From Flavobacterium suncheonense GH29-5 = DSM 17707 (lineage in GTDB: Bacteria > Bacteroidota > Bacteroidia > Flavobacteriales > Flavobacteriaceae), in the NCBI RefSeq assembly GCF_000430025.1, contig NZ_AUCZ01000010.1:1-64000 (forward strand): 64,000 nucleotides of DNA, written 5' to 3'. The notes under the pieces are model-generated. The model searched no databases and was not told the DNA's origin. It saw only the letters and a list, made by a program, of their open reading frames with translations. Positions 1-64,000 of this stretch are shown here, piece after piece. Position numbers and translations under genes: made by a program. Within the stretch, counting starts at the first letter, position 1. Each line of letters opens with the position of its first letter.

Positions 1-221
1 CCTCCGGTATTCTGTGCCAAAACCCTCATCGCACCGGGCGCTGAGTTTACCTGAGTGGCAACACCAGTGTAGGTCCACTGTTGTCCTGTTCCAAGCCCAT
101 TGTTTGTCACGGTCCAGCCGGCCGGAATGGCAGCTGTCGCATCAAAATTTTCCGAAAACACCTGAGAATACCCAAGCATGGAAAATAACGACATTGCAAT
201 TAACAATGTAATTTTTTTCAT
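1..221 (-). CDS. Secreted protein, N-terminal part (runs off left edge)
   Basis: The first 73 codons are visible and the gene continues beyond the left edge. The product begins with a classical signal peptide (MKKITLLIAMSLFSMLGYSQ, with predicted cleavage after the YSQ-type end that is typical of Flavobacteria). The mature part starts VFSENFDATAAIPAGWTV, followed by a Gly/Gln/Trp-rich stretch and MRVLAQN. A start of the form xxENFD...(I/L)PxGWTV is characteristic of the choice-of-anchor J type beta-sandwich domains in type IX secretion cargo, so I infer an exported and probably type IX secreted protein. The sorting domain would lie outside the window. The ATG at 221 has a Bacteroidetes -7 box 30 bases upstream. 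Function is unknown. Confidence 0.75.
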   Translation of the reverse strand, partial: MKKITLLIAMSLFSMLGYSQVFSENFDATAAIPAGWTVTNNGLGTGQQWTYTGVATQVNSAPGAMRVLAQNTG

Positions 222-250
222 AATTATTGGTTTAGTTGTAGTTTAGTTCT

Positions 251-258
251 CAAATTTA
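251..258 (-). promoter_or_regulatory. Probable -7 promoter element of the left-edge secreted protein
   Basis: TAAATTTG on the minus strand matches the Bacteroidetes -7 consensus TAnnTTTG and lies 30 bases upstream of the ATG at 221. A clear -33 TTTG at normal spacing is not present; the nearest TTG is about 24 bases further upstream. Confidence 0.4.
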
Positions 259-526
259 AACCAAATGCCCTAAAAAAATTGTCAAAAATTCAAATATCAC
301 AAAAACAACAAAAAACAAACATTTAACAAAGAATTATTATTTATTTCACAGATATTGAACAATTGACAGGGGCTATCACTGCTTTTTTAAAAGAATTTTC
401 GTCTGTTTTGTGAAACTAAGGAATGACCCTGAAAAATAATTAGTAAGAAAAAATTCTACACAATACAGAGAAACCATCTTACCAAATGGCTCCGCTGTAA
501 AACTTTACAAATTTTTACAATCCGGT
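259..526. other. Intergenic AT-rich spacer
   Basis: Between the left-edge gene and the terminator of the EnvC-like gene is an A/T-rich stretch with A- and T-runs. I see no open reading frame, hairpin or further consensus promoter in it. Confidence 0.5.
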
Positions 527-571
527 GTAACAAAAAAGCCGCTTCTGATTTAGAAACGGCTTTTTTGTTAC
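527..571 (-). terminator. Rho-independent terminator after the EnvC-like gene
   Basis: A perfect 15-bp inverted repeat (GTAACAAAAAAGCCG / CGGCTTTTTTGTTAC) with a 15-base loop overlaps the stop codon at 568-570. On the minus strand the GC core is followed by a T-run, so it ends the long operon that starts near 7005. Confidence 0.85.
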
Positions 572-1809
572 ATATTATTAATCCAGCTTTGCGGGTTGAG
601 GGTCGTGGTATTCTGGAAGACCATAAACTTCATGACCGCTTTCCCGGAAGAACTGGTGTGAATTCGGCCAATACTCTGCTTGGCATTTACTTTATCCCCT
701 TTCGAAACGGAAACGCTGCTTAAATTCTGATACACCGTAATAAATTCGCCATGTTGGATGTAAACGGCTTTATTGTTGGCATTTATTACCTGAACCTGCA
801 ACACTTCCCCGCCAAAAACAGCTCGTGCATTGGAACCCGGCTCGGTTGCAATCTCTACTCCGGAATTCGTAATCGTTAAATCGGGATAGGCCGGGTGCGG
901 ATGGGTTCCGAAAGCCGAATACACATAGCCTTTTTCCACCGGCCACGGCAGTCTTCCGCGATTGGCTTTAAAATTATCCGACAACAATTGTCCTTCGGTG
1001 GTCAGGACAAACTTGGCTGAGGAGCCTGTATCCGGTTTGGCAATGGTTTTTCCGGATTCTTTGGCTTTCTTGTTGGCGGCGGCAATCGCTTCGCGCACCA
1101 TTTTCTGAATCTGCGCATCGATTTTTCGCGTTTCAGCCTGCATCTTTTTGATTTCCGCCGTGTATTTTTTCTTGTCTTTTTGTACTGCTTTGGCTAATTT
1201 CTCCTGCTCTGCACGGTCTTTTTCGTACTCTTGCTTCTCTTTTTCGCTTTCTATCAGAACTTTTTCTTTTTCCTTCTTCTTTACTTCCAGTTTGTTGGTC
1301 GCGGCTTCCAGTTGCCCGGTCTTGATTTTGATCTCATCGCCCTGCATTTTCCGGAAACTGGCATATTGCTTCATGTACTGCATGCGCTTGTAAGCCTGTA
1401 AAAAATTCTGGGAAGACAGGACAAACATAATGCGGCTTTGTTCCGAACGGCTTTTATAGGATTTGACAATCATTTTAGAATAATCGTCTTTCAGTTCTTT
1501 CAGTTCACGGTTCAGCTTGTTAATTTCCAACTGTTTTAAATAGATATCGTCGGAAAGCAATCGCTTTTGTTTTGCCGTAGTATTGATTAATTTTTCACTC
1601 AGACGGATCTTGGCGTTTTGCTGTGCGATTTGCCCCAGAATATCTTTTTCTTTCTTCTTTTCCATTTGTAACAAACGCTGCATTTCCTGCATTTCTTTTT
1701 GCAATTGGGCTTTTCGTTCCTCCAGTTGGCGTTGTTTGTCATCACTGGGCTGCGCAAACAAAGAAGCGGAAAGACAAAAGAAAAATAAAGTGAAAAGTAG
1801 TTTCTGCAT
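568..1809 (-). CDS. EnvC-like murein hydrolase activator, coiled coil plus degenerate LytM
   Basis: A 413-residue exported protein. Residues 1-20 are a signal peptide (MQKLLFTLFFFCLSASLFAQ). About residues 22-250 are a long Lys/Glu/Gln-rich coiled coil, and about 295-413 form an M23/LytM-type beta domain. The zinc ligands of active M23 enzymes are missing: the first motif reads NSGVEIA where HxGxD is expected, and the last reads VMKFMVF in place of HxHFE. This is the EnvC pattern, a non-catalytic LytM activator of amidases, so I infer a role in septal or envelope peptidoglycan remodelling at the periplasmic face. The ATG at 1809 is preferred over the TTG at 1827 because it directly begins the signal peptide and leaves 20 bases after the DUF4292 gene. 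It is last in its operon. Confidence 0.85.
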   Translation of the reverse strand: MQKLLFTLFFFCLSASLFAQPSDDKQRQLEERKAQLQKEMQEMQRLLQMEKKKEKDILGQIAQQNAKIRLSEKLINTTAKQKRLLSDDIYLKQLEINKLNRELKELKDDYSKMIVKSYKSRSEQSRIMFVLSSQNFLQAYKRMQYMKQYASFRKMQGDEIKIKTGQLEAATNKLEVKKKEKEKVLIESEKEKQEYEKDRAEQEKLAKAVQKDKKKYTAEIKKMQAETRKIDAQIQKMVREAIAAANKKAKESGKTIAKPDTGSSAKFVLTTEGQLLSDNFKANRGRLPWPVEKGYVYSAFGTHPHPAYPDLTITNSGVEIATEPGSNARAVFGGEVLQVQVINANNKAVYIQHGEFITVYQNLSSVSVSKGDKVNAKQSIGRIHTSSSGKAVMKFMVFQNTTTLNPQSWINNM

Positions 1810-1829
1810 GGTTTGAAATTTTGGCAAAT

Positions 1830-2597
1830 TTAATCAATAAATATTTGTTCGTAACCTTCCGGAACATCATACGAAAACGACAGATTCTCATCAAATGTTA
1901 CATTGTTGTAATCAATTTTAATGGTTACTTTTTCTTTTTGCATCGCCTCGATAAAAATCTGAGACGGGTAAATTCCTTTTGGCGATTCTTTGTGTGCCGG
2001 ATAATCTACTGCCACCGATCGCTCTTCATCTTTCTGGGTAATGATTTCCTTTTTCAGCAGAAAATTGGCGCCTTCAAAAAAGAAAATTTTTTCGGTATTC
2101 TTATTGGCCGTATTCTTCAGGACGTGCAGCCCGCTCTCCACGCTCTCTGTGTATTTCCCTTTGGTCAAATCGTCGAGGGCCTGTCCCAGCAAAAGGTTTT
2201 GCACCTTCTGGAAATCAAGGTCGGTTCCCAACCAATTGCTCAGCAACGCATAATTGCCCTGAAAATATTTTCCGTTAATTTTCTCGTAATAGCTCACATT
2301 ATCGGGCGTGATTAAAGCTTTCGCCATGGTGATGCCAAAGAAACGCACGATGATTAATATTTTTTCGTCTTTTTGGATACGCACTTCGGCCGTGACGTTT
2401 TGAGACTGCTTGCTGTCTTCGTAACGCGCACTGGCTCTGAAATTAGCCGTTTTAAAATCTTTTTTATTGGCATAATGGCCATTAATTACAGCCGACAACG
2501 TCGTATTGGCATTCGCAGACTGTTCCGATACGACGCTTTGTTTGGATTTACAGGAGATAATAAGTAAAAGTCCGAAGACTGCTATGATTTTCCGCAT
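1830..2597 (-). CDS. DUF4292-type lipoprotein
   Basis: A 255-residue protein with a lipoprotein signal (LLLIISC, predicted acylated Cys16), then a low-complexity linker and a beta-strand-rich body with repeated hydrophobic/charged alternation. Motifs include VRFFGITMAKALITPDNVSYYEK and NGKYFQGNY segments typical of DUF4292, a LolA/LolB-like family conserved in Bacteroidetes. The likely location is the periplasmic leaflet of a membrane. Known: the family is conserved and fold predictions resemble lipoprotein-handling proteins. Inferred: a possible role in outer membrane biogenesis. Its ATG overlaps the stop of the upstream TPR gene in a TAATG arrangement, indicating translational coupling. No enzymatic motif is seen. 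Confidence 0.75.
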   Translation of the reverse strand: MRKIIAVFGLLLIISCKSKQSVVSEQSANANTTLSAVINGHYANKKDFKTANFRASARYEDSKQSQNVTAEVRIQKDEKILIIVRFFGITMAKALITPDNVSYYEKINGKYFQGNYALLSNWLGTDLDFQKVQNLLLGQALDDLTKGKYTESVESGLHVLKNTANKNTEKIFFFEGANFLLKKEIITQKDEERSVAVDYPAHKESPKGIYPSQIFIEAMQKEKVTIKIDYNNVTFDENLSFSYDVPEGYEQIFID

Positions 2598-3952
2598 TAT
2601 TTTTTCTTTTGTTTAAGTAACTGTTCGGCTTTGGTAAAATGCATTTCCTTGTTCTTGATATCTCCCAAACCGTGGTAGGATTCCCCAAGTTGTATGTGGA
2701 AATTGATTTCCAGATCCGGGTCATTCACTACAAAATCCATTCCTGAATGTAAATATTCGATAGCATCACTGAAATTTTTCAGCTGATTGAGCGCCAAACC
2801 GGCAAAATAATACAAACGCGCGTGGGTTGGAAATATCTCAATATAATCTGTTGCCCTTTTTCGGACTTCTTCATAATTCCCGCTGTCCACATTCGCCTGA
2901 AGCAAAATTTCAATCGTGGCAATGTCGTCTTTGTAACTTTTCAGGGCTTTTTCCAGATAAAAAATAGCGCGGTCCGTTTTCTTTTTGTTCAGGAAGAAGA
3001 TGCCGATTTCTTTATTGACATTCACATCGCCACTGTCTGTAAAATAGTCGGTGGCCATATTGAGTTCGTTGAAAAAGGTATTGGAATTGTTGACGAAAAT
3101 CAAAAATTCATTCAGCACACGATGCTTGATTTTCGAATCGATTTTCCGGCTTTTAAGCACCTTGAACATGGCTTGTGAGGCTTTCTCGCCGTTGTTATTG
3201 TTCAGTTGAAACTTAAATAGGCTCACCTGGGCCCAATCGGAATCCGGAATAGCTTCTTCCAGTTTTTTGGCCACTTCCAGTGCTTTTTCCTCCTGATTGC
3301 CTTCGGAATACAGAAAAATCAGTTCGATGTAATTCTGTTCGTCCTTCGGGTTTTTACGGATGGCTTCTTCCAGATATTCTTTCTGTGGTTTCTTCTGTTT
3401 CGAATTTCCGATGATCTGCATCTTATACAATTCCAGTGTCGAACTGATGCCCACCGTTCTTTCCATTTCTTCAATCAGGAACAAGGCTTTGTCGAACTGC
3501 TGGGTGTACATGTACAGGGAAACCAGATCGTCCTGAAATTTTTTGTCGAACTCAATCAGTTTCTGCACTACGCGGATTGAACTGTTGTAGTCGCGCGTTT
3601 CGTAAAACACGTCATACAGGCCGTTCCAATACCAGCGTTCTTTGGGATTTAACTCGATGGCTTTGTCGAAGGCGCGTTGGGCTTCCGGATAATTTTTCAG
3701 GGAAAGGAAATTTTTCCCCAATTCGTTATACAGCGCTGCATTCCTAGGTTGCATCGCGATGCATTGCTGTATTTCCGCTATGGCCTTGTCGTAGTTCTCA
3801 ATCGCTTTTTGCTTGAGCGACTCGTAGAAATGGTTTTCGAATTCGTCGTTTTTCAAAGCAATATCCTCAGGGTTTATCTGAGCACCGACAAGCATCGGAC
3901 ACCCCAGCAATCCTAAAAACAACAACCCGATTATTTGCTTTTTCAACATCAT
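2597..3952 (-). CDS. TPR-repeat exported protein
   Basis: A 451-residue protein with a signal peptide (MLKKQIIGLLFLGLLGCPMLVGAQ) followed by a chain of about ten tetratricopeptide repeats. Clear examples are AAL..ELGKNFLSLKNYPEAQRAFDKAIELNP near residue 70-105 and ARLYYFAGLALNQLKNFSDAIEYL near residue 375. The Cys in LLGCPM is a possible but weak lipobox. TPR arrays are protein-interaction scaffolds and show no catalysis. It lies between the sugar nucleotidyltransferase and the DUF4292 lipoprotein gene with 3-base and overlapping junctions, so it belongs to a fixed envelope operon. Which partner it binds cannot be told from the sequence. Confidence 0.8.
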   Translation of the reverse strand: MMLKKQIIGLLFLGLLGCPMLVGAQINPEDIALKNDEFENHFYESLKQKAIENYDKAIAEIQQCIAMQPRNAALYNELGKNFLSLKNYPEAQRAFDKAIELNPKERWYWNGLYDVFYETRDYNSSIRVVQKLIEFDKKFQDDLVSLYMYTQQFDKALFLIEEMERTVGISSTLELYKMQIIGNSKQKKPQKEYLEEAIRKNPKDEQNYIELIFLYSEGNQEEKALEVAKKLEEAIPDSDWAQVSLFKFQLNNNNGEKASQAMFKVLKSRKIDSKIKHRVLNEFLIFVNNSNTFFNELNMATDYFTDSGDVNVNKEIGIFFLNKKKTDRAIFYLEKALKSYKDDIATIEILLQANVDSGNYEEVRKRATDYIEIFPTHARLYYFAGLALNQLKNFSDAIEYLHSGMDFVVNDPDLEINFHIQLGESYHGLGDIKNKEMHFTKAEQLLKQKKK

Positions 3953-3955
3953 ATC

Positions 3956-4966
3956 TTATTCCAAAACTGAGTAATCTCCTATACTGATGCTGGTAAATTC
4001 CCCGTTAAACACCGCATGATTTCCAATCATGGCATTGTCCAGATTGGCGTTTTTGATATGCGCATGGCTTTGTACCAAACTGTTTTTAATTTTAGTGTTC
4101 GTCAAATGGGTGGCTTTTCCTAAAGATACATTAGGACCAACCGTTGAATTAATCAAAATTACGTCTTCCCCTATAAAACAAGGTGGAATGATGGTGGAAT
4201 TTTCAATGCGAACCGTGTCTGAAATCAGGTTTTCTCCGTCATGGTGCAGGAAGTTCAGCATTCGTGTATTGGTTTCCACGGTAACGTCTTTGTTGCCGCA
4301 GTCCATCCATTCGTCTACCTTTCCGGGCACAAATTTCAGTCCTTTCTGTTTCATGTTTTCCAAGCCGTCCGTTAATTGGTATTCGCCGCCTTTTACCACA
4401 TTGTTATCCAACAGGTATTGCAATTCCGAACGCAGGGTTTCGCCGCTTTTGAAATAATAGATCCCAATGATGGCCAAATCGGAGACAAACGCCTTCGGTT
4501 TTTCCACGAAATCCACAATCTGTTTGTTTTCATTCAGTTGCACCACGCCAAAAGCGCTTGGATCGTCCACCTGTTTTACCCAAATTACACTGTCGGCTGT
4601 AGTATCTAACGTAAAATCGGCACGAAATAGTGTATCAGCATAGGCTACCACGATTGGCCCGGTCATGCTTTCTTTGGCACACAAAATGGCATGCGCCGTT
4701 CCCAAAGCTTCGTTCTGATAATAAATCTTGCCTTTTGACCCTAATTTTTCGGCAATCGCAATTAAATCGTTTTCCACCGCTTTGCCGAAACTTTCGTGGA
4801 TGATGAACGCAATTTCCTCAATTTCCTGATTGATTACCCCGGCGATGTCTTCCACCAAACGGTGTACAATCGGTTTTCCGGCAATCGGAATTAACGGTTT
4901 TGGTACGGTTAACGTATGCGGACGAAGGCGTGAACCGCGTCCGGCCATAGGTACTATGATTTTCAT
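3956..4966 (-). CDS. Sugar-phosphate nucleotidyltransferase
   Basis: A 336-residue enzyme of the nucleotidyltransferase superfamily. The N-terminus carries the nucleotide-binding signature (GRGSRLRPHT, then PKPLIPIAGKP) and ALGTAHAILCAK follows near residue 90. A metal-binding VAYADTLF segment lies near residue 110 and the family EKP near residue 157. The last 80 residues have isoleucine-rich hexapeptide-like repeats (left-handed beta helix), as in glucose-1-phosphate thymidylyltransferase or GlmU/GlgC-like proteins. It should couple an NTP to a hexose-1-phosphate in the cytoplasm; the exact sugar and nucleotide cannot be assigned. It is distinct from the RfbA encoded at 54479-55336. The gene sits between dut and a TPR gene in one operon. 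Confidence 0.85.
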   Translation of the reverse strand: MKIIVPMAGRGSRLRPHTLTVPKPLIPIAGKPIVHRLVEDIAGVINQEIEEIAFIIHESFGKAVENDLIAIAEKLGSKGKIYYQNEALGTAHAILCAKESMTGPIVVAYADTLFRADFTLDTTADSVIWVKQVDDPSAFGVVQLNENKQIVDFVEKPKAFVSDLAIIGIYYFKSGETLRSELQYLLDNNVVKGGEYQLTDGLENMKQKGLKFVPGKVDEWMDCGNKDVTVETNTRMLNFLHHDGENLISDTVRIENSTIIPPCFIGEDVILINSTVGPNVSLGKATHLTNTKIKNSLVQSHAHIKNANLDNAMIGNHAVFNGEFTSISIGDYSVLE

Positions 4967-4977
4967 ATAATGTATTA

Positions 4978-5045
4978 AAAGATTGAAAAATTAAAAAATT
5001 GAAAAATTCAGGTGAATCTTTAATCGTTTAATCTTTAAATTATAA
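4978..5045. repeat. Low-complexity intergenic tract
   Basis: Short near-tandem units of the form gattgaaaaatt / aaaaaattgaaaaatt followed by aatctttaatcgtttaatcttt fill the gap between dut and the nucleotidyltransferase gene. No promoter or hairpin stands out. It resembles two other degenerate AT-rich spacers in this window (10258-10318 and 23330-23365). Confidence 0.4.
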
Positions 5046-5051
5046 ATCTGT

Positions 5052-5486
5052 TTATTTCACTCCGGTACTGCCAAATCCTCCTGCTCCTCTTGAGGTTTCG
5101 GACAGTTCAACGGTTTCCTGCCATTCGGTGCGTTCGTGCTTGGCAATCACCAACTGGGCAATGCGTTCGCCGTTTTCCACCACAAAAGGTTCGCTGGACA
5201 GATTGACCAGAATCACGCCGATTTCCCCTCGGTAATCCGCATCCACGGTTCCCGGTGAATTTAAGACGGTGATACCTTTTTTGAAGGCCAGTCCGCTTCT
5301 TGGGCGTACCTGGGCTTCATAACCAATCGGCAATTCGATGAAAAGTCCGGTTTTTACTAAGGCTCTTTCCAGCGGTTTTAACGTAATGGGTTCGGCAAGG
5401 TTGGCGCGTAAATCCATTCCCGCCGAAGCATGGGTTTCATAGCTGGGCAAGGGATGTTCTGACGTATTGATGATTTTAATGGTCAT
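5052..5486 (-). CDS. dut: dUTP diphosphatase
   Basis: A 144-residue homotrimer-type dUTPase that hydrolyses dUTP to dUMP and pyrophosphate, keeping uracil out of DNA and feeding thymidylate synthesis. All five family motifs are present in order: [25 protein letters not shown] (with the catalytic Asp-Tyr region), GERIAQLVI and the C-terminal P-loop-like [10 protein letters not shown] that closes over the substrate. Length and termini match the family. The open frame continues upstream into the flippase gene, but the ATG at 5486 begins the conserved MTIKIIN start and is 34 bases past the flippase stop, so the longer reading was rejected. It is in the operon with cell-envelope genes. Confidence 0.95.
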
Positions 5487-5520
5487 GGTACTGTTGTAAT
5501 AAAGTCTAAAAATAAAAAAA

Positions 5521-6987
5521 TTAAGCGGTTTTTCGTTTAAGAATGCGCAGTAATGTTGCTTTTTCGTTGTAATAGATAAAATAACCGAAAACCAGCATGG
5601 CGGCCAATCCGAAAATATAACTTTCACGGAAACACTCCACGTAAAAAGAAAGTGCAGCCAAAACGGTGGAAACGCCCAAATACCCAAAAATTCTTTTCTT
5701 GTCGTACGGAATCGGATAGTGTTTATTGCCCAGATAATAGGAAATCCCCATCATGGAACCGTACGCGGCCAAGGTAGCTATGGCAGATCCGACATAACTG
5801 AATTTCGGAATCAGCAAAAAGTTGAGCGCCAAGGTCACAACCGCTCCGAAAGCCGAAATGTAGGCACCCACTTTGGTTTTGTCGATCAGCTTGTACCATA
5901 CGGATAAATTGGTGTAAATTCCCAGGAAGAAATTCGCCAGGATAATCAGCGGCACTACTTTCATAGCGTCCCAGTATTCCGGATTCGGCACTAAAACCTG
6001 TTTGATGATGTCGGAGAAAACCACCACACCCAAAAAGATCAGCGACCCGAAAATCACGAAGTATTTGGTTACGGTCGCGTAGGTTTGCGGGGCGTTTTCG
6101 TTTCCGGCGTGACTGAAAAAAAACGGTTCGATTCCAAGTGTATAAGCCGTCCGGTACAACACCATGAACAGCCCGATTTTATAACAGGCGGCATAAGCTC
6201 CAATGTCGGATAAGCTGACGTGCATCCGTTCGAGCAGGATTTTATCGAAATGTTCGTTCACCCCAAAGGCCAATCCGGCAAACAGCACGGGAAGCCCGTA
6301 GGCAACCATCTGCTTCCAGAGCGGCAGGTTAAACTTCCATTTCAGGGTGAAATAATCCGGAACAAACACCAGTACCGTTGCCAAACTCGCCAGCAGATTC
6401 GCTACAAACACATAGCCTACCTGAAAATCCGGAATGTAGAGGCTCTGAAAAAAAGTGTCCGGATGCGATTGTGCCAGCTTCGGAAGGAAAATCAGAAAGA
6501 AAATATTAAGCCCCAGATTAATCAGGACGTTCCCGATTTTGATGACCGCATACCGCATAGGACGCTGGAAGGCGCGAAGCTTGCAAAAAGGCACTACCAC
6601 CAGGGCATCTAACGCTAAAATCCAAATCGTGTAGGTGATGTATTGCGAATCGATGTTTAGAAAAGCCGCCAGACTGTTTTTGAACAAAAGCGACAACCCC
6701 AGAAAGGCTACTGAAGTCCAAAAAATCGAAAGGGTAGTCGTTTCCACCACTTCCTGCTTGTCGTCTCTTTTGTTGTAAAAACGGAAAAAAGCGGTTTCCA
6801 TCCCATAGGATAGCAACACATTGAAAAATACCATGTAAGCAAAGACCACCGTTACCTCACCAAACTCGCTCTTGTTGGGCAGGTATTTTACGTACAGCGG
6901 ATTCAGCAAAAAACTAATCATGCGCGGAAGTACCGTGGCGATTCCGTAGATGAAGGTTTGCTTGAAAAGGTTTTTGTATAAACTCAA
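5521..6987 (-). CDS. Polysaccharide flippase, MOP/Wzx-like
   Basis: A 488-residue integral membrane protein with about 14 hydrophobic helices, in the MOP (MATE-like) exporter superfamily that flips lipid-linked saccharides across the inner membrane. The start [21 protein letters not shown] is the typical opening of Bacteroidetes Wzx-like proteins, and the C-terminal half carries a PolySacc_synt_C-like region. There is no ATG at the 5' end. TTG codons occur at 7005 and 6987; I prefer TTG 6987 ([10 protein letters not shown]...) because it gives the usual family N-terminus. The -7 box at 7013-7020 would place transcription start almost on the other codon. This is the first gene of a six-gene operon. 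The substrate is unknown. Confidence 0.8.
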
Positions 6988-7012
6988 AGTGTTTTGTTTT
7001 GACAACTCTCAG

Positions 7013-7020
7013 CAAAAATA
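7013..7020 (-). promoter_or_regulatory. -7 promoter element of the flippase-dut-EnvC operon
   Basis: TATTTTTG on the minus strand fits TAnnTTTG. The predicted transcription start near 7006 leaves about 18 bases before the TTG at 6987. No good -33 TTTG is visible at normal spacing. Confidence 0.5.
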
Positions 7021-7171
7021 AGTAATCTGATGGTTTTTAACGTAAAGAATTTCGGGTTTAAACTATTTTCGGAGATTTGCCGCTGCTACGGGAAGTCGAA
7101 ATAACTTTTTACGGCTTTCTGCTTTCCAGGAGCATTCCAAAAGGCAGTCTTTTTCCGGGAATCTTATACTT

Positions 7172-7195
7172 AAAAGCCACCCGAAAAGCCATCCG
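7172..7195. repeat. Direct repeat of two 12-base units
   Basis: AAAAGCCACCCG is followed immediately by AAAAGCCATCCG (one mismatch), about 30 bases upstream of the -7 box of the oligopeptidase gene. It could be a regulator binding site or chance. Confidence 0.35.
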
Positions 7196-7223
7196 AAACT
7201 GCGCTTTCGTACAATACATTGTT

Positions 7224-7231
7224 TATATTTG
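7224..7231 (+). promoter_or_regulatory. -7 promoter element of the prolyl oligopeptidase gene
   Basis: TATATTTG matches TAnnTTTG 17 bases upstream of the ATG at 7249. The -33 element is not clear. Confidence 0.5.
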
Positions 7232-7248
7232 TTCTTATTTTACTGAGT

Positions 7249-9336
7249 ATGACTAAATCTGCCCTTGCCTTGCTTTTTCTGTTTTTTGCGTTTTTTTCCT
7301 TTTCACAAAATACAGTTCCCACAAAAAAAATACCGGAAACCTACAAAAAACATAATACCAATATCACAGATGACTATGCCTGGCTTGAAAAATCGGAAAC
7401 CGCAGAAGTCAAAGCCTGGGTAACGGCCCAAAACGAGCTGGTGGAAAAACACTATGTCGATGTAAAGAAAAAACATTCCAGTGCCTACAAAATAAAAGAA
7501 TACGACTTTTATTCCTCCAACCCAATGCCGTCCCAAATAGGACGTTACTTTTATTCGCTGTACCGGAAAGACAAAGCAACACCGGCCTCACTTTTCTACA
7601 GAAAAACCCTAAACGACAGTCCGGTTGAATTGTTCAATCCTTCCAGAATCTATAACAATTCCAATGTTTTTATTACGGATTTTTTTCCTTCCCGACATTC
7701 TAAATATGTTGCCTGCGAAGTAAACACAAACGGCAGCGACAAACATGAGGTAAAATTTGTTAACATTACCAATAATGTTGCCTTACAGGAAACCCTGACA
7801 GATGTTAAATATTCCGACATGAACTGGAACGAGGACAAAGGTGTTTTTTACACCAAAAACAGCAATACCCGGGTTTTTGAAATCGATTCCACTTTTCAGC
7901 TGTTTTATCATGAAATGGGTACTTCCCAGATAAAAGACAAACTTATTTTTGACGCTACGGTTTCCGGAAACACCTTTTCGTATTTTACTGCTGAAAACAA
8001 ATTGTTCATCGTGGAAAACTCGAAGAGCGAGGGGAAAAAGATCTATCACTATGCTTCACTGACCGAACCGGAGCTGAAACTGCAACGTTTTTTGGAACAG
8101 GAATCATCTGCTTTTCATTTGCTGAAAATCCGAAAAGGGAAAGTGTACTTTTCATCCGGAGCGTATGATTGGGGAGAGATCCGGGCTTTTGATTTTAACG
8201 ACCGTTCTTCCGAAACCAGCGTCATTCCCCAAATTTACACCCACTTGCTGGTGAACTCCTATTTCCTAGATGAATACATTGTCTGCAAATACAAAACCAT
8301 TGGTAAAAATTACATGATTGTATACGATTATTCCGGGAAATTTATCCGAAAGTTCGACATTCCTTATGGCATGGATTTTACAATGCGTTTTTACGACAGC
8401 ACTGCCAAAGAGTTGTTTGTCTCGTTCTTTTCGCATACCATTCCGTATCAGAATTACCGCCTGAATCTGGAAAACGGGGAGGCTAATCATTATTTCAACG
8501 ATTATATCAAACCCAAACCCACCATTTTCCCGCTTAATTATTTTGAAACCAAAAGTATTACCTACAAAAATCGCGACAATATCGACATTCCTGTTACCAT
8601 CATTCATAAGAAAGGAATCGCATTAGACGGCAATAATCCGACACTGTTGGAAGCATACGGTGGTTTTGGAATGGTCAGCGGTCCGCATTACGATACTGGA
8701 CTGCTTCATTTTCTGAACAAAGGAGGCGTGTATGCTTTCGCTGAAATCCGTGGTGGCGGAGAACGCGGAAAAAAATGGCATACCGAAGGCAAAGGACTAA
8801 AAAAAATAAACGCTTTTAATGATTTTATTGATGCCGCCGAATTTCTAATCCGTGAAAAATACACCTCTCCAAACCGATTGGGTATCTCGGGCGGCTCACA
8901 CGGAGGATTGGTGGTGGGGGTAGCAATAACCCAACGTCCGGAGCTTTTTAAAGTAGCCATTCCGATTGCAGGAAAATACGACATGATTAAAGCCGATCTT
9001 TTCACCAACGGAAAAATAAATACCGCGGAATACGGTTCTCCGGATACACCGGAAGGTTTTGAGGCGTTGTTGGCCTATTCGCCTTTCCACAACATCAAAG
9101 AAACTGTCAATTATCCGACAACCCTGATTATTGCCGGGGATAACGACGACCGGGTAACGCCTTTCCAGTCCTATAAATTTGCTGCAAAACTGCAAAACCG
9201 GGAGGCACAAAAAAATCCGGTCTTCCTGAAAACAAATCAAGACGCCGGACATTCCGGTAAAGTTGCCACCTATAAAGACCGCATCGCGGAAAAGGCTTTC
9301 TTCTATGATTTTCTAATGTATCATTTAAACCAATAA
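7249..9336 (+). CDS. Prolyl oligopeptidase family serine peptidase (S9)
   Basis: A 695-residue exported peptidase. Residues 1-22 are a signal peptide ending in FSFSQ. The N-terminal part with YAWLEK and the central region form the seven-bladed propeller that screens substrates, and about residues 430-695 form the alpha/beta-hydrolase domain. The catalytic triad is visible: Ser550 in GGSHGG, the Asp of the DDRV motif near residues 633-634, and His668 in DAGHSG. The family cleaves short peptides after proline or related bonds, probably in the periplasm here. The ATG at 7249 is chosen over a TTG 30 bases upstream because it begins the signal peptide directly. The gene is monocistronic, with its own -7 box and a shared terminator. 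Confidence 0.92.
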   Translation: MTKSALALLFLFFAFFSFSQNTVPTKKIPETYKKHNTNITDDYAWLEKSETAEVKAWVTAQNELVEKHYVDVKKKHSSAYKIKEYDFYSSNPMPSQIGRYFYSLYRKDKATPASLFYRKTLNDSPVELFNPSRIYNNSNVFITDFFPSRHSKYVACEVNTNGSDKHEVKFVNITNNVALQETLTDVKYSDMNWNEDKGVFYTKNSNTRVFEIDSTFQLFYHEMGTSQIKDKLIFDATVSGNTFSYFTAENKLFIVENSKSEGKKIYHYASLTEPELKLQRFLEQESSAFHLLKIRKGKVYFSSGAYDWGEIRAFDFNDRSSETSVIPQIYTHLLVNSYFLDEYIVCKYKTIGKNYMIVYDYSGKFIRKFDIPYGMDFTMRFYDSTAKELFVSFFSHTIPYQNYRLNLENGEANHYFNDYIKPKPTIFPLNYFETKSITYKNRDNIDIPVTIIHKKGIALDGNNPTLLEAYGGFGMVSGPHYDTGLLHFLNKGGVYAFAEIRGGGERGKKWHTEGKGLKKINAFNDFIDAAEFLIREKYTSPNRLGISGGSHGGLVVGVAITQRPELFKVAIPIAGKYDMIKADLFTNGKINTAEYGSPDTPEGFEALLAYSPFHNIKETVNYPTTLIIAGDNDDRVTPFQSYKFAAKLQNREAQKNPVFLKTNQDAGHSGKVATYKDRIAEKAFFYDFLMYHLNQ

Positions 9337-9364
9337 AAAAGCCGAACATCAGTCCGGCTTTTTC
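9335..9364. terminator. Bidirectional terminator between oligopeptidase and atpG
   Basis: AAAAAGCCG and CGGCTTTTT form a 9-bp stem with a 10-base loop and A/T-runs on both sides. It serves both convergent genes. Confidence 0.85.
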
Positions 9365-9390
9365 TATTCTCTTTATAAGAGTGAAATCTT

Positions 9391-10248
9391 TTAGTTGTTC
9401 AACGCTTCCGCACCACCCACAATTTCCAGGATTTCTCCGGTAATTGCCGCCTGTCGCGCTTTGTTGTACGTAAGTTTCAACTGGTTTCGCAATTCGGTGG
9501 CGTTGTCGGTTGCTTTGTGCATGGCCGTCATACGCGCGCCGTGTTCGGACGCAAAAGAATCGCGAATCGCTTTGTACAATTGCGTTTTCAGTGATTTCGG
9601 AATCAGTGTTAACACAATTTCCTCCTTGGAAGGTTCAAAGATGTAATCCGAGGTTACCACGCCCTTCGTAGCTAACGGCGCCAATGGTAAAAACTGCTCG
9701 GTAACCACAACCTGTGTAGCGGCATTTTTAAACTGGTTGTACACCAATTCGATTTTATCGTATTCGCCGTCTACAAACAAATGCGTTAACGACTCGGCAA
9801 TGTGTGCTACATTGTCGAAGGTCAGATCGTCGAAGATATCGCTGCGGTTGGCAATCACATAATTGGTTTTGTGCAACGCATCATTCGCTTTCTTTCCGAT
9901 GGCAAATACTCCAACATTATCGTGGCCGTAAAGCTCGGTTAAAGCCTTCACCTGTTTCAGTACATTCGTATTGAAAGCCCCGCAAAGCCCTCTATTGGAT
10001 GTAATGGCTACCACCAAAACTTTTTTAACTTCTCGTTGGTTGGTATATTGTCCCGCAAAATCCCCTTCTAAAGAAGCGCTCAGGTTTTGAATTAACTCCG
10101 TTAATTTTTCGGCATAAGGGCGCATCGCTGTAATCGCATCCTGTGCTTTTTTCAGCTTTGCGGCAGATACCATCTTCATCGCGGAAGTAATCTGCATCGT
10201 AGATTGTACCGAAGTAATCCTGTTACGTATTTCCTTTAAATTTGCCAT
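9391..10248 (-). CDS. atpG: ATP synthase gamma subunit
   Basis: A 285-residue central-stalk subunit that turns inside the F1 head and couples proton flow to ATP synthesis. The N-terminal coiled-coil helix starts MANLKEIRNRITSVQ and continues with the family TMQITSAMKMVSAAKLKKAQ. The middle carries the SNRGLCGAFN motif, and the C-terminal helix RMTAMHKATDNA..L..LTYNKARQ AAIT precedes the end. The ATG at 10248 is the family start; a TTG seven codons upstream was rejected. It is the last gene of the atp run, 73 bases after atpA. No beta or epsilon gene follows, as the strand changes to a convergent peptidase gene. Confidence 0.95.
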   Translation of the reverse strand: MANLKEIRNRITSVQSTMQITSAMKMVSAAKLKKAQDAITAMRPYAEKLTELIQNLSASLEGDFAGQYTNQREVKKVLVVAITSNRGLCGAFNTNVLKQVKALTELYGHDNVGVFAIGKKANDALHKTNYVIANRSDIFDDLTFDNVAHIAESLTHLFVDGEYDKIELVYNQFKNAATQVVVTEQFLPLAPLATKGVVTSDYIFEPSKEEIVLTLIPKSLKTQLYKAIRDSFASEHGARMTAMHKATDNATELRNQLKLTYNKARQAAITGEILEIVGGAEALNN

Positions 10249-10257
10249 TGTATATCT

Positions 10258-10318
10258 AGTAATTAGCAACTAGTAATTAGTAATCAGCGGTTCACTAACT
10301 ACTAATTACTCTTCACTC
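10258..10318. repeat. Inverted repeat in the atpA-atpG spacer
   Basis: The spacer consists of AT-rich units. AGTAATTAGT at 10272-10281 and ACTAATTACT at 10301-10310 form a perfect 10-bp stem, extendable by one pair, around an 18-base loop. There is no T-run, so it is not a classical terminator. It might affect mRNA stability between atpA and atpG. Confidence 0.5.
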
Positions 10319-10321
10319 ATA

Positions 10322-11896
<1,575 letters not shown>

Positions 11897-11935
11897 TCTG
11901 TTTTATAATTTAAACACTTTTCAGTGTGGTAAATA

Positions 11936-12463
11936 CTAGTTTAAAAGTTCTCTTCTTAATGTTTGTAATCGGCTTGCCACCGAAGCATTGTATTGTTTGT
12001 CCCCGATTCTCAGAATAAATCCTCCGATAATGGATTCATCCACGATGTTTTGAATGGTAACATTTTTAGCTGAAAATTCTTTGATTTTCGCCAATACTTT
12101 TGCTTCCAGTTCCGGAGTGATCGGGAACGCTGTCGTTACTTTTGCCACCTGAACACCGCTTAACTCGTCGAACAACAAATTGTACTGAGACGCTACCGCC
12201 GGTAAAATCTCAAATCGTTTGTTTTCCAACAACAATTGGAACAACCCTTTTGTTTCGTTTTGCACCGAAGCAAAGATTTCGGTCAAGGCCGAAATTTTAG
12301 TTTCCGCTTTTACAACCGGGCTCGCCAGGAAGTTTTTCAACTCTCCGCTTTCTGCAACCGATGCCACGATAGCTTTCATGTCTTCGTTTACATTTGCCGC
12401 TCTGCCGTTAGCATTGGCCATCTCCAAAATAGCTTTGGCGTATCTAATCGCTGCTCTTGACAT
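11936..12463 (-). CDS. atpH: ATP synthase delta subunit (OSCP)
   Basis: A 175-residue stator subunit connecting the top of F1 to the b subunits. The start MSRAAIRYAKAILEMA is the usual N-terminal helix of the delta family, with a central helical bundle. The end has IGGFILRIGDKQYNASVASRLQTLRR, matching the conserved C-terminal G-G-x-x-x-x-I-G-D...D/S-x-S-x-x-x-x-L signature. It lies six bases after atpF and 39 bases before atpA in a stator-then-F1 order. Confidence 0.95.
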   Translation of the reverse strand: MSRAAIRYAKAILEMANANGRAANVNEDMKAIVASVAESGELKNFLASPVVKAETKISALTEIFASVQNETKGLFQLLLENKRFEILPAVASQYNLLFDELSGVQVAKVTTAFPITPELEAKVLAKIKEFSAKNVTIQNIVDESIIGGFILRIGDKQYNASVASRLQTLRRELLN

Positions 12464-12469
12464 ATACGA

Positions 12470-12970
12470 TTAATTTAATTTTACTTCGTCTAACATTTTC
12501 TCCACCAATACGGTTTGAGAGGCTTTGTTAGAAAGTTCACCTTTTAATAATTTCTCAGCGATTTCCAAAGAAAGACCAGACACCTGCGTTTTCAATTCTG
12601 CCAACGCTGCATTTTTCTCGCCCTCGATAGTTGCTTTCGCCTGCTCAATCATTTTAGCACCTTGAATTTGGGCTTCCGATTTCGCATCCGCAATCATTTT
12701 TTCTTTGATTTCACGCGCTTCTTTCAACATCGTATCTCTTTCCGCACGAGCCTCGTCCAACAATCGCTGATTGTCTGCTTTAAGGTTCAGCATTTCTTTT
12801 CTGGCGGTTTCAGCCGATGCAATAGCATCTCTGATTCCTTCTTCTCTTGCTGTGATTGACTCCATAATTGGTTTCCATGCGAATTTCACCAATAATAAAA
12901 TCAACACCAATAAGATGATTGCCTGCCAAAAGAACAATCCGAATGAAAAATCGTTAATTAACTTCTCCAT
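12470..12970 (-). CDS. atpF: ATP synthase b subunit
   Basis: A 166-residue peripheral stalk subunit. One N-terminal membrane helix (FFWQAIILLVLILLLVKFAW, about residues 13-32) is followed by a long charged helix with the typical heptad and hendecad character, ending in SQTVLVEKMLDE. It dimerises to hold F1 against the rotor torque. The start MEKLINDFSFGLFFWQ is typical of Bacteroidetes AtpF. It is separated from atpE by an 88-base spacer that contains a hairpin. Confidence 0.95.
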   Translation of the reverse strand: MEKLINDFSFGLFFWQAIILLVLILLLVKFAWKPIMESITAREEGIRDAIASAETARKEMLNLKADNQRLLDEARAERDTMLKEAREIKEKMIADAKSEAQIQGAKMIEQAKATIEGEKNAALAELKTQVSGLSLEIAEKLLKGELSNKASQTVLVEKMLDEVKLN

Positions 12971-13010
12971 TATAATGACTATAAAATGATTTAATTTTTT
13001 TTTTTAATAA

Positions 13011-13045
13011 AACAACACCTGCAACCAACCGTTACAGGCATTGTT
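13011..13045 (-). promoter_or_regulatory. Hairpin in the atpE-atpF spacer
   Basis: Interrupted inverted repeats (AACAA/TTGTT outer, CCTG/CAGG and CAA/TTG-like inner pairs) form a hairpin about 14 bases after the atpE stop on the transcript. A TGTTTT follows but the U-run is weak. It could be a partial terminator or an mRNA-stabilising end raising atpE over its neighbours. Confidence 0.45.
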
Positions 13046-13058
13046 CTGTTTCTCTTTA

Positions 13059-13256
13059 TTATTTTCCTAAGATTAAAGCAGCGAATGCTAAACCTTCTAA
13101 TAAAGCCGCGATGATGATCATCGCAGTTTGGATTTTTCCAGCAGCTTCTGGCTGACGAGCGATAGCGTCCATAGCCGAACCACCGATTTTACCTAAACCT
13201 AATCCGGCACCGATTACTACTAAACCTGCACCTACTAACGTTGGAATAGTTCCCAT
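13059..13256 (-). CDS. atpE: ATP synthase c subunit
   Basis: A 65-residue, two-helix proteolipid that forms the rotor ring. The first helix has the glycine-rich GAGLVVIGAGLGLGKIGG, the polar loop reads ARQPE, and the second helix carries the ion-binding carboxylate Glu54 in ALLEGLAF. The residue after Glu is Gly rather than Ser/Thr and the sodium ligands known from sodium-type rings are not evident, so a proton-type ring is inferred. There is no cleavable signal. It lies 30 bases after atpB. Confidence 0.96.
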   Translation of the reverse strand: MGTIPTLVGAGLVVIGAGLGLGKIGGSAMDAIARQPEAAGKIQTAMIIIAALLEGLAFAALILGK

Positions 13257-13286
13257 AAGTATATATATAAAAATTAAACTTCTAAA

Positions 13287-14489
13287 TTAAACAATCGAAT
13301 TATCCACGAAATCATGACCGTCATAGTGTTCGTGATCATCGTGATGATGATCCTGTACCGCCATTCCGATAAACAACGACGACAACATCGTAAAGATAAA
13401 CGCCTGCAAAAATGCCACCAACAATTCAATTATCGAGATAAACAAGGTTAACCCTAATGAAATTGGTAAATCGGCTGCCAAATTTTTTCCAACGAAAATC
13501 ATGGCAATCAAACTCATGATTACTACGTGACCCGCAGTAATGTTCGCAAATAAACGAATTAATAACGCAAATGGCTTAGTCAGTGTACCTAAAACTTCAA
13601 TCGGCGCCAAAATGATTTTCATCGGAACCGGTACGCCCGGCATCCAGAAGATGTGTCCCCAATAATCTTTGTTTGCACTGAATTGTGTAATAATATAGGT
13701 AAAAATCGCCAAACAAACCGTTACAGCAATGTTCCCTGTTACGTTGATACCCAGTGGCGTCATCCCTAAAAGGTTCAATAACCAGATTAAGAAGAACACA
13801 GTTAAAAGGTATCCCATAAATTTTCTGTATTTTTTCTCTCCGATGTTCGGAATGGCCACCTCATCGCGGATAAAAAGAATCAGTGGTTCTAAAACTCTTC
13901 CGAAACCTGTCGGAACCGGACCTTTTTTGTATGATTTTGCCAAACTGGTAAACATGAACAACAATATGGCCGAAACAATCAACAAGGAAAATACGTTTTT
14001 CGTAATGGAAAAATCTAATGGTTTTGCATTGGTTGGGTGGTGGTGTTCGTCGTACGTGATAGTACCCGTCGCATCGGTTTTGTAAATTTTACCGTGGTAT
14101 AACTTATAGTAGTTTCCGTCCACCTCCGCAACTTCCTCCCCGTGGTGGAATTTGGAAGAAGAGAAAATTTTTAAACCGTTGTCCAATAAAATAACCGGTA
14201 ACGAAAAACCGTAATGTTTCCCTTCTTTCTCATCGGAGAAAAAAGTAAAATCGTGCGAATCCTGAAGGTGATGCTCGATAAAGGCAGTAACTTTCTCTTT
14301 CTTTTCCTCTTCCGGAGTTAATGCTTTAACTTCATGTTCTGCTGCTGTATGTGTCGCTTCTGCAGCCACGTGAGCAGTATCCACTTTTACTTGTGCAGAA
14401 TCTGTTACAGGATTAGCCATTGCTACCACAGAAAGCAATCCTACAAAAGCAGTTAGCAGTAATCTTACAGGTTGTTTCGTAATCACCAT
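13287..14489 (-). CDS. atpB: ATP synthase a subunit with extended periplasmic N-terminus
   Basis: A 400-residue stator channel subunit, longer than the 270 or so of E. coli. The extra N-terminal part has a signal-like helix (RLLLTAFVGLLSVVAMA) and then about 150 residues rich in His, Glu and Lys. Such an extension is known in Bacteroidetes a subunits and should lie outside the inner membrane. The catalytic membrane part (from about residue 165) contains LLIRLFANITAGH, in which the Arg is the essential proton-path residue, and the C-terminal helix pair. The end is His/Asp-rich (DHHHDDHEH), possibly metal binding. The gene has a strong promoter of its own at 14533-14561. Confidence 0.95.
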   Translation of the reverse strand: MVITKQPVRLLLTAFVGLLSVVAMANPVTDSAQVKVDTAHVAAEATHTAAEHEVKALTPEEEKKEKVTAFIEHHLQDSHDFTFFSDEKEGKHYGFSLPVILLDNGLKIFSSSKFHHGEEVAEVDGNYYKLYHGKIYKTDATGTITYDEHHHPTNAKPLDFSITKNVFSLLIVSAILLFMFTSLAKSYKKGPVPTGFGRVLEPLILFIRDEVAIPNIGEKKYRKFMGYLLTVFFLIWLLNLLGMTPLGINVTGNIAVTVCLAIFTYIITQFSANKDYWGHIFWMPGVPVPMKIILAPIEVLGTLTKPFALLIRLFANITAGHVVIMSLIAMIFVGKNLAADLPISLGLTLFISIIELLVAFLQAFIFTMLSSLFIGMAVQDHHHDDHEHYDGHDFVDNSIV

Positions 14490-14532
14490 ACCTTATTAAA
14501 TATCTTAATTTTTTACGGTCTAAAATTTGGTG

Positions 14533-14561
14533 CAAAGGTACATTTTAAATTAATATTTCAA
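14533..14561 (-). promoter_or_regulatory. Strong Bacteroidetes promoter for atpBEFHAG
   Basis: On the minus strand a TTG (14559-14561) and TACCTTTG (14533-14540) are separated by 18 bases, close to the TTTG-N(17-23)-TAnnTTTG consensus. Transcription should begin near 14527, leaving about 38 bases before the atpB ATG. Confidence 0.75.
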
Positions 14562-14597
14562 GAGGGTAATTTGCTTTTTTTGTTTCATTTATGAATT

Positions 14598-14999
14598 TCA
14601 GTTCTTTTTACCAACATTTTTTAATAATCTCGAGGTTAAAACAACATCTATTGATAAAAAAACAACAAAGACGCTGAAAAAATTAATTTTTTCCAACTTT
14701 GCAACCGAATTTGTATCCTGAAGTACCGGATGTACCAGAACATAAGCCACTACCGTCTTAAGGGATGACAACAACAAAAACACATAGCCAATCTGCTCCG
14801 GGTTCTTTTTATACACCTTGTTTTGGACGAACAAAACCAGAAGTGAACTTAATCCGAAAAATGCAAAAAGCGTTGGTATGGAGTGGTACAGGGTGTTCGT
14901 GTTAAAATTCGGCAGTAAACGTTTCAACAGAAGAAAATCAATTCCGGCTAAAATCACAGTAATGAGAAGCACGAGACAATAAGACTTAAAATCTTTCAA
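14598..14999 (-). CDS. Small four-helix membrane protein of the atp locus (DUF6168-like)
   Basis: A 133-residue protein with about four hydrophobic segments (near residues 8-26, 38-58, 72-92 and 105-125) and a basic C-terminus (LLKNVGKKN). It sits between atpZ and atpB, where other bacteria encode AtpI. From memory, Flavobacteriaceae carry a DUF6168 protein of this length at this place. The position suggests a role in ATP synthase assembly or in magnesium or calcium supply like AtpI, but no motif proves it. It starts five bases after the atpZ stop. Confidence 0.7.
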   Translation of the reverse strand: MKDFKSYCLVLLITVILAGIDFLLLKRLLPNFNTNTLYHSIPTLFAFFGLSSLLVLFVQNKVYKKNPEQIGYVFLLLSSLKTVVAYVLVHPVLQDTNSVAKLEKINFFSVFVVFLSIDVVLTSRLLKNVGKKN

Positions 15000-15004
15000 A
15001 ATGA

Positions 15005-15232
15005 TTATCTGTTTTTATTTAAATCGTTAACCTGACGGATTACATTATAGAGCGCCACAAAAACGCCTGCTAACGTCAGTATCTTAACATACAACTCATC
15101 CTTATTGAGATATTTTTCATCCAGCCATGTTCCCAACCAGGCAAAGGCAAAGATGATTAACCCCATCTGAAACGGAATATTAATAAGCGCCATCCACTTA
15201 TTGTTAGGCTGTTTTTTCTCCGGATTGTCCAT
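15005..15232 (-). CDS. AtpZ/AtpI family protein
   Basis: A 75-residue protein with two hydrophobic helices (about residues 15-33 and 47-66) joined by a short loop, WLGTWLDEKY. This hairpin with the G(x)4D element is the signature of the AtpZ/AtpI family, small membrane proteins that help c-ring assembly and cation uptake. Its first 29 bases overlap the end of the bactofilin gene, which points to coupled translation. It lies directly upstream of the DUF6168-like gene and atpB. Confidence 0.85.
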   Translation of the reverse strand: MDNPEKKQPNNKWMALINIPFQMGLIIFAFAWLGTWLDEKYLNKDELYVKILTLAGVFVALYNVIRQVNDLNKNR

Positions 15233-15602
15233 CGCTAAGGTTTTTTATGCCGCTTCGCATGACACAGGAGGCACTGAAATCGGCTCCCGGTTCTACGGAC
15301 AGCTTTCCGACAACGGTTTCTCCTGTAATAGAAGCTTTGCTGCGGATACTCAGTAAATCAGTGACTTCGATCTTTCCGTTGAATCTTCCTTCGATGTCGG
15401 CGGTTTTGCAGTGTACATCGCCGGTGATGCTTCCGGCCGGACCGATAACCAAACGCCCTTTCGAGGTAAAATTCCCAATCAGATGACCGTCCAGACGAAA
15501 ATCGGCCTGGGATATTATGTTGCCTTCCAGGGTGGTGCCTTCCACAATGCGGTTGGTTTTGCCTAGTATGTCGGTATAGGATTTTTGGGGTTTGTCGAAC
15601 AT
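15204..15602 (-). CDS. Bactofilin
   Basis: A 132-residue polymer-forming cytoskeletal protein. A short disordered N-terminus (MFDKPQKSYTDILGKTN) precedes a right-handed beta-helix core (about residues 18-115) with regularly spaced G and V/I, for example EGNIISQADFRLDGHLIG and ISITGETVVGKLSV-like turns. Bactofilins self-assemble without nucleotides and often position cell-wall or motility factors. It is encoded seven bases after sprE, which fits a link to gliding or type IX secretion, and overlaps atpZ by 29 bases. Confidence 0.92.
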   Translation of the reverse strand: MFDKPQKSYTDILGKTNRIVEGTTLEGNIISQADFRLDGHLIGNFTSKGRLVIGPAGSITGDVHCKTADIEGRFNGKIEVTDLLSIRSKASITGETVVGKLSVEPGADFSASCVMRSGIKNLSDGQSGEKTA

Positions 15603-15609
15603 CGGTTTT

Positions 15610-18288
15610 TTATTTTACGGTCGTTAAATACTCTTCCAGGTTTTTCTTAATCTGCACCACTTTATAATCTTCGTTGGAAATTACATACGCAGCATCTTTA
15701 ATCTTGTATTCCTTAAATTCCTGAAGTACCGAAATGGTAGACTGCGCGCCTTCTTTACTACCCAGCCCGTGAATAACCAGGAAGCTTTTGTCCATCGTGT
15801 AAACATCGTTCGACAAGGTTACAAGACTGCTGTTGCGCTCTTTGAGGTATTTCTGAAGTTTGTCGTAAAGCGCTTTTACCTTCGGATCTTTATCATTCGG
15901 ATACGGAATCGGGAAGATAATTTTCCAGCTCATCGGCGGAACAACTCCAAAAGCAGCCTGCTCTAATTTCGGAATGTCGTTTTTAACAATTTCATCGGCT
16001 TTTTTTCCCTCCTCTATATTCGGATAGTTATACGCGATGGCTTCCAGTTCTTTTTTATAAGCGGCTACTCCTTTTAAACGCGCCGTGATTTTCGCGTGCA
16101 GCATTTCGAATTTTGGTGCAGTTTCATCGCCGGCGAATGTTTGCAGCAGGGTTTCGGCTTGCTGCAGGGTTTCGTGACAGTTTCCTTTTTCGTAGTCTTT
16201 ATACAGTTTACTGAAAACCATTTCCGGGCTGTCCTGCAATTTCGCAATTTCCGAATTCGGATCGCTTAAAATCTGTGCATAATGACTGTCCGGATAGTCG
16301 GCAATAATTGCTTGTTTCATCGCTGTCGCTTTCGCCGGATTGATGATTTCGTAAATTTTGTACAAATTGTATTTTGCCGGCAACACCAGGCGTTCTTCCG
16401 GCTGGCTTACCAAAAGTTTTTCCAGTTTAGACGCTGCCAGTTCGTATTCTTTGAATTTTTCTTTGTAAATGGTTCCCAACTGGAAATAGGCAAAATTGCG
16501 CTCGCGTGCTAGGCTGTCCAGCACTTTCACATCGGTAGGCAACTGGTCTAAATAGAACGCGGCGGTATATTCCGGTTTTTCCGGTTTTACATCCGGATTT
16601 TCATCCGCTTTTACCACATCGGTTTCCGGATTTTCATCGGTAGCTTCCTTAATTTCCCCTTTGGTCTGACTGGAAGCCCAACGCCAGTTATCTTTCAGGG
16701 TACGATTGCCCCATTTTTTTTTGAATTCCGTTTTTCCAAAAGCTACTGTTGATGCATTGTAGAAGTAAAAATTACTCTGATTTCCTGCCAAGCTTTTCGG
16801 CTTAACCGGATTCGGATCCATAGAAGGCGGCATCATCACGGAAGGCTCCATTCTTACGCCTTTAACACCACCTGTATCTTTCAGATTAACGCCGTTGTCC
16901 GTTTGCTGTTGCTGTGCTTCCTGACGTTTGGCTTCTTCCAGGGCCCTTTTTTCATCGGCAATTTTCAGTTTGGCGATATGGGCTTCGTAGAAATTTTTTC
17001 TCTCATTGTCACTCATCGCCACCACTTTCAGAATACTGTCGTTTACCTGAATGATGTTTTCATACTTAATGACATCGACCAGATTCTCTCTTTTTTTCTT
17101 AATCGTGAAAAACTCCCGCGATTTGTTGTCAAGGCGCAACATGGTGCTGTCGTAGTACTTTCCGGCCGCTGCATATTTGGCTTCGTCGAAATGAATCGTG
17201 GCCAGATTCCGGTAATTGGACGCCATCAGGTAACTGTCCTGAGACGGGGAACGCAGCGATTTGTTGAAGTATTTCTTGGCCTTTTGCGGCAGTTTCATTT
17301 TATCGTAAAACAACGCCACCTGGTGGTTGATGACATCCAGATACGGTCGGTTTTCACGGTCTTCCAACAGCTTGTTGTATTTCTCCATGAACGCCAGCGT
17401 ATCGCCGTTTTTAAAATCGAACTGTTGCGCCTGTTTGGCATGTGCCCAAATGACGTAACGTCTCGGCGATTTCCGCTTCATATCGATTACTTGCTGAAAA
17501 GCGGCAAAAGCACTGTCCTGGTATCCCATGCTTTCATAAAGCTGTCCTAAAATAAAATGGTATCGGGCTTTTTCTTCGTTGTGCTCGGTAAGTTCCCGGG
17601 CTATTTTCAGTTTCTGAATGGCAGTATCTTTTACGTGGGTATTCAGATAGGCCTGTGCTAAAATAGCATTGGCATCGGCCTGTACCTGACCTTTTAATTT
17701 TCTATCCGCAATAAGGCGTTTTAAGTTTTTAATGGCCTGCTCGTTGTTTTCCAAGCGGATGTTGGTTTTTTCGCGCCATACTTTGGCTTCAAAAATTTTA
17801 TCGCTGGTGGGATATTTATACAGTATATAGTTAAAGGCCTCCAAAGCCGGAAGAAAACGGTTGTCGTGGTAACGGGCTTTTCCCAACAGAAGGTGCGCTT
17901 CGTCCATCTGCGGATTTTTTTCACCGCCGTCGATATTCATGGAATGCTTCTGGATTGCTTTTACAGCCTTGGTTTCAGCACGCTCGAAATTGGCATTTTT
18001 GGTTTGACCCGGCAGTACGCCCTGCTCTTTGTCCTGCATGCGTTCAACCGGCAGGATATCCCAGAAATTGTCTTTATAAGTGGTTTTTAAATCTTCCACG
18101 CCTTTATCGAAAGCGATCTGACCGTTGTATAAGACGTTGTATTCCGTAGTCACTGCATGGTAATTGCGGTTGATGAACGAGTTCTTTTTAGTGGAACACG
18201 CCATCAGCACCCCAAACAAAACCGCTGCCGTTGCATATTTTATAGTGCTGTTTTTCAAAGTAAAACGTTTTAGCTCTTTAACTTCCAA
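15610..18288 (-). CDS. sprE: Gliding motility / type IX secretion lipoprotein SprE (PorW)
   Basis: An 892-residue outer-envelope lipoprotein required in related species for type IX secretion and gliding. The N-terminus has a lipobox (VLFGVLMACS, acylated Cys about residue 31) after a basic leader. Family landmarks follow: INRNYHAVTTEYNVLYNG and FWDILPVER near residues 40-85. Many TPR units follow to about residue 420, then a low-complexity Gln/Lys/Pro linker, the NSFYFYN-like QSNFYFYN segment, a further TPR-like part and a C-terminal globular domain. SprE links the SprA secretion channel side with the PorK/N ring in other Bacteroidetes. Upstream is a 130-base gap; bactofilin follows immediately. 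Confidence 0.9.
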   Translation of the reverse strand: MEVKELKRFTLKNSTIKYATAAVLFGVLMACSTKKNSFINRNYHAVTTEYNVLYNGQIAFDKGVEDLKTTYKDNFWDILPVERMQDKEQGVLPGQTKNANFERAETKAVKAIQKHSMNIDGGEKNPQMDEAHLLLGKARYHDNRFLPALEAFNYILYKYPTSDKIFEAKVWREKTNIRLENNEQAIKNLKRLIADRKLKGQVQADANAILAQAYLNTHVKDTAIQKLKIARELTEHNEEKARYHFILGQLYESMGYQDSAFAAFQQVIDMKRKSPRRYVIWAHAKQAQQFDFKNGDTLAFMEKYNKLLEDRENRPYLDVINHQVALFYDKMKLPQKAKKYFNKSLRSPSQDSYLMASNYRNLATIHFDEAKYAAAGKYYDSTMLRLDNKSREFFTIKKKRENLVDVIKYENIIQVNDSILKVVAMSDNERKNFYEAHIAKLKIADEKRALEEAKRQEAQQQQTDNGVNLKDTGGVKGVRMEPSVMMPPSMDPNPVKPKSLAGNQSNFYFYNASTVAFGKTEFKKKWGNRTLKDNWRWASSQTKGEIKEATDENPETDVVKADENPDVKPEKPEYTAAFYLDQLPTDVKVLDSLARERNFAYFQLGTIYKEKFKEYELAASKLEKLLVSQPEERLVLPAKYNLYKIYEIINPAKATAMKQAIIADYPDSHYAQILSDPNSEIAKLQDSPEMVFSKLYKDYEKGNCHETLQQAETLLQTFAGDETAPKFEMLHAKITARLKGVAAYKKELEAIAYNYPNIEEGKKADEIVKNDIPKLEQAAFGVVPPMSWKIIFPIPYPNDKDPKVKALYDKLQKYLKERNSSLVTLSNDVYTMDKSFLVIHGLGSKEGAQSTISVLQEFKEYKIKDAAYVISNEDYKVVQIKKNLEEYLTTVK

Positions 18289-18421
18289 TCGGTACTCTTT
18301 AGTATACCAACTGGTAAAAATACGTTTCTTTTTGATATGTTGAAAAAAATGGGGCCGAAATTGGACGAAAACACGGTATGCAAAGCTTAGTGCACACTGC
18401 TTTCAACTATACGAGAGCATT

Positions 18422-19045
18422 TTATTTTGGAAAATACTTTTTATACTCCTGAAATTTATACATCTCCCTGGCAAAATACAGTAAATAAACTATTAAAATA
18501 TAAAAGAAAAAAGTAAGAGCATACACTCCCGGCTCTTTATCGCTGTGATTGTTCATGAAAAACATTTGCAAATAGTACAGCAATCCCAACAAACTTCCCA
18601 ACCGTTCCAACACAAAGAAGCGTTGTTTCACTATCAAACAGATATAAATCATTTGTCCGATTGCTGTTACCAGAAGTATTACAAAAAACAGATTTTGGAT
18701 GGTAAAATCTTCAGAGAAATACGCATTAACATCCACAAAAGTAAAGAAGGCGAAAAGCAATGCCGCAAGAACAAGGCGAAGAGGATGCACTATAAATTTC
18801 AAAAAGGAAAGGAGAAGCCCTTTAGAGAAAATGGACAAATCGCCTTTGTTCTTCATAAGTGCTTTCTTGTTTGCTGCCATGTACTGTTTGAAGGCTTCGT
18901 AAAAACTGAGGCTTTCCTTTTCCATTTTCGTTTCCACGGCCGATGCGATGTGATCGACCATTTCGCTCCGAATGTCGACAAACACCACATCTGATTTTTT
19001 CAGATAATTGTCTATGAACTGAATTTCTTCCGGCGATAATTTCAT
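18422..19045 (-). CDS. Membrane protein paired with PadR (HAAS-like N-terminus)
   Basis: A 207-residue protein. The first 75 residues are soluble and helical (EEIQFIDNYLKKSDVVFVDI, then EMVDHIASAVE) and resemble the HAAS domains found next to PadR regulators. About residues 85-200 contain four to five hydrophobic helices, and the C-terminus is charged. One base separates it from the PadR stop, so the two are co-transcribed. By analogy with PadR-HAAS pairs it may sense a membrane or drug signal, but its function is not known. Confidence 0.65.
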   Translation of the reverse strand: MKLSPEEIQFIDNYLKKSDVVFVDIRSEMVDHIASAVETKMEKESLSFYEAFKQYMAANKKALMKNKGDLSIFSKGLLLSFLKFIVHPLRLVLAALLFAFFTFVDVNAYFSEDFTIQNLFFVILLVTAIGQMIYICLIVKQRFFVLERLGSLLGLLYYLQMFFMNNHSDKEPGVYALTFFFYILIVYLLYFAREMYKFQEYKKYFPK

Positions 19046-19046
19046 C

Positions 19047-19382
19047 TTAATAACTCCATTTAGGATGCACTAAGGTTTGCATGTTGCGGATAAATTCCTC
19101 CAGTTCCGATAAGCGGTTGGCGGTTTCCAGCTGACCGTTTTCGGTAAGTTTGTAATATTTGCGCAGGCGGTTGTCTACTTTTTCAACTTCCGCTTCCAGA
19201 AAACCTTCCGCTTCGAGTTTGTGCAGCGCGGGATACAAAGCACCCTCGGTAATGGCGAGTTCCCCGTTGGTAATTTCCTTTACTTTCTGGGTAATCTCAT
19301 AGCCGTACATGCGCCCTTTTTCCTCCAGCAGCTTCAAGATAATCGTATTGAGACTTCCCTTGTATAATTGTGAGTTTTTCAT
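19047..19382 (-). CDS. PadR-family transcriptional regulator
   Basis: A 111-residue DNA-binding protein with a winged helix (about residues 5-80). It contains YGYEITQKVKEITNG, then the family ITEGALYPALHKLEAEG, followed by RKYYKLTENGQ in the wing and a C-terminal helix for dimerisation. PadR proteins usually repress their own operon and release on binding a phenolic compound or drug. The ATG at 19382 gives the normal PadR N-terminus; a TTG six codons earlier is unlikely. A perfect palindrome (19403-19438) covers its promoter, consistent with autoregulation. Confidence 0.92.
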   Translation of the reverse strand: MKNSQLYKGSLNTIILKLLEEKGRMYGYEITQKVKEITNGELAITEGALYPALHKLEAEGFLEAEVEKVDNRLRKYYKLTENGQLETANRLSELEEFIRNMQTLVHPKWSY

Positions 19383-19397
19383 CCTGTCCGTTTGCCA

Positions 19398-19405
19398 CAA
19401 ATATA
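19398..19405 (-). promoter_or_regulatory. -7 promoter element of the padR operon
   Basis: TATATTTG on the minus strand matches TAnnTTTG and overlaps the proximal arm of the palindrome at 19403-19438. Confidence 0.6.
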
Positions 19406-19438
19406 CCTAAGATTCTTATACATAAAAATCTTAGGTAT
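19403..19438. promoter_or_regulatory. Palindromic operator, probably for PadR
   Basis: ATACCTAAGAT (19403-19413) and ATCTTAGGTAT (19428-19438) are perfect 11-base inverted repeats separated by 14 bases. One arm overlaps the padR -7 box. The other side lies 24 bases from the -33 element of the divergent reductase gene. Confidence 0.75.
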
Positions 19439-19461
19439 CTTTTTTATGATTTTTATCAGGC

Positions 19462-19488
19462 TTGGGAAATACAGATTGTCTATTTTTG
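19462..19488 (+). promoter_or_regulatory. Promoter of the PaaE-like reductase gene
   Basis: TTG (19462-19464) and TATTTTTG (19481-19488) with 16 bases between them fit the Bacteroidetes consensus. The start codon is at 19508. Confidence 0.6.
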
Positions 19489-19507
19489 TACAAACAAAAT
19501 AAAAACT

Positions 19508-20560
19508 ATGTCAGCGTTTCACAGTTTAACGATAAAAGAAATCAATCGCGAAACGCCTCATGCCATTTCCGTGGTTTTTGAGGTTCCGGAACAGTTAAAA
19601 CCGGATTATCATTTTATCGCAGGACAATACCTGAATTTAAAATTTATCATCGACGGAAAAGAAATCCGTCGGGCCTATTCCATCAGTTCTTCCCCGAACA
19701 ATCACGAGTTGCGCGTTGCCATCAAGGCTGTGCAAAACGGCGTGGTTTCCACCTATGCCAACGAGAAAATGAAAGTGGGCGACAAAATGGAAGTAGGCAC
19801 TCCGGAAGGACGCTTCACCTTCGAACCCAAACCGGACAACCAGAAAAACTACGCGGCATTTGCGGCCGGCAGCGGAATCACGCCGGTAATGTCGATTCTG
19901 CACAGCGTTTTGGAAAACGAACCGAAAAGTACGTTTGTACTGGTCTACGGAAACAAATCGCCGGAAGAAACCATTTTCCACAGCCATTTACACGACTTAC
20001 AGCTCAAATACGTAGGCCGTCTGTTTGTACACTATGTGTTTTCCCAAACCAACACGATTGACGCGCATTTCGGAAGAATTGACAAATCCATCGTAAATTA
20101 CGTTTTAAACAACAAACACGCCGAAAAGGAGTTCGACAAATTTTACCTGTGCGGTCCGGAGGAAATGATTTCCGCGGTTAGCAATGTGCTGAAGGAACAC
20201 AACATTCCGGAAAAAGACATCAAATTCGAATTGTTCTCCACCACGCCGAACGAAACCAAAGCTGAAAACACTTTGGGCGGCCATACTAAAATTTCAATCG
20301 TGGTCGATGACGAAGAGTTTGACTTCGAAATGGCGCAAAAGCAAACCATTCTGGAAGCGGCTTTAAAACAGGGCATTGACGCGCCGTATTCTTGTCAGGG
20401 CGGCATTTGCAGCAGCTGTATCGCCCGCGTTACCAAGGGTTCTGCTGAAATGAAGAAGAATTCCATTTTAACCGATAAGGAAATTGCAGAAGGGCTAATT
20501 TTAACCTGTCAGGCACATCCGACTTCTGTAGAAATTGCCGTAGATTTTGACGACGTATAG
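19508..20560 (+). CDS. PaaE-like ferredoxin-NAD(P)H reductase
   Basis: A 350-residue flavin and iron-sulfur electron transfer protein. The FAD-binding barrel has RRAYSISSSP (near residue 58) and the NAD(P) domain has AAGSGITPVMSIL (near residue 118) and CGPEEMI (near residue 217). The C-terminal plant-type 2Fe-2S ferredoxin domain has Cys296, Cys301 and Cys304 in CQGGICSSC and Cys334 in LTCQAHP. This order matches PaaE, the reductase of phenylacetyl-CoA epoxidase, but no other paa gene is seen, so a general reductase role is as likely. The ATG at 19508 was chosen by family start and promoter position. It is divergent from padR. Confidence 0.88.
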   Translation: MSAFHSLTIKEINRETPHAISVVFEVPEQLKPDYHFIAGQYLNLKFIIDGKEIRRAYSISSSPNNHELRVAIKAVQNGVVSTYANEKMKVGDKMEVGTPEGRFTFEPKPDNQKNYAAFAAGSGITPVMSILHSVLENEPKSTFVLVYGNKSPEETIFHSHLHDLQLKYVGRLFVHYVFSQTNTIDAHFGRIDKSIVNYVLNNKHAEKEFDKFYLCGPEEMISAVSNVLKEHNIPEKDIKFELFSTTPNETKAENTLGGHTKISIVVDDEEFDFEMAQKQTILEAALKQGIDAPYSCQGGICSSCIARVTKGSAEMKKNSILTDKEIAEGLILTCQAHPTSVEIAVDFDDV

Positions 20561-20596
20561 CGTATTGCGTCCCTAAGAAATAACCCTTTATCCCAC

Positions 20597-20634
20597 AAAA
20601 AAACCGACAAGAGATGTATTTTGTCGGTTTTTTT
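20597..20634 (+). terminator. Terminator after the reductase gene
   Basis: A perfect 14-bp stem (AAAAAAACCGACAA / TTGTCGGTTTTTTT) with a 10-base loop and a T-run lies 37 bases after the stop. Confidence 0.9.
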
Positions 20635-20743
20635 ATTGTTTTTATCGATTATTAACTCTCTAGTAATTAAATAGTTAGCAATTTAATTAGTTTCGTACTG
20701 CGTTTGCAAAATACCAGAACCAAAAACTAATTTATATTCGAAA

Positions 20744-21538
20744 ATGAAAACAACCTGTACGTTCTTCATCAGTTTTGTATTGCTTTTTTTTAACGGAATT
20801 CTTACAGCTCAAGTAGGGATTGGCACAGCTTCACCAAGAGGAGCACTTGAAATTAATTCTTCCACTACCGGTTTCTTACTGCCTCGTGTGGCTTTAACGG
20901 CTACCAATGTCGCGGCGCCAGTTGTAAATCCGCAGGGAGGGGCTTTAGTGGCCGGAACTTCCGTTTGGAATACCGCTACTACGGGCGGAACGTATTCGGT
21001 AGTGCCCGGTGTGTATTTTTGGGACGGGACTTCCTGGATTTCCCAGTTTCAGCGAAAATACAATCTTTCATTTGTTCAAAATGCGAATTTAACCTGTGCT
21101 ACGACTGCTTCATCCTATACCAACATCCCAAACCTTACTGCTAAAAGTTTTGTCGCACCGTATAACGGCACGTACCAAATTATACTCCACGGTTATTTAG
21201 GCGGCACAACAGTAGACGATACCGATGCGAAATTAGGTTTCGTGGAAGGGAATTTCAGATTAAACGTTAACGGCACCAACACCGACTCGTACACTTACGC
21301 GACCAGTTTTTTCAAAGACGGTGGCTTCTGGGGCAGCAATACCGATATTTACGAACTGTTCAATCAAACCACGATCATTTATAACGTCCAGCTTACGGTA
21401 GGACAAACCTGTACCCTTAATGCCTCCTATTGGGGAATAGCGGATGACAATTTAACCACAGCCGCACCTCACGTAATAGGAAAAACCACAGCTATGGGAA
21501 ATCTTTGCCGCATAGAAGTTACCTACTTAGGACAATAA
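20744..21538 (+). CDS. Secreted protein of unknown function
   Basis: A 264-residue protein with a signal peptide (MKTTCTFFISFVLLFFNGIL, then TAQ). The mature start VGIGTASPRGALEINSSTTGFLLPR is a motif common at the beginning of exported Flavobacteria proteins with beta-rich adhesin-like domains. A C-terminal domain of about 150 residues rich in Thr, Asn and Tyr resembles a C1q/TNF-like or jelly-roll trimer domain, seen here only as strand-like alternation. No type IX sorting domain is present. It is flanked by terminators on both sides and therefore monocistronic. I do not recognise a function. Confidence 0.75.
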   Translation: MKTTCTFFISFVLLFFNGILTAQVGIGTASPRGALEINSSTTGFLLPRVALTATNVAAPVVNPQGGALVAGTSVWNTATTGGTYSVVPGVYFWDGTSWISQFQRKYNLSFVQNANLTCATTASSYTNIPNLTAKSFVAPYNGTYQIILHGYLGGTTVDDTDAKLGFVEGNFRLNVNGTNTDSYTYATSFFKDGGFWGSNTDIYELFNQTTIIYNVQLTVGQTCTLNASYWGIADDNLTTAAPHVIGKTTAMGNLCRIEVTYLGQ

Positions 21539-21540
21539 AC

Positions 21541-21569
21541 AAAAAAGAGCTTTTTAAAGCTCTTTTTTT
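21541..21569 (+). terminator. Terminator overlapping the 3' end of the GT9 gene
   Basis: AAAAAAGAGCTTT and AAAGCTCTTTTTT are a perfect 13-bp inverted repeat with a minimal loop. It ends the secreted-protein transcript and also spells the last codons (IKKEL and stop) of the convergent GT9 gene. Confidence 0.8.
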
Positions 21570-22588
21570 ATGGCAGTTATAATCGTTTCAGGTACGATGG
21601 TGCGCATGGCGTTTTCATAACCCGGCACTTTTTTATTTCCGTAAACTGAAGTCGGTAAAAGCGGATATTGTGTTCGGTCTGCGGTGATGCAATATTCCAT
21701 TGGCTGATGGAACGGTTTAAACCCGGCGTAAGGATGCGTGGCACCCCAGAGCGTAATCACTTTTACGCCCAGCATGGCTGCAATATGGGCATTTCCGGAA
21801 TCCATGCTCAGCATGAGATCGAGATGGGAAATTAAAGCTAATTCCTGTTGCAGTTTTAATTTTCCGGCAACTACCGTTACATTCTGATGATCTTGCTTCA
21901 GGCTATTCAATTTGTCAATTTCCCGTTGTCCGCCGCCAAACAGAAACAGCGTTATTGTCTTATCCATAGCCAGTTCGTCAATAACCTTTTGCAACAAATC
22001 CAACGGATACACTTTACTGTCGTATTGGGCAAAAGGCGCAATGCCAATCCAGTTGCCTTTTTTTTCTCCGGTTACGTTCAGGATGGCATCCGATAAAACC
22101 GCTTGTCCCGGAAAAACAGGTTGTGACAAATCAATCGCAAACCCTAATGCGGCAAAGGTATCGCAGTGCCGTTCCACCATCGGTTTGACCGGTTGGAAAA
22201 TTTTATTATCGGCACGGGTTAACGCTTTTTTGGCGGCGCGACCCTTGTCGGTGGCGGCTACTTTTTTTCCGCTCAAGGCGAATAGCGTGCGCACGACTTT
22301 CGAACGCAAAACGTTGTGCAGATCGGCTACGGCTTCCACCCCTAATTTTCGCAAATCGGAATACAACCGAAGCAATCCCACAAACCCTTTATGCCGACCT
22401 TTTACATCGACGGCAAAAAAATTCACATTGGGAATCGTGTCAAAAAAAGGCTGGAAAAACGGTCGGGAAACTACGGTAAGTTTCACATCAGGATGCTGCA
22501 AAACTAAGGCTCTCAGCACGGGAACGGTCATCGCGACATCCCCCATGGCTGAGAGCCTTATTACTGCAATATGCATTGGTTTAGCCAT
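21554..22588 (-). CDS. Glycosyltransferase family 9 (heptosyltransferase-like)
   Basis: A 344-residue GT-B enzyme of the LPS heptosyltransferase family. The N-terminus has the family VIRLSAMGDVAMTVPVLRAL, with TVVSRPFFQPFF after it. The C-terminal nucleotide-sugar domain includes IGIAPFAQYDSKVYPLDLL near residue 188 and MLSMDSGNAHIAAMLGVKVITLWGATHP near residue 260. The Asp/Ser/Gly/His motif binds the donor. It probably adds a core sugar to lipid A-linked oligosaccharide at the cytoplasmic face. It is encoded 11 bases after the DUF4254 gene, a frequent pairing in Bacteroidetes. Confidence 0.88.
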   Translation of the reverse strand: MAKPMHIAVIRLSAMGDVAMTVPVLRALVLQHPDVKLTVVSRPFFQPFFDTIPNVNFFAVDVKGRHKGFVGLLRLYSDLRKLGVEAVADLHNVLRSKVVRTLFALSGKKVAATDKGRAAKKALTRADNKIFQPVKPMVERHCDTFAALGFAIDLSQPVFPGQAVLSDAILNVTGEKKGNWIGIAPFAQYDSKVYPLDLLQKVIDELAMDKTITLFLFGGGQREIDKLNSLKQDHQNVTVVAGKLKLQQELALISHLDLMLSMDSGNAHIAAMLGVKVITLWGATHPYAGFKPFHQPMEYCITADRTQYPLLPTSVYGNKKVPGYENAMRTIVPETIITAIKKEL

Positions 22589-22599
22589 CTAAAAGAAGA

Positions 22600-23205
22600 C
22601 TATTTTTTATTCTGGTACAACACCGGATTTAACTCCTCGTCGTTGTACATTTTCATCTGCTTGTATACTTTCATGTATTTGTCACCGTTGGCAATATCCG
22701 TCAGCAATTCGCTGATAGACGTAAACATATCGCTTTTCTGATCCAGCAATACGTTCAGCTTCTCCTGGCATTTCGCGCGGTGTTCCGGCGTGGCTTCGGC
22801 ACGGTTGGCTTCTTCGTTCATGTGGTAAATTTTCAGCGCTAAAATCGACAGACGATCGATCGCCCAAGCCGGACTTTCGGTGTTGATTTTCGCATTCGGT
22901 TTTACCTGAACATCTTTATATTTCTCTAAAAAATAACTGTCGATATATTCCACCATATCCGTACGCACCTGATTGGACGCGTCGATTTTGCGTTTCAGAT
23001 CCAACGCGGCTACCGGATCGATGTTCGGATCGCGCACGATGTCTTCGTAATGCCACTGTACGGTATCCACCCAGTTTTTGGCATACAATAAATATTCGAT
23101 GGTGCCTTTTTCATACGGGTTTTTCACCGGTTGGTACACGTCATCGATTACATGATAATCCTTGATACTTTGCTCAAAAATTGGAAAGGCGAATTCAGCA
23201 AACAT
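22600..23205 (-). CDS. DUF4254 protein
   Basis: A 201-residue, mostly helical and charged protein with no signal peptide. DVYQPVKNPYEKGTIEYLLYAKNWVDTVQWHYEDIVRDPNIDP and the R-K-ID-SNQxR-D-VE segment are the landmarks of DUF4254 as I remember it. The family is found next to GT9 heptosyltransferases, so a cytoplasmic role in LPS core synthesis is inferred. It has no recognisable catalytic motif. The gene has its own -7 box. Confidence 0.8.
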   Translation of the reverse strand: MFAEFAFPIFEQSIKDYHVIDDVYQPVKNPYEKGTIEYLLYAKNWVDTVQWHYEDIVRDPNIDPVAALDLKRKIDASNQVRTDMVEYIDSYFLEKYKDVQVKPNAKINTESPAWAIDRLSILALKIYHMNEEANRAEATPEHRAKCQEKLNVLLDQKSDMFTSISELLTDIANGDKYMKVYKQMKMYNDEELNPVLYQNKK

Positions 23206-23223
23206 AGTTCTTAATTTTATTTA

Positions 23224-23231
23224 CAAACCTA
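23224..23231 (-). promoter_or_regulatory. -7 promoter element of the DUF4254-GT9 operon
   Basis: TAGGTTTG on the minus strand fits TAnnTTTG, 18 bases before the ATG at 23205. The -33 region has only a TTTTC. Confidence 0.5.
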
Positions 23232-23329
23232 CATATTTTTTTCCACCTGAAAAGACCCCTTTTCAATTTTGTGCCGTTAAATGACAAAACGGTTCGCATC
23301 AATTTTTAAAGAATTGTAGTTTTTTACCT

Positions 23330-23365
23330 CCGGAACTTTTAACTTTGAACTTTAAACTTTACACC
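23330..23365. repeat. Degenerate AACTTT tandem units upstream of upp
   Basis: The sequence around aacttttaactttgaacttt shows four imperfect copies of an eight-base AACTTTxx unit just before the start codon at 23372. It has no clear function. Confidence 0.4.
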
Positions 23366-23371
23366 AATCGT

Positions 23372-24025
23372 ATGCACATCCATTATATCTCCGAGCAAAA
23401 CAGCATTCTGAACCATTTTTTAACCCAGCTGCGCGATGTCACCATTCAGAAAGACAGCATGCGTTTCCGCAAAAACATCGAACGCATCGGAGAAATCATG
23501 GCGTACGAATTGAGTAAAACGCTTGATTATAAAGCCATTTCCGTACAAACCCCTTTAGGTGTAAAACACACGACCACCGTAGCGGAACCTGTGGTTTTGT
23601 GTTCCATTTTACGCGCCGGTTTGGCCTTACATCAGGGTTTTATGAACTTTTTTGACGATGCGGAAAACGGTTTCGTATCGGCTTACCGTCACCACTATAA
23701 CAACGACGACGCTTTTGAAATTCTGGTGGAATATCAGGCCGCGCCATCCTTTGAAGGCAAAAACCTGATTTTAATCGACCCCATGCTGGCTACCGGACAG
23801 TCCTTAGTGGCGGTACTTCACAAACTGCATTTAGAACAAAAACCAAAAGAAATCCACATTGCGGTAGTCATAGCCGCGCCGGAAGGAATTGCCTTTTTGG
23901 AGAAAAATCTACCGGAAAACTGTCATTTGTGGGTGGCTGCGTTAGACGAAAAACTCAACGAGAAAAACTACATTGTTCCCGGTTTGGGCGATGCCGGTGA
24001 TTTGGCCTACGGCAGCAAATTATAA
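23372..24025 (+). CDS. upp: Uracil phosphoribosyltransferase
   Basis: A 217-residue salvage enzyme that makes UMP from uracil and PRPP. SILRAGLALHQGF (near residue 86) and the PRPP loop LILIDPMLATGQSL (near residue 132) are conserved, and the C-terminal uracil-binding part contains VPGLGDAGDLAYG. An ATG at 23372 (MHIHYISEQNSILN) is the family start and was chosen over a TTG nine codons upstream. It overlaps the DUF6427 stop by six bases in a convergent arrangement. Confidence 0.93.
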   Translation: MHIHYISEQNSILNHFLTQLRDVTIQKDSMRFRKNIERIGEIMAYELSKTLDYKAISVQTPLGVKHTTTVAEPVVLCSILRAGLALHQGFMNFFDDAENGFVSAYRHHYNNDDAFEILVEYQAAPSFEGKNLILIDPMLATGQSLVAVLHKLHLEQKPKEIHIAVVIAAPEGIAFLEKNLPENCHLWVAALDEKLNEKNYIVPGLGDAGDLAYGSKL

Positions 24026-24949
24026 CTGCCCAAAGAAAATAATTAAGGCAACCACTACAATGGTACCCAAAACGCCTTCTTTTACCCACTTGTTCTCCTG
24101 ACTTTCCAGAAAATTGGTGCCAAATACCGCCAAAGGAAAAAAGGTAAACATCAGGAAACTGTTGTTCTTATCTGCCGACAAAACGTAGATGCCAACCCCC
24201 AGAAGGAAGGTGAAAATGATCTTTTTATACGACGACTGCATGTTTAACGGCCGGTTGGAAAGCGACAACAGCTGCGTGGCAAAAAACAAAACCGCCACCG
24301 AAGAAAAGAACGCCAAAGCGACATTCTGAAACGTATTTTCAAAGTAGGTAAAATCGAAACTTACCCGTATCTGGTGCTGTACAAAATCCATCAGGCTGTG
24401 GTCGATTAATAAAACCGTCATCAGAAATAAGGTTCCCACGGCAAACAGGGCGATAAAGGGAATAATCCAGTTCCGGTAATCGCCGGACACGTGAAAAATA
24501 ACGGAAATAAAAACCAGCACCAGAAAGAGAATCGCCCAAAAATGAAACACAGTCGCCACAAAAATCCAGAGCGACGCATCAAAAATTTTCTCTTTCGGGG
24601 TTATCATCGACTGCATGGAAACCAAACGGCGTAAGGCCAAAAGCAGGAAGAAGTTGGATAAAATCACATTGGTATTGACCAAAACCGTCGGGAAAAGAAT
24701 CAGAAAAACGGCGAAAAAAAAGGCAGCATAACTGTTGTCTTTACTCAACCCGTTTCGTTTCGTGATAAAGCGGACCAAAAAAACCGAAGCCGTCAATACC
24801 CCCAGAAAAACTATTTTCTCTGCGATTTGATGATACTGTCCTGTCCAGCTTAAATCCTTGGTGAGGTACAAAAAATAGAACACCACCAGCATCAAACCGA
24901 TTAAAACATAATTAATTGGACGAGATTTATTAAAAAGACTTGCTATCAT
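24020..24949 (-). CDS. DUF6427-like multi-helix membrane protein
   Basis: A 309-residue integral membrane protein with about nine to ten hydrophobic helices, a basic N-terminal leader (MIASLFNKSRPINYVLIGLML) and short loops. I recall this type as DUF6427 in Flavobacteria, where it sits beside upp and the small DUF6341 protein. The overall pattern of paired aromatic helices resembles glycosyltransferase-like or polymerase-like membrane proteins, but no acidic catalytic motif is visible. Function is unknown. Confidence 0.65.
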   Translation of the reverse strand: MIASLFNKSRPINYVLIGLMLVVFYFLYLTKDLSWTGQYHQIAEKIVFLGVLTASVFLVRFITKRNGLSKDNSYAAFFFAVFLILFPTVLVNTNVILSNFFLLLALRRLVSMQSMITPKEKIFDASLWIFVATVFHFWAILFLVLVFISVIFHVSGDYRNWIIPFIALFAVGTLFLMTVLLIDHSLMDFVQHQIRVSFDFTYFENTFQNVALAFFSSVAVLFFATQLLSLSNRPLNMQSSYKKIIFTFLLGVGIYVLSADKNNSFLMFTFFPLAVFGTNFLESQENKWVKEGVLGTIVVVALIIFFGQL

Positions 24950-24961
24950 GCAGATATTTTA

Positions 24962-24969
24962 TATTTTTG
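24962..24969 (+). promoter_or_regulatory. Possible -7 element upstream of the DUF6341-like gene
   Basis: TATTTTTG fits TAnnTTTG but is 94 bases from the ATG at 25063, so a long leader would be required. Confidence 0.3.
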
Positions 24970-25062
24970 TGACTGTAAAGATAACATTTGTACAAAAGAG
25001 ACCAACACGTGGTACGAAGTTTTCCATGATTTGGTTCCCTATAAAATTTAAAAACGAAACCT

Positions 25063-25293
25063 ATGAAAGCTTTTTTTGAAGGAATTCAGTATTTATTCGA
25101 AGAAATTCTTTTCGCACCCATGAACTGGATGAGAGAAATGGAATTGTCGAACTGGTGGACTGCCAACCTTGTTAACTGGATTTTCATTGTAGTATGCTGC
25201 TACTGGACTTGGTATTGGACCAAAGAATTGAAAATTTTCAAAGACAAAGGAGACGACGAGCAGGATACTACGGCTCACTCTTTCTTAAAATAA
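25063..25293 (+). CDS. DUF6341-like small membrane protein
   Basis: A 76-residue protein with one membrane helix in the middle (WTANLVNWIFIVVCCYWTWYW, about residues 32-52), an amphipathic aromatic N-terminus (FFEGIQYLFEEILFAPMNWMRE) and a charged tail. In databases this type has often been labelled uracil phosphoribosyltransferase by neighbour transfer. It has no PRPP motif, so that label is wrong. It is a small conserved Flavobacteria protein of unknown role. A terminator follows immediately. Confidence 0.65.
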   Translation: MKAFFEGIQYLFEEILFAPMNWMREMELSNWWTANLVNWIFIVVCCYWTWYWTKELKIFKDKGDDEQDTTAHSFLK

Positions 25294-25298
25294 AACAT

Positions 25299-25327
25299 AA
25301 AAAATCCCGATTTCATCGGGATTTTTT
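25299..25327. terminator. Bidirectional terminator between DUF6341 and purD
   Basis: A perfect 13-bp stem (AAAAAATCCCGAT / ATCGGGATTTTTT) with a three-base loop and T-runs on both strands. Confidence 0.9.
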
Positions 25328-25337
25328 ATTTCATTTA

Positions 25338-26609
25338 TTACAAATCGAAACCAATATCTTTTCGGTAATACATCTTTTCGAAATGCAGTTTTTCGATATT
25401 CGCATACGATTGGGCAATCGCTTCTTTAAAGTTGTCGCCATACGAAGTCACGGCAAGCACACGACCGCCGTTGGTAACTACCCGACCGTCTTTTAAAGCG
25501 GTTCCGGCATGAAACACAATCGAACCTTCCACGTTTTCCAAGCCTGAAATCACTTTCCCTTTTTCATAATCTTCCGGATAGCCGCCGGATACGACCATGA
25601 TCGTCGTGGCGCTTCGCGAATCGATTTCAAACTCTACTTGGTCTAAGGTTTGGTTTGCCATCGCTTTAAAAATCTCCACCAAATCGGATTGCAGACGCGG
25701 CATCACCACTTCCGTTTCCGGATCGCCCATGCGCACGTTGTATTCGATTACAAACGGATCGTTGCCTACTTTAATCAAACCGATAAACACAAATCCTTTG
25801 TAATCAATATTGTCCTGCTGAAAACCGTTGATGGTCGGTTTTACAATGCGGTCTTCTATCTTCTGCAGGAATTCGGCATCGGCAAACGGTACGGGAGACA
25901 CGGCACCCATTCCTCCGGTGTTCAGCCCGGTATCGCCTTCGCCTATTCGTTTATAATCTTTAGCGGTTGGTAAAATTTTATAGGATTTACCGTCGGTTAA
26001 GACAAAACAGCTCAATTCAATGCCGTCCAGAAACTCTTCAATTACTACTTTGGAAGAAGCCTCTCCGAATTTCGCATCCACCAACATGTTTTTCAGTTCC
26101 TGTTGCGCCTCGGCCAAATCGTTCAAAATCAAAACCCCTTTTCCGGCGGCTAATCCGTCTGCTTTTAAAACATAAGGAGCCTTCAAAGTGGTTAGGAATT
26201 CACAACCGGCTTCCACAGTATCTTTGGTAAAACTCTGGTAGCGTGCCGTTGGGATGTTGTGTTTTACTAAAAATTCTTTGGCAAACTCTTTGCTGCCTTC
26301 CAGTTGGGCTCCGTGTTTCGACGGACCAATTACCGGAATGTGTTTTAACTCGGTATCGTTTTTAAAGAAATCGTAAACGCCGTTAACCAGCGGATCTTCC
26401 GGGCCTACCACCACCATTTCGATGTTTTCGGTTACCACCAGATTTTTTACCGCGGCAAAATCATTGGGATTGATATTGACGTTGGTCGCTATCGAAGCCG
26501 TTCCCGCATTGCCCGGCGCCACAAAAAGTTTGGAACACTGAGAACTCTGAAGCATTTTCCAGGCCAGCGCGTGTTCTCTTCCGCCCGAGCCTAACAATAA
26601 AATAGTCAT
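25338..26609 (-). CDS. purD: Phosphoribosylamine-glycine ligase
   Basis: A 423-residue ATP-grasp enzyme of purine synthesis that joins glycine to 5-phosphoribosylamine. The N-terminus has MTILLLGSGGREHALAWK and VVGPEDPLVNG, and the ATP-grasp core has YVLKADGLAAGKGVLIL (near residue 140). GMGAVSPVPF and FNVRMGDPETE-type VRMGDPETEVVMPR bind metal and ATP. The ATG at 26609 is the family start; the frame extends 15 codons further up without an ATG. It is monocistronic with its own -7 element. Confidence 0.95.
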   Translation of the reverse strand: MTILLLGSGGREHALAWKMLQSSQCSKLFVAPGNAGTASIATNVNINPNDFAAVKNLVVTENIEMVVVGPEDPLVNGVYDFFKNDTELKHIPVIGPSKHGAQLEGSKEFAKEFLVKHNIPTARYQSFTKDTVEAGCEFLTTLKAPYVLKADGLAAGKGVLILNDLAEAQQELKNMLVDAKFGEASSKVVIEEFLDGIELSCFVLTDGKSYKILPTAKDYKRIGEGDTGLNTGGMGAVSPVPFADAEFLQKIEDRIVKPTINGFQQDNIDYKGFVFIGLIKVGNDPFVIEYNVRMGDPETEVVMPRLQSDLVEIFKAMANQTLDQVEFEIDSRSATTIMVVSGGYPEDYEKGKVISGLENVEGSIVFHAGTALKDGRVVTNGGRVLAVTSYGDNFKEAIAQSYANIEKLHFEKMYYRKDIGFDL

Positions 26610-26633
26610 GGTGTTGTGTTGTTGATTCGGGTG

Positions 26634-26641
26634 CAAAAATA
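26634..26641 (-). promoter_or_regulatory. -7 promoter element of purD
   Basis: TATTTTTG on the minus strand, 25 bases upstream of the purD ATG. No good -33 element is seen. No PurR-like palindrome was noticed. Confidence 0.5.
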
Positions 26642-26697
26642 GTCGGTTTTCCACGGAAAAAAAAGTTTCAAGGCTTAGTTTATAGTTTCGGTTTTAC

Positions 26698-26705
26698 TAT
26701 TTTTG
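26698..26705 (+). promoter_or_regulatory. -7 promoter element of the CapK-like gene
   Basis: TATTTTTG fits TAnnTTTG 18 bases before the GTG at 26723, divergent from the purD promoter. Confidence 0.5.
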
Positions 26706-26722
26706 GAAAAAATCCCCGAGAC

Positions 26723-28033
26723 GTGTTCCGATTGTTCGATTTATCGCTGCAACTAAACGGTTTTCGCATGAAGGAAGCCCAGACGCTTTTCAACTCGATT
26801 CTGGCTGTACCGGAAGCGGAATACCCGCAGTATGTTGAAAATCAGCGCCGAAAAATTGCGGAATACCATTTACAGCACAATCTTTTTTATCAGAAACTTG
26901 CCGGAACTACCGAATTCATGTCCTGGAACGATTTGCCGGTGCTCACCAAAAAAGACCTTCAAAAACCCTTGGACGAACGGCTTTCGAAAGGGTACCGAAA
27001 ACAATCGGTTTTCGTAAACAAGACTTCAGGCTCCAGCGGCGATCCGTTTGTTTTTGCCAAAGACAAAGAAGCGCATGCCTTAACCTGGGCCTCGATTATT
27101 TACCGGTTTGGCTGGTACGGCATTGATTTCAACAAATCGTATCAGGCACGGTTTTACGGGATTCCGTTGGATTTTATCGGCTACCGGAAAGAACGCCTGA
27201 AAGATTTTTTAGGACGGCGCTACCGTTTCCCGATTTTCGATTTGTCAGATCGGTTTCTGGAAAAAGTACTGCAACATTTCCGGACGAAAAAGTTCGACTA
27301 CATCAACGGGTATACGAGTTCCATTGTCCTGTTTGCCAAATTTTTACAGGCAAAAAATATCATACTGAAAGATCTCTGCCCAACGCTGAAAGTGTGCATG
27401 GTCACTTCCGAAATGCTTTTTGATGCCGATAAAAAACTGCTCGAAGCCCAATTCGGCATCCCGGTGGTGAACGAATACGGCGCTTCCGAGCTGGATTTGA
27501 TTGCCTTTCAGAATCCTCAGGACGAATGGCAGGTGAATTCCGAAACGCTTTTTGTGGAAATTTTAGACGAAAACAACCAACCCGTACCGCACGGAACCGA
27601 AGGCCGCATCGTAATTACGGCGCTGTACAACAAAGCGCATCCGTTCATCCGCTACGACATTGGCGATGTGGGCATTTTAGACGAAAAAAGCACCTTCAAA
27701 AAACCGTTGCTCAAAAAACTGATTGGCCGCACCAACGATGTCGCCGTTTTACCCAGCGGAAAAAAATCACCGGGACTGACGTTTTATTACGTGACCAAAT
27801 CGATTATTGAAGACGACGGGAATGTGAAGGAATTCATCATCCGTCAGACGAAAATGGATGCGTTTGAAATTGATTATGTCTCTTCAGAAGCATTAACACC
27901 AGAGCAAATTAAAGGGATCCAGCAGGCCATCGACACGTATTTAGAACCCGGTCTGCATTTTACATACAACCGAAAAGAAACACTCGAGCGGACTTTGCGC
28001 GGAAAACTGAAACAGTTTCAGTCGGAGCTTTAG
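26723..28033 (+). CDS. CapK / phenylacetate-CoA ligase-like AMP-forming enzyme
   Basis: A 436-residue member of the adenylating superfamily, in the CapK branch named from capsule clusters. The ATP loop is VNKTSGSSGDPFVF (near residue 98) and EYGASELD (near residue 252) is the adenine-side motif. HPFIRYDIGDVGIL (near residue 310) holds the conserved Asp, and a C-terminal domain bearing the RGKLKQF-type lysine ends the protein. It should activate a carboxylic acid to an acyl-AMP. The substrate is unknown. I choose the GTG at 26723 because LFDLSLQLNGF is the usual CapK start; an ATG at 26768 would lose it. It overlaps the end of the GT2 gene of the glycan cluster by four bases. Confidence 0.8.
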   Translation: MFRLFDLSLQLNGFRMKEAQTLFNSILAVPEAEYPQYVENQRRKIAEYHLQHNLFYQKLAGTTEFMSWNDLPVLTKKDLQKPLDERLSKGYRKQSVFVNKTSGSSGDPFVFAKDKEAHALTWASIIYRFGWYGIDFNKSYQARFYGIPLDFIGYRKERLKDFLGRRYRFPIFDLSDRFLEKVLQHFRTKKFDYINGYTSSIVLFAKFLQAKNIILKDLCPTLKVCMVTSEMLFDADKKLLEAQFGIPVVNEYGASELDLIAFQNPQDEWQVNSETLFVEILDENNQPVPHGTEGRIVITALYNKAHPFIRYDIGDVGILDEKSTFKKPLLKKLIGRTNDVAVLPSGKKSPGLTFYYVTKSIIEDDGNVKEFIIRQTKMDAFEIDYVSSEALTPEQIKGIQQAIDTYLEPGLHFTYNRKETLERTLRGKLKQFQSEL

Positions 28034-28785
28034 TTGCGGTACTTCATAAAACCGCGGTACATCCAGTGCAGCATGTAATAGACGGACTGGAAAACATTGA
28101 GTTTTTCCACTTCGCGGTAAAACTGCCATTGGTATTTAATCAGGTTCTTTTTGTTTCGGGAAAGCGAATTTTCACGCATCCTGTAAACGGCTTTGGGTTC
28201 TTTGATACCGTAAGCGAAAGGTATTTCTTTTAGGTATCGCAGCCACAAGCCCATGTCCTGACGTTTGCGGATTTCGGGCATGAACTTTTTCCCAAGTGCT
28301 TCAATGTTGACAAAAGCTGTTAGACAACTTATCGAATTGGTTTTAAGGATATCGGTATAAGTTACTTTTTCCGGCACAATAAAGTCGGAATACACAAATT
28401 CCAGATTTTCGTTCGATCGCTTGTACGAGGAAAAAACAAAACCAATCCCGGTTTCTTTAATCGTGCGGATACTGTTTTCAATGAAATCCGGAAACCAGAG
28501 ATCATCGGCATCCAGAAAAGTCATGTACGCTCCGGTGGCGTTTTCAATGCCCACGTTTCGGGCTTTGGCCGGTCCGACATTCTCCGGCAACGGAAAAAAC
28601 TTAATCCGCGGCTCGTTTTGACAAAGCGTTTTTACCACGGCAACGGTTTCATCGGAAGAACCATCATCCACAATAAGCAGTTCCCAATTGTTATGGGTTT
28701 GCTGCTGAACCGACACAACCGTCGCTTCAATGTACTTCGCCGAATTGAACGTTGGGGTGATTATGGAAACTAAAGGGTTGGCCAT
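28030..28785 (-). CDS. Family 2 glycosyltransferase
   Basis: A 251-residue cytoplasmic GT-A enzyme. It has the start VSIITPTFNSAKYIEATVVSVQQQT, then LLIVDDGSSDET and the metal-binding FLDADDLWFP (DxD near residue 98). The C-terminal part has RQDMGLWLRYL, the ED-like acceptor loop. It should add one sugar to the lipid-linked repeat unit. It is the last gene of the third transcription unit of the cluster and ends four bases inside the convergent CapK-like gene. Confidence 0.88.
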   Translation of the reverse strand: MANPLVSIITPTFNSAKYIEATVVSVQQQTHNNWELLIVDDGSSDETVAVVKTLCQNEPRIKFFPLPENVGPAKARNVGIENATGAYMTFLDADDLWFPDFIENSIRTIKETGIGFVFSSYKRSNENLEFVYSDFIVPEKVTYTDILKTNSISCLTAFVNIEALGKKFMPEIRKRQDMGLWLRYLKEIPFAYGIKEPKAVYRMRENSLSRNKKNLIKYQWQFYREVEKLNVFQSVYYMLHWMYRGFMKYRN

Positions 28786-30152
28786 TAATACGCTTTTTCT
28801 TCGCCCTTAAAAATATTGATCACCGTCTGAACGATAATCTTAAAATCTAACAGTAACGACCAGTTTTCGATGTAAAACACGTCGTACTTGATGCGGTTGA
28901 TCATATCTTCATCGGTTTCGATTTCGCCTCTGAAACCGCGAACCTGCGCCAGACCTGTAATTCCGGGTTTTACATGGTGGCGTACCATATATTTTTTGAT
29001 GCGGTTCCCGTAGGTTTTGTTCTGGGACCACAAATGCGGTCGTGGCCCTACGACAGACATTTCACCCAGCAGTACATTGAAAAACTGCGGCATTTCATCC
29101 AGACTGGTTTTCCGGATAAAACGTCCGATCCGGGTTACCCTTGGGTCGTTTCGGGAGGCTTCTTTTTCGGTCATGGAATTAATCTGCATCGAACGGAATT
29201 TGTAACAGAAAAACTCCTGTTCGTTCAATCCGGGACGACTCTGTTTAAAGAACACGGGGCCTTTAGACTCCAGTTTAATCAGAATGGCCAGAATTGGCGT
29301 TAACCAGGAAAGGAAAAATACCACGACCAGCAAAGAAAAAAAGATGTCAAAAACCCGCTTTACAAACATCACCACCGGCTCATCCAAGGGTGATTTCTGA
29401 AGGGATAACACCGGGAAAAACTCATAGTAGTCAATCTTCAGGTTCTTGGAGAAAATTTCTTTAGAATCGGGAATGAATTTTATCCCGATGTTATGCTCAT
29501 CGGCAAATTCCACTAAATTTTTTATCTTCTCGTTGGAAAGCTCCCCAAGCGAACAATAAATTTCATCCACTTTGTTTTCAATAAGAAAGGTGTAAATCGA
29601 GCTTAAATCGCCTTTTACCTCTTTGTTCTGAACCTTGTCTGAAAAAAAGCCCAAAAAACGATAGCCGAAATCTATCCGGGTTGTAAAAAGATCTTTCAGC
29701 CGGATGGCTTCTTTGCTGTACCCGATAATAATGGCGTTTCTGTAGTTGCTTCCCGTTGCAATACGGTATTTTTTAAGATAATAAAACGTGAGACTCTTAA
29801 AAATGATAATCCAGGAAAACGTCAGGGAAAGCGACAAAGCAATAGCCCTGCCACTGAAGATGGTTTCTTTGGAGAACGGAAAAAAGGCAATGACAACCAG
29901 AAGAAAAATTACCGCCTGCTTGGCTATTTTGGAAAAAATCTGAACCGGTGTGGTATAGCGGTAAATCTCATAAAACCCTGAAAAATATGCAATTATAAAC
30001 CAGCAACTGATCTGATACAGGTTAAAATACCAGAAATTCAGTTTCAGCTCTCTGAAGAAAAAAAAGGGCAGCCCGATCAGTGCGATCAAATCGATGATGA
30101 TACTGATGGGTTTTAAATATTTCGAATATCTTCCTCTTTGTGCTGCCGTCAT
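28785..30152 (-). CDS. Polyprenyl phosphoglycosyltransferase (initiating enzyme, WbaP/WcaJ type)
   Basis: A 455-residue enzyme that starts glycan assembly by moving a sugar-1-phosphate to undecaprenyl phosphate at the cytoplasmic face. The N-terminus has four membrane helices, followed by a nucleotide-binding-like domain ([16 protein letters not shown], near residue 140). The C-terminal catalytic domain starts with the re-entrant helix [17 protein letters not shown], then [17 protein letters not shown], the Lys-Phe-Arg-Ser-Met segment, and [25 protein letters not shown] near residue 365. These are the hallmarks of the family. The N-terminus overlaps the UXS stop in TAATG. Confidence 0.92.
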
Positions 30153-31135
30153 TATTTGATGTACTCCGAGAAATCTTTGTGCTCTTCTTTGGCCAATTCT
30201 TCCGGGGATAGCGATTTAAAATACTCATACGTAAGCTTCATGCCTTCGGCGCGGCTTACTTTGGCCTCCCAGCCTAAAATCTCTTTCGCTTTGGTCGTGT
30301 CCGGCTGACGCTGCATCGGATCGTTAACCGGTAAAGGATGGTAGACCACTTTTTGCTGTGTTCCGGTTAATTTGATGATTTCTTCGGCAAAATCCTTAAT
30401 CGTAATTTCGTCCGGATTCCCGATGTTTACCGGCAGATGATAATCGGAATGCAACAAACGGTAAATGCCTTCTACCTGATCGTCTACGTAACAGAACGAA
30501 CGGGTTTGGGAACCGTCACCGAAAATCGTTAAATCTTCTCCGCGCAAAGCCTGACCGATAAAAGCGGGAATCACACGGCCGTCATTCAGGCGCATTCTCG
30601 GACCGTAGGTGTTGAAGATCCTGACAATTCTTGTTTCCACACCGTGAAACGTATGATACGCCATGGTAATGGATTCCTGAAAACGTTTGGCCTCGTCATA
30701 AACCCCTCGTGGGCCGATGGTATTCACATTTCCGTAGTATTCTTCGGTTTGCGGATGTACCAACGGGTCGCCGTACACTTCGGAAGTAGAAGCAATTAAG
30801 ATTCTGGCTTTCTTCACACGGGCTAAGCCCAATAAATTATGGGTGCCCAACGAGCCCACTTTCAGCGTCTGAATCGGAATTTTTAAATAATCGATCGGAC
30901 TGGCCGGGGACGCAAAATGGAGTATATAATCTAATTTTCCGGGTACGTGTACAAACTTGGTGACATCGTGGTGGTAAAATTCGAAATGCTCTAATTTAAA
31001 AAGGTGCGCGATGTTTTTCAAATCGCCGGTAATCAAGTTGTCCATTCCGATGACGTGATACCCTTCTTTTATAAAACGGTCACACAAATGGGAGCCCAAA
31101 AAACCCGCGGCTCCGGTTATCAATATTCTTTTCAT
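30152..31135 (-). CDS. UDP-glucuronate decarboxylase (UDP-xylose synthase)
   Basis: A 327-residue extended SDR enzyme. The NAD motif is [12 protein letters not shown], and [15 protein letters not shown] (near residue 73) is diagnostic for [12 protein letters not shown] and the Tyr-Lys pair in [11 protein letters not shown] follow. [10 protein letters not shown] and the RSFCYVDD segment match UXS rather than a rhamnose dehydratase. It converts UDP-glucuronate to UDP-xylose and carbon dioxide in the cytoplasm. The UDP-glucose dehydrogenase that would feed it is not in this window. It overlaps both neighbours by one and four bases. Confidence 0.9.
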
Positions 31136-32448
31136 TGTATCAGTCTTTTATCAAATCGCTGTTTTGAAATCGCAAACAAACCGTAAAACACTATGAAAAA
31201 AATAATGCCACGCTGTCTGCTCAAAAAGGATTCTGTCAAAAATAAGCTTATCATTAAAACTGAAAAAGAAATATACACAAAATCTTTACTTTGGAATGCA
31301 TTTTTTAAACAAATTCCCAACATTAACAGCAAGAGTACAAATCCGGGCAGCCCGATTTCGGCAAAAAACTGCACGTATTGGTTGTGAAAGTTAAATTCGT
31401 CGTACCCGGCATACAGATTGTGCTCGATTCTTTTTTCCTGAATTTTGGGTTTCGTGGCATTCAGCCCGTATCCCAGCATCCAATTCGGGTTTTCACGGAG
31501 CATTTCGAGAAAAATCCTGAACTGATACACGCGCAAAGCCGCTCCCGGAAAAAAATCGTTCTGGTTAAAGGTTTCGTTGTTCCAGGCTTCGTAAACCGAC
31601 ACGTTATAAACCGTTCCTTTATCACTGCTGATTTCCCGGTTTATGGTGTTTTGTGTGAGGTTAGACGACACTTCAATTTCGAAACGCTGTCGTATTTTCT
31701 GAAAAAAAACCGCGGCAAACACCAAACCCAACCCTGCGACTGCCAACGCCACCCGCTTTCTGTTTTTAAAATCCAGAAAAAAGAAAAGATAAAGCGCGTT
31801 AAGGAATAAAAAAACCAACAGCACGTTTTTTGACGAAAGCAGTACAATCAGAACGGCCAAAACGGCTAACGAAAATTTATCCCAAAAGGTCTTGTTCTTT
31901 TTAATGAGGAATGCCGTAAACGCCAATGTCATGTAAACCGAAACGTGAATCGCATTTACATCCTGAGTAACCAGTTCGTGATAGAAAAAAACCGAGGAAT
32001 CTTTTTCCGTTAAAAACCGCACAACGGCCTTAAGCAGATAAAAAACCGCATAAACTACATACACAACCCCAAAATAGTGAATGATCTTTTGGTATTGAAT
32101 TACCGTAAAGGGCTTATTAATCATAAAACAGACCGGAATCAGCAGAAACGGAAATACTTTGAAAAGTGTTGCAACGGTTTCGGCAAAATCAATGGTCCAA
32201 AGCAAGGAGGCGGCCATTACAATATAAATGAGAACCGGGTAAATCAAATCCCGGCAGAACACTACGTTCTTTTTCCGAAACAAAAGCAGCGATAATCCGA
32301 TAAAAACACCCACACTGATACTGTTGTAGGCATACCGCAACGGAATGGTGGTTAATACCAGCAGTAACGGCAAAAACAGATAATTAGCCTTGGTTTCCTG
32401 CCAGATGTCTTGCGTAGCATTCTTCAAAGAGTTGTAAATAATCGCCAT
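31132..32448 (-). CDS. O-antigen ligase / polymerase-like membrane protein
   Basis: A 438-residue integral membrane protein with about ten to twelve helices and a large periplasmic loop. The loop carries GYGLNATKP and then [17 protein letters not shown], the conserved H-N-x-x-x-x-x-x-x-x-G-x-x-G pattern of the Wzy_C/WaaL superfamily. It joins or polymerises lipid-linked glycans on the outer face. The open frame continues 10 codons upstream from a TTG, but the ATG at 32448 starts the protein well. It overlaps the preceding glycosyltransferase gene by 65 bases. Confidence 0.82.
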
Positions 32449-33496
32449 TAATTTTTTCCCAGTTAAAATCTTTTTCAATTGCTTCGTAGTTGTTTTTAAT
32501 CTTCTGCAGGTTATCGCTTTTAACCGCCGTATGCAGCAGTTCTTTCACGTCATTGGGTGAGGAAAAATAGAATGCGTTGTCCTTTAAAACCCCTTTGTTG
32601 AAATCGTTGTGATGCGCCGCGATCAGGGCTTGTGAGGCCATAGCTTCCAACAGCGACGGATTGGTTCCTCCCACGGAATGCCCGTGAAAATAAATATTGG
32701 AATAATACCGGAGACTGTTTAAGTGCTCCAGGTTGTAAATTCCACCCATAAAACGGATGTGCGGAAAATAGCGGAACTTGTTCTTAAGGTATTCCCCGTA
32801 TTTGGTTTCATGCTTGCCAACCACCAAGACAGGTGTTTTTTTCTCACAAAGCGAAACGCCTTCCAAAACCATATCGAGGTTGTTTTCGGGTTCAAAACGC
32901 GCCATAATCATGTTGTACCCGCCTTTCTCGACTTTGTATTCCTGAAGGATGCTTTCATCGGGACTGTTGAACGGATAAGCGCCGTAGGCAATATAAGTGG
33001 ACTCTTTTTTGTAGGTTTTCTTCAAGAAGGACTGAATCCCCAACGAATCGGCCACCAGATAATCGCTCGATACTGCCGCCAGCCATTCGGCCACTTTTAA
33101 AAATTGCTGCACCGGCCAGGAATACTTGGAACGCTTCCATTCCAAACCGTCCATATTGGTAATGATGATCGGTTTTTTAGGCAACAGGAAAAACCAAATG
33201 GAATTGCTGGTATAGCCCAATTGCAGAATGATGTCGAAATTCCTTTTCCGGGAATCCATGATACAGTTGTAATCGTAGATAAATTGCCCGAAAGTGCCGT
33301 ATTTGTACTCGGGATCGTGCTGGTGGATGATGTGCACCCCGTGAAACATTTTTTCCTGATACGGATGGTTGTGGGAATTATAACAATAGACTTCGTGGCC
33401 TTTCTCGGCCAGATAAACCGAGAAAAACTCGGCAAATTGTTCGAAGCCTCCGTAATAATTGGGAACTCCTCTTGTTCCTATAATGGCAATTTTCAT
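32384..33496 (-). CDS. DUF1972-type glycosyltransferase (GT4)
   Basis: A 370-residue GT-B enzyme. The start MKIAIIGTRGVPNYYGGFEQ is diagnostic for the DUF1972/rhamnosyltransferase branch, with LAEKGHEVYCYNSH after it. The C-terminal nucleotide domain has GKHETKYGEYLKNKF and the acid segment GGTNPSLLEAMASQALIAAHHNDFNKGVL near residue 280. It should add a deoxyhexose, possibly rhamnose, to the growing glycan. The ATG at 33496 was chosen over an upstream frame without support. It has its own promoter at 33515-33546 and is the first gene of the third transcription unit. Confidence 0.88.
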   Translation of the reverse strand: MKIAIIGTRGVPNYYGGFEQFAEFFSVYLAEKGHEVYCYNSHNHPYQEKMFHGVHIIHQHDPEYKYGTFGQFIYDYNCIMDSRKRNFDIILQLGYTSNSIWFFLLPKKPIIITNMDGLEWKRSKYSWPVQQFLKVAEWLAAVSSDYLVADSLGIQSFLKKTYKKESTYIAYGAYPFNSPDESILQEYKVEKGGYNMIMARFEPENNLDMVLEGVSLCEKKTPVLVVGKHETKYGEYLKNKFRYFPHIRFMGGIYNLEHLNSLRYYSNIYFHGHSVGGTNPSLLEAMASQALIAAHHNDFNKGVLKDNAFYFSSPNDVKELLHTAVKSDNLQKIKNNYEAIEKDFNWEKINGDYLQLFEECYARHLAGNQG

Positions 33497-33514
33497 GAAA
33501 AACAGATTACATTT

Positions 33515-33546
33515 CAAAAGTAACTATTTTAACATGATCTTTGCAA
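33515..33546 (-). promoter_or_regulatory. Internal promoter of the glycan cluster, third unit
   Basis: TTG (33544-33546), then 21 bases, then TACTTTTG (33515-33522) on the minus strand. It shares GTTACTTTTGA with the promoter at 38449-38481. Confidence 0.65.
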
Positions 33547-33578
33547 GAAATGTTACAGATTGCTTGTTTTGACTCGGA

Positions 33579-34724
33579 TTAAATTTGTTGAAACAATTTT
33601 TCAAAATCCGTGATGTATTTTGTAACCGAAAAGTTTTGACGGGCACGTTCATAGCCTTTTTGCCCCATTTGTATCCTTAATTCAGGGTATGCAATCAATT
33701 TATGAAGCGCGGCTGATAATTCCGAAACATCGTTGGGAGCAATCAGATAACCGGTTCCTTTATTTTCGATGATTTCTCTTAAGCCGCCATGGTCAGAACC
33801 TATTACTGGTTTTTGGGCCAACATCGCTTCCAACGCAACCATTCCGAAAGACTCCGGTTCCGTAGACGGCATTAAAGCAATGTCGGTTATCGACCAGATC
33901 GGGGTGAGATCTAAAGTAAAAGGCAATATTTTTACCATATCATTTAACTGATTGTCTGCAATGATTTGCTCAACTTCCTCTAAATAATATTCCTGATTCA
34001 AAACCGGCGAACCAACAAATAAAAATTTCAGATTCTTATGCTTAGAAAAATGTTCTGTTATTGTTTTTAACACCCATTTATGTCCTTTCAGACGGCTTAT
34101 TCTCCCCACCAATGTCACTACAACATCCTCATTTTCGAATCCGTAATCTTCCTTGCCGATAAAAGAGCTGTCTTTGTTGTCAGGCTCCAATCCATTATGA
34201 ATGACCATTGCCTTTTTCGAAAGCTTTGGGTTTCGTTTGGTTAGATTTTCTTTTGTCGCATGTGAATTGCAAATGATTACATCCGAAAAACGATTCAGTA
34301 AAATTGGAAAAGCAGCGGCAAATATTTTCGGGTGTTCAATTATTTCATGGACATGCCATAAATGTCTTTTCTTTACTTTCATGGCAGACAGCATTCCTAA
34401 CAAAACCGCTAACGTATTCGAATAGATAAAATCAAATTGATGTTTGCGGTGTAACGCGGAAACCGTTTTTAGTCCTTTACGGATGTCCCTGACAAACCGC
34501 ACCAGATTTTTAGGTGTGAACATATCCCGGTACAGCTTTAAAACAGGAGCAATTACAACCTCAATGTTTACAAGCTCCAATTCCCTTTTTAAAGGCCCGT
34601 CAAAAGGCAAAATCACTACTGGATGAAACCTGCTTCTGTCCAGCTTTTGCAAAAGCAGTAACAGCGTTTTATCAGACCCGTAAAGTTCCGCTGATTGGTG
34701 TATGAATAAAATTTTTCTCATCAT
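33579..34724 (-). CDS. Family 4 glycosyltransferase
   Basis: A 381-residue GT-B enzyme. The N-terminus ILFIHQSAELYGSDKTLLLLLQKL has the family acceptor loop. The C-terminal donor domain has TLVGRISRLKGHKWVL (near residue 212) and MPSTEPESFGMVALEAMLAQKPVIGSDHGGLREII (near residue 295), including the E-x(7)-E motif of GT4. It transfers a sugar with retention of configuration at the cytoplasmic face. It overlaps the polymerase gene by four bases (ATGA) and is the last gene of the second transcription unit. Confidence 0.9.
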   Translation of the reverse strand: MMRKILFIHQSAELYGSDKTLLLLLQKLDRSRFHPVVILPFDGPLKRELELVNIEVVIAPVLKLYRDMFTPKNLVRFVRDIRKGLKTVSALHRKHQFDFIYSNTLAVLLGMLSAMKVKKRHLWHVHEIIEHPKIFAAAFPILLNRFSDVIICNSHATKENLTKRNPKLSKKAMVIHNGLEPDNKDSSFIGKEDYGFENEDVVVTLVGRISRLKGHKWVLKTITEHFSKHKNLKFLFVGSPVLNQEYYLEEVEQIIADNQLNDMVKILPFTLDLTPIWSITDIALMPSTEPESFGMVALEAMLAQKPVIGSDHGGLREIIENKGTGYLIAPNDVSELSAALHKLIAYPELRIQMGQKGYERARQNFSVTKYITDFEKLFQQI

Positions 34725-35956
34725 ACATTATTCTTTAGGAGCCGGTTTTTATACGCAAAGAGAAAGCCTATGAAAAGGGATTTGGTATCTACCAAATTAT
34801 AAAATCCCATAAACACCCAATTGGAAAAAATCAGGAAAACCCCGGTTCCTACAAAAAGATAATTAATATTTGTAAGCATTAGATTTGACGGAATTTTTTT
34901 TTCATCCCTTTTAAAAAAGAAAAATATGGTATACAAATAAATGATCACCCCAACAATGCCTGTTTTCAGGAAAACAGTCATATATCCGTTGTGCAAAATG
35001 GATATTTTCCGCAACAACATATCCCCCAGATAAATCTCCTTTTTCAAATCGACCTGAGCTCCAACTCCTTCCCCAAATATGTAGGTTTTGTTAAGGGTTA
35101 ACTGTTCTACTGTTCTTATATTTTCGTAAGAGCGGTAGTTGTCATTAAACTCTTTCCAGTTATCTTTATTTACCCTTGTGCTAAATGCCTCAATGGGTGC
35201 CACTTTGATTTTGTACAGAAATTCATCAATACCTTTTCCGTTTCGTTTCGGATTGTAAGAATAAATCAAAGCATAACTGATTCCTATAAACACAAGGGAC
35301 GACACTATCACAATCAAAGATCTTTTAGTCAGAATCAAAAGACCCTTTACTGCCATTACAAGAATAACAAACTGTATGAAGTTGGTCCTGGCCAAATAGA
35401 AAAAACTTGACAAACCCAATATGGTCAGAAAGATAATTCTCTGTTTATGCGTAAATCCTAAGTCAAACTGTTTCCAGAAGAGAAGTATGACAAAAATGTA
35501 TACTTCAAAATCATTGAAATACCCGGCATGAAACCTGATGTCTCTTACATTTCTCGCACCTTCGATTACAATGCCGTAACCAACAAGCAACAAATGATAA
35601 CTGGCTATTGCCACACCGGCATACACTAAAAACCGAAACGGTTTTTCAATTTTATCGCTGAACAACTGGTAGCCGATAATCAGTCCCAGTATCGGTTTGA
35701 GCATGTAAGTAATGTCCCGTATAACAAAATAAACTTCATGTTCGTAAAAGAAACCGACGATAATTGAAAGCATGAAAATTAACAGAAATCCTGCAAGATA
35801 CTTAACAAACGGCTTATAGTAGTTTTTTCTGAGTGTCACAAAAGTTGCCAAACTCCAGACAACAAAGGACAATTCATAGTTGTTAAAAAACGGGATCACT
35901 ACACAAATTATGAAAAGGACTTGGTTGTAGAATTCTTTATTCAGTGTAATTTTCAT
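34721..35956 (-). CDS. O-antigen polymerase-like membrane protein
   Basis: A 411-residue integral membrane protein with about eleven helices. A periplasmic loop contains GEGVGAQVDLKKEIYLGDMLLRKISILHNGYMTVFLKTGIVGV, in which the H-N-G-Y and G-x-x-G elements resemble the Wzy/WaaL superfamily. It most likely polymerises repeat units outside the membrane. The other polymerase or ligase-like protein at 31132-32448 probably has the complementary role, though which is which cannot be told. It is linked to its neighbours by ATGA overlaps. Confidence 0.75.
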   Translation of the reverse strand: MKITLNKEFYNQVLFIICVVIPFFNNYELSFVVWSLATFVTLRKNYYKPFVKYLAGFLLIFMLSIIVGFFYEHEVYFVIRDITYMLKPILGLIIGYQLFSDKIEKPFRFLVYAGVAIASYHLLLVGYGIVIEGARNVRDIRFHAGYFNDFEVYIFVILLFWKQFDLGFTHKQRIIFLTILGLSSFFYLARTNFIQFVILVMAVKGLLILTKRSLIVIVSSLVFIGISYALIYSYNPKRNGKGIDEFLYKIKVAPIEAFSTRVNKDNWKEFNDNYRSYENIRTVEQLTLNKTYIFGEGVGAQVDLKKEIYLGDMLLRKISILHNGYMTVFLKTGIVGVIIYLYTIFFFFKRDEKKIPSNLMLTNINYLFVGTGVFLIFSNWVFMGFYNLVDTKSLFIGFLFAYKNRLLKNNV

Positions 35957-36630
35957 CCTATTGTTTTTAAAATTTTTGCAGGAACACCGCCAATCACAAC
36001 ATTGTCCGGAAAAGTACCGTTAACAACTGCTCCTGCCGCAACTACGGTATTATTACCTATAGTGCTGCCGTCTAAAAAAGTAACTTTTGCTCCTACCCAA
36101 ACGTTGTTTCCTATTTTAATCCCTTTCGAAGTAACACCCTGTTCCCTAATCAGTTTATCCGGATTGCCGAATACATGATTCTCCGAATGAAAGCTAATGT
36201 AAGAACCCATGATTACATCATTTCCGATTTCAATGCCTCCGGATGCCCCAAAATGAGTGTAATCCCCAATGGCTGAATTATCACCCATCGTCAGTCCTTT
36301 TCCGTATTTTGAAAAATGACTCGTACAGGTTAAATGCGAATAGGCTCCAATTTTACAATTATGCCCTAGCGAAATTTTCTGAGAAGCATAGCCGTCTAAC
36401 CGCACTTGTCTTTCAATCGTTACATTTCGCCCGAAACTGAAATTGCTTTTGTTCCAGATTACTGTTCCGGAACCCAGGAATACTTTTCTTCTCAACTTGA
36501 ACAACCCTCTGGAAAGCATGACAAAGCGGATCCATAACGACCTCAGGATTAGGCTGTCCGGAATACGCGGGTCGAGCTCATAGCTTTTTCCCGTTTTTTG
36601 TAATAACGACTTAAAAAGGGCTTTAACCAT
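35953..36630 (-). CDS. Hexapeptide-repeat acyltransferase (WbbJ-like)
   Basis: A 225-residue enzyme of the left-handed beta-helix O-acetyltransferase family. Regular hexapeptides run from about residue 55 to 215, for example NVTIERQVRLDGYASQKISL and IGNNTVVAAGAVVNGTFPDNVVIGGVPAKIL at the end. The catalytic His is in ISFHSENHVF near residue 150. It should acetylate a hydroxyl or amino group on a sugar using acetyl-CoA. The end overlaps the polymerase start (ATGA), and the start overlaps the flippase stop by eight bases. Confidence 0.87.
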   Translation of the reverse strand: MVKALFKSLLQKTGKSYELDPRIPDSLILRSLWIRFVMLSRGLFKLRRKVFLGSGTVIWNKSNFSFGRNVTIERQVRLDGYASQKISLGHNCKIGAYSHLTCTSHFSKYGKGLTMGDNSAIGDYTHFGASGGIEIGNDVIMGSYISFHSENHVFGNPDKLIREQGVTSKGIKIGNNVWVGAKVTFLDGSTIGNNTVVAAGAVVNGTFPDNVVIGGVPAKILKTIG

Positions 36631-37900
36631 TCTGTTTTCTGAGTCTTATTTCTGAAAATTTTCCTCTGATGCAAAGTAAGTAAAATAAAATGACTATTGC
36701 TTCAGTTCCTATCAAACTGTAAAAAACGCCATAAACCTTATAATAGGGTAACACCAAAACAATAACCAGTAAATTGAGAACGACAACGACAGAAGTCAGC
36801 CGAACATAAAACCTGTTGAAATTCCAGCCCAATACTAATTGTTTCAACGGAATGGTGATGGCCAGAACTATTGGTATAAAAACGGCTACCCGTAAAAGGT
36901 TGCTCAGAAAATATCGGTTCGTCGGGTTGAAGTACGATACCACATCGTAAGAGAAAAAATAAAGAAAAACCATTCCGAAGAGTACAAAAACGAAGTTAAA
37001 CCCGTTGTAAATTTTCCAGTTCCGGATTCCTTTTTCCGGATTGGTTTCCAGCAGGTAACAGACTTTCGGGAATACATAATTGAAAAACAAAAAGATATAC
37101 GTCTTGAAAATCACAATGATTTGTTCTATGATTTTATACTGCCCCGCCATCAGGTTGTTGCCAAAAAAACTGATCAGCATCACTGGGGTATTCAGCTGCA
37201 GAGCCACAAAAATCTGCGAGGAAAACATAGAGAAATCCTTTTTAAGGAAATGCACAACGTCTTTAAAAGCAACGGTCCGGAATGAAAAACGATACACTTT
37301 AAAAATCAGAAACAGAAAAAAACCGTTGGCCAGTATCATCCCCAGCCCCCATAAAAAATTAACATACACATAATCGGAGGCCGATTTGACCATCACAAAA
37401 ACCCCCAACAGGTATATAAGTTTTGAAATGATGTTCGAAACCGTAATCCATTTTACGTTTTCCAGACCTTGCAGAAACCAGGTGGGATTTAAAAACTGCC
37501 CCGCCAGAACCATCATACTCATCAGAAACAAGGTCCGCTCGGCTTTAAAGTACGGAATTGTAAAGAACATCGTTATCGCCAGCAAGAGTACAACCAACAA
37601 AATAAGAAAACGTGACGTATAACTGACAAGCAGGATATTTTGCAGTGCCTCTTTATCATGCCGGTTAACAGATACTTCTCTTACTCCCACCAGGTCTGAA
37701 CCATAATCGACAAAAACAATCAGGAAAAAAGAAAGTGCCATTCCCACGGCTATTTTTCCGAAGTTTTCTTCACCGCAAATGCCTACGATATACGGCACAA
37801 CCAAAAGTGGTGTGACCAGATTGAATAGTTGCCCAAAGCCATAAACAATAAGTTTTTGGAATTGGGTGTTGGTTAGTATTTCTCTTAATTTCTTTAACAT
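36623..37900 (-). CDS. Wzx-type oligosaccharide flippase
   Basis: A 425-residue integral membrane protein with about 12 helices. The start KLIVYGFGQLFNLVTPLLVVPYIVGICGEENFGKIAVGM is typical of RfbX/Wzx O-antigen transporters, with HDKEALQNILLVSYTSRFLILLVV after it. It flips lipid-linked repeat units to the outer face of the inner membrane. It follows the lipoprotein gene by 12 bases and overlaps the acetyltransferase gene. This is the second flippase in the window, the other being at 5521-6987. Confidence 0.88.
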   Translation of the reverse strand: MLKKLREILTNTQFQKLIVYGFGQLFNLVTPLLVVPYIVGICGEENFGKIAVGMALSFFLIVFVDYGSDLVGVREVSVNRHDKEALQNILLVSYTSRFLILLVVLLLAITMFFTIPYFKAERTLFLMSMMVLAGQFLNPTWFLQGLENVKWITVSNIISKLIYLLGVFVMVKSASDYVYVNFLWGLGMILANGFFLFLIFKVYRFSFRTVAFKDVVHFLKKDFSMFSSQIFVALQLNTPVMLISFFGNNLMAGQYKIIEQIIVIFKTYIFLFFNYVFPKVCYLLETNPEKGIRNWKIYNGFNFVFVLFGMVFLYFFSYDVVSYFNPTNRYFLSNLLRVAVFIPIVLAITIPLKQLVLGWNFNRFYVRLTSVVVVLNLLVIVLVLPYYKVYGVFYSLIGTEAIVILFYLLCIRGKFSEIRLRKQNG

Positions 37901-37912
37901 TCTAAAGCAGTA

Positions 37913-38416
37913 CTACTTTTTAAATTTTAATTCTTCCAGTTTTACTGCTAAATAGTATCCGTTCGGATATAAGGAAGGACCGTTAGGCTGTTGCGCTTTT
38001 CGGGTTAAGGCTCCCGATTTTTCATCCAGAACTGTATTGGATTGATCGATACGAAAATATTTGTAAATGTCTTTGCCTTTGGCTTCGAATTTGTGGTTCT
38101 TGTATACAAATTCAAATTTATTGAAAATGATTTCGCCTTGTTTCGGATTGCGACCTAAATCCAATCGAACCTGAGTGGGAAGGGCATTCTTGGGAAACCG
38201 AATGTCAATTTTCTGGTTTTTGTCTTTGCCTTTCACCTTTACCCAGAACGAAGCCCCTTCATTAAAGTTAATCGTTCCGTCATTAGTGTAAAAAACCTGG
38301 ATGGAATCGTTTTGCTTCATCACAACATCAATATTCATTCTATACAACTGACTGTCGTTATCCCGCATACACGACGCAAAAAAGCACAAGCTGAATACTA
38401 AAATTGCTTTATACAT
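37913..38416 (-). CDS. Small lipoprotein, paralogue of the 38524-39072 product
   Basis: A 167-residue protein with a lipobox (VFSLCFFASC, Cys16). The body has alternating strands and a central PTQVRLDLGRNPKQGEIIF, followed by KGKDIYKYFRID. It aligns by eye with the neighbouring lipoprotein (shared DGTxNF, PTxxRLDxG, KYF). The fold looks like a beta-sandwich also seen as an extra domain in surface-glycan proteins. It has no enzyme motif. The ATG at 38416 starts the lipoprotein signal, and an upstream open frame of 18 codons was rejected. It begins the second transcription unit behind its own promoter. Confidence 0.75.
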   Translation of the reverse strand: MYKAILVFSLCFFASCMRDNDSQLYRMNIDVVMKQNDSIQVFYTNDGTINFNEGASFWVKVKGKDKNQKIDIRFPKNALPTQVRLDLGRNPKQGEIIFNKFEFVYKNHKFEAKGKDIYKYFRIDQSNTVLDEKSGALTRKAQQPNGPSLYPNGYYLAVKLEELKFKK

Positions 38417-38448
38417 GAACCTTTCTTTTATTCTAAATGCAAACATGT

Positions 38449-38481
38449 CAAAAGTAACCAATTTAAACAAAAAACCACAAA
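38449..38481 (-). promoter_or_regulatory. Internal promoter of the glycan cluster, second unit
   Basis: TTTG (38478-38481), a 21-base spacer and TACTTTTG (38449-38456) on the minus strand. The -33 element lies inside the preceding terminator. It shares GTTACTTTTGA with the promoter at 33515-33546. Confidence 0.65.
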
Positions 38482-38505
38482 AAGCGAATGCTTTTTGTGG
38501 TTTTT
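38470..38505 (-). terminator. Strong terminator inside the glycan cluster
   Basis: A perfect 16-bp stem (AAAAACCACAAAAAGC / GCTTTTTGTGGTTTTT) with a four-base loop and T-run follows the 38524-39072 gene. It should end transcription of the Arn-like unit. Confidence 0.88.
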
Positions 38506-38523
38506 ACAGCCTTTTATGGTTTA

Positions 38524-39072
38524 TTATTTTTTAGTCGATGTAATCTTTATGATACCGTCTATAGATCCCTGAGCTGGATAATAGTATGGCGTTTTATAAA
38601 CACCATCTTTTTTCAAGATTGTCACCGTTCCTTTGGCAGCATCAATTTTAGTATTGAACTGTTTGTCTTCGATAAAATATTTGAAAAATTCAGATCCTTT
38701 GAATTGGAAATCCTTACCAAAGTAATCCACTTTTACATTTTTAATTACCACGGAATCCTGATCGTTGTTTAAACCGAAATCCAATCGGATATGCGTTGGC
38801 ATTTTTTCTTCCGATAAATTAAACGTCACTTTCTGAAATTCAGGACCTCCTTTGATACCAGCCCAAACGGCATTTATGTCTTTAAAATTTGTAGTTCCGT
38901 CTTCCGAGAAATACATGGCGAAATTGTCAGACTTCGCTGCTGAAGCTTCAATTTCTACATTAAAATATTTTTTAACATCTTTGTTTTCTTCTTTGCTTAC
39001 TTCTTTTTCATTTTTACAAGAAGTCAAAGTCGCAACTGCTGCGAATAAAACTATTAAAAACTTATTTTTCAT
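38524..39072 (-). CDS. Small lipoprotein beside the GT39 gene
   Basis: A 182-residue protein with a lipobox (FAAVATLTSC, Cys19), a short charged linker and a body of repeated strands. The centre MPTHIRLDFGLNNDQDSVVI and the GSEFFKYFIED segment match the neighbour at 37913-38416, so the two are tandem paralogues. It lies 41 bases after the GT39 stop and is the last gene before the strong terminator. It may recognise or hold a glycan at a membrane, but this is only inferred. The ATG at 39072 directly begins the lipoprotein signal. Confidence 0.75.
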   Translation of the reverse strand: MKNKFLIVLFAAVATLTSCKNEKEVSKEENKDVKKYFNVEIEASAAKSDNFAMYFSEDGTTNFKDINAVWAGIKGGPEFQKVTFNLSEEKMPTHIRLDFGLNNDQDSVVIKNVKVDYFGKDFQFKGSEFFKYFIEDKQFNTKIDAAKGTVTILKKDGVYKTPYYYPAQGSIDGIIKITSTKK

Positions 39073-39113
39073 TTTACTGGTTTTTTTGCAAATGTAATAG
39101 GTTTTTTGAAATG

Positions 39114-40976
39114 TCACTCTTTCTTTAGTTGAATATTTGAGATTTGCGCGTTTCTATCCAAACCACTCCCGGCGAAATCGTTTACAAACTCAATCGAAAT
39201 GGTTACCGTTTCGTCTTTTTCCTGAACAAAATCAAGGGTATATTCCTTATTGGCTTTTTCATCCAGTTCAATGCTTTTGTACATTTTTTGATTCAGATAG
39301 ATGTTAATTTTGGCATTTTCGTTGTTTATTTTCTGCTCCGGCATGCTCTTCCCTGAAATCACTAATTTGTATTTGCCTTTAGAAACAAACGTTGGTACAG
39401 ATGACGATTTAGAATTTTCAAAAAACATCAGGTTGCCGCTTCCGTCAAATTGGGCATTTTGAAATTGTGCTAATTTGATGGGTTTTACTTGCTGATCGGC
39501 TGCTTTTTTCGAAACAAAATGTTTCGCCCAGGCATCGTGCAATTCAATGGTCTGATCGATCGTGTAATTCTCCTGAATAAATTGTTCGGTTTCCGGAGTG
39601 ACTGCATAAGGCCTGGAATTCCCGTCGATATACCAGAACGATTCCTGAACCACCGTTTTGGTTTTGACATCGTTAATATACCAGTCTAAATTTTTCTCAT
39701 ACACATTCTTAATGGTAAAATCTTTGTCCAAATAAAAGGACAACAACCAACCCCAACTGGAAATAACGGTTTCGTTTTCTTTGTTTTGATCCTTAATTTG
39801 AAGGCAAATATCGTTGAACTGTGACTTTACCCGTGTTGTATAATATTGTTTTTCAACGGTTAAACTGTATAAAAACAAACCGGAAAGTAACAGTGTCACC
39901 AGTATTTTCAGTTTGTTGTTTTTTAAAAGCGAAATAGCCAAAGCTATCGTAAGCACCAACCCCGGAACGATCGGAGTCAGGTATCGGCTTAACATAACAG
40001 ATGTCTCACCCATGGATTTTATCAACACAAACAGAAAGTAAAAAAGTACCCAAACAAAAACCGCAATTGGTCCAAACCATACAGATTTATCCACTTTACC
40101 GATTTTATAACTTTTAATCAGTGCGGCGGCGATAACCACAACGATTGCCAAAACCGACAAATACAGCAATAGAGCATTCCCGCCTGATATCTGTTGCAGA
40201 ACTAGCATCACATAATCATACGTTGGCTTTTGCACCCAAAAACTAGTGATTTTGGAAGCATTGACCACTTTCGGATACACCGGTGCAAACACCAGTAAGG
40301 TAACAATACCGGCAAGGAAAGAATACCCGATGTAAGACATGCGTTCTTTCTTCGACTTTAAAAAGAAGAAAAAAATACCAATCACGATAAAGATACTGAT
40401 AACACTGATAATCCCTATGGGTTGTGCGTTGGTGATTAAGCCGATGAAAAGTCCGAGATAAAGGGCATTTTTCAGGTTTACCGCTTTCAAAAAGAGAATC
40501 AGTCTGTAAAAGGCGAGAATCACAAAAAGCATTAAAAGCGCATACGACCTTCCTTCCTGTGAATGTTCAATATGAAAAGGATGCACGGCCAATAAGAATG
40601 CCGCGATGTAGCCTGTATTTTTAGTAGCAACTTCTTTACCCAACAAATACATACTAAAAACACCCAGTACCCCAAAAATCAAGGATACAAAACGAATGGT
40701 GTACAACGTATGTCCAAAAATCAAACTGAAAAACCGGACAATCAGAAAATAAAGATGCGGAATCCCTTCCCGGAACATGTTTACTTCGTGAAATTCCTTT
40801 AAGGAAACATCCGGATCGGCTTCTTTCAAAGTGTGTAACTCATCAATCCAGGCGCCCTGAAAACCCAGATGGTAAAGCCGTAGGATAATACTCAAGCCAA
40901 GAATGGTTAAAAGAATGTAATTAAACTTTATAACCTTCTCGGAATGATTGACATTGATATTTATTGATATGTTCAT
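39114..40976 (-). CDS. GT39 (PMT/ArnT-like) membrane glycosyltransferase with C-terminal domain
   Basis: A 620-residue enzyme with about 11 to 12 helices in the first 370 residues. The first periplasmic loop has GAWIDELHTL with Asp45 and Glu46 in the place of the PMT/ArnT catalytic acidic pair. HPFHIEHSQEGRSYALLML (near residue 130) is also typical of the family. Residues from about 390 on are soluble, ending in a beta-rich domain of roughly 100 residues with ISNIQLKKE. Such enzymes use a polyprenyl-phosphate sugar as donor and act in the periplasm. It stands next to the SMR, GT2 and formyltransferase genes. Confidence 0.85.
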   Translation of the reverse strand: MNISININVNHSEKVIKFNYILLTILGLSIILRLYHLGFQGAWIDELHTLKEADPDVSLKEFHEVNMFREGIPHLYFLIVRFFSLIFGHTLYTIRFVSLIFGVLGVFSMYLLGKEVATKNTGYIAAFLLAVHPFHIEHSQEGRSYALLMLFVILAFYRLILFLKAVNLKNALYLGLFIGLITNAQPIGIISVISIFIVIGIFFFFLKSKKERMSYIGYSFLAGIVTLLVFAPVYPKVVNASKITSFWVQKPTYDYVMLVLQQISGGNALLLYLSVLAIVVVIAAALIKSYKIGKVDKSVWFGPIAVFVWVLFYFLFVLIKSMGETSVMLSRYLTPIVPGLVLTIALAISLLKNNKLKILVTLLLSGLFLYSLTVEKQYYTTRVKSQFNDICLQIKDQNKENETVISSWGWLLSFYLDKDFTIKNVYEKNLDWYINDVKTKTVVQESFWYIDGNSRPYAVTPETEQFIQENYTIDQTIELHDAWAKHFVSKKAADQQVKPIKLAQFQNAQFDGSGNLMFFENSKSSSVPTFVSKGKYKLVISGKSMPEQKINNENAKINIYLNQKMYKSIELDEKANKEYTLDFVQEKDETVTISIEFVNDFAGSGLDRNAQISNIQLKKE

Positions 40977-41807
40977 CTAAATTTTCTTTTTTGCAACAAT
41001 AAAACAACTGCTTCCAAAGGCAGTTTTCTTACCCAATTTAATATTTTGAATTTCTTTATCCCAAATCTTGTTCAATACCTTATCCATGAAACCGCTTTTA
41101 ACGGTATGCTCGTTCTTGTACTTGTCCAGATCATTTGAATTTTTGTGCATGCCTAATCGGCTTGGCAAAGAGCGCGACAAGAAGATTGGTAAAGGTAGTA
41201 AGGAAAACAGGTAACTGCTATAAGTAATTTCAAAACCAGCCTTCTTTAAGACTTCCTGCATGGATTTTAGGGTGTAGCGTCTGTAATGTCCTGCATCTTC
41301 ATCTTCGTTTGACCATAACGCCTGATACGCCGGAACCGTAACATAAAGTAATCCGCCCGGTTGTAAATAACCGTGAATCATTTGTAAAAATTCCATATCG
41401 TTTTCAATATGTTCCACGACATCAAAAACGCCGGCATTGGGTAACGATTCGGGCTTAAAATTGGCCTCCTGTAAGGTCGCACAAACGATGTTTTTCAGAC
41501 CTCTTTTTGCGGCATTCAGACAACCGTTTACTCCAGGTTCCACCAAAACAGTATCTACCCCGGCTTTTTCCATGTGTTGGGAAACATATCCGTTTCCGCC
41601 GCCAATATCAAAAAAGAGATTTTGTTTCGAATACTTTTGAAAGGCTTCCAAAATACAACGGTTCCGATGATTGAACCAAAAACTTTTGTCTTCCAGTACA
41701 AAACAATCATCGTTTCCTTTTTCCGGATACGAAATGTTATTTTTATGTTTGGAAAAGTGTATCCCGTCCTGTAAGATTAAATCTGAAGTAAACGTGTTGA
41801 TATCCAT
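40977..41807 (-). CDS. Class I SAM-dependent methyltransferase
   Basis: A 276-residue enzyme. The SAM motif I is FFDIGGGNGYVSQHM (near residue 66), with VDTVLVEPG for motif II and NAGVFDVVEHIENDMEFLQMIHGYLQPGGLLYVTVPA (near residue 130) as motifs of the small-molecule methyltransferase class. The C-terminal half has hydrophobic parts, seen in several EPS-cluster methyltransferases. It probably methylates a sugar or an amino-sugar in this pathway. The gene sits between GT39 and the aminotransferase with no gap (TAG immediately before, one-base overlap after). Confidence 0.85.
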   Translation of the reverse strand: MDINTFTSDLILQDGIHFSKHKNNISYPEKGNDDCFVLEDKSFWFNHRNRCILEAFQKYSKQNLFFDIGGGNGYVSQHMEKAGVDTVLVEPGVNGCLNAAKRGLKNIVCATLQEANFKPESLPNAGVFDVVEHIENDMEFLQMIHGYLQPGGLLYVTVPAYQALWSNEDEDAGHYRRYTLKSMQEVLKKAGFEITYSSYLFSLLPLPIFLSRSLPSRLGMHKNSNDLDKYKNEHTVKSGFMDKVLNKIWDKEIQNIKLGKKTAFGSSCFIVAKKKI

Positions 41808-42928
41808 TACGAAATAATTTGTTTGGTAACTGTTTCCGGATTTAATTCATAAAATAGGGGTAATCGAACCAATGTGTCGGTAAAACGATCCGTTTCCGTC
41901 AAATCCCTGCCGTCATGTTTTTCAGCATAAAAAGGACTGCTGTGCAGACTGATATAATGAAAAACAGGATGAATGTCTTGTTTTCGAAGCTTATCAATTA
42001 AAGCGGTGCGTTGCTCAATATTTTTACAGATTAGGTAAAACATGTGCCCGTTGTTCGTGGCATACTCCGGAACTTGCGGCAATCCAATCTGTTGCTCTTC
42101 GGCCCAACTTCTTAACTGCTTGAAATAATTGTCCCAATGCTGGGTTCTGACTTTCTGAATCTCTTCCAGATTCTCTAACTGTGCCCACAAAAAAGCTGCG
42201 ATTACTTCCGAAGGCAAAAAGGAACTTCCGATGTCCACCCAACCGTATTTGTCTACTTCTCCTCTGAAAAACGCTGAACGGTTCGTGCCTTTTTCCCAGA
42301 TAATTTCCGCACGCTGGATAAACTGCTCATCGTTGATGGCCAACATACCCCCTTCTCCGGAAATAATATTTTTGGTTTCATGAAACGAAAAAGCTGCCAA
42401 ATGACCGATGGAACCCAGCGCTCTTTTAACTCCATCTTTTCCAGTGTAATAACTGTCAATGGCTTGCGCGGCATCTTCCACCACATATAAATTATGCTTT
42501 TGCGCCAAATCCATAATGGTGTCCATTTCACAAGCTACACCGGCATAATGAACGGGAACAATGGCTTTGGTTTTTGGTGTAATTAAAGACTCCAGTTTTG
42601 AGGTATCCATGTTAGGATGGTTTTGCATGCTGTCGGCAAACACAATCTTCGCCCCGCGCAACACAAAAGCATTCGCAGTGGACACGAAAGTATACGACGG
42701 CATGATGACCTCATCACCTTCTTTGATGTCGATTAAAATGGCCGCCATTTCCAATGCATCAGTACACGATGTGGTCAGCAGGCATTTTATAAACCCAAAC
42801 TTTTCTTCAAAGAATTTTTGACATTTTTGGGTATACTTCCCATTACCGGAAATTTTACCTGAAGCTACTGCATCGGTAATATACTCCGTTTCTTTTCCTG
42901 TTAGATAAGGCTTGTTAAATGGTATCAT
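41807..42928 (-). CDS. WecE/RffA-like dTDP-4-amino-4,6-dideoxyhexose aminotransferase
   Basis: A 373-residue PLP enzyme of the DegT/DnrJ/EryC1 family. The start MIPFNKPYLTGKE and VTSCTDALEMAA-like TSCTDALEMA match WecE. EDAAQAID (near residue 151) holds the cofactor-contact Asp, and Lys186 in AFSFHETKN is the Schiff-base lysine. The FHETKN form is the one found in WecE/RffA rather than ArnB. It should aminate dTDP-4-keto-6-deoxyglucose, made by RfbA and RfbB of this window, to a 4-amino-4,6-dideoxyhexose. The formyltransferase gene is seven bases upstream. Confidence 0.88.
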   Translation of the reverse strand: MIPFNKPYLTGKETEYITDAVASGKISGNGKYTQKCQKFFEEKFGFIKCLLTTSCTDALEMAAILIDIKEGDEVIMPSYTFVSTANAFVLRGAKIVFADSMQNHPNMDTSKLESLITPKTKAIVPVHYAGVACEMDTIMDLAQKHNLYVVEDAAQAIDSYYTGKDGVKRALGSIGHLAAFSFHETKNIISGEGGMLAINDEQFIQRAEIIWEKGTNRSAFFRGEVDKYGWVDIGSSFLPSEVIAAFLWAQLENLEEIQKVRTQHWDNYFKQLRSWAEEQQIGLPQVPEYATNNGHMFYLICKNIEQRTALIDKLRKQDIHPVFHYISLHSSPFYAEKHDGRDLTETDRFTDTLVRLPLFYELNPETVTKQIIS

Positions 42929-42935
42929 TTGTAGA

Positions 42936-43601
42936 TTATTCTGCTACTTTTTTCCAAAACACCTCCGAAAGAAAACCAACGGTATACGGAAGTGCTGGTG
43001 AAAATGTTATATGCTTGTTATTAATTATAGCCTGTTTTGTACTGCCGGAATCAATCTTTAAAATCGTAAAAATCCCTCCCAACAAAAGCAGGGATGACGA
43101 CTTAAAAACCGTATCAATTACCTGTTCATCTTTATCCCAGTCTACCGGGAAAGACGATTGGTGTAAAATTTTACCGGCATCCACTTCTTCATTAACCATA
43201 TGGCAGCTGCCTCCCACAAAGCCCACATTCTGAATCTTGGCCTGCGCAACGGTTTCCATGCCTATCACACCGCCAAAAGCCGGTAATAAAGAATAATGCA
43301 AATTAACGAATCGTTCCGGATACAGGGAAAGGGTTTCGGTATCGATGATTTTATGAATGTTGGTAACGATGACGTCCGGAGCCAGATGGCGCAATTCCTG
43401 CTGGAGTTCTTCGGTATGGGTTCGGTTGTACTTGATTTTTCTGGCGTAAATGTTTTTATCCGCAGCAAAGTCAAGAGCCGTACAGTCCCGGTCTGCAATG
43501 ACCCCGACCACTTCAACATTCATCTTCAGCGCTTCCAAAGCGTAAAAAATGAATTTTAAAGAACCGCCACCACCGGAAACAAGAAAAACAATCCTATTCA
43601 T
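42936..43601 (-). CDS. PurN-like sugar N-formyltransferase
   Basis: A 221-residue enzyme with the catalytic Asn100, His102 and Asp141 arranged as in GAR formyltransferase (NLHYSLLPAFGG and EEVDAGKIL). The start MNRIVFLVSGGGGSLKFI is also PurN-like. PurN is a housekeeping gene normally linked to purine genes, but this copy lies between a GT2 and an aminotransferase in a glycan operon. I therefore infer that it formylates the amino-sugar nucleotide from the next enzyme, using N10-formyl-tetrahydrofolate. The ATG at 43601 overlaps the GT2 stop by eight bases; a TTG further upstream is unlikely. Confidence 0.82.
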   Translation of the reverse strand: MNRIVFLVSGGGGSLKFIFYALEALKMNVEVVGVIADRDCTALDFAADKNIYARKIKYNRTHTEELQQELRHLAPDVIVTNIHKIIDTETLSLYPERFVNLHYSLLPAFGGVIGMETVAQAKIQNVGFVGGSCHMVNEEVDAGKILHQSSFPVDWDKDEQVIDTVFKSSSLLLLGGIFTILKIDSGSTKQAIINNKHITFSPALPYTVGFLSEVFWKKVAE

Positions 43602-44520
43602 AAATTTTTTTAACAATGCTGTTGGGTCTTCCCTGCACCTGACGGAAAATCTTATAAATGTAAATACCGATAATCCCCAGAAAAGTTGAAATTACTCCTA
43701 ATATTAAAACGTTAATGGCTACAATCGAGGTCCAGCCTAATTGTACTTCGTCCTGATAAATTAATTTCTCGATACCAAGGTAAAGAATAAACAGAAAACT
43801 GAAAAAGGAAATTGTAATTCCAAAATAAAACAACCATTCCAGCGGTTTACCGGTGAACGACGTAATCGCCTGTAGCATCAGTTCAGCCCTTCGTTTTATG
43901 GAATAGGTACTGGCGCCTTCCCTAACGCCTTTTTTAACCGGCAGTCCTTTTTGGTTGAAGCCTATCCAATGCCACATTCCGCCCATGAACAAATTGGCAT
44001 CCTGAAGTTGTAACAACGCGTCGACATACTGTCGGGTCATCAAACGTTCGGTAAGCAGGTTGTGGGGGATTTTGGTGTCGGAAAGTTTATTTATGGCATG
44101 CCAAAACAGGCTGCCGGCATTTTTCTCAATAAAATTGCCTTTTCTGGTTTCCTGATAGCCATACACTACATCGAGCGTACTGTCTTTGCCCATTTCTTTA
44201 TAGTAATCCACGATTACATATGGAGACGTTTCCAAGTCATTGTCGATTAAAAAAACATACTCGCCTTTGGAATGCGCCAAACCGGCCTGTATGGCATAAT
44301 GATGCCCGAAATTTCGGGACAGATCAATCAGTTTCAGCTGCGGATACTGCTCTTTCTGCGCTAAAAGATAGGCAAGAGAATCATCCGGGGAACCGTCGTT
44401 CACAAAAATCAACTCGTACGCTTCAATTTTAAGAACTTTTATGGCCGCTGTCATTTCTTTGAGAAACACCTCCAGAAACGGTTTGGAACGATATAATGTG
44501 GTAACTACGGATAATTTCAT
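43594..44520 (-). CDS. GtrB/ArnC-like GT2 with two C-terminal helices
   Basis: A 308-residue enzyme that should move a sugar from a nucleotide to undecaprenyl phosphate. The GT-A part has LSVVTTLYRSKPFLEVFL, IFVNDGSPDDS, FGHHYAIQAGLAHSKG and FLIDNDLETSP (metal-binding DxD-like). The last 90 residues have two membrane helices (near 235-255 and 270-292). IYIYKIFRQVQGRPN ends the protein, as in polyisoprenyl-phosphate glycosyltransferases. It sits between the ATP-grasp and formyltransferase genes with overlapping ends on both sides. Confidence 0.87.
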   Translation of the reverse strand: MKLSVVTTLYRSKPFLEVFLKEMTAAIKVLKIEAYELIFVNDGSPDDSLAYLLAQKEQYPQLKLIDLSRNFGHHYAIQAGLAHSKGEYVFLIDNDLETSPYVIVDYYKEMGKDSTLDVVYGYQETRKGNFIEKNAGSLFWHAINKLSDTKIPHNLLTERLMTRQYVDALLQLQDANLFMGGMWHWIGFNQKGLPVKKGVREGASTYSIKRRAELMLQAITSFTGKPLEWLFYFGITISFFSFLFILYLGIEKLIYQDEVQLGWTSIVAINVLILGVISTFLGIIGIYIYKIFRQVQGRPNSIVKKIYE

Positions 44521-45626
44521 AATAGCTCGACTTTTTTATTCGATTGGTATATTAAATAACCTGAACGATCGTTGCTGTTGGTAACTTCCTTGAGCGTTTC
44601 ACTCAAAATTTGCTTTTCCACATCGAAAGCATTCACGCCGGAAAAATACGGATTTATTGCTTCTGTTTCCTTACAAAGAAAATAGACGCCTGAAAATTGA
44701 TGATTGTTTAAAACCGGTGACTCAAAAGAATTCAACGCAATATCGATTACGCCTTTAACAAAATCGTAACCTGTAGACAATGCCACCAAATGTGAACCGA
44801 TGAAATCACCGCCCATTCTAGCGCCCACTTCGATAACAAAAACTTCACCGTCCGGAGTAATTTTAAATTCGGAATGTCCTGCGCCGTTTTTAATATCCAA
44901 AGCGTCTAAACATTTTAATGTTTCTATTTTGATTTTCTCCTGAATGTCAGAAGGCAACTGCGAAGGTTGATGATGTGCTAATTCCACAAAGTGAGGCGCT
45001 CTTGTTGTGACTTTGTCAGTAATGGCCAAAATATAATGGCTGCCGTTCCAGGAAATAGTTTCTACACTCACTTCTGCTCCTTCGATATAGTGTTCCACTA
45101 AGGCTTGTCCGGAAAAAGATTCCTGAATGGCATAAGTAATGGCTGATTCCAAAGCATCTGCTGAAAGTACTTTGGTCACACCCCGGCTGCCGGAACGGTC
45201 TGCTGGTTTTACGATTACCGGAAAATGCAGGGACGGAACCTCCCTTTCCCATTCTGTAACTACCGCGAATTTTGGTATCGCGCAACACTGGGCGGCAAAT
45301 GCTTTTCGCATCTCCCCTTTATTGGTGGAAGCCAAAGCGGAAGCATACGAATTGGAGATTAAGTTTAGTTTTTCGGCTACATAGCAAATCGTCGGAACGG
45401 CCATGTCTGTGGCAATCGTGGTTATACCATCAATCCCTATTTCAGTACATTTCTCAAGGATTGCTTCCTTCTCCAAAATCGAAATCGGATAGAAATACGC
45501 TGCAACCTCTTTGCACACAGCTCCTTCCGGCCAGGCAAAACAGTGGGTCTCTATCCCCATCGCATTGGCTTTTTCCACTAACGGCAACTGCAGGTAACTT
45601 GCTCCGATTATGGCTAATTTTTTCAT
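44517..45626 (-). CDS. ATP-grasp ligase
   Basis: A 369-residue enzyme. The N-terminal pre-ATP-grasp fold has MKKLAIIGASYLQLPLVEKA. The core has FPVIVKPADRSGSRGVTKV (near residue 134, the ATP-binding lysine loop), ALVEHYIEGAEVSVETISW (near residue 172) and FVIEVGARMGGDFIGSHLV (near residue 267, the metal ligands). Members join a carboxylate to an amine or thiol with ATP. In this glycan operon it could attach an amino or hydroxy acid to an amino-sugar, but the substrate is not visible. It overlaps the next gene by four bases. Confidence 0.83.
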   Translation of the reverse strand: MKKLAIIGASYLQLPLVEKANAMGIETHCFAWPEGAVCKEVAAYFYPISILEKEAILEKCTEIGIDGITTIATDMAVPTICYVAEKLNLISNSYASALASTNKGEMRKAFAAQCCAIPKFAVVTEWEREVPSLHFPVIVKPADRSGSRGVTKVLSADALESAITYAIQESFSGQALVEHYIEGAEVSVETISWNGSHYILAITDKVTTRAPHFVELAHHQPSQLPSDIQEKIKIETLKCLDALDIKNGAGHSEFKITPDGEVFVIEVGARMGGDFIGSHLVALSTGYDFVKGVIDIALNSFESPVLNNHQFSGVYFLCKETEAINPYFSGVNAFDVEKQILSETLKEVTNSNDRSGYLIYQSNKKVELL

Positions 45627-45629
45627 ATC

Positions 45630-46031
45630 CTAATACTTCACCGTAACCATAGTTCCAACAATAATCAACACCAAACCAACTGCTTTCCCCACGGTAAAGG
45701 TTTCACCCAAAAATAAAACCCCAATCATAAAAACCAGAGCCGGCGCCAGACTCATAAAAGGATATGCTGTGGTAATTTCTAATTTAGTCATGGCGGCCAT
45801 CCAGAAAAGCGAGGCTATAAAAGCCGAAACAAATCCGGAAAACACAAAAGGATCAAGAATCAGTTTGGTTAAATAAATTCCTTTATCTATCACCCTTTCT
45901 GGTAAAATCACTTTTAAAAGAGACAACCTCCATTTGAGAACAATCTGACCGTAAACCGTAAAAAACAGGGTACCCGCAATATATAGGTATGGATTCATAT
46001 ACCGGAAAAAATTTAATAATGACGAATTCAT
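45630..46031 (-). CDS. SMR/EamA-like four-helix membrane protein (ArnE/ArnF-like)
   Basis: A 133-residue protein with about four helices. They are PYLYIAGTLFFTVYGQIVLKW, a second around residue 60, a third with AYPFMSLAPALVFMIGVLF, and a last with GLVLIIVGTMV. The SLAPALV part with an upstream Y-P and a final GETFTVGKAVGLVLIIVG is typical of small multidrug resistance-like subunits such as ArnE/ArnF. ArnE/F is thought to flip undecaprenyl-phosphate aminoarabinose. It is the first gene of the cluster. The ATG at 46031 is preceded by AGAGGAA, so it was chosen over a later ATG at 45998. Confidence 0.75.
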   Translation of the reverse strand: MNSSLLNFFRYMNPYLYIAGTLFFTVYGQIVLKWRLSLLKVILPERVIDKGIYLTKLILDPFVFSGFVSAFIASLFWMAAMTKLEITTAYPFMSLAPALVFMIGVLFLGETFTVGKAVGLVLIIVGTMVTVKY

Positions 46032-46063
46032 ACAGCAAATTCCTCTGTAACACAACGCCAATA

Positions 46064-46071
46064 CAAAACTA
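46064..46071 (-). promoter_or_regulatory. -7 promoter element at the head of the glycan cluster
   Basis: TAGTTTTG on the minus strand fits TAnnTTTG. The predicted transcription start near 46057 leaves about 26 bases to the ATG at 46031. The -33 element is weak. Confidence 0.55.
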
Positions 46072-46227
46072 AAAAAAAAGCGCAGAACACCTACTTTTAT
46101 TATTTATTTCATCGTCTGAATCGTTAAATGACACTTTCATCGTCAATTTCCCCCCTTAACCGAAAAAAAGAACACTTCCAACCGATATTAAATAACTTTA
46201 TGTGTTTAATTTTCAATGTGTTGAATT

Positions 46228-49200
46228 ATGAAATCGACAGCTACGTTATTCTACTTGTTTGTTCTGTTCTTGTTAAATCCTGCTTGGTCGCAGAGCCTTG
46301 CCATCAATGAAGTGCTTTCGTCCAATACGTCGGTCAATGCCGATGAAGACGGGAATTACGAAGACTGGGTGGAAATCTACAATTACGGCGGAATTCCCGT
46401 CAACATGAACGGTTACGGTCTTTCGGATGAAGCTGCATTGCCTTTTAAATGGGCCTTTCCCAATATCACCCTGAATCCCGGACAATACCTTTTGGTCTGG
46501 TGTTCCGATAAAAACCGCATTACGGTGGGTAATCCGCTGCATACCAATTTCAAAATCAGTTCGGCAGGAGAAACAATCCGGCTGACCAGTCCTTCTTCGG
46601 TAACCGTAAGCACTATGCCGGCAGTGGCTTTACAACCCAATGTTTCCTACGGAAAATCCCCGAACGGAACCGGCAGTTATTTTTATTTTGCAACCCCCAC
46701 ACCCGGACAGCCCAATTCCACAACAGCGTATGCGGAAGCGCTGAATCCACCTTCCTTTTCCCAATTGGGCGGTTTTTACACCACCGGATTTAACCTGAGT
46801 CTTTCTTCGGCTACACCCGGAACCACCATCATTTACACGCTGGACGGCTCCGATCCCGACGAAAACAACCTGGCCGGCACCACCTATTCCTATAAAAACA
46901 GCTATGCCGAACTGGCCGGACAATCCGGAGGGCCGATGCTGCAAAACAGTTTCCGCTCGTTTACCTACAGCTCGCCCATCACCATTGTAAACCGATCGGC
47001 ACAAGCCAACAAACTCGCGGCCATCTCTTCCACCCAGCACCATACTCCCGCTTATCTCCCGTCAAGCCCCATCTTTAAAGGAACAGTCGTACGGGCAAAA
47101 GTCATAAAACCGGGTGCCTTGCCCAGTAAGACAACTTCTCATACTTATTTTATAACGCCTGCCGGCAGCAGTGAATTTTCGCTTCCGGTAGCCTCTATCA
47201 GCCTTTCTGAAAACAAATTGTTCAGCTATACCAATGGCATTTTCGTGGCCGGTTTGTTGTTCGATAACTGGAGAACAGCTAATCCTACGGTAGATTCTGA
47301 TATTTACGAAAACAATTTTGACGCCAACTTCCATGTGTCGGGTGATGCTTCCGAACGCTCCGGCAACATTACCTATCTGGTAAACGGCACCGAAGTCGTC
47401 AATCAGGATATCGGTCTGCGGATTAACGGAGATTCCTCTCGAGGCTGGCAAAGCAAATCCTTCCGGTTGGTGGCCAGGGGCGAATACGGCAATGAAACGA
47501 TAAACTATGCCTTTTTTAACGATACGCCGTTGTCGGTGTTTAACCGTCTGATTTTGCGCAACTCCGGTGGCGATTTTTTCGACACCATGTACCGCGATGC
47601 CTTTGCCCAGGAACTGGTAAAAGGAACCGGATTGGAAACCCAGGCTTATCAGCCCACCATCACTTTTGTAAACGGGGAATACTGGGGCATTTTAAATTTA
47701 CGGGAACGCTATGATAAATATTATTTTAAAAACCTGTACGACATCGGGGAAAACCAACTCGATTTGCTGGAAGACGATTTAAGGGCCACCGAAGGTGATG
47801 ATGTGCACTACAATGCCATGGCCTCTTATTTAACCAACAACAGCTTGGCAATTCAGGCGAATTTCGACTATATCAAAACCCAGATGGATGTAGACAACCT
47901 TCGGGATTATTACATTGCCAACATTTATTTCGACAATGTAGACTGGCCGGGCTGGAATACCGTTTTCTGGAGAAAAAAAACCGCTGCCTACCAACCGAAT
48001 GCCCTTTACGGACAAGACGGAAGATGGCGGGCGGCCATGAAAGACAACGACGACTGTTTCGGAATGACCACCGGTATGATGAATCACAACAATTTAGCCG
48101 TGGCGACCGATCCTAATGGCCCCGAATATCCGAATCCGCCTTCGTCTACCCTGATTTTACGAAGTCTTTTGGCCAATAACACCTTTAAAAACAATTTCAT
48201 CAACCGGTTTGCCGATCTGATGAACACCTATTTTCTGCCCAGCCGTTTTACCGCCGTGTCCAATGCCATGAAAGCCCGCATTCAGCCCGAAATGCAGGAA
48301 CATCTCAACCGCTGGAACGCTTCGGATTACGGATGGTGGGAAGAAGCCATCAGCAACATGAACAACTTCGGAAATGTAAGGCCTGCCTTTCAGCGCCAGC
48401 ACATCCGGGCTAAATTCGGCATCAGTTCCAACATTACGGCAACTCTGGATGTTTCCGAAATGGCACACGGGTATATCAAAATGAATACCGTTGATATTAC
48501 AGAAAATACGCCCGGGGTTTCCGCAAATCCTTATCCGTGGACGGGGATTTATTTCCACAACATTCCGGTAACCCTGAAAGCCATTCCGTTAAACGGCTAC
48601 CAGTTCAGTCATTGGAGCGGGGCTTCCACCAGTACAGACCCTGAGATTACGATTACCCCTACAGCTAATTTTTCGGTTACGGCCCATTTCATTCCGACGG
48701 GAAATACCAATACGCCGCAGATTATTTATTATTGGATGATGGACACGGCACTTGCCAACGATACGCCTTTAACCGCTGTCAATTCGACTTATGAACTTAA
48801 TCCGGAAGGCGTTTTGCAATACCAATCCTGTCTGGTGGGTTATCCTTTTACCAGCACCCATCCAAACTGGCGGAAAGCATCTATGGAGCGCCGCAACAGT
48901 CCGACTCCGTTAAATTATATTCCGCAGGTGAATGGCGGAAAAGAATATGCGTTTTCGGATATGCGGGGTTTACAAATAAAACAACCGTTCCAGAGTGGCG
49001 GTTTGCAAAACACCATGATTTTCAATTTCTCTACAGCCGGATACCAAAACATTAAATTTGCTTTTGCTGCCTTAGACGAAGGGGCCGCCACCGGTATTAC
49101 TATTGATTATGCCACCAATGCCGGAGCTCCGGTATGGACGACTGCCGGAATGAGCGCTTCTTCCTACCCGATTACCAATGCCTACCAGCGCATCGAAACG

Positions 49201-49584
49201 GATTTTACGCCAATTGCGGCTGCCAACAACAATCCGAATTTTAAAGTACGCCTCCGTTTCACCGGACCTAACATGACCGCCGACACCGGAGCGCGGGTAA
49301 CCTTTAACAATGTTAGTGTGGAAGGGGTTGCCACCACTTTAAGTGTTCCCGAAAATCCGCTTCCTGAATTCTTAGTTTATCCTAATCCGGTACAGGATGT
49401 TTTACACTTAATGCATGATTACGCTTTCGTAGAGTATACGCTCTTCACCATCGACGGCAGAATCATCAGAAAGGGAACTCTGGACAACCGGGAGCTTAAT
49501 GTTTCATCGCTTCCTTCCGGGGTGTATCTGTTGCGCTTACAGGCCGATGATAAAACCGCTGTTAGAAAATTCATCAAACAATAG
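46228..49584 (+). CDS. Type IX secreted CotH-kinase protein, first copy
   Basis: A 1118-residue secreted protein. Signal peptide 1-22; lamin-tail domain about 23-150 (AINEVLSSN, DWVEIYNYG); a chitobiase-C-like domain about 165-310 (IYTLDGSDPDE). The CotH kinase-like core is about 320-690, with IGLRINGDSSRGWQSKSFRLVA-type, GEYWGILNLRERYDKYYF and the metal-binding D606-N-D608-D-C-F-G. Next come a bacterial repeat domain (GYQFSHWSGAS), a beta-sandwich and a type IX sorting domain (VYPNPVQD, SSLPSGVYLLRL, KFIKQ end). CotH proteins phosphorylate proteins outside the cell in spore-formers; the target here is unknown. It is a tandem duplicate of the next gene. Confidence 0.88.
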   Translation: MKSTATLFYLFVLFLLNPAWSQSLAINEVLSSNTSVNADEDGNYEDWVEIYNYGGIPVNMNGYGLSDEAALPFKWAFPNITLNPGQYLLVWCSDKNRITVGNPLHTNFKISSAGETIRLTSPSSVTVSTMPAVALQPNVSYGKSPNGTGSYFYFATPTPGQPNSTTAYAEALNPPSFSQLGGFYTTGFNLSLSSATPGTTIIYTLDGSDPDENNLAGTTYSYKNSYAELAGQSGGPMLQNSFRSFTYSSPITIVNRSAQANKLAAISSTQHHTPAYLPSSPIFKGTVVRAKVIKPGALPSKTTSHTYFITPAGSSEFSLPVASISLSENKLFSYTNGIFVAGLLFDNWRTANPTVDSDIYENNFDANFHVSGDASERSGNITYLVNGTEVVNQDIGLRINGDSSRGWQSKSFRLVARGEYGNETINYAFFNDTPLSVFNRLILRNSGGDFFDTMYRDAFAQELVKGTGLETQAYQPTITFVNGEYWGILNLRERYDKYYFKNLYDIGENQLDLLEDDLRATEGDDVHYNAMASYLTNNSLAIQANFDYIKTQMDVDNLRDYYIANIYFDNVDWPGWNTVFWRKKTAAYQPNALYGQDGRWRAAMKDNDDCFGMTTGMMNHNNLAVATDPNGPEYPNPPSSTLILRSLLANNTFKNNFINRFADLMNTYFLPSRFTAVSNAMKARIQPEMQEHLNRWNASDYGWWEEAISNMNNFGNVRPAFQRQHIRAKFGISSNITATLDVSEMAHGYIKMNTVDITENTPGVSANPYPWTGIYFHNIPVTLKAIPLNGYQFSHWSGASTSTDPEITITPTANFSVTAHFIPTGNTNTPQIIYYWMMDTALANDTPLTAVNSTYELNPEGVLQYQSCLVGYPFTSTHPNWRKASMERRNSPTPLNYIPQVNGGKEYAFSDMRGLQIKQPFQSGGLQNTMIFNFSTAGYQNIKFAFAALDEGAATGITIDYATNAGAPVWTTAGMSASSYPITNAYQRIETDFTPIAAANNNPNFKVRLRFTGPNMTADTGARVTFNNVSVEGVATTLSVPENPLPEFLVYPNPVQDVLHLMHDYAFVEYTLFTIDGRIIRKGTLDNRELNVSSLPSGVYLLRLQADDKTAVRKFIKQ

Positions 49585-49601
49585 TTGTTTCACGATATAA
49601 G

Positions 49602-49638
49602 AAAAAGGGATGCTTTTCGGAGTATCCCTTTTGTTTTT
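49602..49638 (+). terminator. Terminator after the first CotH gene
   Basis: AAAAGGGAT and ATCCCTTTT form a nine-bp stem with a 12-base loop followed by TGTTTTTT. Confidence 0.75.
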
Positions 49639-49696
49639 TACACAATCCCTACTCGTTTTTTGACGATTATATCTGCTTTGTAACGACAATAAAATA

Positions 49697-49724
49697 TTGA
49701 CCTTTAGAGGGTTAAGTATATTTG
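49697..49724 (+). promoter_or_regulatory. Promoter of the second CotH gene
   Basis: TTG (49697-49699), 17 bases, TATATTTG (49717-49724) matches the Bacteroidetes consensus; the ATG is at 49744. Confidence 0.65.
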
Positions 49725-49743
49725 TTATACTAATATATGGGTT

Positions 49744-52700
49744 ATGAATAAAATTACTTTTTTTACCATCTGCCTGCTGTTTCTTATTCCTTTTGACACT
49801 TGTAAGGCTCAAGCCATTGTCATCAACGAAATTCTGTCTTCCAACGCCAATTCCGTAACCGATGAAGACGGTTCACACCAAGACTGGATCGAACTCTACA
49901 ATCCCGGACCTGCTTCGGTAAGCCTTCTGGGGTATGGTCTTACGGATGATGCTGCATTGCCGTATAAATGGGTGTTTCCTGCAGTCAGCCTGAATTCGGG
50001 AGCGTATCTGATTGTTTGGGCTTCGGATAAAAACAGAGCCGTTGCCGGAAATCCGCTGCATACCAATTTTAAAATCGGCACCGCGGGTGAAACCCTAACG
50101 CTTACCAATGCTTCCGGCACAACGGTCGATACCTTTCCTCCTGCGAATTTACCCTCGGATGTCTCCTACGGACGTTCGCCAAACGGCAGCGCAACGTTCG
50201 CCTTTTTCGGAACCCCGACTCCCAATGCCGCCAATACAACCACGGCCTATTCCGAAGTTTTGAATCCTCCCGCTTTTTCCCATAACTCCGGGTTTCGCAC
50301 TACAGGATTTTCGCTTACCTTATCTTCTTTGGATCCCGGCACCACCATTTATTACACGCTGGACGGTTCCGAACCGGACGAAAACAACCTTTCCGGCACC
50401 ACCTATTCCTATAAAAAAAGTTATCCGGAACTGCCGGGACAGCCTTTTGGTCCTTTTTTCCAGAACAGTTTCCAGACCTTACAATACAGCGGCCCGATTG
50501 CCATTACAGACCGTTCCCCGCTGCCCAACAAACTGGCCAACATATCCACGACTTTTGATTTCGCGCCCGATTATTTTCCCGACGGCCCTGTTTTTAAAGG
50601 AACCGTTGTGCGGGCCAAAGCCGTAAAAGCCGGTGCCCTTTCCAGTAAAACGGTTACCAAAAATTATTTTATTACTCCATTAGGGGCCAACCGTTTCACC
50701 ATTCCGGTCATATCGCTGAGTTTTGACGAAAATGATTTTTACGATTATACCGACGGGATTTCCGTTGCCGGAGTGGATTTCGACAACTGGCGAATGGCCC
50801 ACCCAACCGAAGAAGTAAACGAAAATTTAGGTAATTTTAACCGCTCGGGTGAGGCTTATGAACGGGAGGCCAATCTGAACTATTTTGTAAACGGCAATGA
50901 GGTGGTGAATCAGAAAGTCGGATTGCGCATTCACGGCGATTATTCCAGACTCTATCCCAGCAAATCGATGCGGGTGTATGCCCGGTCTTCCTATGGGGCA
51001 GACAAACTGGAATTTCCTTTTTTCGCTGACGAACCTTATACTTCCTACGAGCGTTTTGTGATTAAAAATTCCGGCAGCGATTTTGCCAATACGATGTTCC
51101 GGGACGCACTCTGTAACGAGCTGGTGAAAGATTTACGCATGGAAACAGAAGCCAGTCAACAGGTGATTACCTTCATCAACGGGGAATATTGGGGGATTTT
51201 AGCCTTGCGGGAACGCTATGACAACAATTACTTTAAACAGGTCTACAACATCGATGCGGTAGATTTACTCGAAAACGAAGGAGAAGTAAAAGAAGGTGAT
51301 GCTGCCGATTACCTCAACTTCTTCAGCTATTTTGAAAACAACGATTTATCCGATCCGGCCAATTATGCCTACATACAAACCCGTATGGATGTGGATAATT
51401 TTATGGATTACTTCATAAGCAACATCTATCTTCAGAATGACGACTGGCTGGATAACAATGTGGTCTATTGGCGAAAAAAAACTTCCGGTTACCAGCCCAA
51501 TGCAGCGACAGGACACGACGGCCGATGGCGTTGGGCGTATCACGATGTAACCAGTACTTTCGGGGAAGCGGATTACAACACTCTTTCAGATGCCACTACC
51601 ACAGACGAAAACATCAAACCGCTCTGGTCGACCTTGCTGCTTCGGAAATTATTGACCAACGATACCTTCCGGGTGAATTTTATCAACCGGTTTGCCGATC
51701 TGATGAACACCAATTTTCTTCCCGCCCGCATCATTTCACAAATCGATCAGATGGCTGCGGTGATTGCGCCGGAAATGAACGATCAGTATTTCCGGTGGAA
51801 AGCGCCGGAAGACAATGGTGACTGGCAATACCATCTCAATGAAGAGAAGGATTTTGCCAACCAGCGTCCGGCTTTTCAACAGTTGCATATTCGTAACCAA
51901 TTCGGCATTCCCGGCAACATCAATGTTACTTTAGATGTCTCGGATGCGGCTCACGGTTATATCAAAATGAATACCATTAACATTCTGGACGGAACGCCCG
52001 GTATTACCGGAAATCCTTATCCGTGGACGGGAGTTTATTTTCACAACATTCCGGTAACGGTAAAAGCCATCCCGATCAGCGGATATCAATTCAGTCACTG
52101 GAGCGGCGCCTCCAACAGTACCGATGCAGAAATCACCCTGACTCCAACAACTGATTTCTCACTTACGGCACATTTTACCCCATTAGGCAGCGGGGAGACG
52201 CCGGAAGTTGTCTATTTCTGGATGATGGATACCAATATTGCCAACGATACCCCGCTTACGTCGATTAATTCCACTTTTGAAGCCTCCCAAAACGGTGTTT
52301 TGGAATACCAGTCGTGCCTTCCGGGCTATCCTTTTACCAGCACAGATCCCAACTGGCGCAAAGCGTCTATGGAGCGCCGCAACAGTCCGACAGTCCTGAA
52401 TTACATTCCGCAGGCCAATGGTGGTCTTGATTTCGCCAGTTCCAACATGAGAGGGTTACAAATCAAACAACCGTTCCAGAACGGAAGCAATGAAAACGCC
52501 CTGATTTTTAATTTCTCAACCGCCGGGTTTCAGGATTTGAAATTTGCTTTTGCCGTGAAAGACGAAGGAGCCGCAACCGGAATCACAATAGAATACGCCA
52601 CCAACCAAGGGTCTCCGGCCTGGACCACTACCGGTTTGCCGGCAGCTGCTTTTCCGATAACGGGAAATTATCAGCGTCTGGAAGTCGATTTTTCGGGCAT

Positions 52701-53070
52701 CCCCGCGGTGAATAACAATCCCGACTTTAAAGTTCGCCTTCGCTTTACGGGGCCCAACATGACCGCAGACAACGGCGACCGCGTTACCTTTAATAATTTT
52801 AGTGTGGAAGGCAAAGTCGTTACTTTAAGTACTCCGGAAAATGCGACGCAAAACTTTTTGGTGTATCCGAATCCGGCGACTACGCTCCTGAACATCGTCC
52901 ATTCGTTTGATGTTTTGGAATATCAGTTGTATTCTGTGGAGGGAAAAAAAGTGGAAAAAGGTCAGATTAAAGACAAACAAATCGACGTAAGTCACCTGCC
53001 TTCCGGGATTTACCTGCTTCATTTAGCGGCTGAAGGAAAAAAAGAAGTGAAAAAGTTTATCAAATTCTAA
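49744..53070 (+). CDS. Type IX secreted CotH-kinase protein, second copy
   Basis: A 1108-residue paralogue of the preceding product with the same domains in the same order: signal peptide 1-22, lamin tail, chitobiase-C-like domain (TLDGSEPDE), CotH-like core, repeat (GYQFSHWSGAS), beta-sandwich and type IX sorting domain (VYPNPATT, SHLPSGIYLLHL, KFIKF end). Differences are spread along the length, so the duplication is not recent. The metal-binding DxDDCFG of the first copy is D601-V-T603-S-T-F-G here; the second Asp is replaced by Thr, so kinase activity may be altered or lost. It has its own promoter, and the terminator lies inside the end of rfbD. Confidence 0.88.
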   Translation: MNKITFFTICLLFLIPFDTCKAQAIVINEILSSNANSVTDEDGSHQDWIELYNPGPASVSLLGYGLTDDAALPYKWVFPAVSLNSGAYLIVWASDKNRAVAGNPLHTNFKIGTAGETLTLTNASGTTVDTFPPANLPSDVSYGRSPNGSATFAFFGTPTPNAANTTTAYSEVLNPPAFSHNSGFRTTGFSLTLSSLDPGTTIYYTLDGSEPDENNLSGTTYSYKKSYPELPGQPFGPFFQNSFQTLQYSGPIAITDRSPLPNKLANISTTFDFAPDYFPDGPVFKGTVVRAKAVKAGALSSKTVTKNYFITPLGANRFTIPVISLSFDENDFYDYTDGISVAGVDFDNWRMAHPTEEVNENLGNFNRSGEAYEREANLNYFVNGNEVVNQKVGLRIHGDYSRLYPSKSMRVYARSSYGADKLEFPFFADEPYTSYERFVIKNSGSDFANTMFRDALCNELVKDLRMETEASQQVITFINGEYWGILALRERYDNNYFKQVYNIDAVDLLENEGEVKEGDAADYLNFFSYFENNDLSDPANYAYIQTRMDVDNFMDYFISNIYLQNDDWLDNNVVYWRKKTSGYQPNAATGHDGRWRWAYHDVTSTFGEADYNTLSDATTTDENIKPLWSTLLLRKLLTNDTFRVNFINRFADLMNTNFLPARIISQIDQMAAVIAPEMNDQYFRWKAPEDNGDWQYHLNEEKDFANQRPAFQQLHIRNQFGIPGNINVTLDVSDAAHGYIKMNTINILDGTPGITGNPYPWTGVYFHNIPVTVKAIPISGYQFSHWSGASNSTDAEITLTPTTDFSLTAHFTPLGSGETPEVVYFWMMDTNIANDTPLTSINSTFEASQNGVLEYQSCLPGYPFTSTDPNWRKASMERRNSPTVLNYIPQANGGLDFASSNMRGLQIKQPFQNGSNENALIFNFSTAGFQDLKFAFAVKDEGAATGITIEYATNQGSPAWTTTGLPAAAFPITGNYQRLEVDFSGIPAVNNNPDFKVRLRFTGPNMTADNGDRVTFNNFSVEGKVVTLSTPENATQNFLVYPNPATTLLNIVHSFDVLEYQLYSVEGKKVEKGQIKDKQIDVSHLPSGIYLLHLAAEGKKEVKKFIKF

Positions 53071-53084
53071 ACAACCACCCTTTT

Positions 53085-53927
53085 TTAAGATGGGAACGGC
53101 TGCAAAGCTTCTTCCCATTTTTTTATGACCAACCCAAACGTGTTTTTGATTTTGCTTTTGTCCAATACACTGTAAGCCGGACGCTTAGCCGGTGTGGGAT
53201 AGGCCGCAGTAGGAATCGGATGTACCGGAAAGGCGACGTTGTTTATTCTAAAGATTTCTTGGGCAAAATCGTACCAGCTGCACTGTCCTTCGTTGCTGAA
53301 GTTGTAAATTCCAAAAGCGTCTTTTTTACTGGAAATAATCGTTAGCAATGCTGCCGCCAAATCGACCGCATGGGTAGGTGTCCCGATCTGATCGTTCACC
53401 ACGGAAAGGGAATCCCGCTCCGAAGCCAGACGCAGCATCGTTTTCATAAAATTGTGTCCGAATTGGGAATACACCCAGGAAGTCCGGATGATAAAATGCT
53501 TCTCCCAAATCGACTGAAGTGCTTTTTCGCCGTCCAGTTTTGTCTGTCCGTACACGCCGGATGGATGGGGAACATCGGTTTCGGTATATGGTGCGGTTTT
53601 GCTTCCGTCAAAAATAAAATCGGTGGAAAGATGCAGTAAAACAGTGTGGTGTCTTTGGCAAACCTCAGCCAAATTTTGGGCACCTGTAACATTAATCGCC
53701 TTTGCTTTTTCCGGTTCGATTTCGGCTTTATCCACAGCGGTGTAAGCAGCGGTATTGATGCAATATTCCGGTTGATAGCGGTCGAAAACGCGTTCACACT
53801 GGGTCTTGTCGGTAATGTCTAATTCCGAACTGGTGCAAAAGACAAATGAAAATTCCGGATGTTGGGGTGCGAGGTAACGCAGTGCCTGCCCCAGTTGTCC
53901 TCCGGCTCCGGTCACTAAAACTACCAT
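53085..53927 (-). CDS. rfbD: dTDP-4-dehydrorhamnose reductase
   Basis: A 280-residue SDR enzyme making dTDP-L-rhamnose with NADPH. The nucleotide motif is VTGAGGQLGQAL, then STDFIFDG and HPSGVYGQTKLDGEKAL (catalytic Tyr and Lys), and RTSWVYSQFGHNFMKTMLRLA. RfbD-specific GTPTHAVDLA follows. It is the last gene of the rfb run and overlaps rfbC by seven bases. The 3' end carries a plus-strand terminator for the convergent CotH gene. Confidence 0.95.
   Translation of the reverse strand: MVVLVTGAGGQLGQALRYLAPQHPEFSFVFCTSSELDITDKTQCERVFDRYQPEYCINTAAYTAVDKAEIEPEKAKAINVTGAQNLAEVCQRHHTVLLHLSTDFIFDGSKTAPYTETDVPHPSGVYGQTKLDGEKALQSIWEKHFIIRTSWVYSQFGHNFMKTMLRLASERDSLSVVNDQIGTPTHAVDLAAALLTIISSKKDAFGIYNFSNEGQCSWYDFAQEIFRINNVAFPVHPIPTAAYPTPAKRPAYSVLDKSKIKNTFGLVIKKWEEALQPFPS
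53087..53124 (+). terminator. Terminator of the second CotH gene, within rfbD
   Basis: ATGGGAA (53090-53096) and TTCCCAT (53112-53118) pair, extended by A/T pairs outside, with a T-run after the second arm. The hairpin lies in the last codons of rfbD. Confidence 0.6.
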
Positions 53928-54472
53928 ACTTTTTTGGCGTTGGCTAAGGTTGGTAAAACGGCGTCTTTTTCAGACACCAGCAATTCCTGATCGTTCAGTT
54001 GCCAGTCGATGTGTAAGGCTGCATCGTTATAGATGATGCCGCCTTCGGATGCCTTGTTGTAGAAATTGTCGCACTTGTAGAAGAACGTAGCGGTCTCGCT
54101 CAGCACGACAAATCCGTGTGCAAAACCCCTCGGGATAAACAATTGTTTTTGGTTTTCTCCGGACAAAATCTCTGCCACGTACTGCCCATAGGTTTCCGAC
54201 TCCGGACGAATGTCCACAGCTACATCCAGCACTTCTCCGTTTAACACGCGAACCAGCTTGGCCTGTGCGTGTTCCCCGCATTGGTAATGCAACCCGCGCA
54301 ACACCCCTTTGGTGGAATACGACTGGTTGTCCTGCACAAAATGTACGGCCTGCCCGGTTCCCTGCTGAAAAGTCTGTTCGTTAAAACTCTCCATAAAATA
54401 GCCTCGTGCATCCCCAAAAACCGTTGGTTCCAGCAGCCAGCAGCCTTTTATTTTTGTTTCCGTAAATTTCAT
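53921..54472 (-). CDS. rfbC: dTDP-4-dehydrorhamnose 3,5-epimerase
   Basis: A 183-residue cupin enzyme that epimerises the 3 and 5 positions of dTDP-4-keto-6-deoxyglucose. The core is GVLRGLHYQCGEHAQAKLVRVLNG (catalytic His near residue 64), VAVDIRPESETYG, and GFAHGFVVLSETATFFYKCDNFY near residue 117-140. Length is standard. It lies between rfbA (six bases upstream) and rfbD. Confidence 0.96.
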   Translation of the reverse strand: MKFTETKIKGCWLLEPTVFGDARGYFMESFNEQTFQQGTGQAVHFVQDNQSYSTKGVLRGLHYQCGEHAQAKLVRVLNGEVLDVAVDIRPESETYGQYVAEILSGENQKQLFIPRGFAHGFVVLSETATFFYKCDNFYNKASEGGIIYNDAALHIDWQLNDQELLVSEKDAVLPTLANAKKVW

Positions 54473-54478
54473 ATCCCG

Positions 54479-55336
54479 TTACAGTAGGCTTAGTAAATGT
54501 TTGCCATAACCGCTTTTCAGCAAAGGTTCGGCTAAAGCTCTTAACTGGTTGGCATCGATAAAGCCCATTTTATAGGCCGCTTCTTCAATGGCGCCAATTT
54601 TCAGCCCCTGACGTTCTTCGATAACCTCCACAAACTGTCCGGCCTGCATTAACGACTGGAAGGTTCCGGTGTCTAACCAGGCAGTTCCTCTATCTAAAAT
54701 ACTCACCTGCAATTTACCGCGTTGTAAGTATTCTTTATTCACGTCGGTAATTTCCAGTTCCCCGCGAGGACTGGGTTGTATGTTGGCGGCAATCTCCAGC
54801 ACGTCGTTGTCGTAAAAATAGATCCCGGGAACGGCATAATTCGATTTCGGCTGCACCGGTTTTTCTTCAATGGAAAGCACTTTGCCGTCTTTGTCGAAAT
54901 CTACCACGCCGTAACGTTCCGGATCGTGTACGTGGTAGGCATAAATGATACCACCGTCCGGGTTGTTGTTGGCCTGCAGCAATTCGGCAAGACCGGTTCC
55001 GTAGAAAATATTATCACCTAAAATCAAGGCGACTTTATCATTTCCTACGAATTCTTTTCCGATAATGAAGGCTTCGGCTAACCCGTTCGGATGCTCCTGC
55101 ACGGCATATTCGAAACGACAGCCTAACTTACTGCCGTCGCCCAGCAACTGCCGGAACAAAGGCAAATCGTGCGGGGTCGAGATAATCAAAATTTCACGGA
55201 TTCCGGCCCACATCAATGTCGACAATGGGTAGTAAATCATGGGTTTGTCGTAAATCGGCATTAACTGTTTGCTCACGGCTAAGGTAAGTGGGTGCAAACG
55301 GGTTCCCGATCCTCCGGCTAATATTATTCCTTTCAT
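54479..55336 (-). CDS. rfbA: Glucose-1-phosphate thymidylyltransferase
   Basis: A 285-residue enzyme that makes dTDP-glucose from glucose-1-phosphate and dTTP. The signature [11 protein letters not shown]...[17 protein letters not shown] is intact, with [20 protein letters not shown] and [11 protein letters not shown] further on. It feeds both the rhamnose branch and, by inference, the WecE-like branch of the glycan cluster. It lies 23 bases after rfbB. Confidence 0.96.
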
Positions 55337-55359
55337 TCTATTGACAGTAAAATGATGCT

Positions 55360-56370
55360 TTAATTAAATTTTGTTAAATACCAATCGATGGTTTTCTCAA
55401 TTCCGGTTTCGAAATTTTCATCGGCTTTCCAACCCAATTCGGTTTCGATTTTTGTGGCATCAATAGCATAACGCAAATCGTGTCCCGGACGGTCTTTTAC
55501 AAAAGTAATCTGTTCTTTGTAACTTCCGGAAGCTTTTGGTTTTTTGGCATCGAGCAGGGCACACACCTTATCGACGATATACAGGTTGTTGCGCTCGTTT
55601 CGGCCACCGATGTTGTAGGTTTCTCCGGCCTTTCCTTTTTTGAAGGCCAGTTCAATGCCTTTGCAATGATCCAACACATACAACCAGTCGCGTACGTTTT
55701 TCCCGTCGCCGTAAATCGGAATGTTTTCTCCCGATAAGGCTTTGCGGATGATGGTCGGAATCAGTTTTTCGTTATGCTGTTTCGGCCCGTAATTGTTGGA
55801 ACAATTCGTGGTCACCACATTCATTCCATAGGTATGGAAATAACTGCGCACAATCATATCGGAACCTGCTTTTGAGGCGGAATACGGACTGTTCGGCGCA
55901 TACGGCGTGGTTTCTTCAAACAGACCGGTTTCACCCAAAGTACCGTACACCTCATCGGTGGAAACATGATGAAAACGGGACGTTTTAAAAGCTTCTTTAT
56001 AGTCGTTCGGACCGTTCATCCAGCGTTTTCTGGCAGTGTCTAATAAGTTAAAAGTTCCTAACACATTGGTTCTGATAAACGCTTCCGGCCCTGAAATAGA
56101 GTTGTCGACATGGCTTTCTGCTGCAAAATGGAGAACGTCGTGAAACTGGTATTGCGCAAACAATTGTTCAATAAAAGCTCTGTCGCAAATATCTCCCTGC
56201 ACAAACGTATATCTCGGATGTTCTGCTACTTCTTTAACATTGTCAAGGTTTCCGGCATAGGTTAACAAATCCAGATTAACCAGATGATAATCCGGATTGT
56301 TTTCGATAAAATACGGCACAAAGTTGGCTCCGATAAAACCGGCACCACCGGTAACTAATATATTTTTCAT
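55360..56370 (-). CDS. rfbB: dTDP-glucose 4,6-dehydratase
   Basis: A 336-residue SDR enzyme that makes dTDP-4-keto-6-deoxyglucose. The NAD motif is [10 protein letters not shown], followed by [27 protein letters not shown] (catalytic Thr-Asp-Glu), [10 protein letters not shown] (Tyr-Lys) and [10 protein letters not shown]. The product is the branch point to rhamnose (rfbC, rfbD) and to 4-amino sugars. The start overlaps the end of the Wzz-like gene in TAATG. Confidence 0.97.
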
Positions 56371-57353
56371 TAAGCTAAATTTCTTTTGGCTAGCTGGTTT
56401 CTGTAAAATCTTCTGAACATACCGAATAAAACGAACAACCCGACAAGTACTAACGGTAAAATTAATTTCATTTTGCCGTTGGTCAGGCTTTTGCTTTCCA
56501 GATTCAACGTAAAACTGCTGTCTTTAACGATACGGTCGGAGTTAACCAAATCCACACGGTGTTGTCCTTGCTCTTTGATCAATTCATCCTTGGTCTTGAT
56601 TACGTCGTTGAGTTGGGTGTTTTCATTGTAATACACCAGTTTATCGCTTCTTTGGCTGTTGCTTAAAGTGTTGGAAAACTGATTCATTAAATCATTTATC
56701 TGACTTATGGTAAGTTCATTGGCCTGAATTTTTGTTTTAATATTACTGATATATTCCTTCTGTATTTTGGAAAAATAATCGCTCTGGTTCAAAAAATGCA
56801 AGATAGGATTCAGGGTTTTGTCCTTAGTGGTCTTTCCTTTTGTTCTATAGGTAATCAAATGATACATATAATTCTTACTGGTAAGATTGTCCTCCACAAT
56901 TTTCTTCACGTCCCCATCTTCGGCCATCAGTTTCAGTAATTCGAAATTTTGCTGGCTGTTGTTTACAAAACGATATACATCCAATATAGGCTCGATTTCA
57001 ATTTCTGAGATTTCCTTAGGTTCTTGAATTCCCAATTGCTTTAAAAAAACAGTATCCGCTTCTTTAATTTTAGCATTGATAAGATCAACTTTGGAATACA
57101 GGTAATCGGTACTTCCAAAATTAGGCGTTACAATAACCTGATTGTCATATTGTTTTCTTCTCGAATCCAAATAAAACCCTAAAGCAAAGCCCACCACAAG
57201 AAGCAGACCAATACTGTATTTATGGCGAATCAGAAACAGGATTCCGTCAAAAAATTTGTCAATTAAGGACTGGAAAAAATCTCCGATGCGTTTCGATAAT
57301 TGACTTAAATCAATTTCCTGATCGTTTGGGTTGGTTTGAGGACTTGTGCTCAT
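56370..57353 (-). CDS. Wzz-like chain-length determinant protein
   Basis: A 327-residue protein with two membrane helices, one near residues 45-62 (YSIGLLLVVGFALGFYLDS) and one near 293-312 (ILPLVLVGLFVLFGMF). A long helical periplasmic part lies between them. This is the layout of Wzz and related polysaccharide co-polymerases. The proline-glycine motif before the second helix is weakly present (NGKMKL). It has no kinase domain. It sits at the head of the rfb genes, so it may set polymer length. Confidence 0.7.
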   Translation of the reverse strand: MSTSPQTNPNDQEIDLSQLSKRIGDFFQSLIDKFFDGILFLIRHKYSIGLLLVVGFALGFYLDSRRKQYDNQVIVTPNFGSTDYLYSKVDLINAKIKEADTVFLKQLGIQEPKEISEIEIEPILDVYRFVNNSQQNFELLKLMAEDGDVKKIVEDNLTSKNYMYHLITYRTKGKTTKDKTLNPILHFLNQSDYFSKIQKEYISNIKTKIQANELTISQINDLMNQFSNTLSNSQRSDKLVYYNENTQLNDVIKTKDELIKEQGQHRVDLVNSDRIVKDSSFTLNLESKSLTNGKMKLILPLVLVGLFVLFGMFRRFYRNQLAKRNLA

Positions 57354-57365
57354 AAAGTTGTGTGC

Positions 57366-59054
57366 TTATTTTACGTTAAAGATTTGTTCTAAGATCTTAA
57401 TGGTAATCAGGTACGTTGGTTTCACCCCGGTAGTTCCCAGACCTCCCGAAGCCAACGTACTTCCGGTTTCCAGCGGGTTGTCCGAAGCATAATACGCATA
57501 ACGCACCTTCACATTCGGATTGATGCTCTTGCGGATTTTGGACGCCGACTGTATCGCCTTCTGATAATATGCTCCTTCCATTTCCAGACCAATGGCACCC
57601 CATGTCGATTCATGGAAAAACTTCAGTAAATCTTTATTCTGAAGCGAGGTTCCCAATACGGTTACCATCGGTCCGGCAAATACCGGAATATCGTTTCCGT
57701 CAAAGAGTTCCTTAGTTAGTTCGTTATCAAACGGATAGTTGTCTGCGGTTCCTTCGTTGATGTGGGCATTCGGAATCATGATGTCGCCTTTGCCGCCTTC
57801 CAGAATTCCGGCTTTCCCCATGATGGAAACGGATTCCACATTCAGGAAAATTTTACCCTTTCCGGATTTGTACGGTTTCAGCAATTCGTCGATGGTTTCG
57901 AAAGCCTGTTCCCCGAAGGCATAATCCATCACAATTAATACCGATTTGTCTTTACCTAAATTCGCTTTAGGGAACGCCGATTTTTTAAGATCGATTTTGG
58001 CGGTGTCAAAAATTTGCACATCGATATTGGTTCCTGACGTATCCGGCAGTGAAATCATCCCGTGTACTAACGCGAAATCTTCTACTTTCTTGCGTAAAAC
58101 ATCGTTTCCGGATTTGCTCAAATCTTCAAAAATCTGAAACTCGTCGCTGCCTTTGTATTTGCTGCCTAAAACCGGTTCCGCAAAAATCGAGTTCATCACA
58201 CTGTGCATGTTCGCACTGATGATGTGAATCGGACGCGCCAGCAAATCGTTTTTCTCCAAAACTTCCTTGATGTTGTTCGCCCAAATCTCACCGTAAATGT
58301 GATGGCCCAAACGCTCTCTCAGAATCGGGCTGAAGGTAATGGTGCGCTTGTTGTTGTCGACTACTTCTTCAATAGCCAGTTTTCCCAGCCAGTAAATAAC
58401 ATGTAAGAAACGGTCCGGTTTTTCTTTGGTGCCGAAACCGTCATAAATCTCCAGTACTTCCGCAAAAGTTCGTCCCAAAATATTGGAAACGTGAGAGATA
58501 GCCTGCTCTCTGTCGACTAACGTAAGTTTTTTGTTCTGCAGCACCACCTGCTCCAGTTTTTCCCAGTCGCGGGTCAAACGGCCGTCTTCATCAATCAAAA
58601 CGCGGTCTTTAATTTTGTGCGATTCAATGAAGATAAAGGTCAAGTGGGTTAAGATATCGTAAATGTCCGAGCGGCCTCTGGTGATTTCCACATTCATCTG
58701 CTCGTCGTCGATGCGGTAACAGTTTCTTCTTCGTTTTGGCGGCACAATCGGTTTGAAATGCGATTTGGAATAGCCTTCATCGGAGGTTAAATTGATGTAA
58801 CGGCATTCTTCAATCCCAACCGGTAAACGCTCAATAACATACAACAAGCCGTTCAGTTCCACCTTTTCTTCGGCTATGGAACCGTAAATTTCAGGGCGAA
58901 GCGACAATAACGCCTCGCGTAAGGTTTCCCCTGAAACACCCATCGGTTTGTAGAAACCTCTGTTAAACAAATGTCGCATGGTAATGTACAGTCGCTCGAT
59001 AGCTGCCGAGGACTCTTGCGCTCTGGAGCGCGAAATGTTCTTTAATTCTTTCAT
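57366..59054 (-). CDS. DUF6909-like protein with nucleoside-phosphorylase-like C-terminus
   Basis: A 562-residue soluble protein with no signal peptide. The N-terminal half is helical and charged, with RGFYKPMGVSGETLREALLSL and the basic PPKRRRNCYRID. The C-terminal half has PVFAGPMVTVLGTSL, GLEMEGAYYQKA (near residue 490) and ASDNP (near residue 523). LEMEGA and a following S-D are the purine/uridine phosphorylase signature. I recall the whole as DUF6909 in Flavobacteria. It may act on a nucleoside or nucleotide sugar; function is unknown. It begins the rfb operon. Confidence 0.7.
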   Translation of the reverse strand: MKELKNISRSRAQESSAAIERLYITMRHLFNRGFYKPMGVSGETLREALLSLRPEIYGSIAEEKVELNGLLYVIERLPVGIEECRYINLTSDEGYSKSHFKPIVPPKRRRNCYRIDDEQMNVEITRGRSDIYDILTHLTFIFIESHKIKDRVLIDEDGRLTRDWEKLEQVVLQNKKLTLVDREQAISHVSNILGRTFAEVLEIYDGFGTKEKPDRFLHVIYWLGKLAIEEVVDNNKRTITFSPILRERLGHHIYGEIWANNIKEVLEKNDLLARPIHIISANMHSVMNSIFAEPVLGSKYKGSDEFQIFEDLSKSGNDVLRKKVEDFALVHGMISLPDTSGTNIDVQIFDTAKIDLKKSAFPKANLGKDKSVLIVMDYAFGEQAFETIDELLKPYKSGKGKIFLNVESVSIMGKAGILEGGKGDIMIPNAHINEGTADNYPFDNELTKELFDGNDIPVFAGPMVTVLGTSLQNKDLLKFFHESTWGAIGLEMEGAYYQKAIQSASKIRKSINPNVKVRYAYYASDNPLETGSTLASGGLGTTGVKPTYLITIKILEQIFNVK

Positions 59055-59076
59055 TAAATTTCTATTTACTAACCCG

Positions 59077-59084
59077 CAAATATA
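59077..59084 (-). promoter_or_regulatory. -7 promoter element of the DUF6909-wzz-rfb operon
   Basis: TATATTTG on the minus strand fits TAnnTTTG, 22 bases upstream of the ATG at 59054. The -33 region has no TTG. Confidence 0.5.
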
Positions 59085-59097
59085 GTCTTTTTATTTT

Positions 59098-59934
59098 TTA
59101 GTTGCTTAATATAAGATTTATAGCGGGTTCGTAGCTTTTTTTTGGTAAAGACGCATCGCGTGACATCACCTCTTTCTTAACCCATTTCCCTCCGGCATAT
59201 TCCAACGTAAACTCTTTGGGAACGCGGTTGTACAGCACCAAGGGGTAAAACCGGCCGCCAACACTGTGGTTCTCTTCAATCATGAGTTTTTCGAAACCAA
59301 CGTAAATCCCGTTTTTAGGCATGGTTAACCCCAGACTCGAAATGTTGAAACTGCTTTTGCCGACACCTTTTTTCACCATTACCCGATATTCGTCCTTCAG
59401 GAGTTCTTCTCCCGGATTTCCATCGGCATCCACCGCGTAAAAATGCAGTTTTAAAATGGCCTTAGGAAGGCGGCAATCGGTATAAATAACCACTTTTTTA
59501 ATGAATTTCGTCTTCTTATAACTCTCCTGATACGGGAAATATTTCAAATCAAAACTGGGCGCGCTGTCGAAAGCCTCGCTGAAGCTGTTCCCCGTATCTC
59601 CGATTTCCCGGAACTTGGTTTCTTTCTTCGGCACTACAACCAGCTCCTCCAGATCTGTGCTTTTGGGTGTCATAAAAAACACTTTGCTTTGGGAAGCCGA
59701 AATCCGTTTCTTCTCATACCCTAAAGCGGTAAAAATGAGCATTTTGCTTTTATCGGTTGGCAGATGAAAAGTACCGTTTTCCTCCGAAGTGGTTCCAACA
59801 GTTTCATTTTCCACCCATATACTGACATAAGGAATCGGATTTCCGGTAAGGCTGTCTTTTACAACGCCATTAATTTGTCCCCAAACCGCGGTCTGAAGAA
59901 ACATAAGGAGGATACATCCTTTTTTGTGAAACAT
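59098..59934 (-). CDS. Exported carboxypeptidase-like regulatory domain protein
   Basis: A 278-residue protein with a signal peptide ending in AVWGQ. INGVVKDSLTGNPIPYVSIWVENETVGTTSEENGTFHLPT (about residues 21-60) is the CarboxypepD_reg beta-sandwich found at the N-terminus of TonB-dependent receptors. After VVPKKETK comes a second beta-rich part with GIYVGFEKL and TLEYAGGKWV, with no receptor barrel. Location is periplasm or outer membrane. The ATG at 59934 was preferred to a TTG two codons upstream. It is encoded six bases after the GH3-like gene. Confidence 0.8.
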   Translation of the reverse strand: MFHKKGCILLMFLQTAVWGQINGVVKDSLTGNPIPYVSIWVENETVGTTSEENGTFHLPTDKSKMLIFTALGYEKKRISASQSKVFFMTPKSTDLEELVVVPKKETKFREIGDTGNSFSEAFDSAPSFDLKYFPYQESYKKTKFIKKVVIYTDCRLPKAILKLHFYAVDADGNPGEELLKDEYRVMVKKGVGKSSFNISSLGLTMPKNGIYVGFEKLMIEENHSVGGRFYPLVLYNRVPKEFTLEYAGGKWVKKEVMSRDASLPKKSYEPAINLILSN

Positions 59935-59940
59935 TTGCAA

Positions 59941-61428
59941 TTATTTTAGAGGTAACGCGTCAGCTATTTTTCGGTCGTTGGACAAACGGGGCAGTTTGTT
60001 CTGTCCGCCCAGTTTACCGATGCTTTTCATGTACTCCTGAAAACCGTTTTGCGACACTCTGGTAACCACAAGGGTTCGCAATACGTGTCCGGTGATTAAA
60101 TCGTCGTAATAGACATTTTGCTTGCGCATCGCGCGGTCAATTTTCAGGGCGAATTCCTCCAGATTATCGGGTTCGTTTTCAAATTCGATATACCACTGAT
60201 GATATGGCAAGCCTTCATCCGGATTGATTTGCGGGGCTACGGTAAATTCGTTTACGCGGATGTCGGTTCCTTCCATCGCTTCCTGTAAAGCGGCTTCCAC
60301 TTCTTTGCCAATAACGTGTTCACCAAAGGCCGAAATGTAATGTTTGATTCTTCCCGATACAATCACGCGATACGGTTTCATACTGGTAAATTGTACGGTG
60401 TCACCAATATTGTACGCCCAAAGCCCCGCGTTAGTAGAGATGATTAAAACGTAATTGATGCCCAATTCGACCTCACCGATGGTATAGCGTTTCGGGTTTT
60501 CGGTGAAAAATTCTTCCGCTTTGACAAATTCGTAGAAGATGCCGGAATTCAGCAACAACAGCATCCCTTTTTCCTGCTGCGAGTCCTGATAGGCAAAAAA
60601 ACCTTCCGAAGCAGGGAACAACTCAATCGAATCGACTTTTCGTCCGATAAGGTTTTCAAACTTGGCGCGGTACGGTTCGTAATTCACACCACCATAAATA
60701 AACAGGTTGAAGTTTTTAAAAAGTTCTCCAACGGGCTTGTTGGCTTTTTCTTTAAGTTTCTCGAAATACATCTGCACCCAACTCGGAATGCCGGAGATCA
60801 CCGCCATGTTTTCGTTAAAGGTTTCTTCCACAATGGCATCCACTTTGGTTTCCCAATCGTCAATGCAATTGGTTTCCCAGGACGGCATGCGGTTTTGCTG
60901 TAAATATTTCGGTACATAATGCGCCACAATGCCCGAGAGTCGTCCCAGTTTGATACCGTTTTTCTCTTCTAAAATCGGGCTTCCCTGTAAAAAGATCATC
61001 TTTCCGTTTACAAAATCGGCCTTTCCGGTTTCGTGGATGTAACTTAAAATTGCGTTTCGGGCTGCTTCAATGTGATACGGCATCGATTCTTTGGTAAGCG
61101 GAATGTATTTGGCGCCAGAAGTGGTTCCGGAAGTTTTGGCGAAATAAATCGGTTTGCCTTTCCAAAGGATGTTCTCCTCGCCTTTGACCACGCGGTCTAC
61201 ATACGGGCGCAACGCCTCATAATCGCGGATCGGCACATTCCGGACGAAATCATCATGGTTGTTAATCTGATTAAAATGATGATCTTTCCCAAATTGTGTC
61301 GTTTCCGCCTGACGAATCAGGTACTGAAACACTTTTTGCTGGGTAGCCACAGGGTTTTGCGCCCATTTTTGGGTTTTCGCATGAATGATGGCGGCAAATT
61401 GCCTGGCAAAAAAAGATTTTAGAGACAT
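59941..61428 (-). CDS. GH3-family acyl-adenylating protein
   Basis: A 495-residue protein of the GH3 (auxin-responsive promoter) family, which forms acyl-adenylates and joins them to an amine. The ATP loop is FAKTSGTTSGAKYIPLT (near residue 104), with NFNLFIYGGVNYEPYRAKF near residue 245. ELFPASEGFFAYQ (near residue 272) and GDTVQFTSMKPYRVIVSGRIKHYISAFGEHV (near residue 350) also match. In plants the family conjugates amino acids to hormones; in bacteria the substrate is unknown. It follows the SdpI-like gene by two bases. Confidence 0.85.
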   Translation of the reverse strand: MSLKSFFARQFAAIIHAKTQKWAQNPVATQQKVFQYLIRQAETTQFGKDHHFNQINNHDDFVRNVPIRDYEALRPYVDRVVKGEENILWKGKPIYFAKTSGTTSGAKYIPLTKESMPYHIEAARNAILSYIHETGKADFVNGKMIFLQGSPILEEKNGIKLGRLSGIVAHYVPKYLQQNRMPSWETNCIDDWETKVDAIVEETFNENMAVISGIPSWVQMYFEKLKEKANKPVGELFKNFNLFIYGGVNYEPYRAKFENLIGRKVDSIELFPASEGFFAYQDSQQEKGMLLLLNSGIFYEFVKAEEFFTENPKRYTIGEVELGINYVLIISTNAGLWAYNIGDTVQFTSMKPYRVIVSGRIKHYISAFGEHVIGKEVEAALQEAMEGTDIRVNEFTVAPQINPDEGLPYHQWYIEFENEPDNLEEFALKIDRAMRKQNVYYDDLITGHVLRTLVVTRVSQNGFQEYMKSIGKLGGQNKLPRLSNDRKIADALPLK

Positions 61429-61430
61429 TT

Positions 61431-61778
61431 TTAAGACTTCTTTTTATTCTTAAGGGCATTTTCGGTGGTCACCAGCACAAAAAAGACCGCGCCCAATACC
61501 AACCCTAATTCAACCAATCGTTTAGCGACATCCTGTAAGGCAGACAAGTCTAGAAAGCCTCCAATCAGGAGTAGAATTATTCCGGCTGTCAGCAACTTAC
61601 GGCCCGAATACTTTTGGGCGAAATCCCAGTTTTCCTGTGACTGCATCGATGCCGATGTGCGATAACCGTATACAGCATTACTGTTTTTAGGCGGAAAAAC
61701 CATTTGAACGATTCCCAAAAGGGCAAAAACAATGCCGCCCAGAAAAGGTACTTCAAAAAATGGGGTAAATCCTTCCAT
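61431..61778 (-). CDS. SdpI-family membrane protein
   Basis: A 115-residue protein with three hydrophobic helices. The central NAVYGYRTSASMQSQENWDFAQKYSGR is the SdpI-like signature, with the R-x-S/T-S loop. SdpI gives immunity to a secreted toxin in Bacillus, but the family is broad and no toxin gene is here. It is two bases from each neighbour. Confidence 0.8.
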   Translation of the reverse strand: MEGFTPFFEVPFLGGIVFALLGIVQMVFPPKNSNAVYGYRTSASMQSQENWDFAQKYSGRKLLTAGIILLLIGGFLDLSALQDVAKRLVELGLVLGAVFFVLVTTENALKNKKKS

Positions 61779-61780
61779 CC

Positions 61781-62257
61781 TTATTTTTGGTCTTTATTTC
61801 GAGATTCAACTTCTTTCCGCAGTTCCACTTCCCTTTCGGAAGGTTCCAGTTCGATGGTTTCCGGATCGATTTTTTCGGCGGCTACGATGGAATCAATGTT
61901 TAACTTCGCGTATTCCAGATCGCCGTTCAGTACTTTTTTGATGGATTCCACGTAGAGGTTGTTGCGCTTCATTGCCTGTTCCAGCGAATCGGATTTGATT
62001 GCAAGTTCCACGGCTTTGCGTTTCAGATCCGTGGAAGCATAACCCGGAATGTATTCCCGCAACGGCGTAAAGGCAATGATATAAGTGGTCACGAAAATAA
62101 TCAGAACGGCACCCAAAGTGGCCACGACAAAAACGTTCATCAGCGTTAAGCGAAGGGAAAAAACTTCGGCAAACGTGTCTTCGTTCAATACCACCAAACG
62201 GTTTTTACTGAAGAGTTTTTTCTTAATTTTCTGGCGTTTCAGTCGTTTTTCGGACAT
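61781..62257 (-). CDS. Single-helix membrane protein, M23-peptidase-neighbour type
   Basis: A 158-residue protein. A basic N-terminus (EKRLKRQKIKKKLFSKNRLVVLNEDTFAEVFSLRLTLMNV) precedes a single membrane helix (residues about 43-65), followed by FTPLREYIPGYASTDL and a charged coiled coil. Proteins with this start are often called peptidases in Flavobacteria, because in many relatives an M23 domain follows. No such domain is present here. It begins a four-gene operon. The ATG at 62257 was chosen; the frame extends upstream without a better start. Confidence 0.7.
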   Translation of the reverse strand: MSEKRLKRQKIKKKLFSKNRLVVLNEDTFAEVFSLRLTLMNVFVVATLGAVLIIFVTTYIIAFTPLREYIPGYASTDLKRKAVELAIKSDSLEQAMKRNNLYVESIKKVLNGDLEYAKLNIDSIVAAEKIDPETIELEPSEREVELRKEVESRNKDQK

Positions 62258-62274
62258 TGTTCGGGTTTGATTCA

Positions 62275-62282
62275 CAAATATA
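62275..62282 (-). promoter_or_regulatory. -7 promoter element of the 62257 operon
   Basis: TATATTTG on the minus strand fits TAnnTTTG, 17 bases before the ATG at 62257. A TTG lies 23 bases upstream of it. Confidence 0.55.
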
Positions 62283-62387
62283 AAAAATATCGCTTTGGAA
62301 CACCGCAACTTTCGGCAAAGCTTTTGGGTTTTTGGTTAAAGAAAAGCTAAATTTGAGCTACTTTCTTTAAAAACAAAGCAATAGTTG

Positions 62388-62417
62388 TTTGCAAAATGGA
62401 TTTTATGGCTACCTTTG
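62388..62417 (+). promoter_or_regulatory. Promoter of tatA
   Basis: TTTG (62388-62391), 18 bases, TACCTTTG (62410-62417) is a near-perfect Bacteroidetes promoter, 41 bases from the ATG at 62459. Confidence 0.75.
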
Positions 62418-62458
62418 TCACATCACAATTGAATCAGAAAACATAATTATAAAATATC

Positions 62459-62641
62459 ATGGGAAAATTAGGGGCAACCGAAATAATCTTAATTGTAGTG
62501 GTAATCGTTTTACTTTTCGGCGGTAAAAAAATTCCGGAACTGATGAAAGGTTTAGGAACCGGTATCAAGGAATTTAAAGACGCGGCGAAAGGTGAAGATC
62601 AGGCTGCTGCCACCAAAAAAGACGAGGAAGAGAAAAAATAA
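62459..62641 (+). CDS. tatA: Twin-arginine translocase subunit TatA
   Basis: A 60-residue protein with one N-terminal membrane helix ([22 protein letters not shown], with the conserved FGxKKxPEL) and an amphipathic helix [18 protein letters not shown], then a charged tail. It forms the pore of the Tat pathway for folded proteins. TatC is not in this window. It has its own promoter and a terminator right after. Confidence 0.95.
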
Positions 62642-62658
62642 ACTTGTTTTTACAAATG

Positions 62659-62695
62659 AAAAATCCCAAACGCCTTTCCGGTATTTGGGATTTTT
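62659..62695. terminator. Bidirectional terminator between tatA and tex
   Basis: A perfect 12-bp stem (AAAAATCCCAAA / TTTGGGATTTTT) with a 13-base loop and T-runs on both strands. Confidence 0.88.
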
Positions 62696-62699
62696 GTTT

Positions 62700-64000
62700 T
62701 TACAGCACCATCGTCAGCTGAATGCGTTTGCGGGCTTCGTCCACTTCCACCACTTTTACCTGAACGTGCTGATGGAGTTTCACCACTTCGTTCACATCGC
62801 TCACAAAACCGGCTTTGAGTTGCGAAATGTGTACCAAACCGCTTTCCTTGATGCCGACATCCACAAAACAACCGAAAGCCGTAATGTTATTCACAATGCC
62901 CGGCAAGACCATACCGGCTCTCAAATCGCTGATGGTTTTTACATTCGGGTCGAATTCAAACACTTTCGCGGCTTTGCGCGGATCGAGTCCTGGTTTTTCC
63001 AACTCTTTCAGAATGTCTTTTAAGGTTAGGATTCCGATGTCGTTGGTAATGTATTTTTCGGGTTGGATAGCTGCAATTTTTTCCTTGTTGGCGATTAACT
63101 CGTGGGTTTTGATACCCAAATCTTTCGCCATTTTTTCCACGATGCCGTACGCTTCCGGATGCACCGCCGAATTGTCCAACGGGTTTTTTCCGTCTTTGAT
63201 GCGGATGAACGCCGCCGCCTGTTGGAACGCTTTTTCGCCCAGACGCGGTACTTTTTTCAGTTGCTTGCGGTCTTCAAACGGCCCGTTTTCGGAGCGGTAG
63301 GTCACAATGTTTTCCGCCATCTTCTCCCCGATTCCGGACACGTAACTCAACAAGGCTTTACTCGCCGTATTGATGTTAATCCCCACCGAGTTCACACAAC
63401 GGATTACGGTGGTATCCAGTTCTTCTTTTAATTTCGTCTGATCCACATCGTGTTGGTACTGGCCTACGCCGATGGATTTCGGATCGATTTTCACCAGTTC
63501 CGCCAACGGATCGGACAAACGTCTTCCGATAGACACCGCACCACGTACCGTTACGTCGTAATTCGGAAATTCTTCTCTTGCTATTTTCGAAGCGGAATAC
63601 ACCGAGGCACCGGCTTCCGACACCACAAACACCTGTACCGGTTTGTCAAAGGCAATTTTCTTGATGAAGAATTCGGTTTCGCGACTCGCCGTTCCGTTCC
63701 CGATGGAAATCGCTTCGATGTTGTAGGCGTTGACCATCGACTTAATTTTCTTCATCGCCATGGTCGTTTCGTTTTGCGGCGCATGCGGAAAAATCGTTTC
63801 GTTGTATAATAAATCGCCTTTTTCGTCCAGACACACGACTTTACAACCGGTTCTAAATCCCGGATCGATTGCTAAAATGCGCTTTTCCCCTAACGGAGAG
63901 GCCAATAGCAGCTGGCTCAGGTTCGCCGCAAAAACCTGAATGGAATTCACATCGGCTTTGGCTTTGGCTTCCTGCAGCGTTTCGTTGGATATCGCAGGTT
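62700..64000 (-). CDS. tex: Tex-family RNA-binding protein, C-terminal part (runs off right edge)
   Basis: The last 433 codons are visible and the frame stays open to position 64000, reading PAISNETLQEAKAKAD before VNSIQVFAANL; the 5' part is outside the window. Visible parts in order are the YqgF-like RNase H fold (ILAIDPGFRTGCK, EAISIGNGTASRETE), helix-hairpin-helix motifs (GINTASKALLSYVSGIG-type, LKKVPRLGEKAFQQAAAFIRI) and a C-terminal S1 domain (VNNITAFGCFVDVGIKESGLVHISQL). Tex binds nucleic acid and affects transcription. There is no internal start; the GTG at 63950 is within the coding frame. Confidence 0.93.
   Translation of the reverse strand, partial: PAISNETLQEAKAKADVNSIQVFAANLSQLLLASPLGEKRILAIDPGFRTGCKVVCLDEKGDLLYNETIFPHAPQNETTMAMKKIKSMVNAYNIEAISIGNGTASRETEFFIKKIAFDKPVQVFVVSEAGASVYSASKIAREEFPNYDVTVRGAVSIGRRLSDPLAELVKIDPKSIGVGQYQHDVDQTKLKEELDTTVIRCVNSVGININTASKALLSYVSGIGEKMAENIVTYRSENGPFEDRKQLKKVPRLGEKAFQQAAAFIRIKDGKNPLDNSAVHPEAYGIVEKMAKDLGIKTHELIANKEKIAAIQPEKYITNDIGILTLKDILKELEKPGLDPRKAAKVFEFDPNVKTISDLRAGMVLPGIVNNITAFGCFVDVGIKESGLVHISQLKAGFVSDVNEVVKLHQHVQVKVVEVDEARKRIQLTMVL

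Follow-up and report, generated by a model that had tools for sequence, protein, structure and literature searches.

A cassette of seven genes and one lipoprotein gene on the minus strand of a Flavobacterium suncheonense contig (38524-46031) poses the question of which amino sugar these genes make and where it is delivered. The whole stretch of DNA analysed, 64,000 nucleotides and henceforth the window, had been read from sequence alone as encoding, in seven adjacent genes, a relay like the lipid A aminoarabinose (Arn) pathway, in which a formylated 4-amino-4,6-dideoxyhexose is loaded on undecaprenyl phosphate, flipped and transferred in the periplasm. The gene positions were borne out, as was the lipoprotein after GT39: all are intact ORFs, with small overlaps or gaps of at most 7 bases between neighbours, the start codons of the SMR and lipoprotein genes being uncertain, with later ATGs possible. 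The cassette and its surroundings are:

45630-46031, minus strand: EamA/SMR-type small membrane protein (SMR), putative flippase for lipid-linked sugar (Pfam EamA 41.6 bits, cut-off 28.2)
44517-45626, minus strand: ATP-grasp ligase, proposed to aminoacylate dTDP-Fuc4N at its 4-amine (ATP-grasp_4 78.7 bits)
43594-44520, minus strand: GT2 of ArnC/PgfS/sll0501 type, proposed to load undecaprenyl phosphate (Glycos_transf_2 77.3 bits)
42936-43601, minus strand: PurN-like N-formyltransferase, proposed target an aminoacyl group (Formyl_trans_N 86.6 bits)
41807-42928, minus strand: WecE, dTDP-4-amino-4,6-dideoxygalactose transaminase (DegT 284.9 bits; NCBIfam equivalog)
40977-41807, minus strand: SAM-dependent methyltransferase, accessory (Methyltransf_23 51.2 bits)
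39114-40976, minus strand: GT39, a GT-C glycosyltransferase with a C-terminal beta domain, proposed periplasmic transferase (PMT_2 52.1 bits, CBM60 34.6 bits)
38524-39117, minus strand: lipoprotein, predicted beta-rich (lipobox Ser-Cys pair; relatives beside GT39)
37913-38470, minus strand: second, paralogous lipoprotein (aligned with 38524-39117)
28030-37900, minus strand: polysaccharide cluster with Wzx, hexapeptide transferase, Wzy-like, GT4, second Wzy-like, SDR, PglC-type and GT2 genes (Pfam)
53085-56370, minus strand: rmlD, rmlC, rmlA and rmlB, source of dTDP-4-keto-6-deoxyglucose (each above its NCBIfam equivalog cut-off)

We propose, with a probability of roughly one half, that these genes form a three-component cassette for periplasmic glycan modification, complete with a sugar pathway of its own whose product is an N-formyl-aminoacyl sugar; substrates, step order, flipping and acceptor are what we infer from the families, gene content and neighbourhood patterns observed.

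The sugar is indicated by 41807-42928, whose sequence firmly identifies it as WecE: it scored 574.9 bits against NCBIfam model PRK11706, above the equivalog cut-off of 375, and 532 bits against a second NCBIfam model, TIGR02379 (cut-off 434.85), and it matched the structure 4piw (E 3.3e-128). By comparison, the NCBIfam ArnB model gave 205.9 bits on the cassette against a cut-off of 631. The earlier proposal of a WecE-type 4-amino-4,6-dideoxyhexose is thus supported. RmlA and RmlB would supply dTDP-4-keto-6-deoxyglucose, from which WecE would form dTDP-Fuc4N.

The formyltransferase, previously taken for the N-terminal part of ArnA, turned out to be nearer PurN. By NCBIfam it scored 85.7 bits for PurN (below the cut-off of 150.1) against 26.1 bits for ArnA (cut-off 777), and its profile scored 93 bits with PurN structures, 38.8 with WlaRD, 34.9 with the WbkC type, 29.7 with ArnA and 27.5 with the dTDP-Qui4N type. 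These scores rule out an ArnA-like domain and place the protein further from the characterised sugar N-formyltransferases (ArnA/VioF/WbkC type) than from PurN. It is not the housekeeping PurN either, since the genome keeps a separate one (154.7 bits); the genome's own PurD lies in the window at 25338-26654. Residues N100, H102 and D141, invariant in all 15 aligned formyltransferases, align with the genome's own PurN at what we take to be the positions of the PurN catalytic Asn, His and Asp (E. coli N106, H108, D144). The GSN loop of that PurN, which has a role in phosphate binding, is changed in the formyltransferases to GG followed by S, T or N. A family-wide formyltransferase search found a match in the strain's own genome only (1 of 397), and the search was taken further at genus level.

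What, then, does a PurN-like enzyme formylate in a sugar cassette? Its neighbours suggest an answer. In 18 of 18 loci collected by formyltransferase search (two Saprospira loci being one species), exactly one of two unrelated proteins, ATP-grasp or WbqC-like, is encoded no more than two genes away: ATP-grasp in six (window, L002, L003, L005, L006 and L010) and WbqC in twelve (L004, L007-L009, L011-L015 and L062-L064). Genome-wide searches of nine WbqC-type genomes (E<=1e-15) did not find the ATP-grasp protein; those of L062-L064, of which 16 kb stretches were examined, lie outside these nine. The WbqC copies linked to the formyltransferase reach 230-266 bits and come on top of a copy of 85-132 bits present in 17 of 18 genomes. 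On a separate contig, F. lacisediminis (ATP-grasp type) carries a high-scoring WbqC as well, and G795, G807 and G919 have one further high-scoring, unlinked WbqC each. WbqC is a proposed glycine transferase; it had no solved relative at E<=0.1, and none of the papers listed in literature searches on it assigns it a function, as far as their listings show. The nearest solved relative of the ATP-grasp protein is the L-amino acid ligase BL00235 (3vot, E 5.7e-27), and a WecE-like gene lies near the ATP-grasp gene in nine of nine ATP-grasp-bearing genomes of the genus. No WecE was seen in the stretches examined at four Hymenobacter and two Saprospira loci. The ligase, which the sequence-only reading treated as a mere addition, is probably central to the pathway.

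Since dTDP-Fuc4N has one amine, the simplest reading is serial: WecE, ligase, then formylation. The ligase would join an amino acid, most likely glycine or alanine, to the sugar's 4-amine, after which the PurN-like enzyme would formylate the alpha-amine of the added amino acid; a variant order, with the amino acid formylated before ligation, would give the same product. The formyl group would thus probably sit on the attached amino acid and not directly on the sugar, as had been supposed. Direct action on the 4-amine of dTDP-Fuc4N, so that the relay would deliver formyl-Fuc4N while the ATP-grasp enzyme acts elsewhere (on another sugar, a lipid or an acceptor), we consider rather unlikely: it does not account for the ATP-grasp or WbqC partner in 18 of 18 loci and sits poorly with a formyltransferase nearer PurN than known sugar N-formyltransferases. 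It does gain from the cap slot itself, which in five of nine ATP-grasp genomes of the genus holds a NeuD/PglD-like acetyltransferase gene in place of the formyltransferase; the NeuD/PglB/VioB family includes enzymes acting directly on sugar 4-amines. Formyl and acetyl Qui4N are moreover already known, according to excerpts of PMC3210612. In L007 the formyltransferase, a PglD-like protein and WbqC occur together, so formyl and acetyl caps are not strict alternatives, and G549 has the ATP-grasp gene with neither cap seen.

If the sugar is made in these two steps, the remaining proteins may deliver it. The earlier reading of the GT2 as ArnC-like with two helices was supported: it carries two C-terminal hydrophobic regions and appears by its sequence to be of the polyprenyl-phosphate type, its structural relatives being sll0501 (5ekp, E 2e-39) and ArnC (9hwj, E 5.2e-27), while NCBIfam gave 181 bits for PgfS and 112.5 for ArnC (cut-off 529), both below cut-offs. 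An ArnC/PgfS-like GT2 (typed by NCBIfam in five loci and by BLAST in the others) accompanies the formyltransferase at 15 of 18 loci, from Flavobacterium, Hymenobacter, Saprospira and two MAGs; none was seen nearby in L006, L008 and L010. Among 398 genomes of the genus, at least eight have the GT2 and at least nine the ATP-grasp gene, lower bounds given that five candidates were scored per genome, with six common to both (P 4e-10, ignoring kinship). In G707 the GT2 is divergent and came to light only on inspection of the region around it. The GT2 would transfer the N-formyl-aminoacyl sugar to undecaprenyl phosphate, the SMR protein would flip the lipid-linked sugar, and the GT-C enzyme would transfer it in the periplasm.

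For the last of these, GT39, a low-confidence predicted structure (pLDDT 58.7) was used for fold class only; its top fold matches are GT-C enzymes, and it aligned with ArnT (5f15) at Z 16.1 and rmsd 6.7 over 407 residues, with OST scoring higher (Z 18.8). The earlier label of ArnT is supported as far as a GT-C enzyme, PMT_2 being above cut-off; ArnT was not among the NCBIfam matches listed, and OST outscores ArnT. BLAST showed GT39 relatives close to the gene set in the window, L002, L003, L005 and L039, all Flavobacterium sets, and in no other locus; a single membrane protein scanned in each of three further loci had no Pfam match. The SMR protein scored best with NCBIfam ArnF (40.1 bits, cut-off 99), with ArnE at 18 bits (cut-off 92).

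How firmly these parts travel together bears on the relay. Four Flavobacterium sets (window, L002, L003 and L005) combine GT2, formyltransferase and GT39, but the full seven are present in the window only, which argues against the seven as a conserved whole; L003 and L005, for example, have no relative of the methyltransferase in their sets. SMR, which had been expected to be conserved with GT39 and the formyltransferase, lies beside ATP-grasp in two of the four and was not found in the other two by genome-wide search. More widely, SMR is present in three of seven relatives besides the window and was not found genome-wide (E<=1e-5) in the other four, which, with the restriction of GT39 relatives to Flavobacterium sets, counts against a fixed relay. 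That SMR was not found in several relatives also lends something to the proposal that the sugar, made as above, is used in the cytoplasm, the GT2 acting there as an ordinary transferase and Wzx exporting the unit with no separate flip, as does the occurrence of ATP-grasp, cap and WecE with no ArnC-like GT2 nearby in L006, L010, G617 and G789 (the L006 contig being 13 kb and that of G789 only 6.2 kb). We regard this as improbable, given the polyprenyl-phosphate type of the GT2, its hydrophobic regions and ArnC among its solved relatives, and the GT39 relative that follows in the five sets named above.

The acceptor would probably be the adjacent Wzx/Wzy polysaccharide. Wzx and Wzy-like genes come directly after the cassette in the window and likewise in L002, L003 and L039, and the downstream cluster at 28030-37900 is likely the acceptor pathway; of its Wzy-like genes, 31132-32478 is above the Pfam cut-off and 34721-35956 below it (28.7 bits, cut-off 31.7). 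That same continuity weighs against lipid A core, a lipoprotein or surface proteins as acceptor, a somewhat unlikely alternative on a point that sequence alone cannot reveal. Proteins or other acceptors are the targets of PMT_2 enzymes and of the PgfS system, a precedent in its favour, and lipoprotein genes adjoin GT39, with relatives doing so in L002, L003, L005 and L039 and the pair recurring in L003 and L039. The model of 38524-39117 (pLDDT 77) matched best 2xhh, a calcium-dependent carbohydrate module, at E 0.015, with no fold match at E 0.001. Kinship of this lipoprotein with the GT39 C-terminal domain was considered and rejected, for no profile similarity was found (hhalign E 0.48 over 14 columns).

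If the proposed pathway is right, three-component periplasmic modification would extend to a self-made, formylated amino sugar, and the cassette would be a candidate route to N-formyl-aminoacyl glycans. On the two-step reading, PurN-like formyltransferases that work on aminoacyl sugars would make up a new class, and WbqC proteins would gain a candidate function. Gene sets for N-acylated amino sugars in Bacteroidota could then be read by a testable rule of an aminotransferase followed by an amino acid adder and a cap. No gene was assigned to an N-formyl-aminoacyl substituent in the literature searches aimed at it or in excerpts of the one glycan paper that they yielded, subscription journals being mostly outside their reach.

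Compared with known systems, the cassette shares with the Arn pathway the step classes of aminotransferase, formylation, ArnC-like GT2, SMR and GT-C. Unlike Arn, it has WecE and not ArnB, a PurN-like and not an ArnA formyltransferase, and an extra ATP-grasp ligase, and it lacks the ArnA dehydrogenase and ArnD. The absence of ArnD noted before was confirmed by Pfam, with no such deformylase match among nine proteins scanned at the cassette. A different contig, C6, carries both Polysacc_deac_1 matches of the genome. Membership in the Arn pathway was rejected, as no cassette protein reaches an Arn model cut-off (ArnA, ArnB, ArnC, ArnE/F). Of the Arn-like relay, charging of a lipid, flipping and periplasmic transfer remain plausible, but three-component systems fit better. 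In these (GtrABC type; C. youngae ORF12-15), an enzyme that charges a lipid phosphate is joined by a small flippase-like protein and a GT-C transferase, as excerpts of PMC11127046 describe. The cassette likewise adjoins a polysaccharide cluster and has a GT-C transferase, a GT2 that judging by sequence is of polyprenyl-phosphate type and, in the window, a putative flippase; it differs from the GtrABC type in having its own nucleotide-sugar pathway (aminotransferase, ligase, formyltransferase) and a flippase-like gene not conserved among relatives.

A further analogy, proposed here, is with PurD/PurN of purine synthesis, an ATP-grasp enzyme placing an amino acid on a sugar amine and a PurN-fold enzyme formylating it, except that the sugar would be dTDP-Fuc4N and not phosphoribosylamine, and the GSN loop is changed. 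By this analogy we tentatively suggest that a glycinamide-style two-step, ligation then PurN-like formylation, may have been recruited for surface sugars, with interchangeable ATP-grasp/WbqC and PurN-like/NeuD-like parts. O-antigens with N-acetylglycyl or N-acetylalanyl dideoxyamino sugars similarly carry an amino acid with a capped amine, the cap proposed for the cassette being formyl. Such N-acetyl-aminoacyl and N-formyl-alanyl groups are themselves already known chemically: excerpts of PMC3210612 list N-acetylglycyl Qui4N, hydroxybutyryl-alanyl Qui4N, and N-acetyl-alanyl Qui3N and Qui4N, and those of PMC10059132 report an N-formyl-L-alanyl group in V. anguillarum O2.

The cassette occupies 38524-46031, on the minus strand, as the near-gapless run of eight genes that the sequence-only reading had placed there. 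Seven products have Pfam and NCBIfam matches (EamA/SMR, ATP-grasp, GT2, formyltransferase, WecE, methyltransferase and PMT_2), the WecE protein lying above its NCBIfam equivalog cut-off (575 versus 375 bits); the lipoprotein has no Pfam match. Downstream follow a paralogous lipoprotein and then a Wzx/Wzy-like polysaccharide cluster. Since rmlABCD is encoded upstream, past two divergent CotH-kinase genes, dTDP-4-keto-6-deoxyglucose should be available. The cassette is a real surface-glycan operon, ordinary-looking and made of parts of known kinds. Additional features within it and around it are:

25338-26654, purD (GARS), close to where the polysaccharide cluster ends
26723-28033, a gene close to purD that matches AMP-binding weakly
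39114-40976, minus strand, the GT-C enzyme, whose C-terminus (residues 553-618) holds a CBM60-like domain (34.6 bits versus a Pfam cut-off of 28.2)
46228-49584 and 49744-53070, divergent from the operon, a tandem protein pair with CotH-kinase, lamin-tail and Por_Secre_tail (secretion-tail) domains; in the equivalent place of the related Flavobacterium locus L003 (4117-7458), an ORF has an N-terminus resembling them

The formyltransferase had been read as the ArnA N-terminal part, an assignment that its NCBIfam scores contradict (26 bits for ArnA versus 86 for PurN). With a 15-member profile of the family, the top matches, from 93 bits down, were PurN and PurU structures, and sugar N-formyltransferases ranked lower, at 39 bits and less. 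The residues at what we take to be PurN's three catalytic positions are invariant in the family. The genome also encodes a separate PurN, whose GSN loop is altered in the cassette protein. Own genome included, the formyltransferase was detected in one of 397 genomes across the family and in 3 of 398 of the genus, and it was found in 7/120 and 1/173 genomes of the genera of one Hymenobacter and one Chryseobacterium locus, respectively. The other two hits in the genus agree in genes and identities with the loci of F. silvisoli and F. saliperosum, which points to Flavobacterium as the genus. Another, distinct formyltransferase-domain protein adjoins a 340-residue protein without a Pfam match in locus L013 (13006-14813).

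We compared 18 formyltransferase loci (14 from a scan of named genomes, the window and three further Hymenobacter loci). An ATP-grasp gene adjoins the formyltransferase gene or is one gene off in six, and a WbqC-like gene lies at most two genes away in the other 12; within the stretches seen, no locus had both partners or neither. All 12 linked WbqC copies pass the PF08889 cut-off, at 230-266 bits, and 17 of the 18 genomes contain a WbqC of low score, 85-132 bits. The ATP-grasp protein was not found genome-wide in nine WbqC-type genomes, nor was such a partner found within the 16 kb stretches of the three added Hymenobacter genomes. WbqC is proposed to be a glycine transferase; the literature searched yielded no such assignment. 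Four genomes (G794, G795, G807 and G919) have an extra, high-scoring unlinked WbqC. That of G794 (F. lacisediminis, ATP-grasp type) is on a different contig and neighbours a DegT aminotransferase gene, with a PglD-like gene and one of methyltransferase size adjoining; the DegT, WbqC and PglD-like set (L066, 8556-11624) sits within a second polysaccharide cluster.

The cap is likewise exchangeable. At least nine of 398 genomes of the genus encode the ATP-grasp protein; of these nine, three have the formyltransferase, and in five (G617, G620, G702, G707 and G789) a NeuD/PglD-like gene replaces it. Among the four of these scanned (all except G702), two score above the NCBIfam NeuD cut-off and two just below. 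The ninth, G549, has neither cap in view and a second ATP-grasp gene, whose product has a PylC-like N-domain (L038, 12446-13408). A WecE-like gene is nearby in all nine, the G702 copy being only 44% identical. Genome G440 has the GT2 but, on its short contig, no match to the ATP-grasp protein; its NeuD/PglD-like protein also exceeds the NeuD cut-off. All four combinations of amino acid adder and cap thus occur, if the WbqC and PglD-like set of F. lacisediminis is included. Both caps occur together in one cluster (L007, 10001-15112), with WbqC, a PgfS-like GT2, a methyltransferase and WecE. In the G707 cassette (L039, 7091-8759), a PhyH-type dioxygenase and a methyltransferase lie between the GT2 and PglD-like genes.

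The sequence-only reading had proposed an Arn-like relay of seven genes. The Arn label is not earned, as no cassette protein reaches any Arn cut-off, and the complete set occurs only in the window: among related Flavobacterium sets, L002 lacks the SMR gene, L003 the methyltransferase and L005 both. Judged by the refuting condition of that reading, conservation with the formyltransferase held for the GT2. This enzyme belongs to the ArnC/PgfS/sll0501 type and has two hydrophobic regions in its C-terminal part, and 15 of the 18 loci have such a GT2 close to the formyltransferase (typed by NCBIfam in the window, L004, L007, L013 and L014, and by BLAST similarity in the other ten). Conservation gave way in part for SMR, not found in four of seven relatives searched, and for GT39, relatives of which turned up in no loci other than the window, L002, L003, L005 and L039; in three of the remaining loci one membrane protein each was scanned, so that other GT-C kinds could have escaped. 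The flippase role of SMR is therefore uncertain, or could be filled by another protein. No deformylase was recognised among the neighbours scanned, as the relay had required. In the genus, GT2 (eight genomes) and ATP-grasp (nine), both lower bounds, coincide in six of 398 (hypergeometric P 4e-10, which ignores kinship). GT39 carries a PMT_2 domain, and its weak model (pLDDT 58.7) aligns to GT-C enzymes including ArnT. Features of the GT2 and GT39 fit three-component periplasmic systems as outlined in PMC11127046.

Two predicted amine-acylating enzymes are kept together in these loci. Because dTDP-Fuc4N has a single amine, serial action makes most sense of the gene patterns: an amino acid would first be joined to that amine, and the amine of the attached amino acid would then be formylated or acetylated. 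N-acetylglycyl and N-acetylalanyl products are known from other bacteria (PMC3210612), and an N-formyl-L-alanyl group is reported for V. anguillarum O2 (PMC10059132). What is new is the pairing of a ligase with a PurN-like enzyme, exchanged with WbqC and NeuD-type enzymes.
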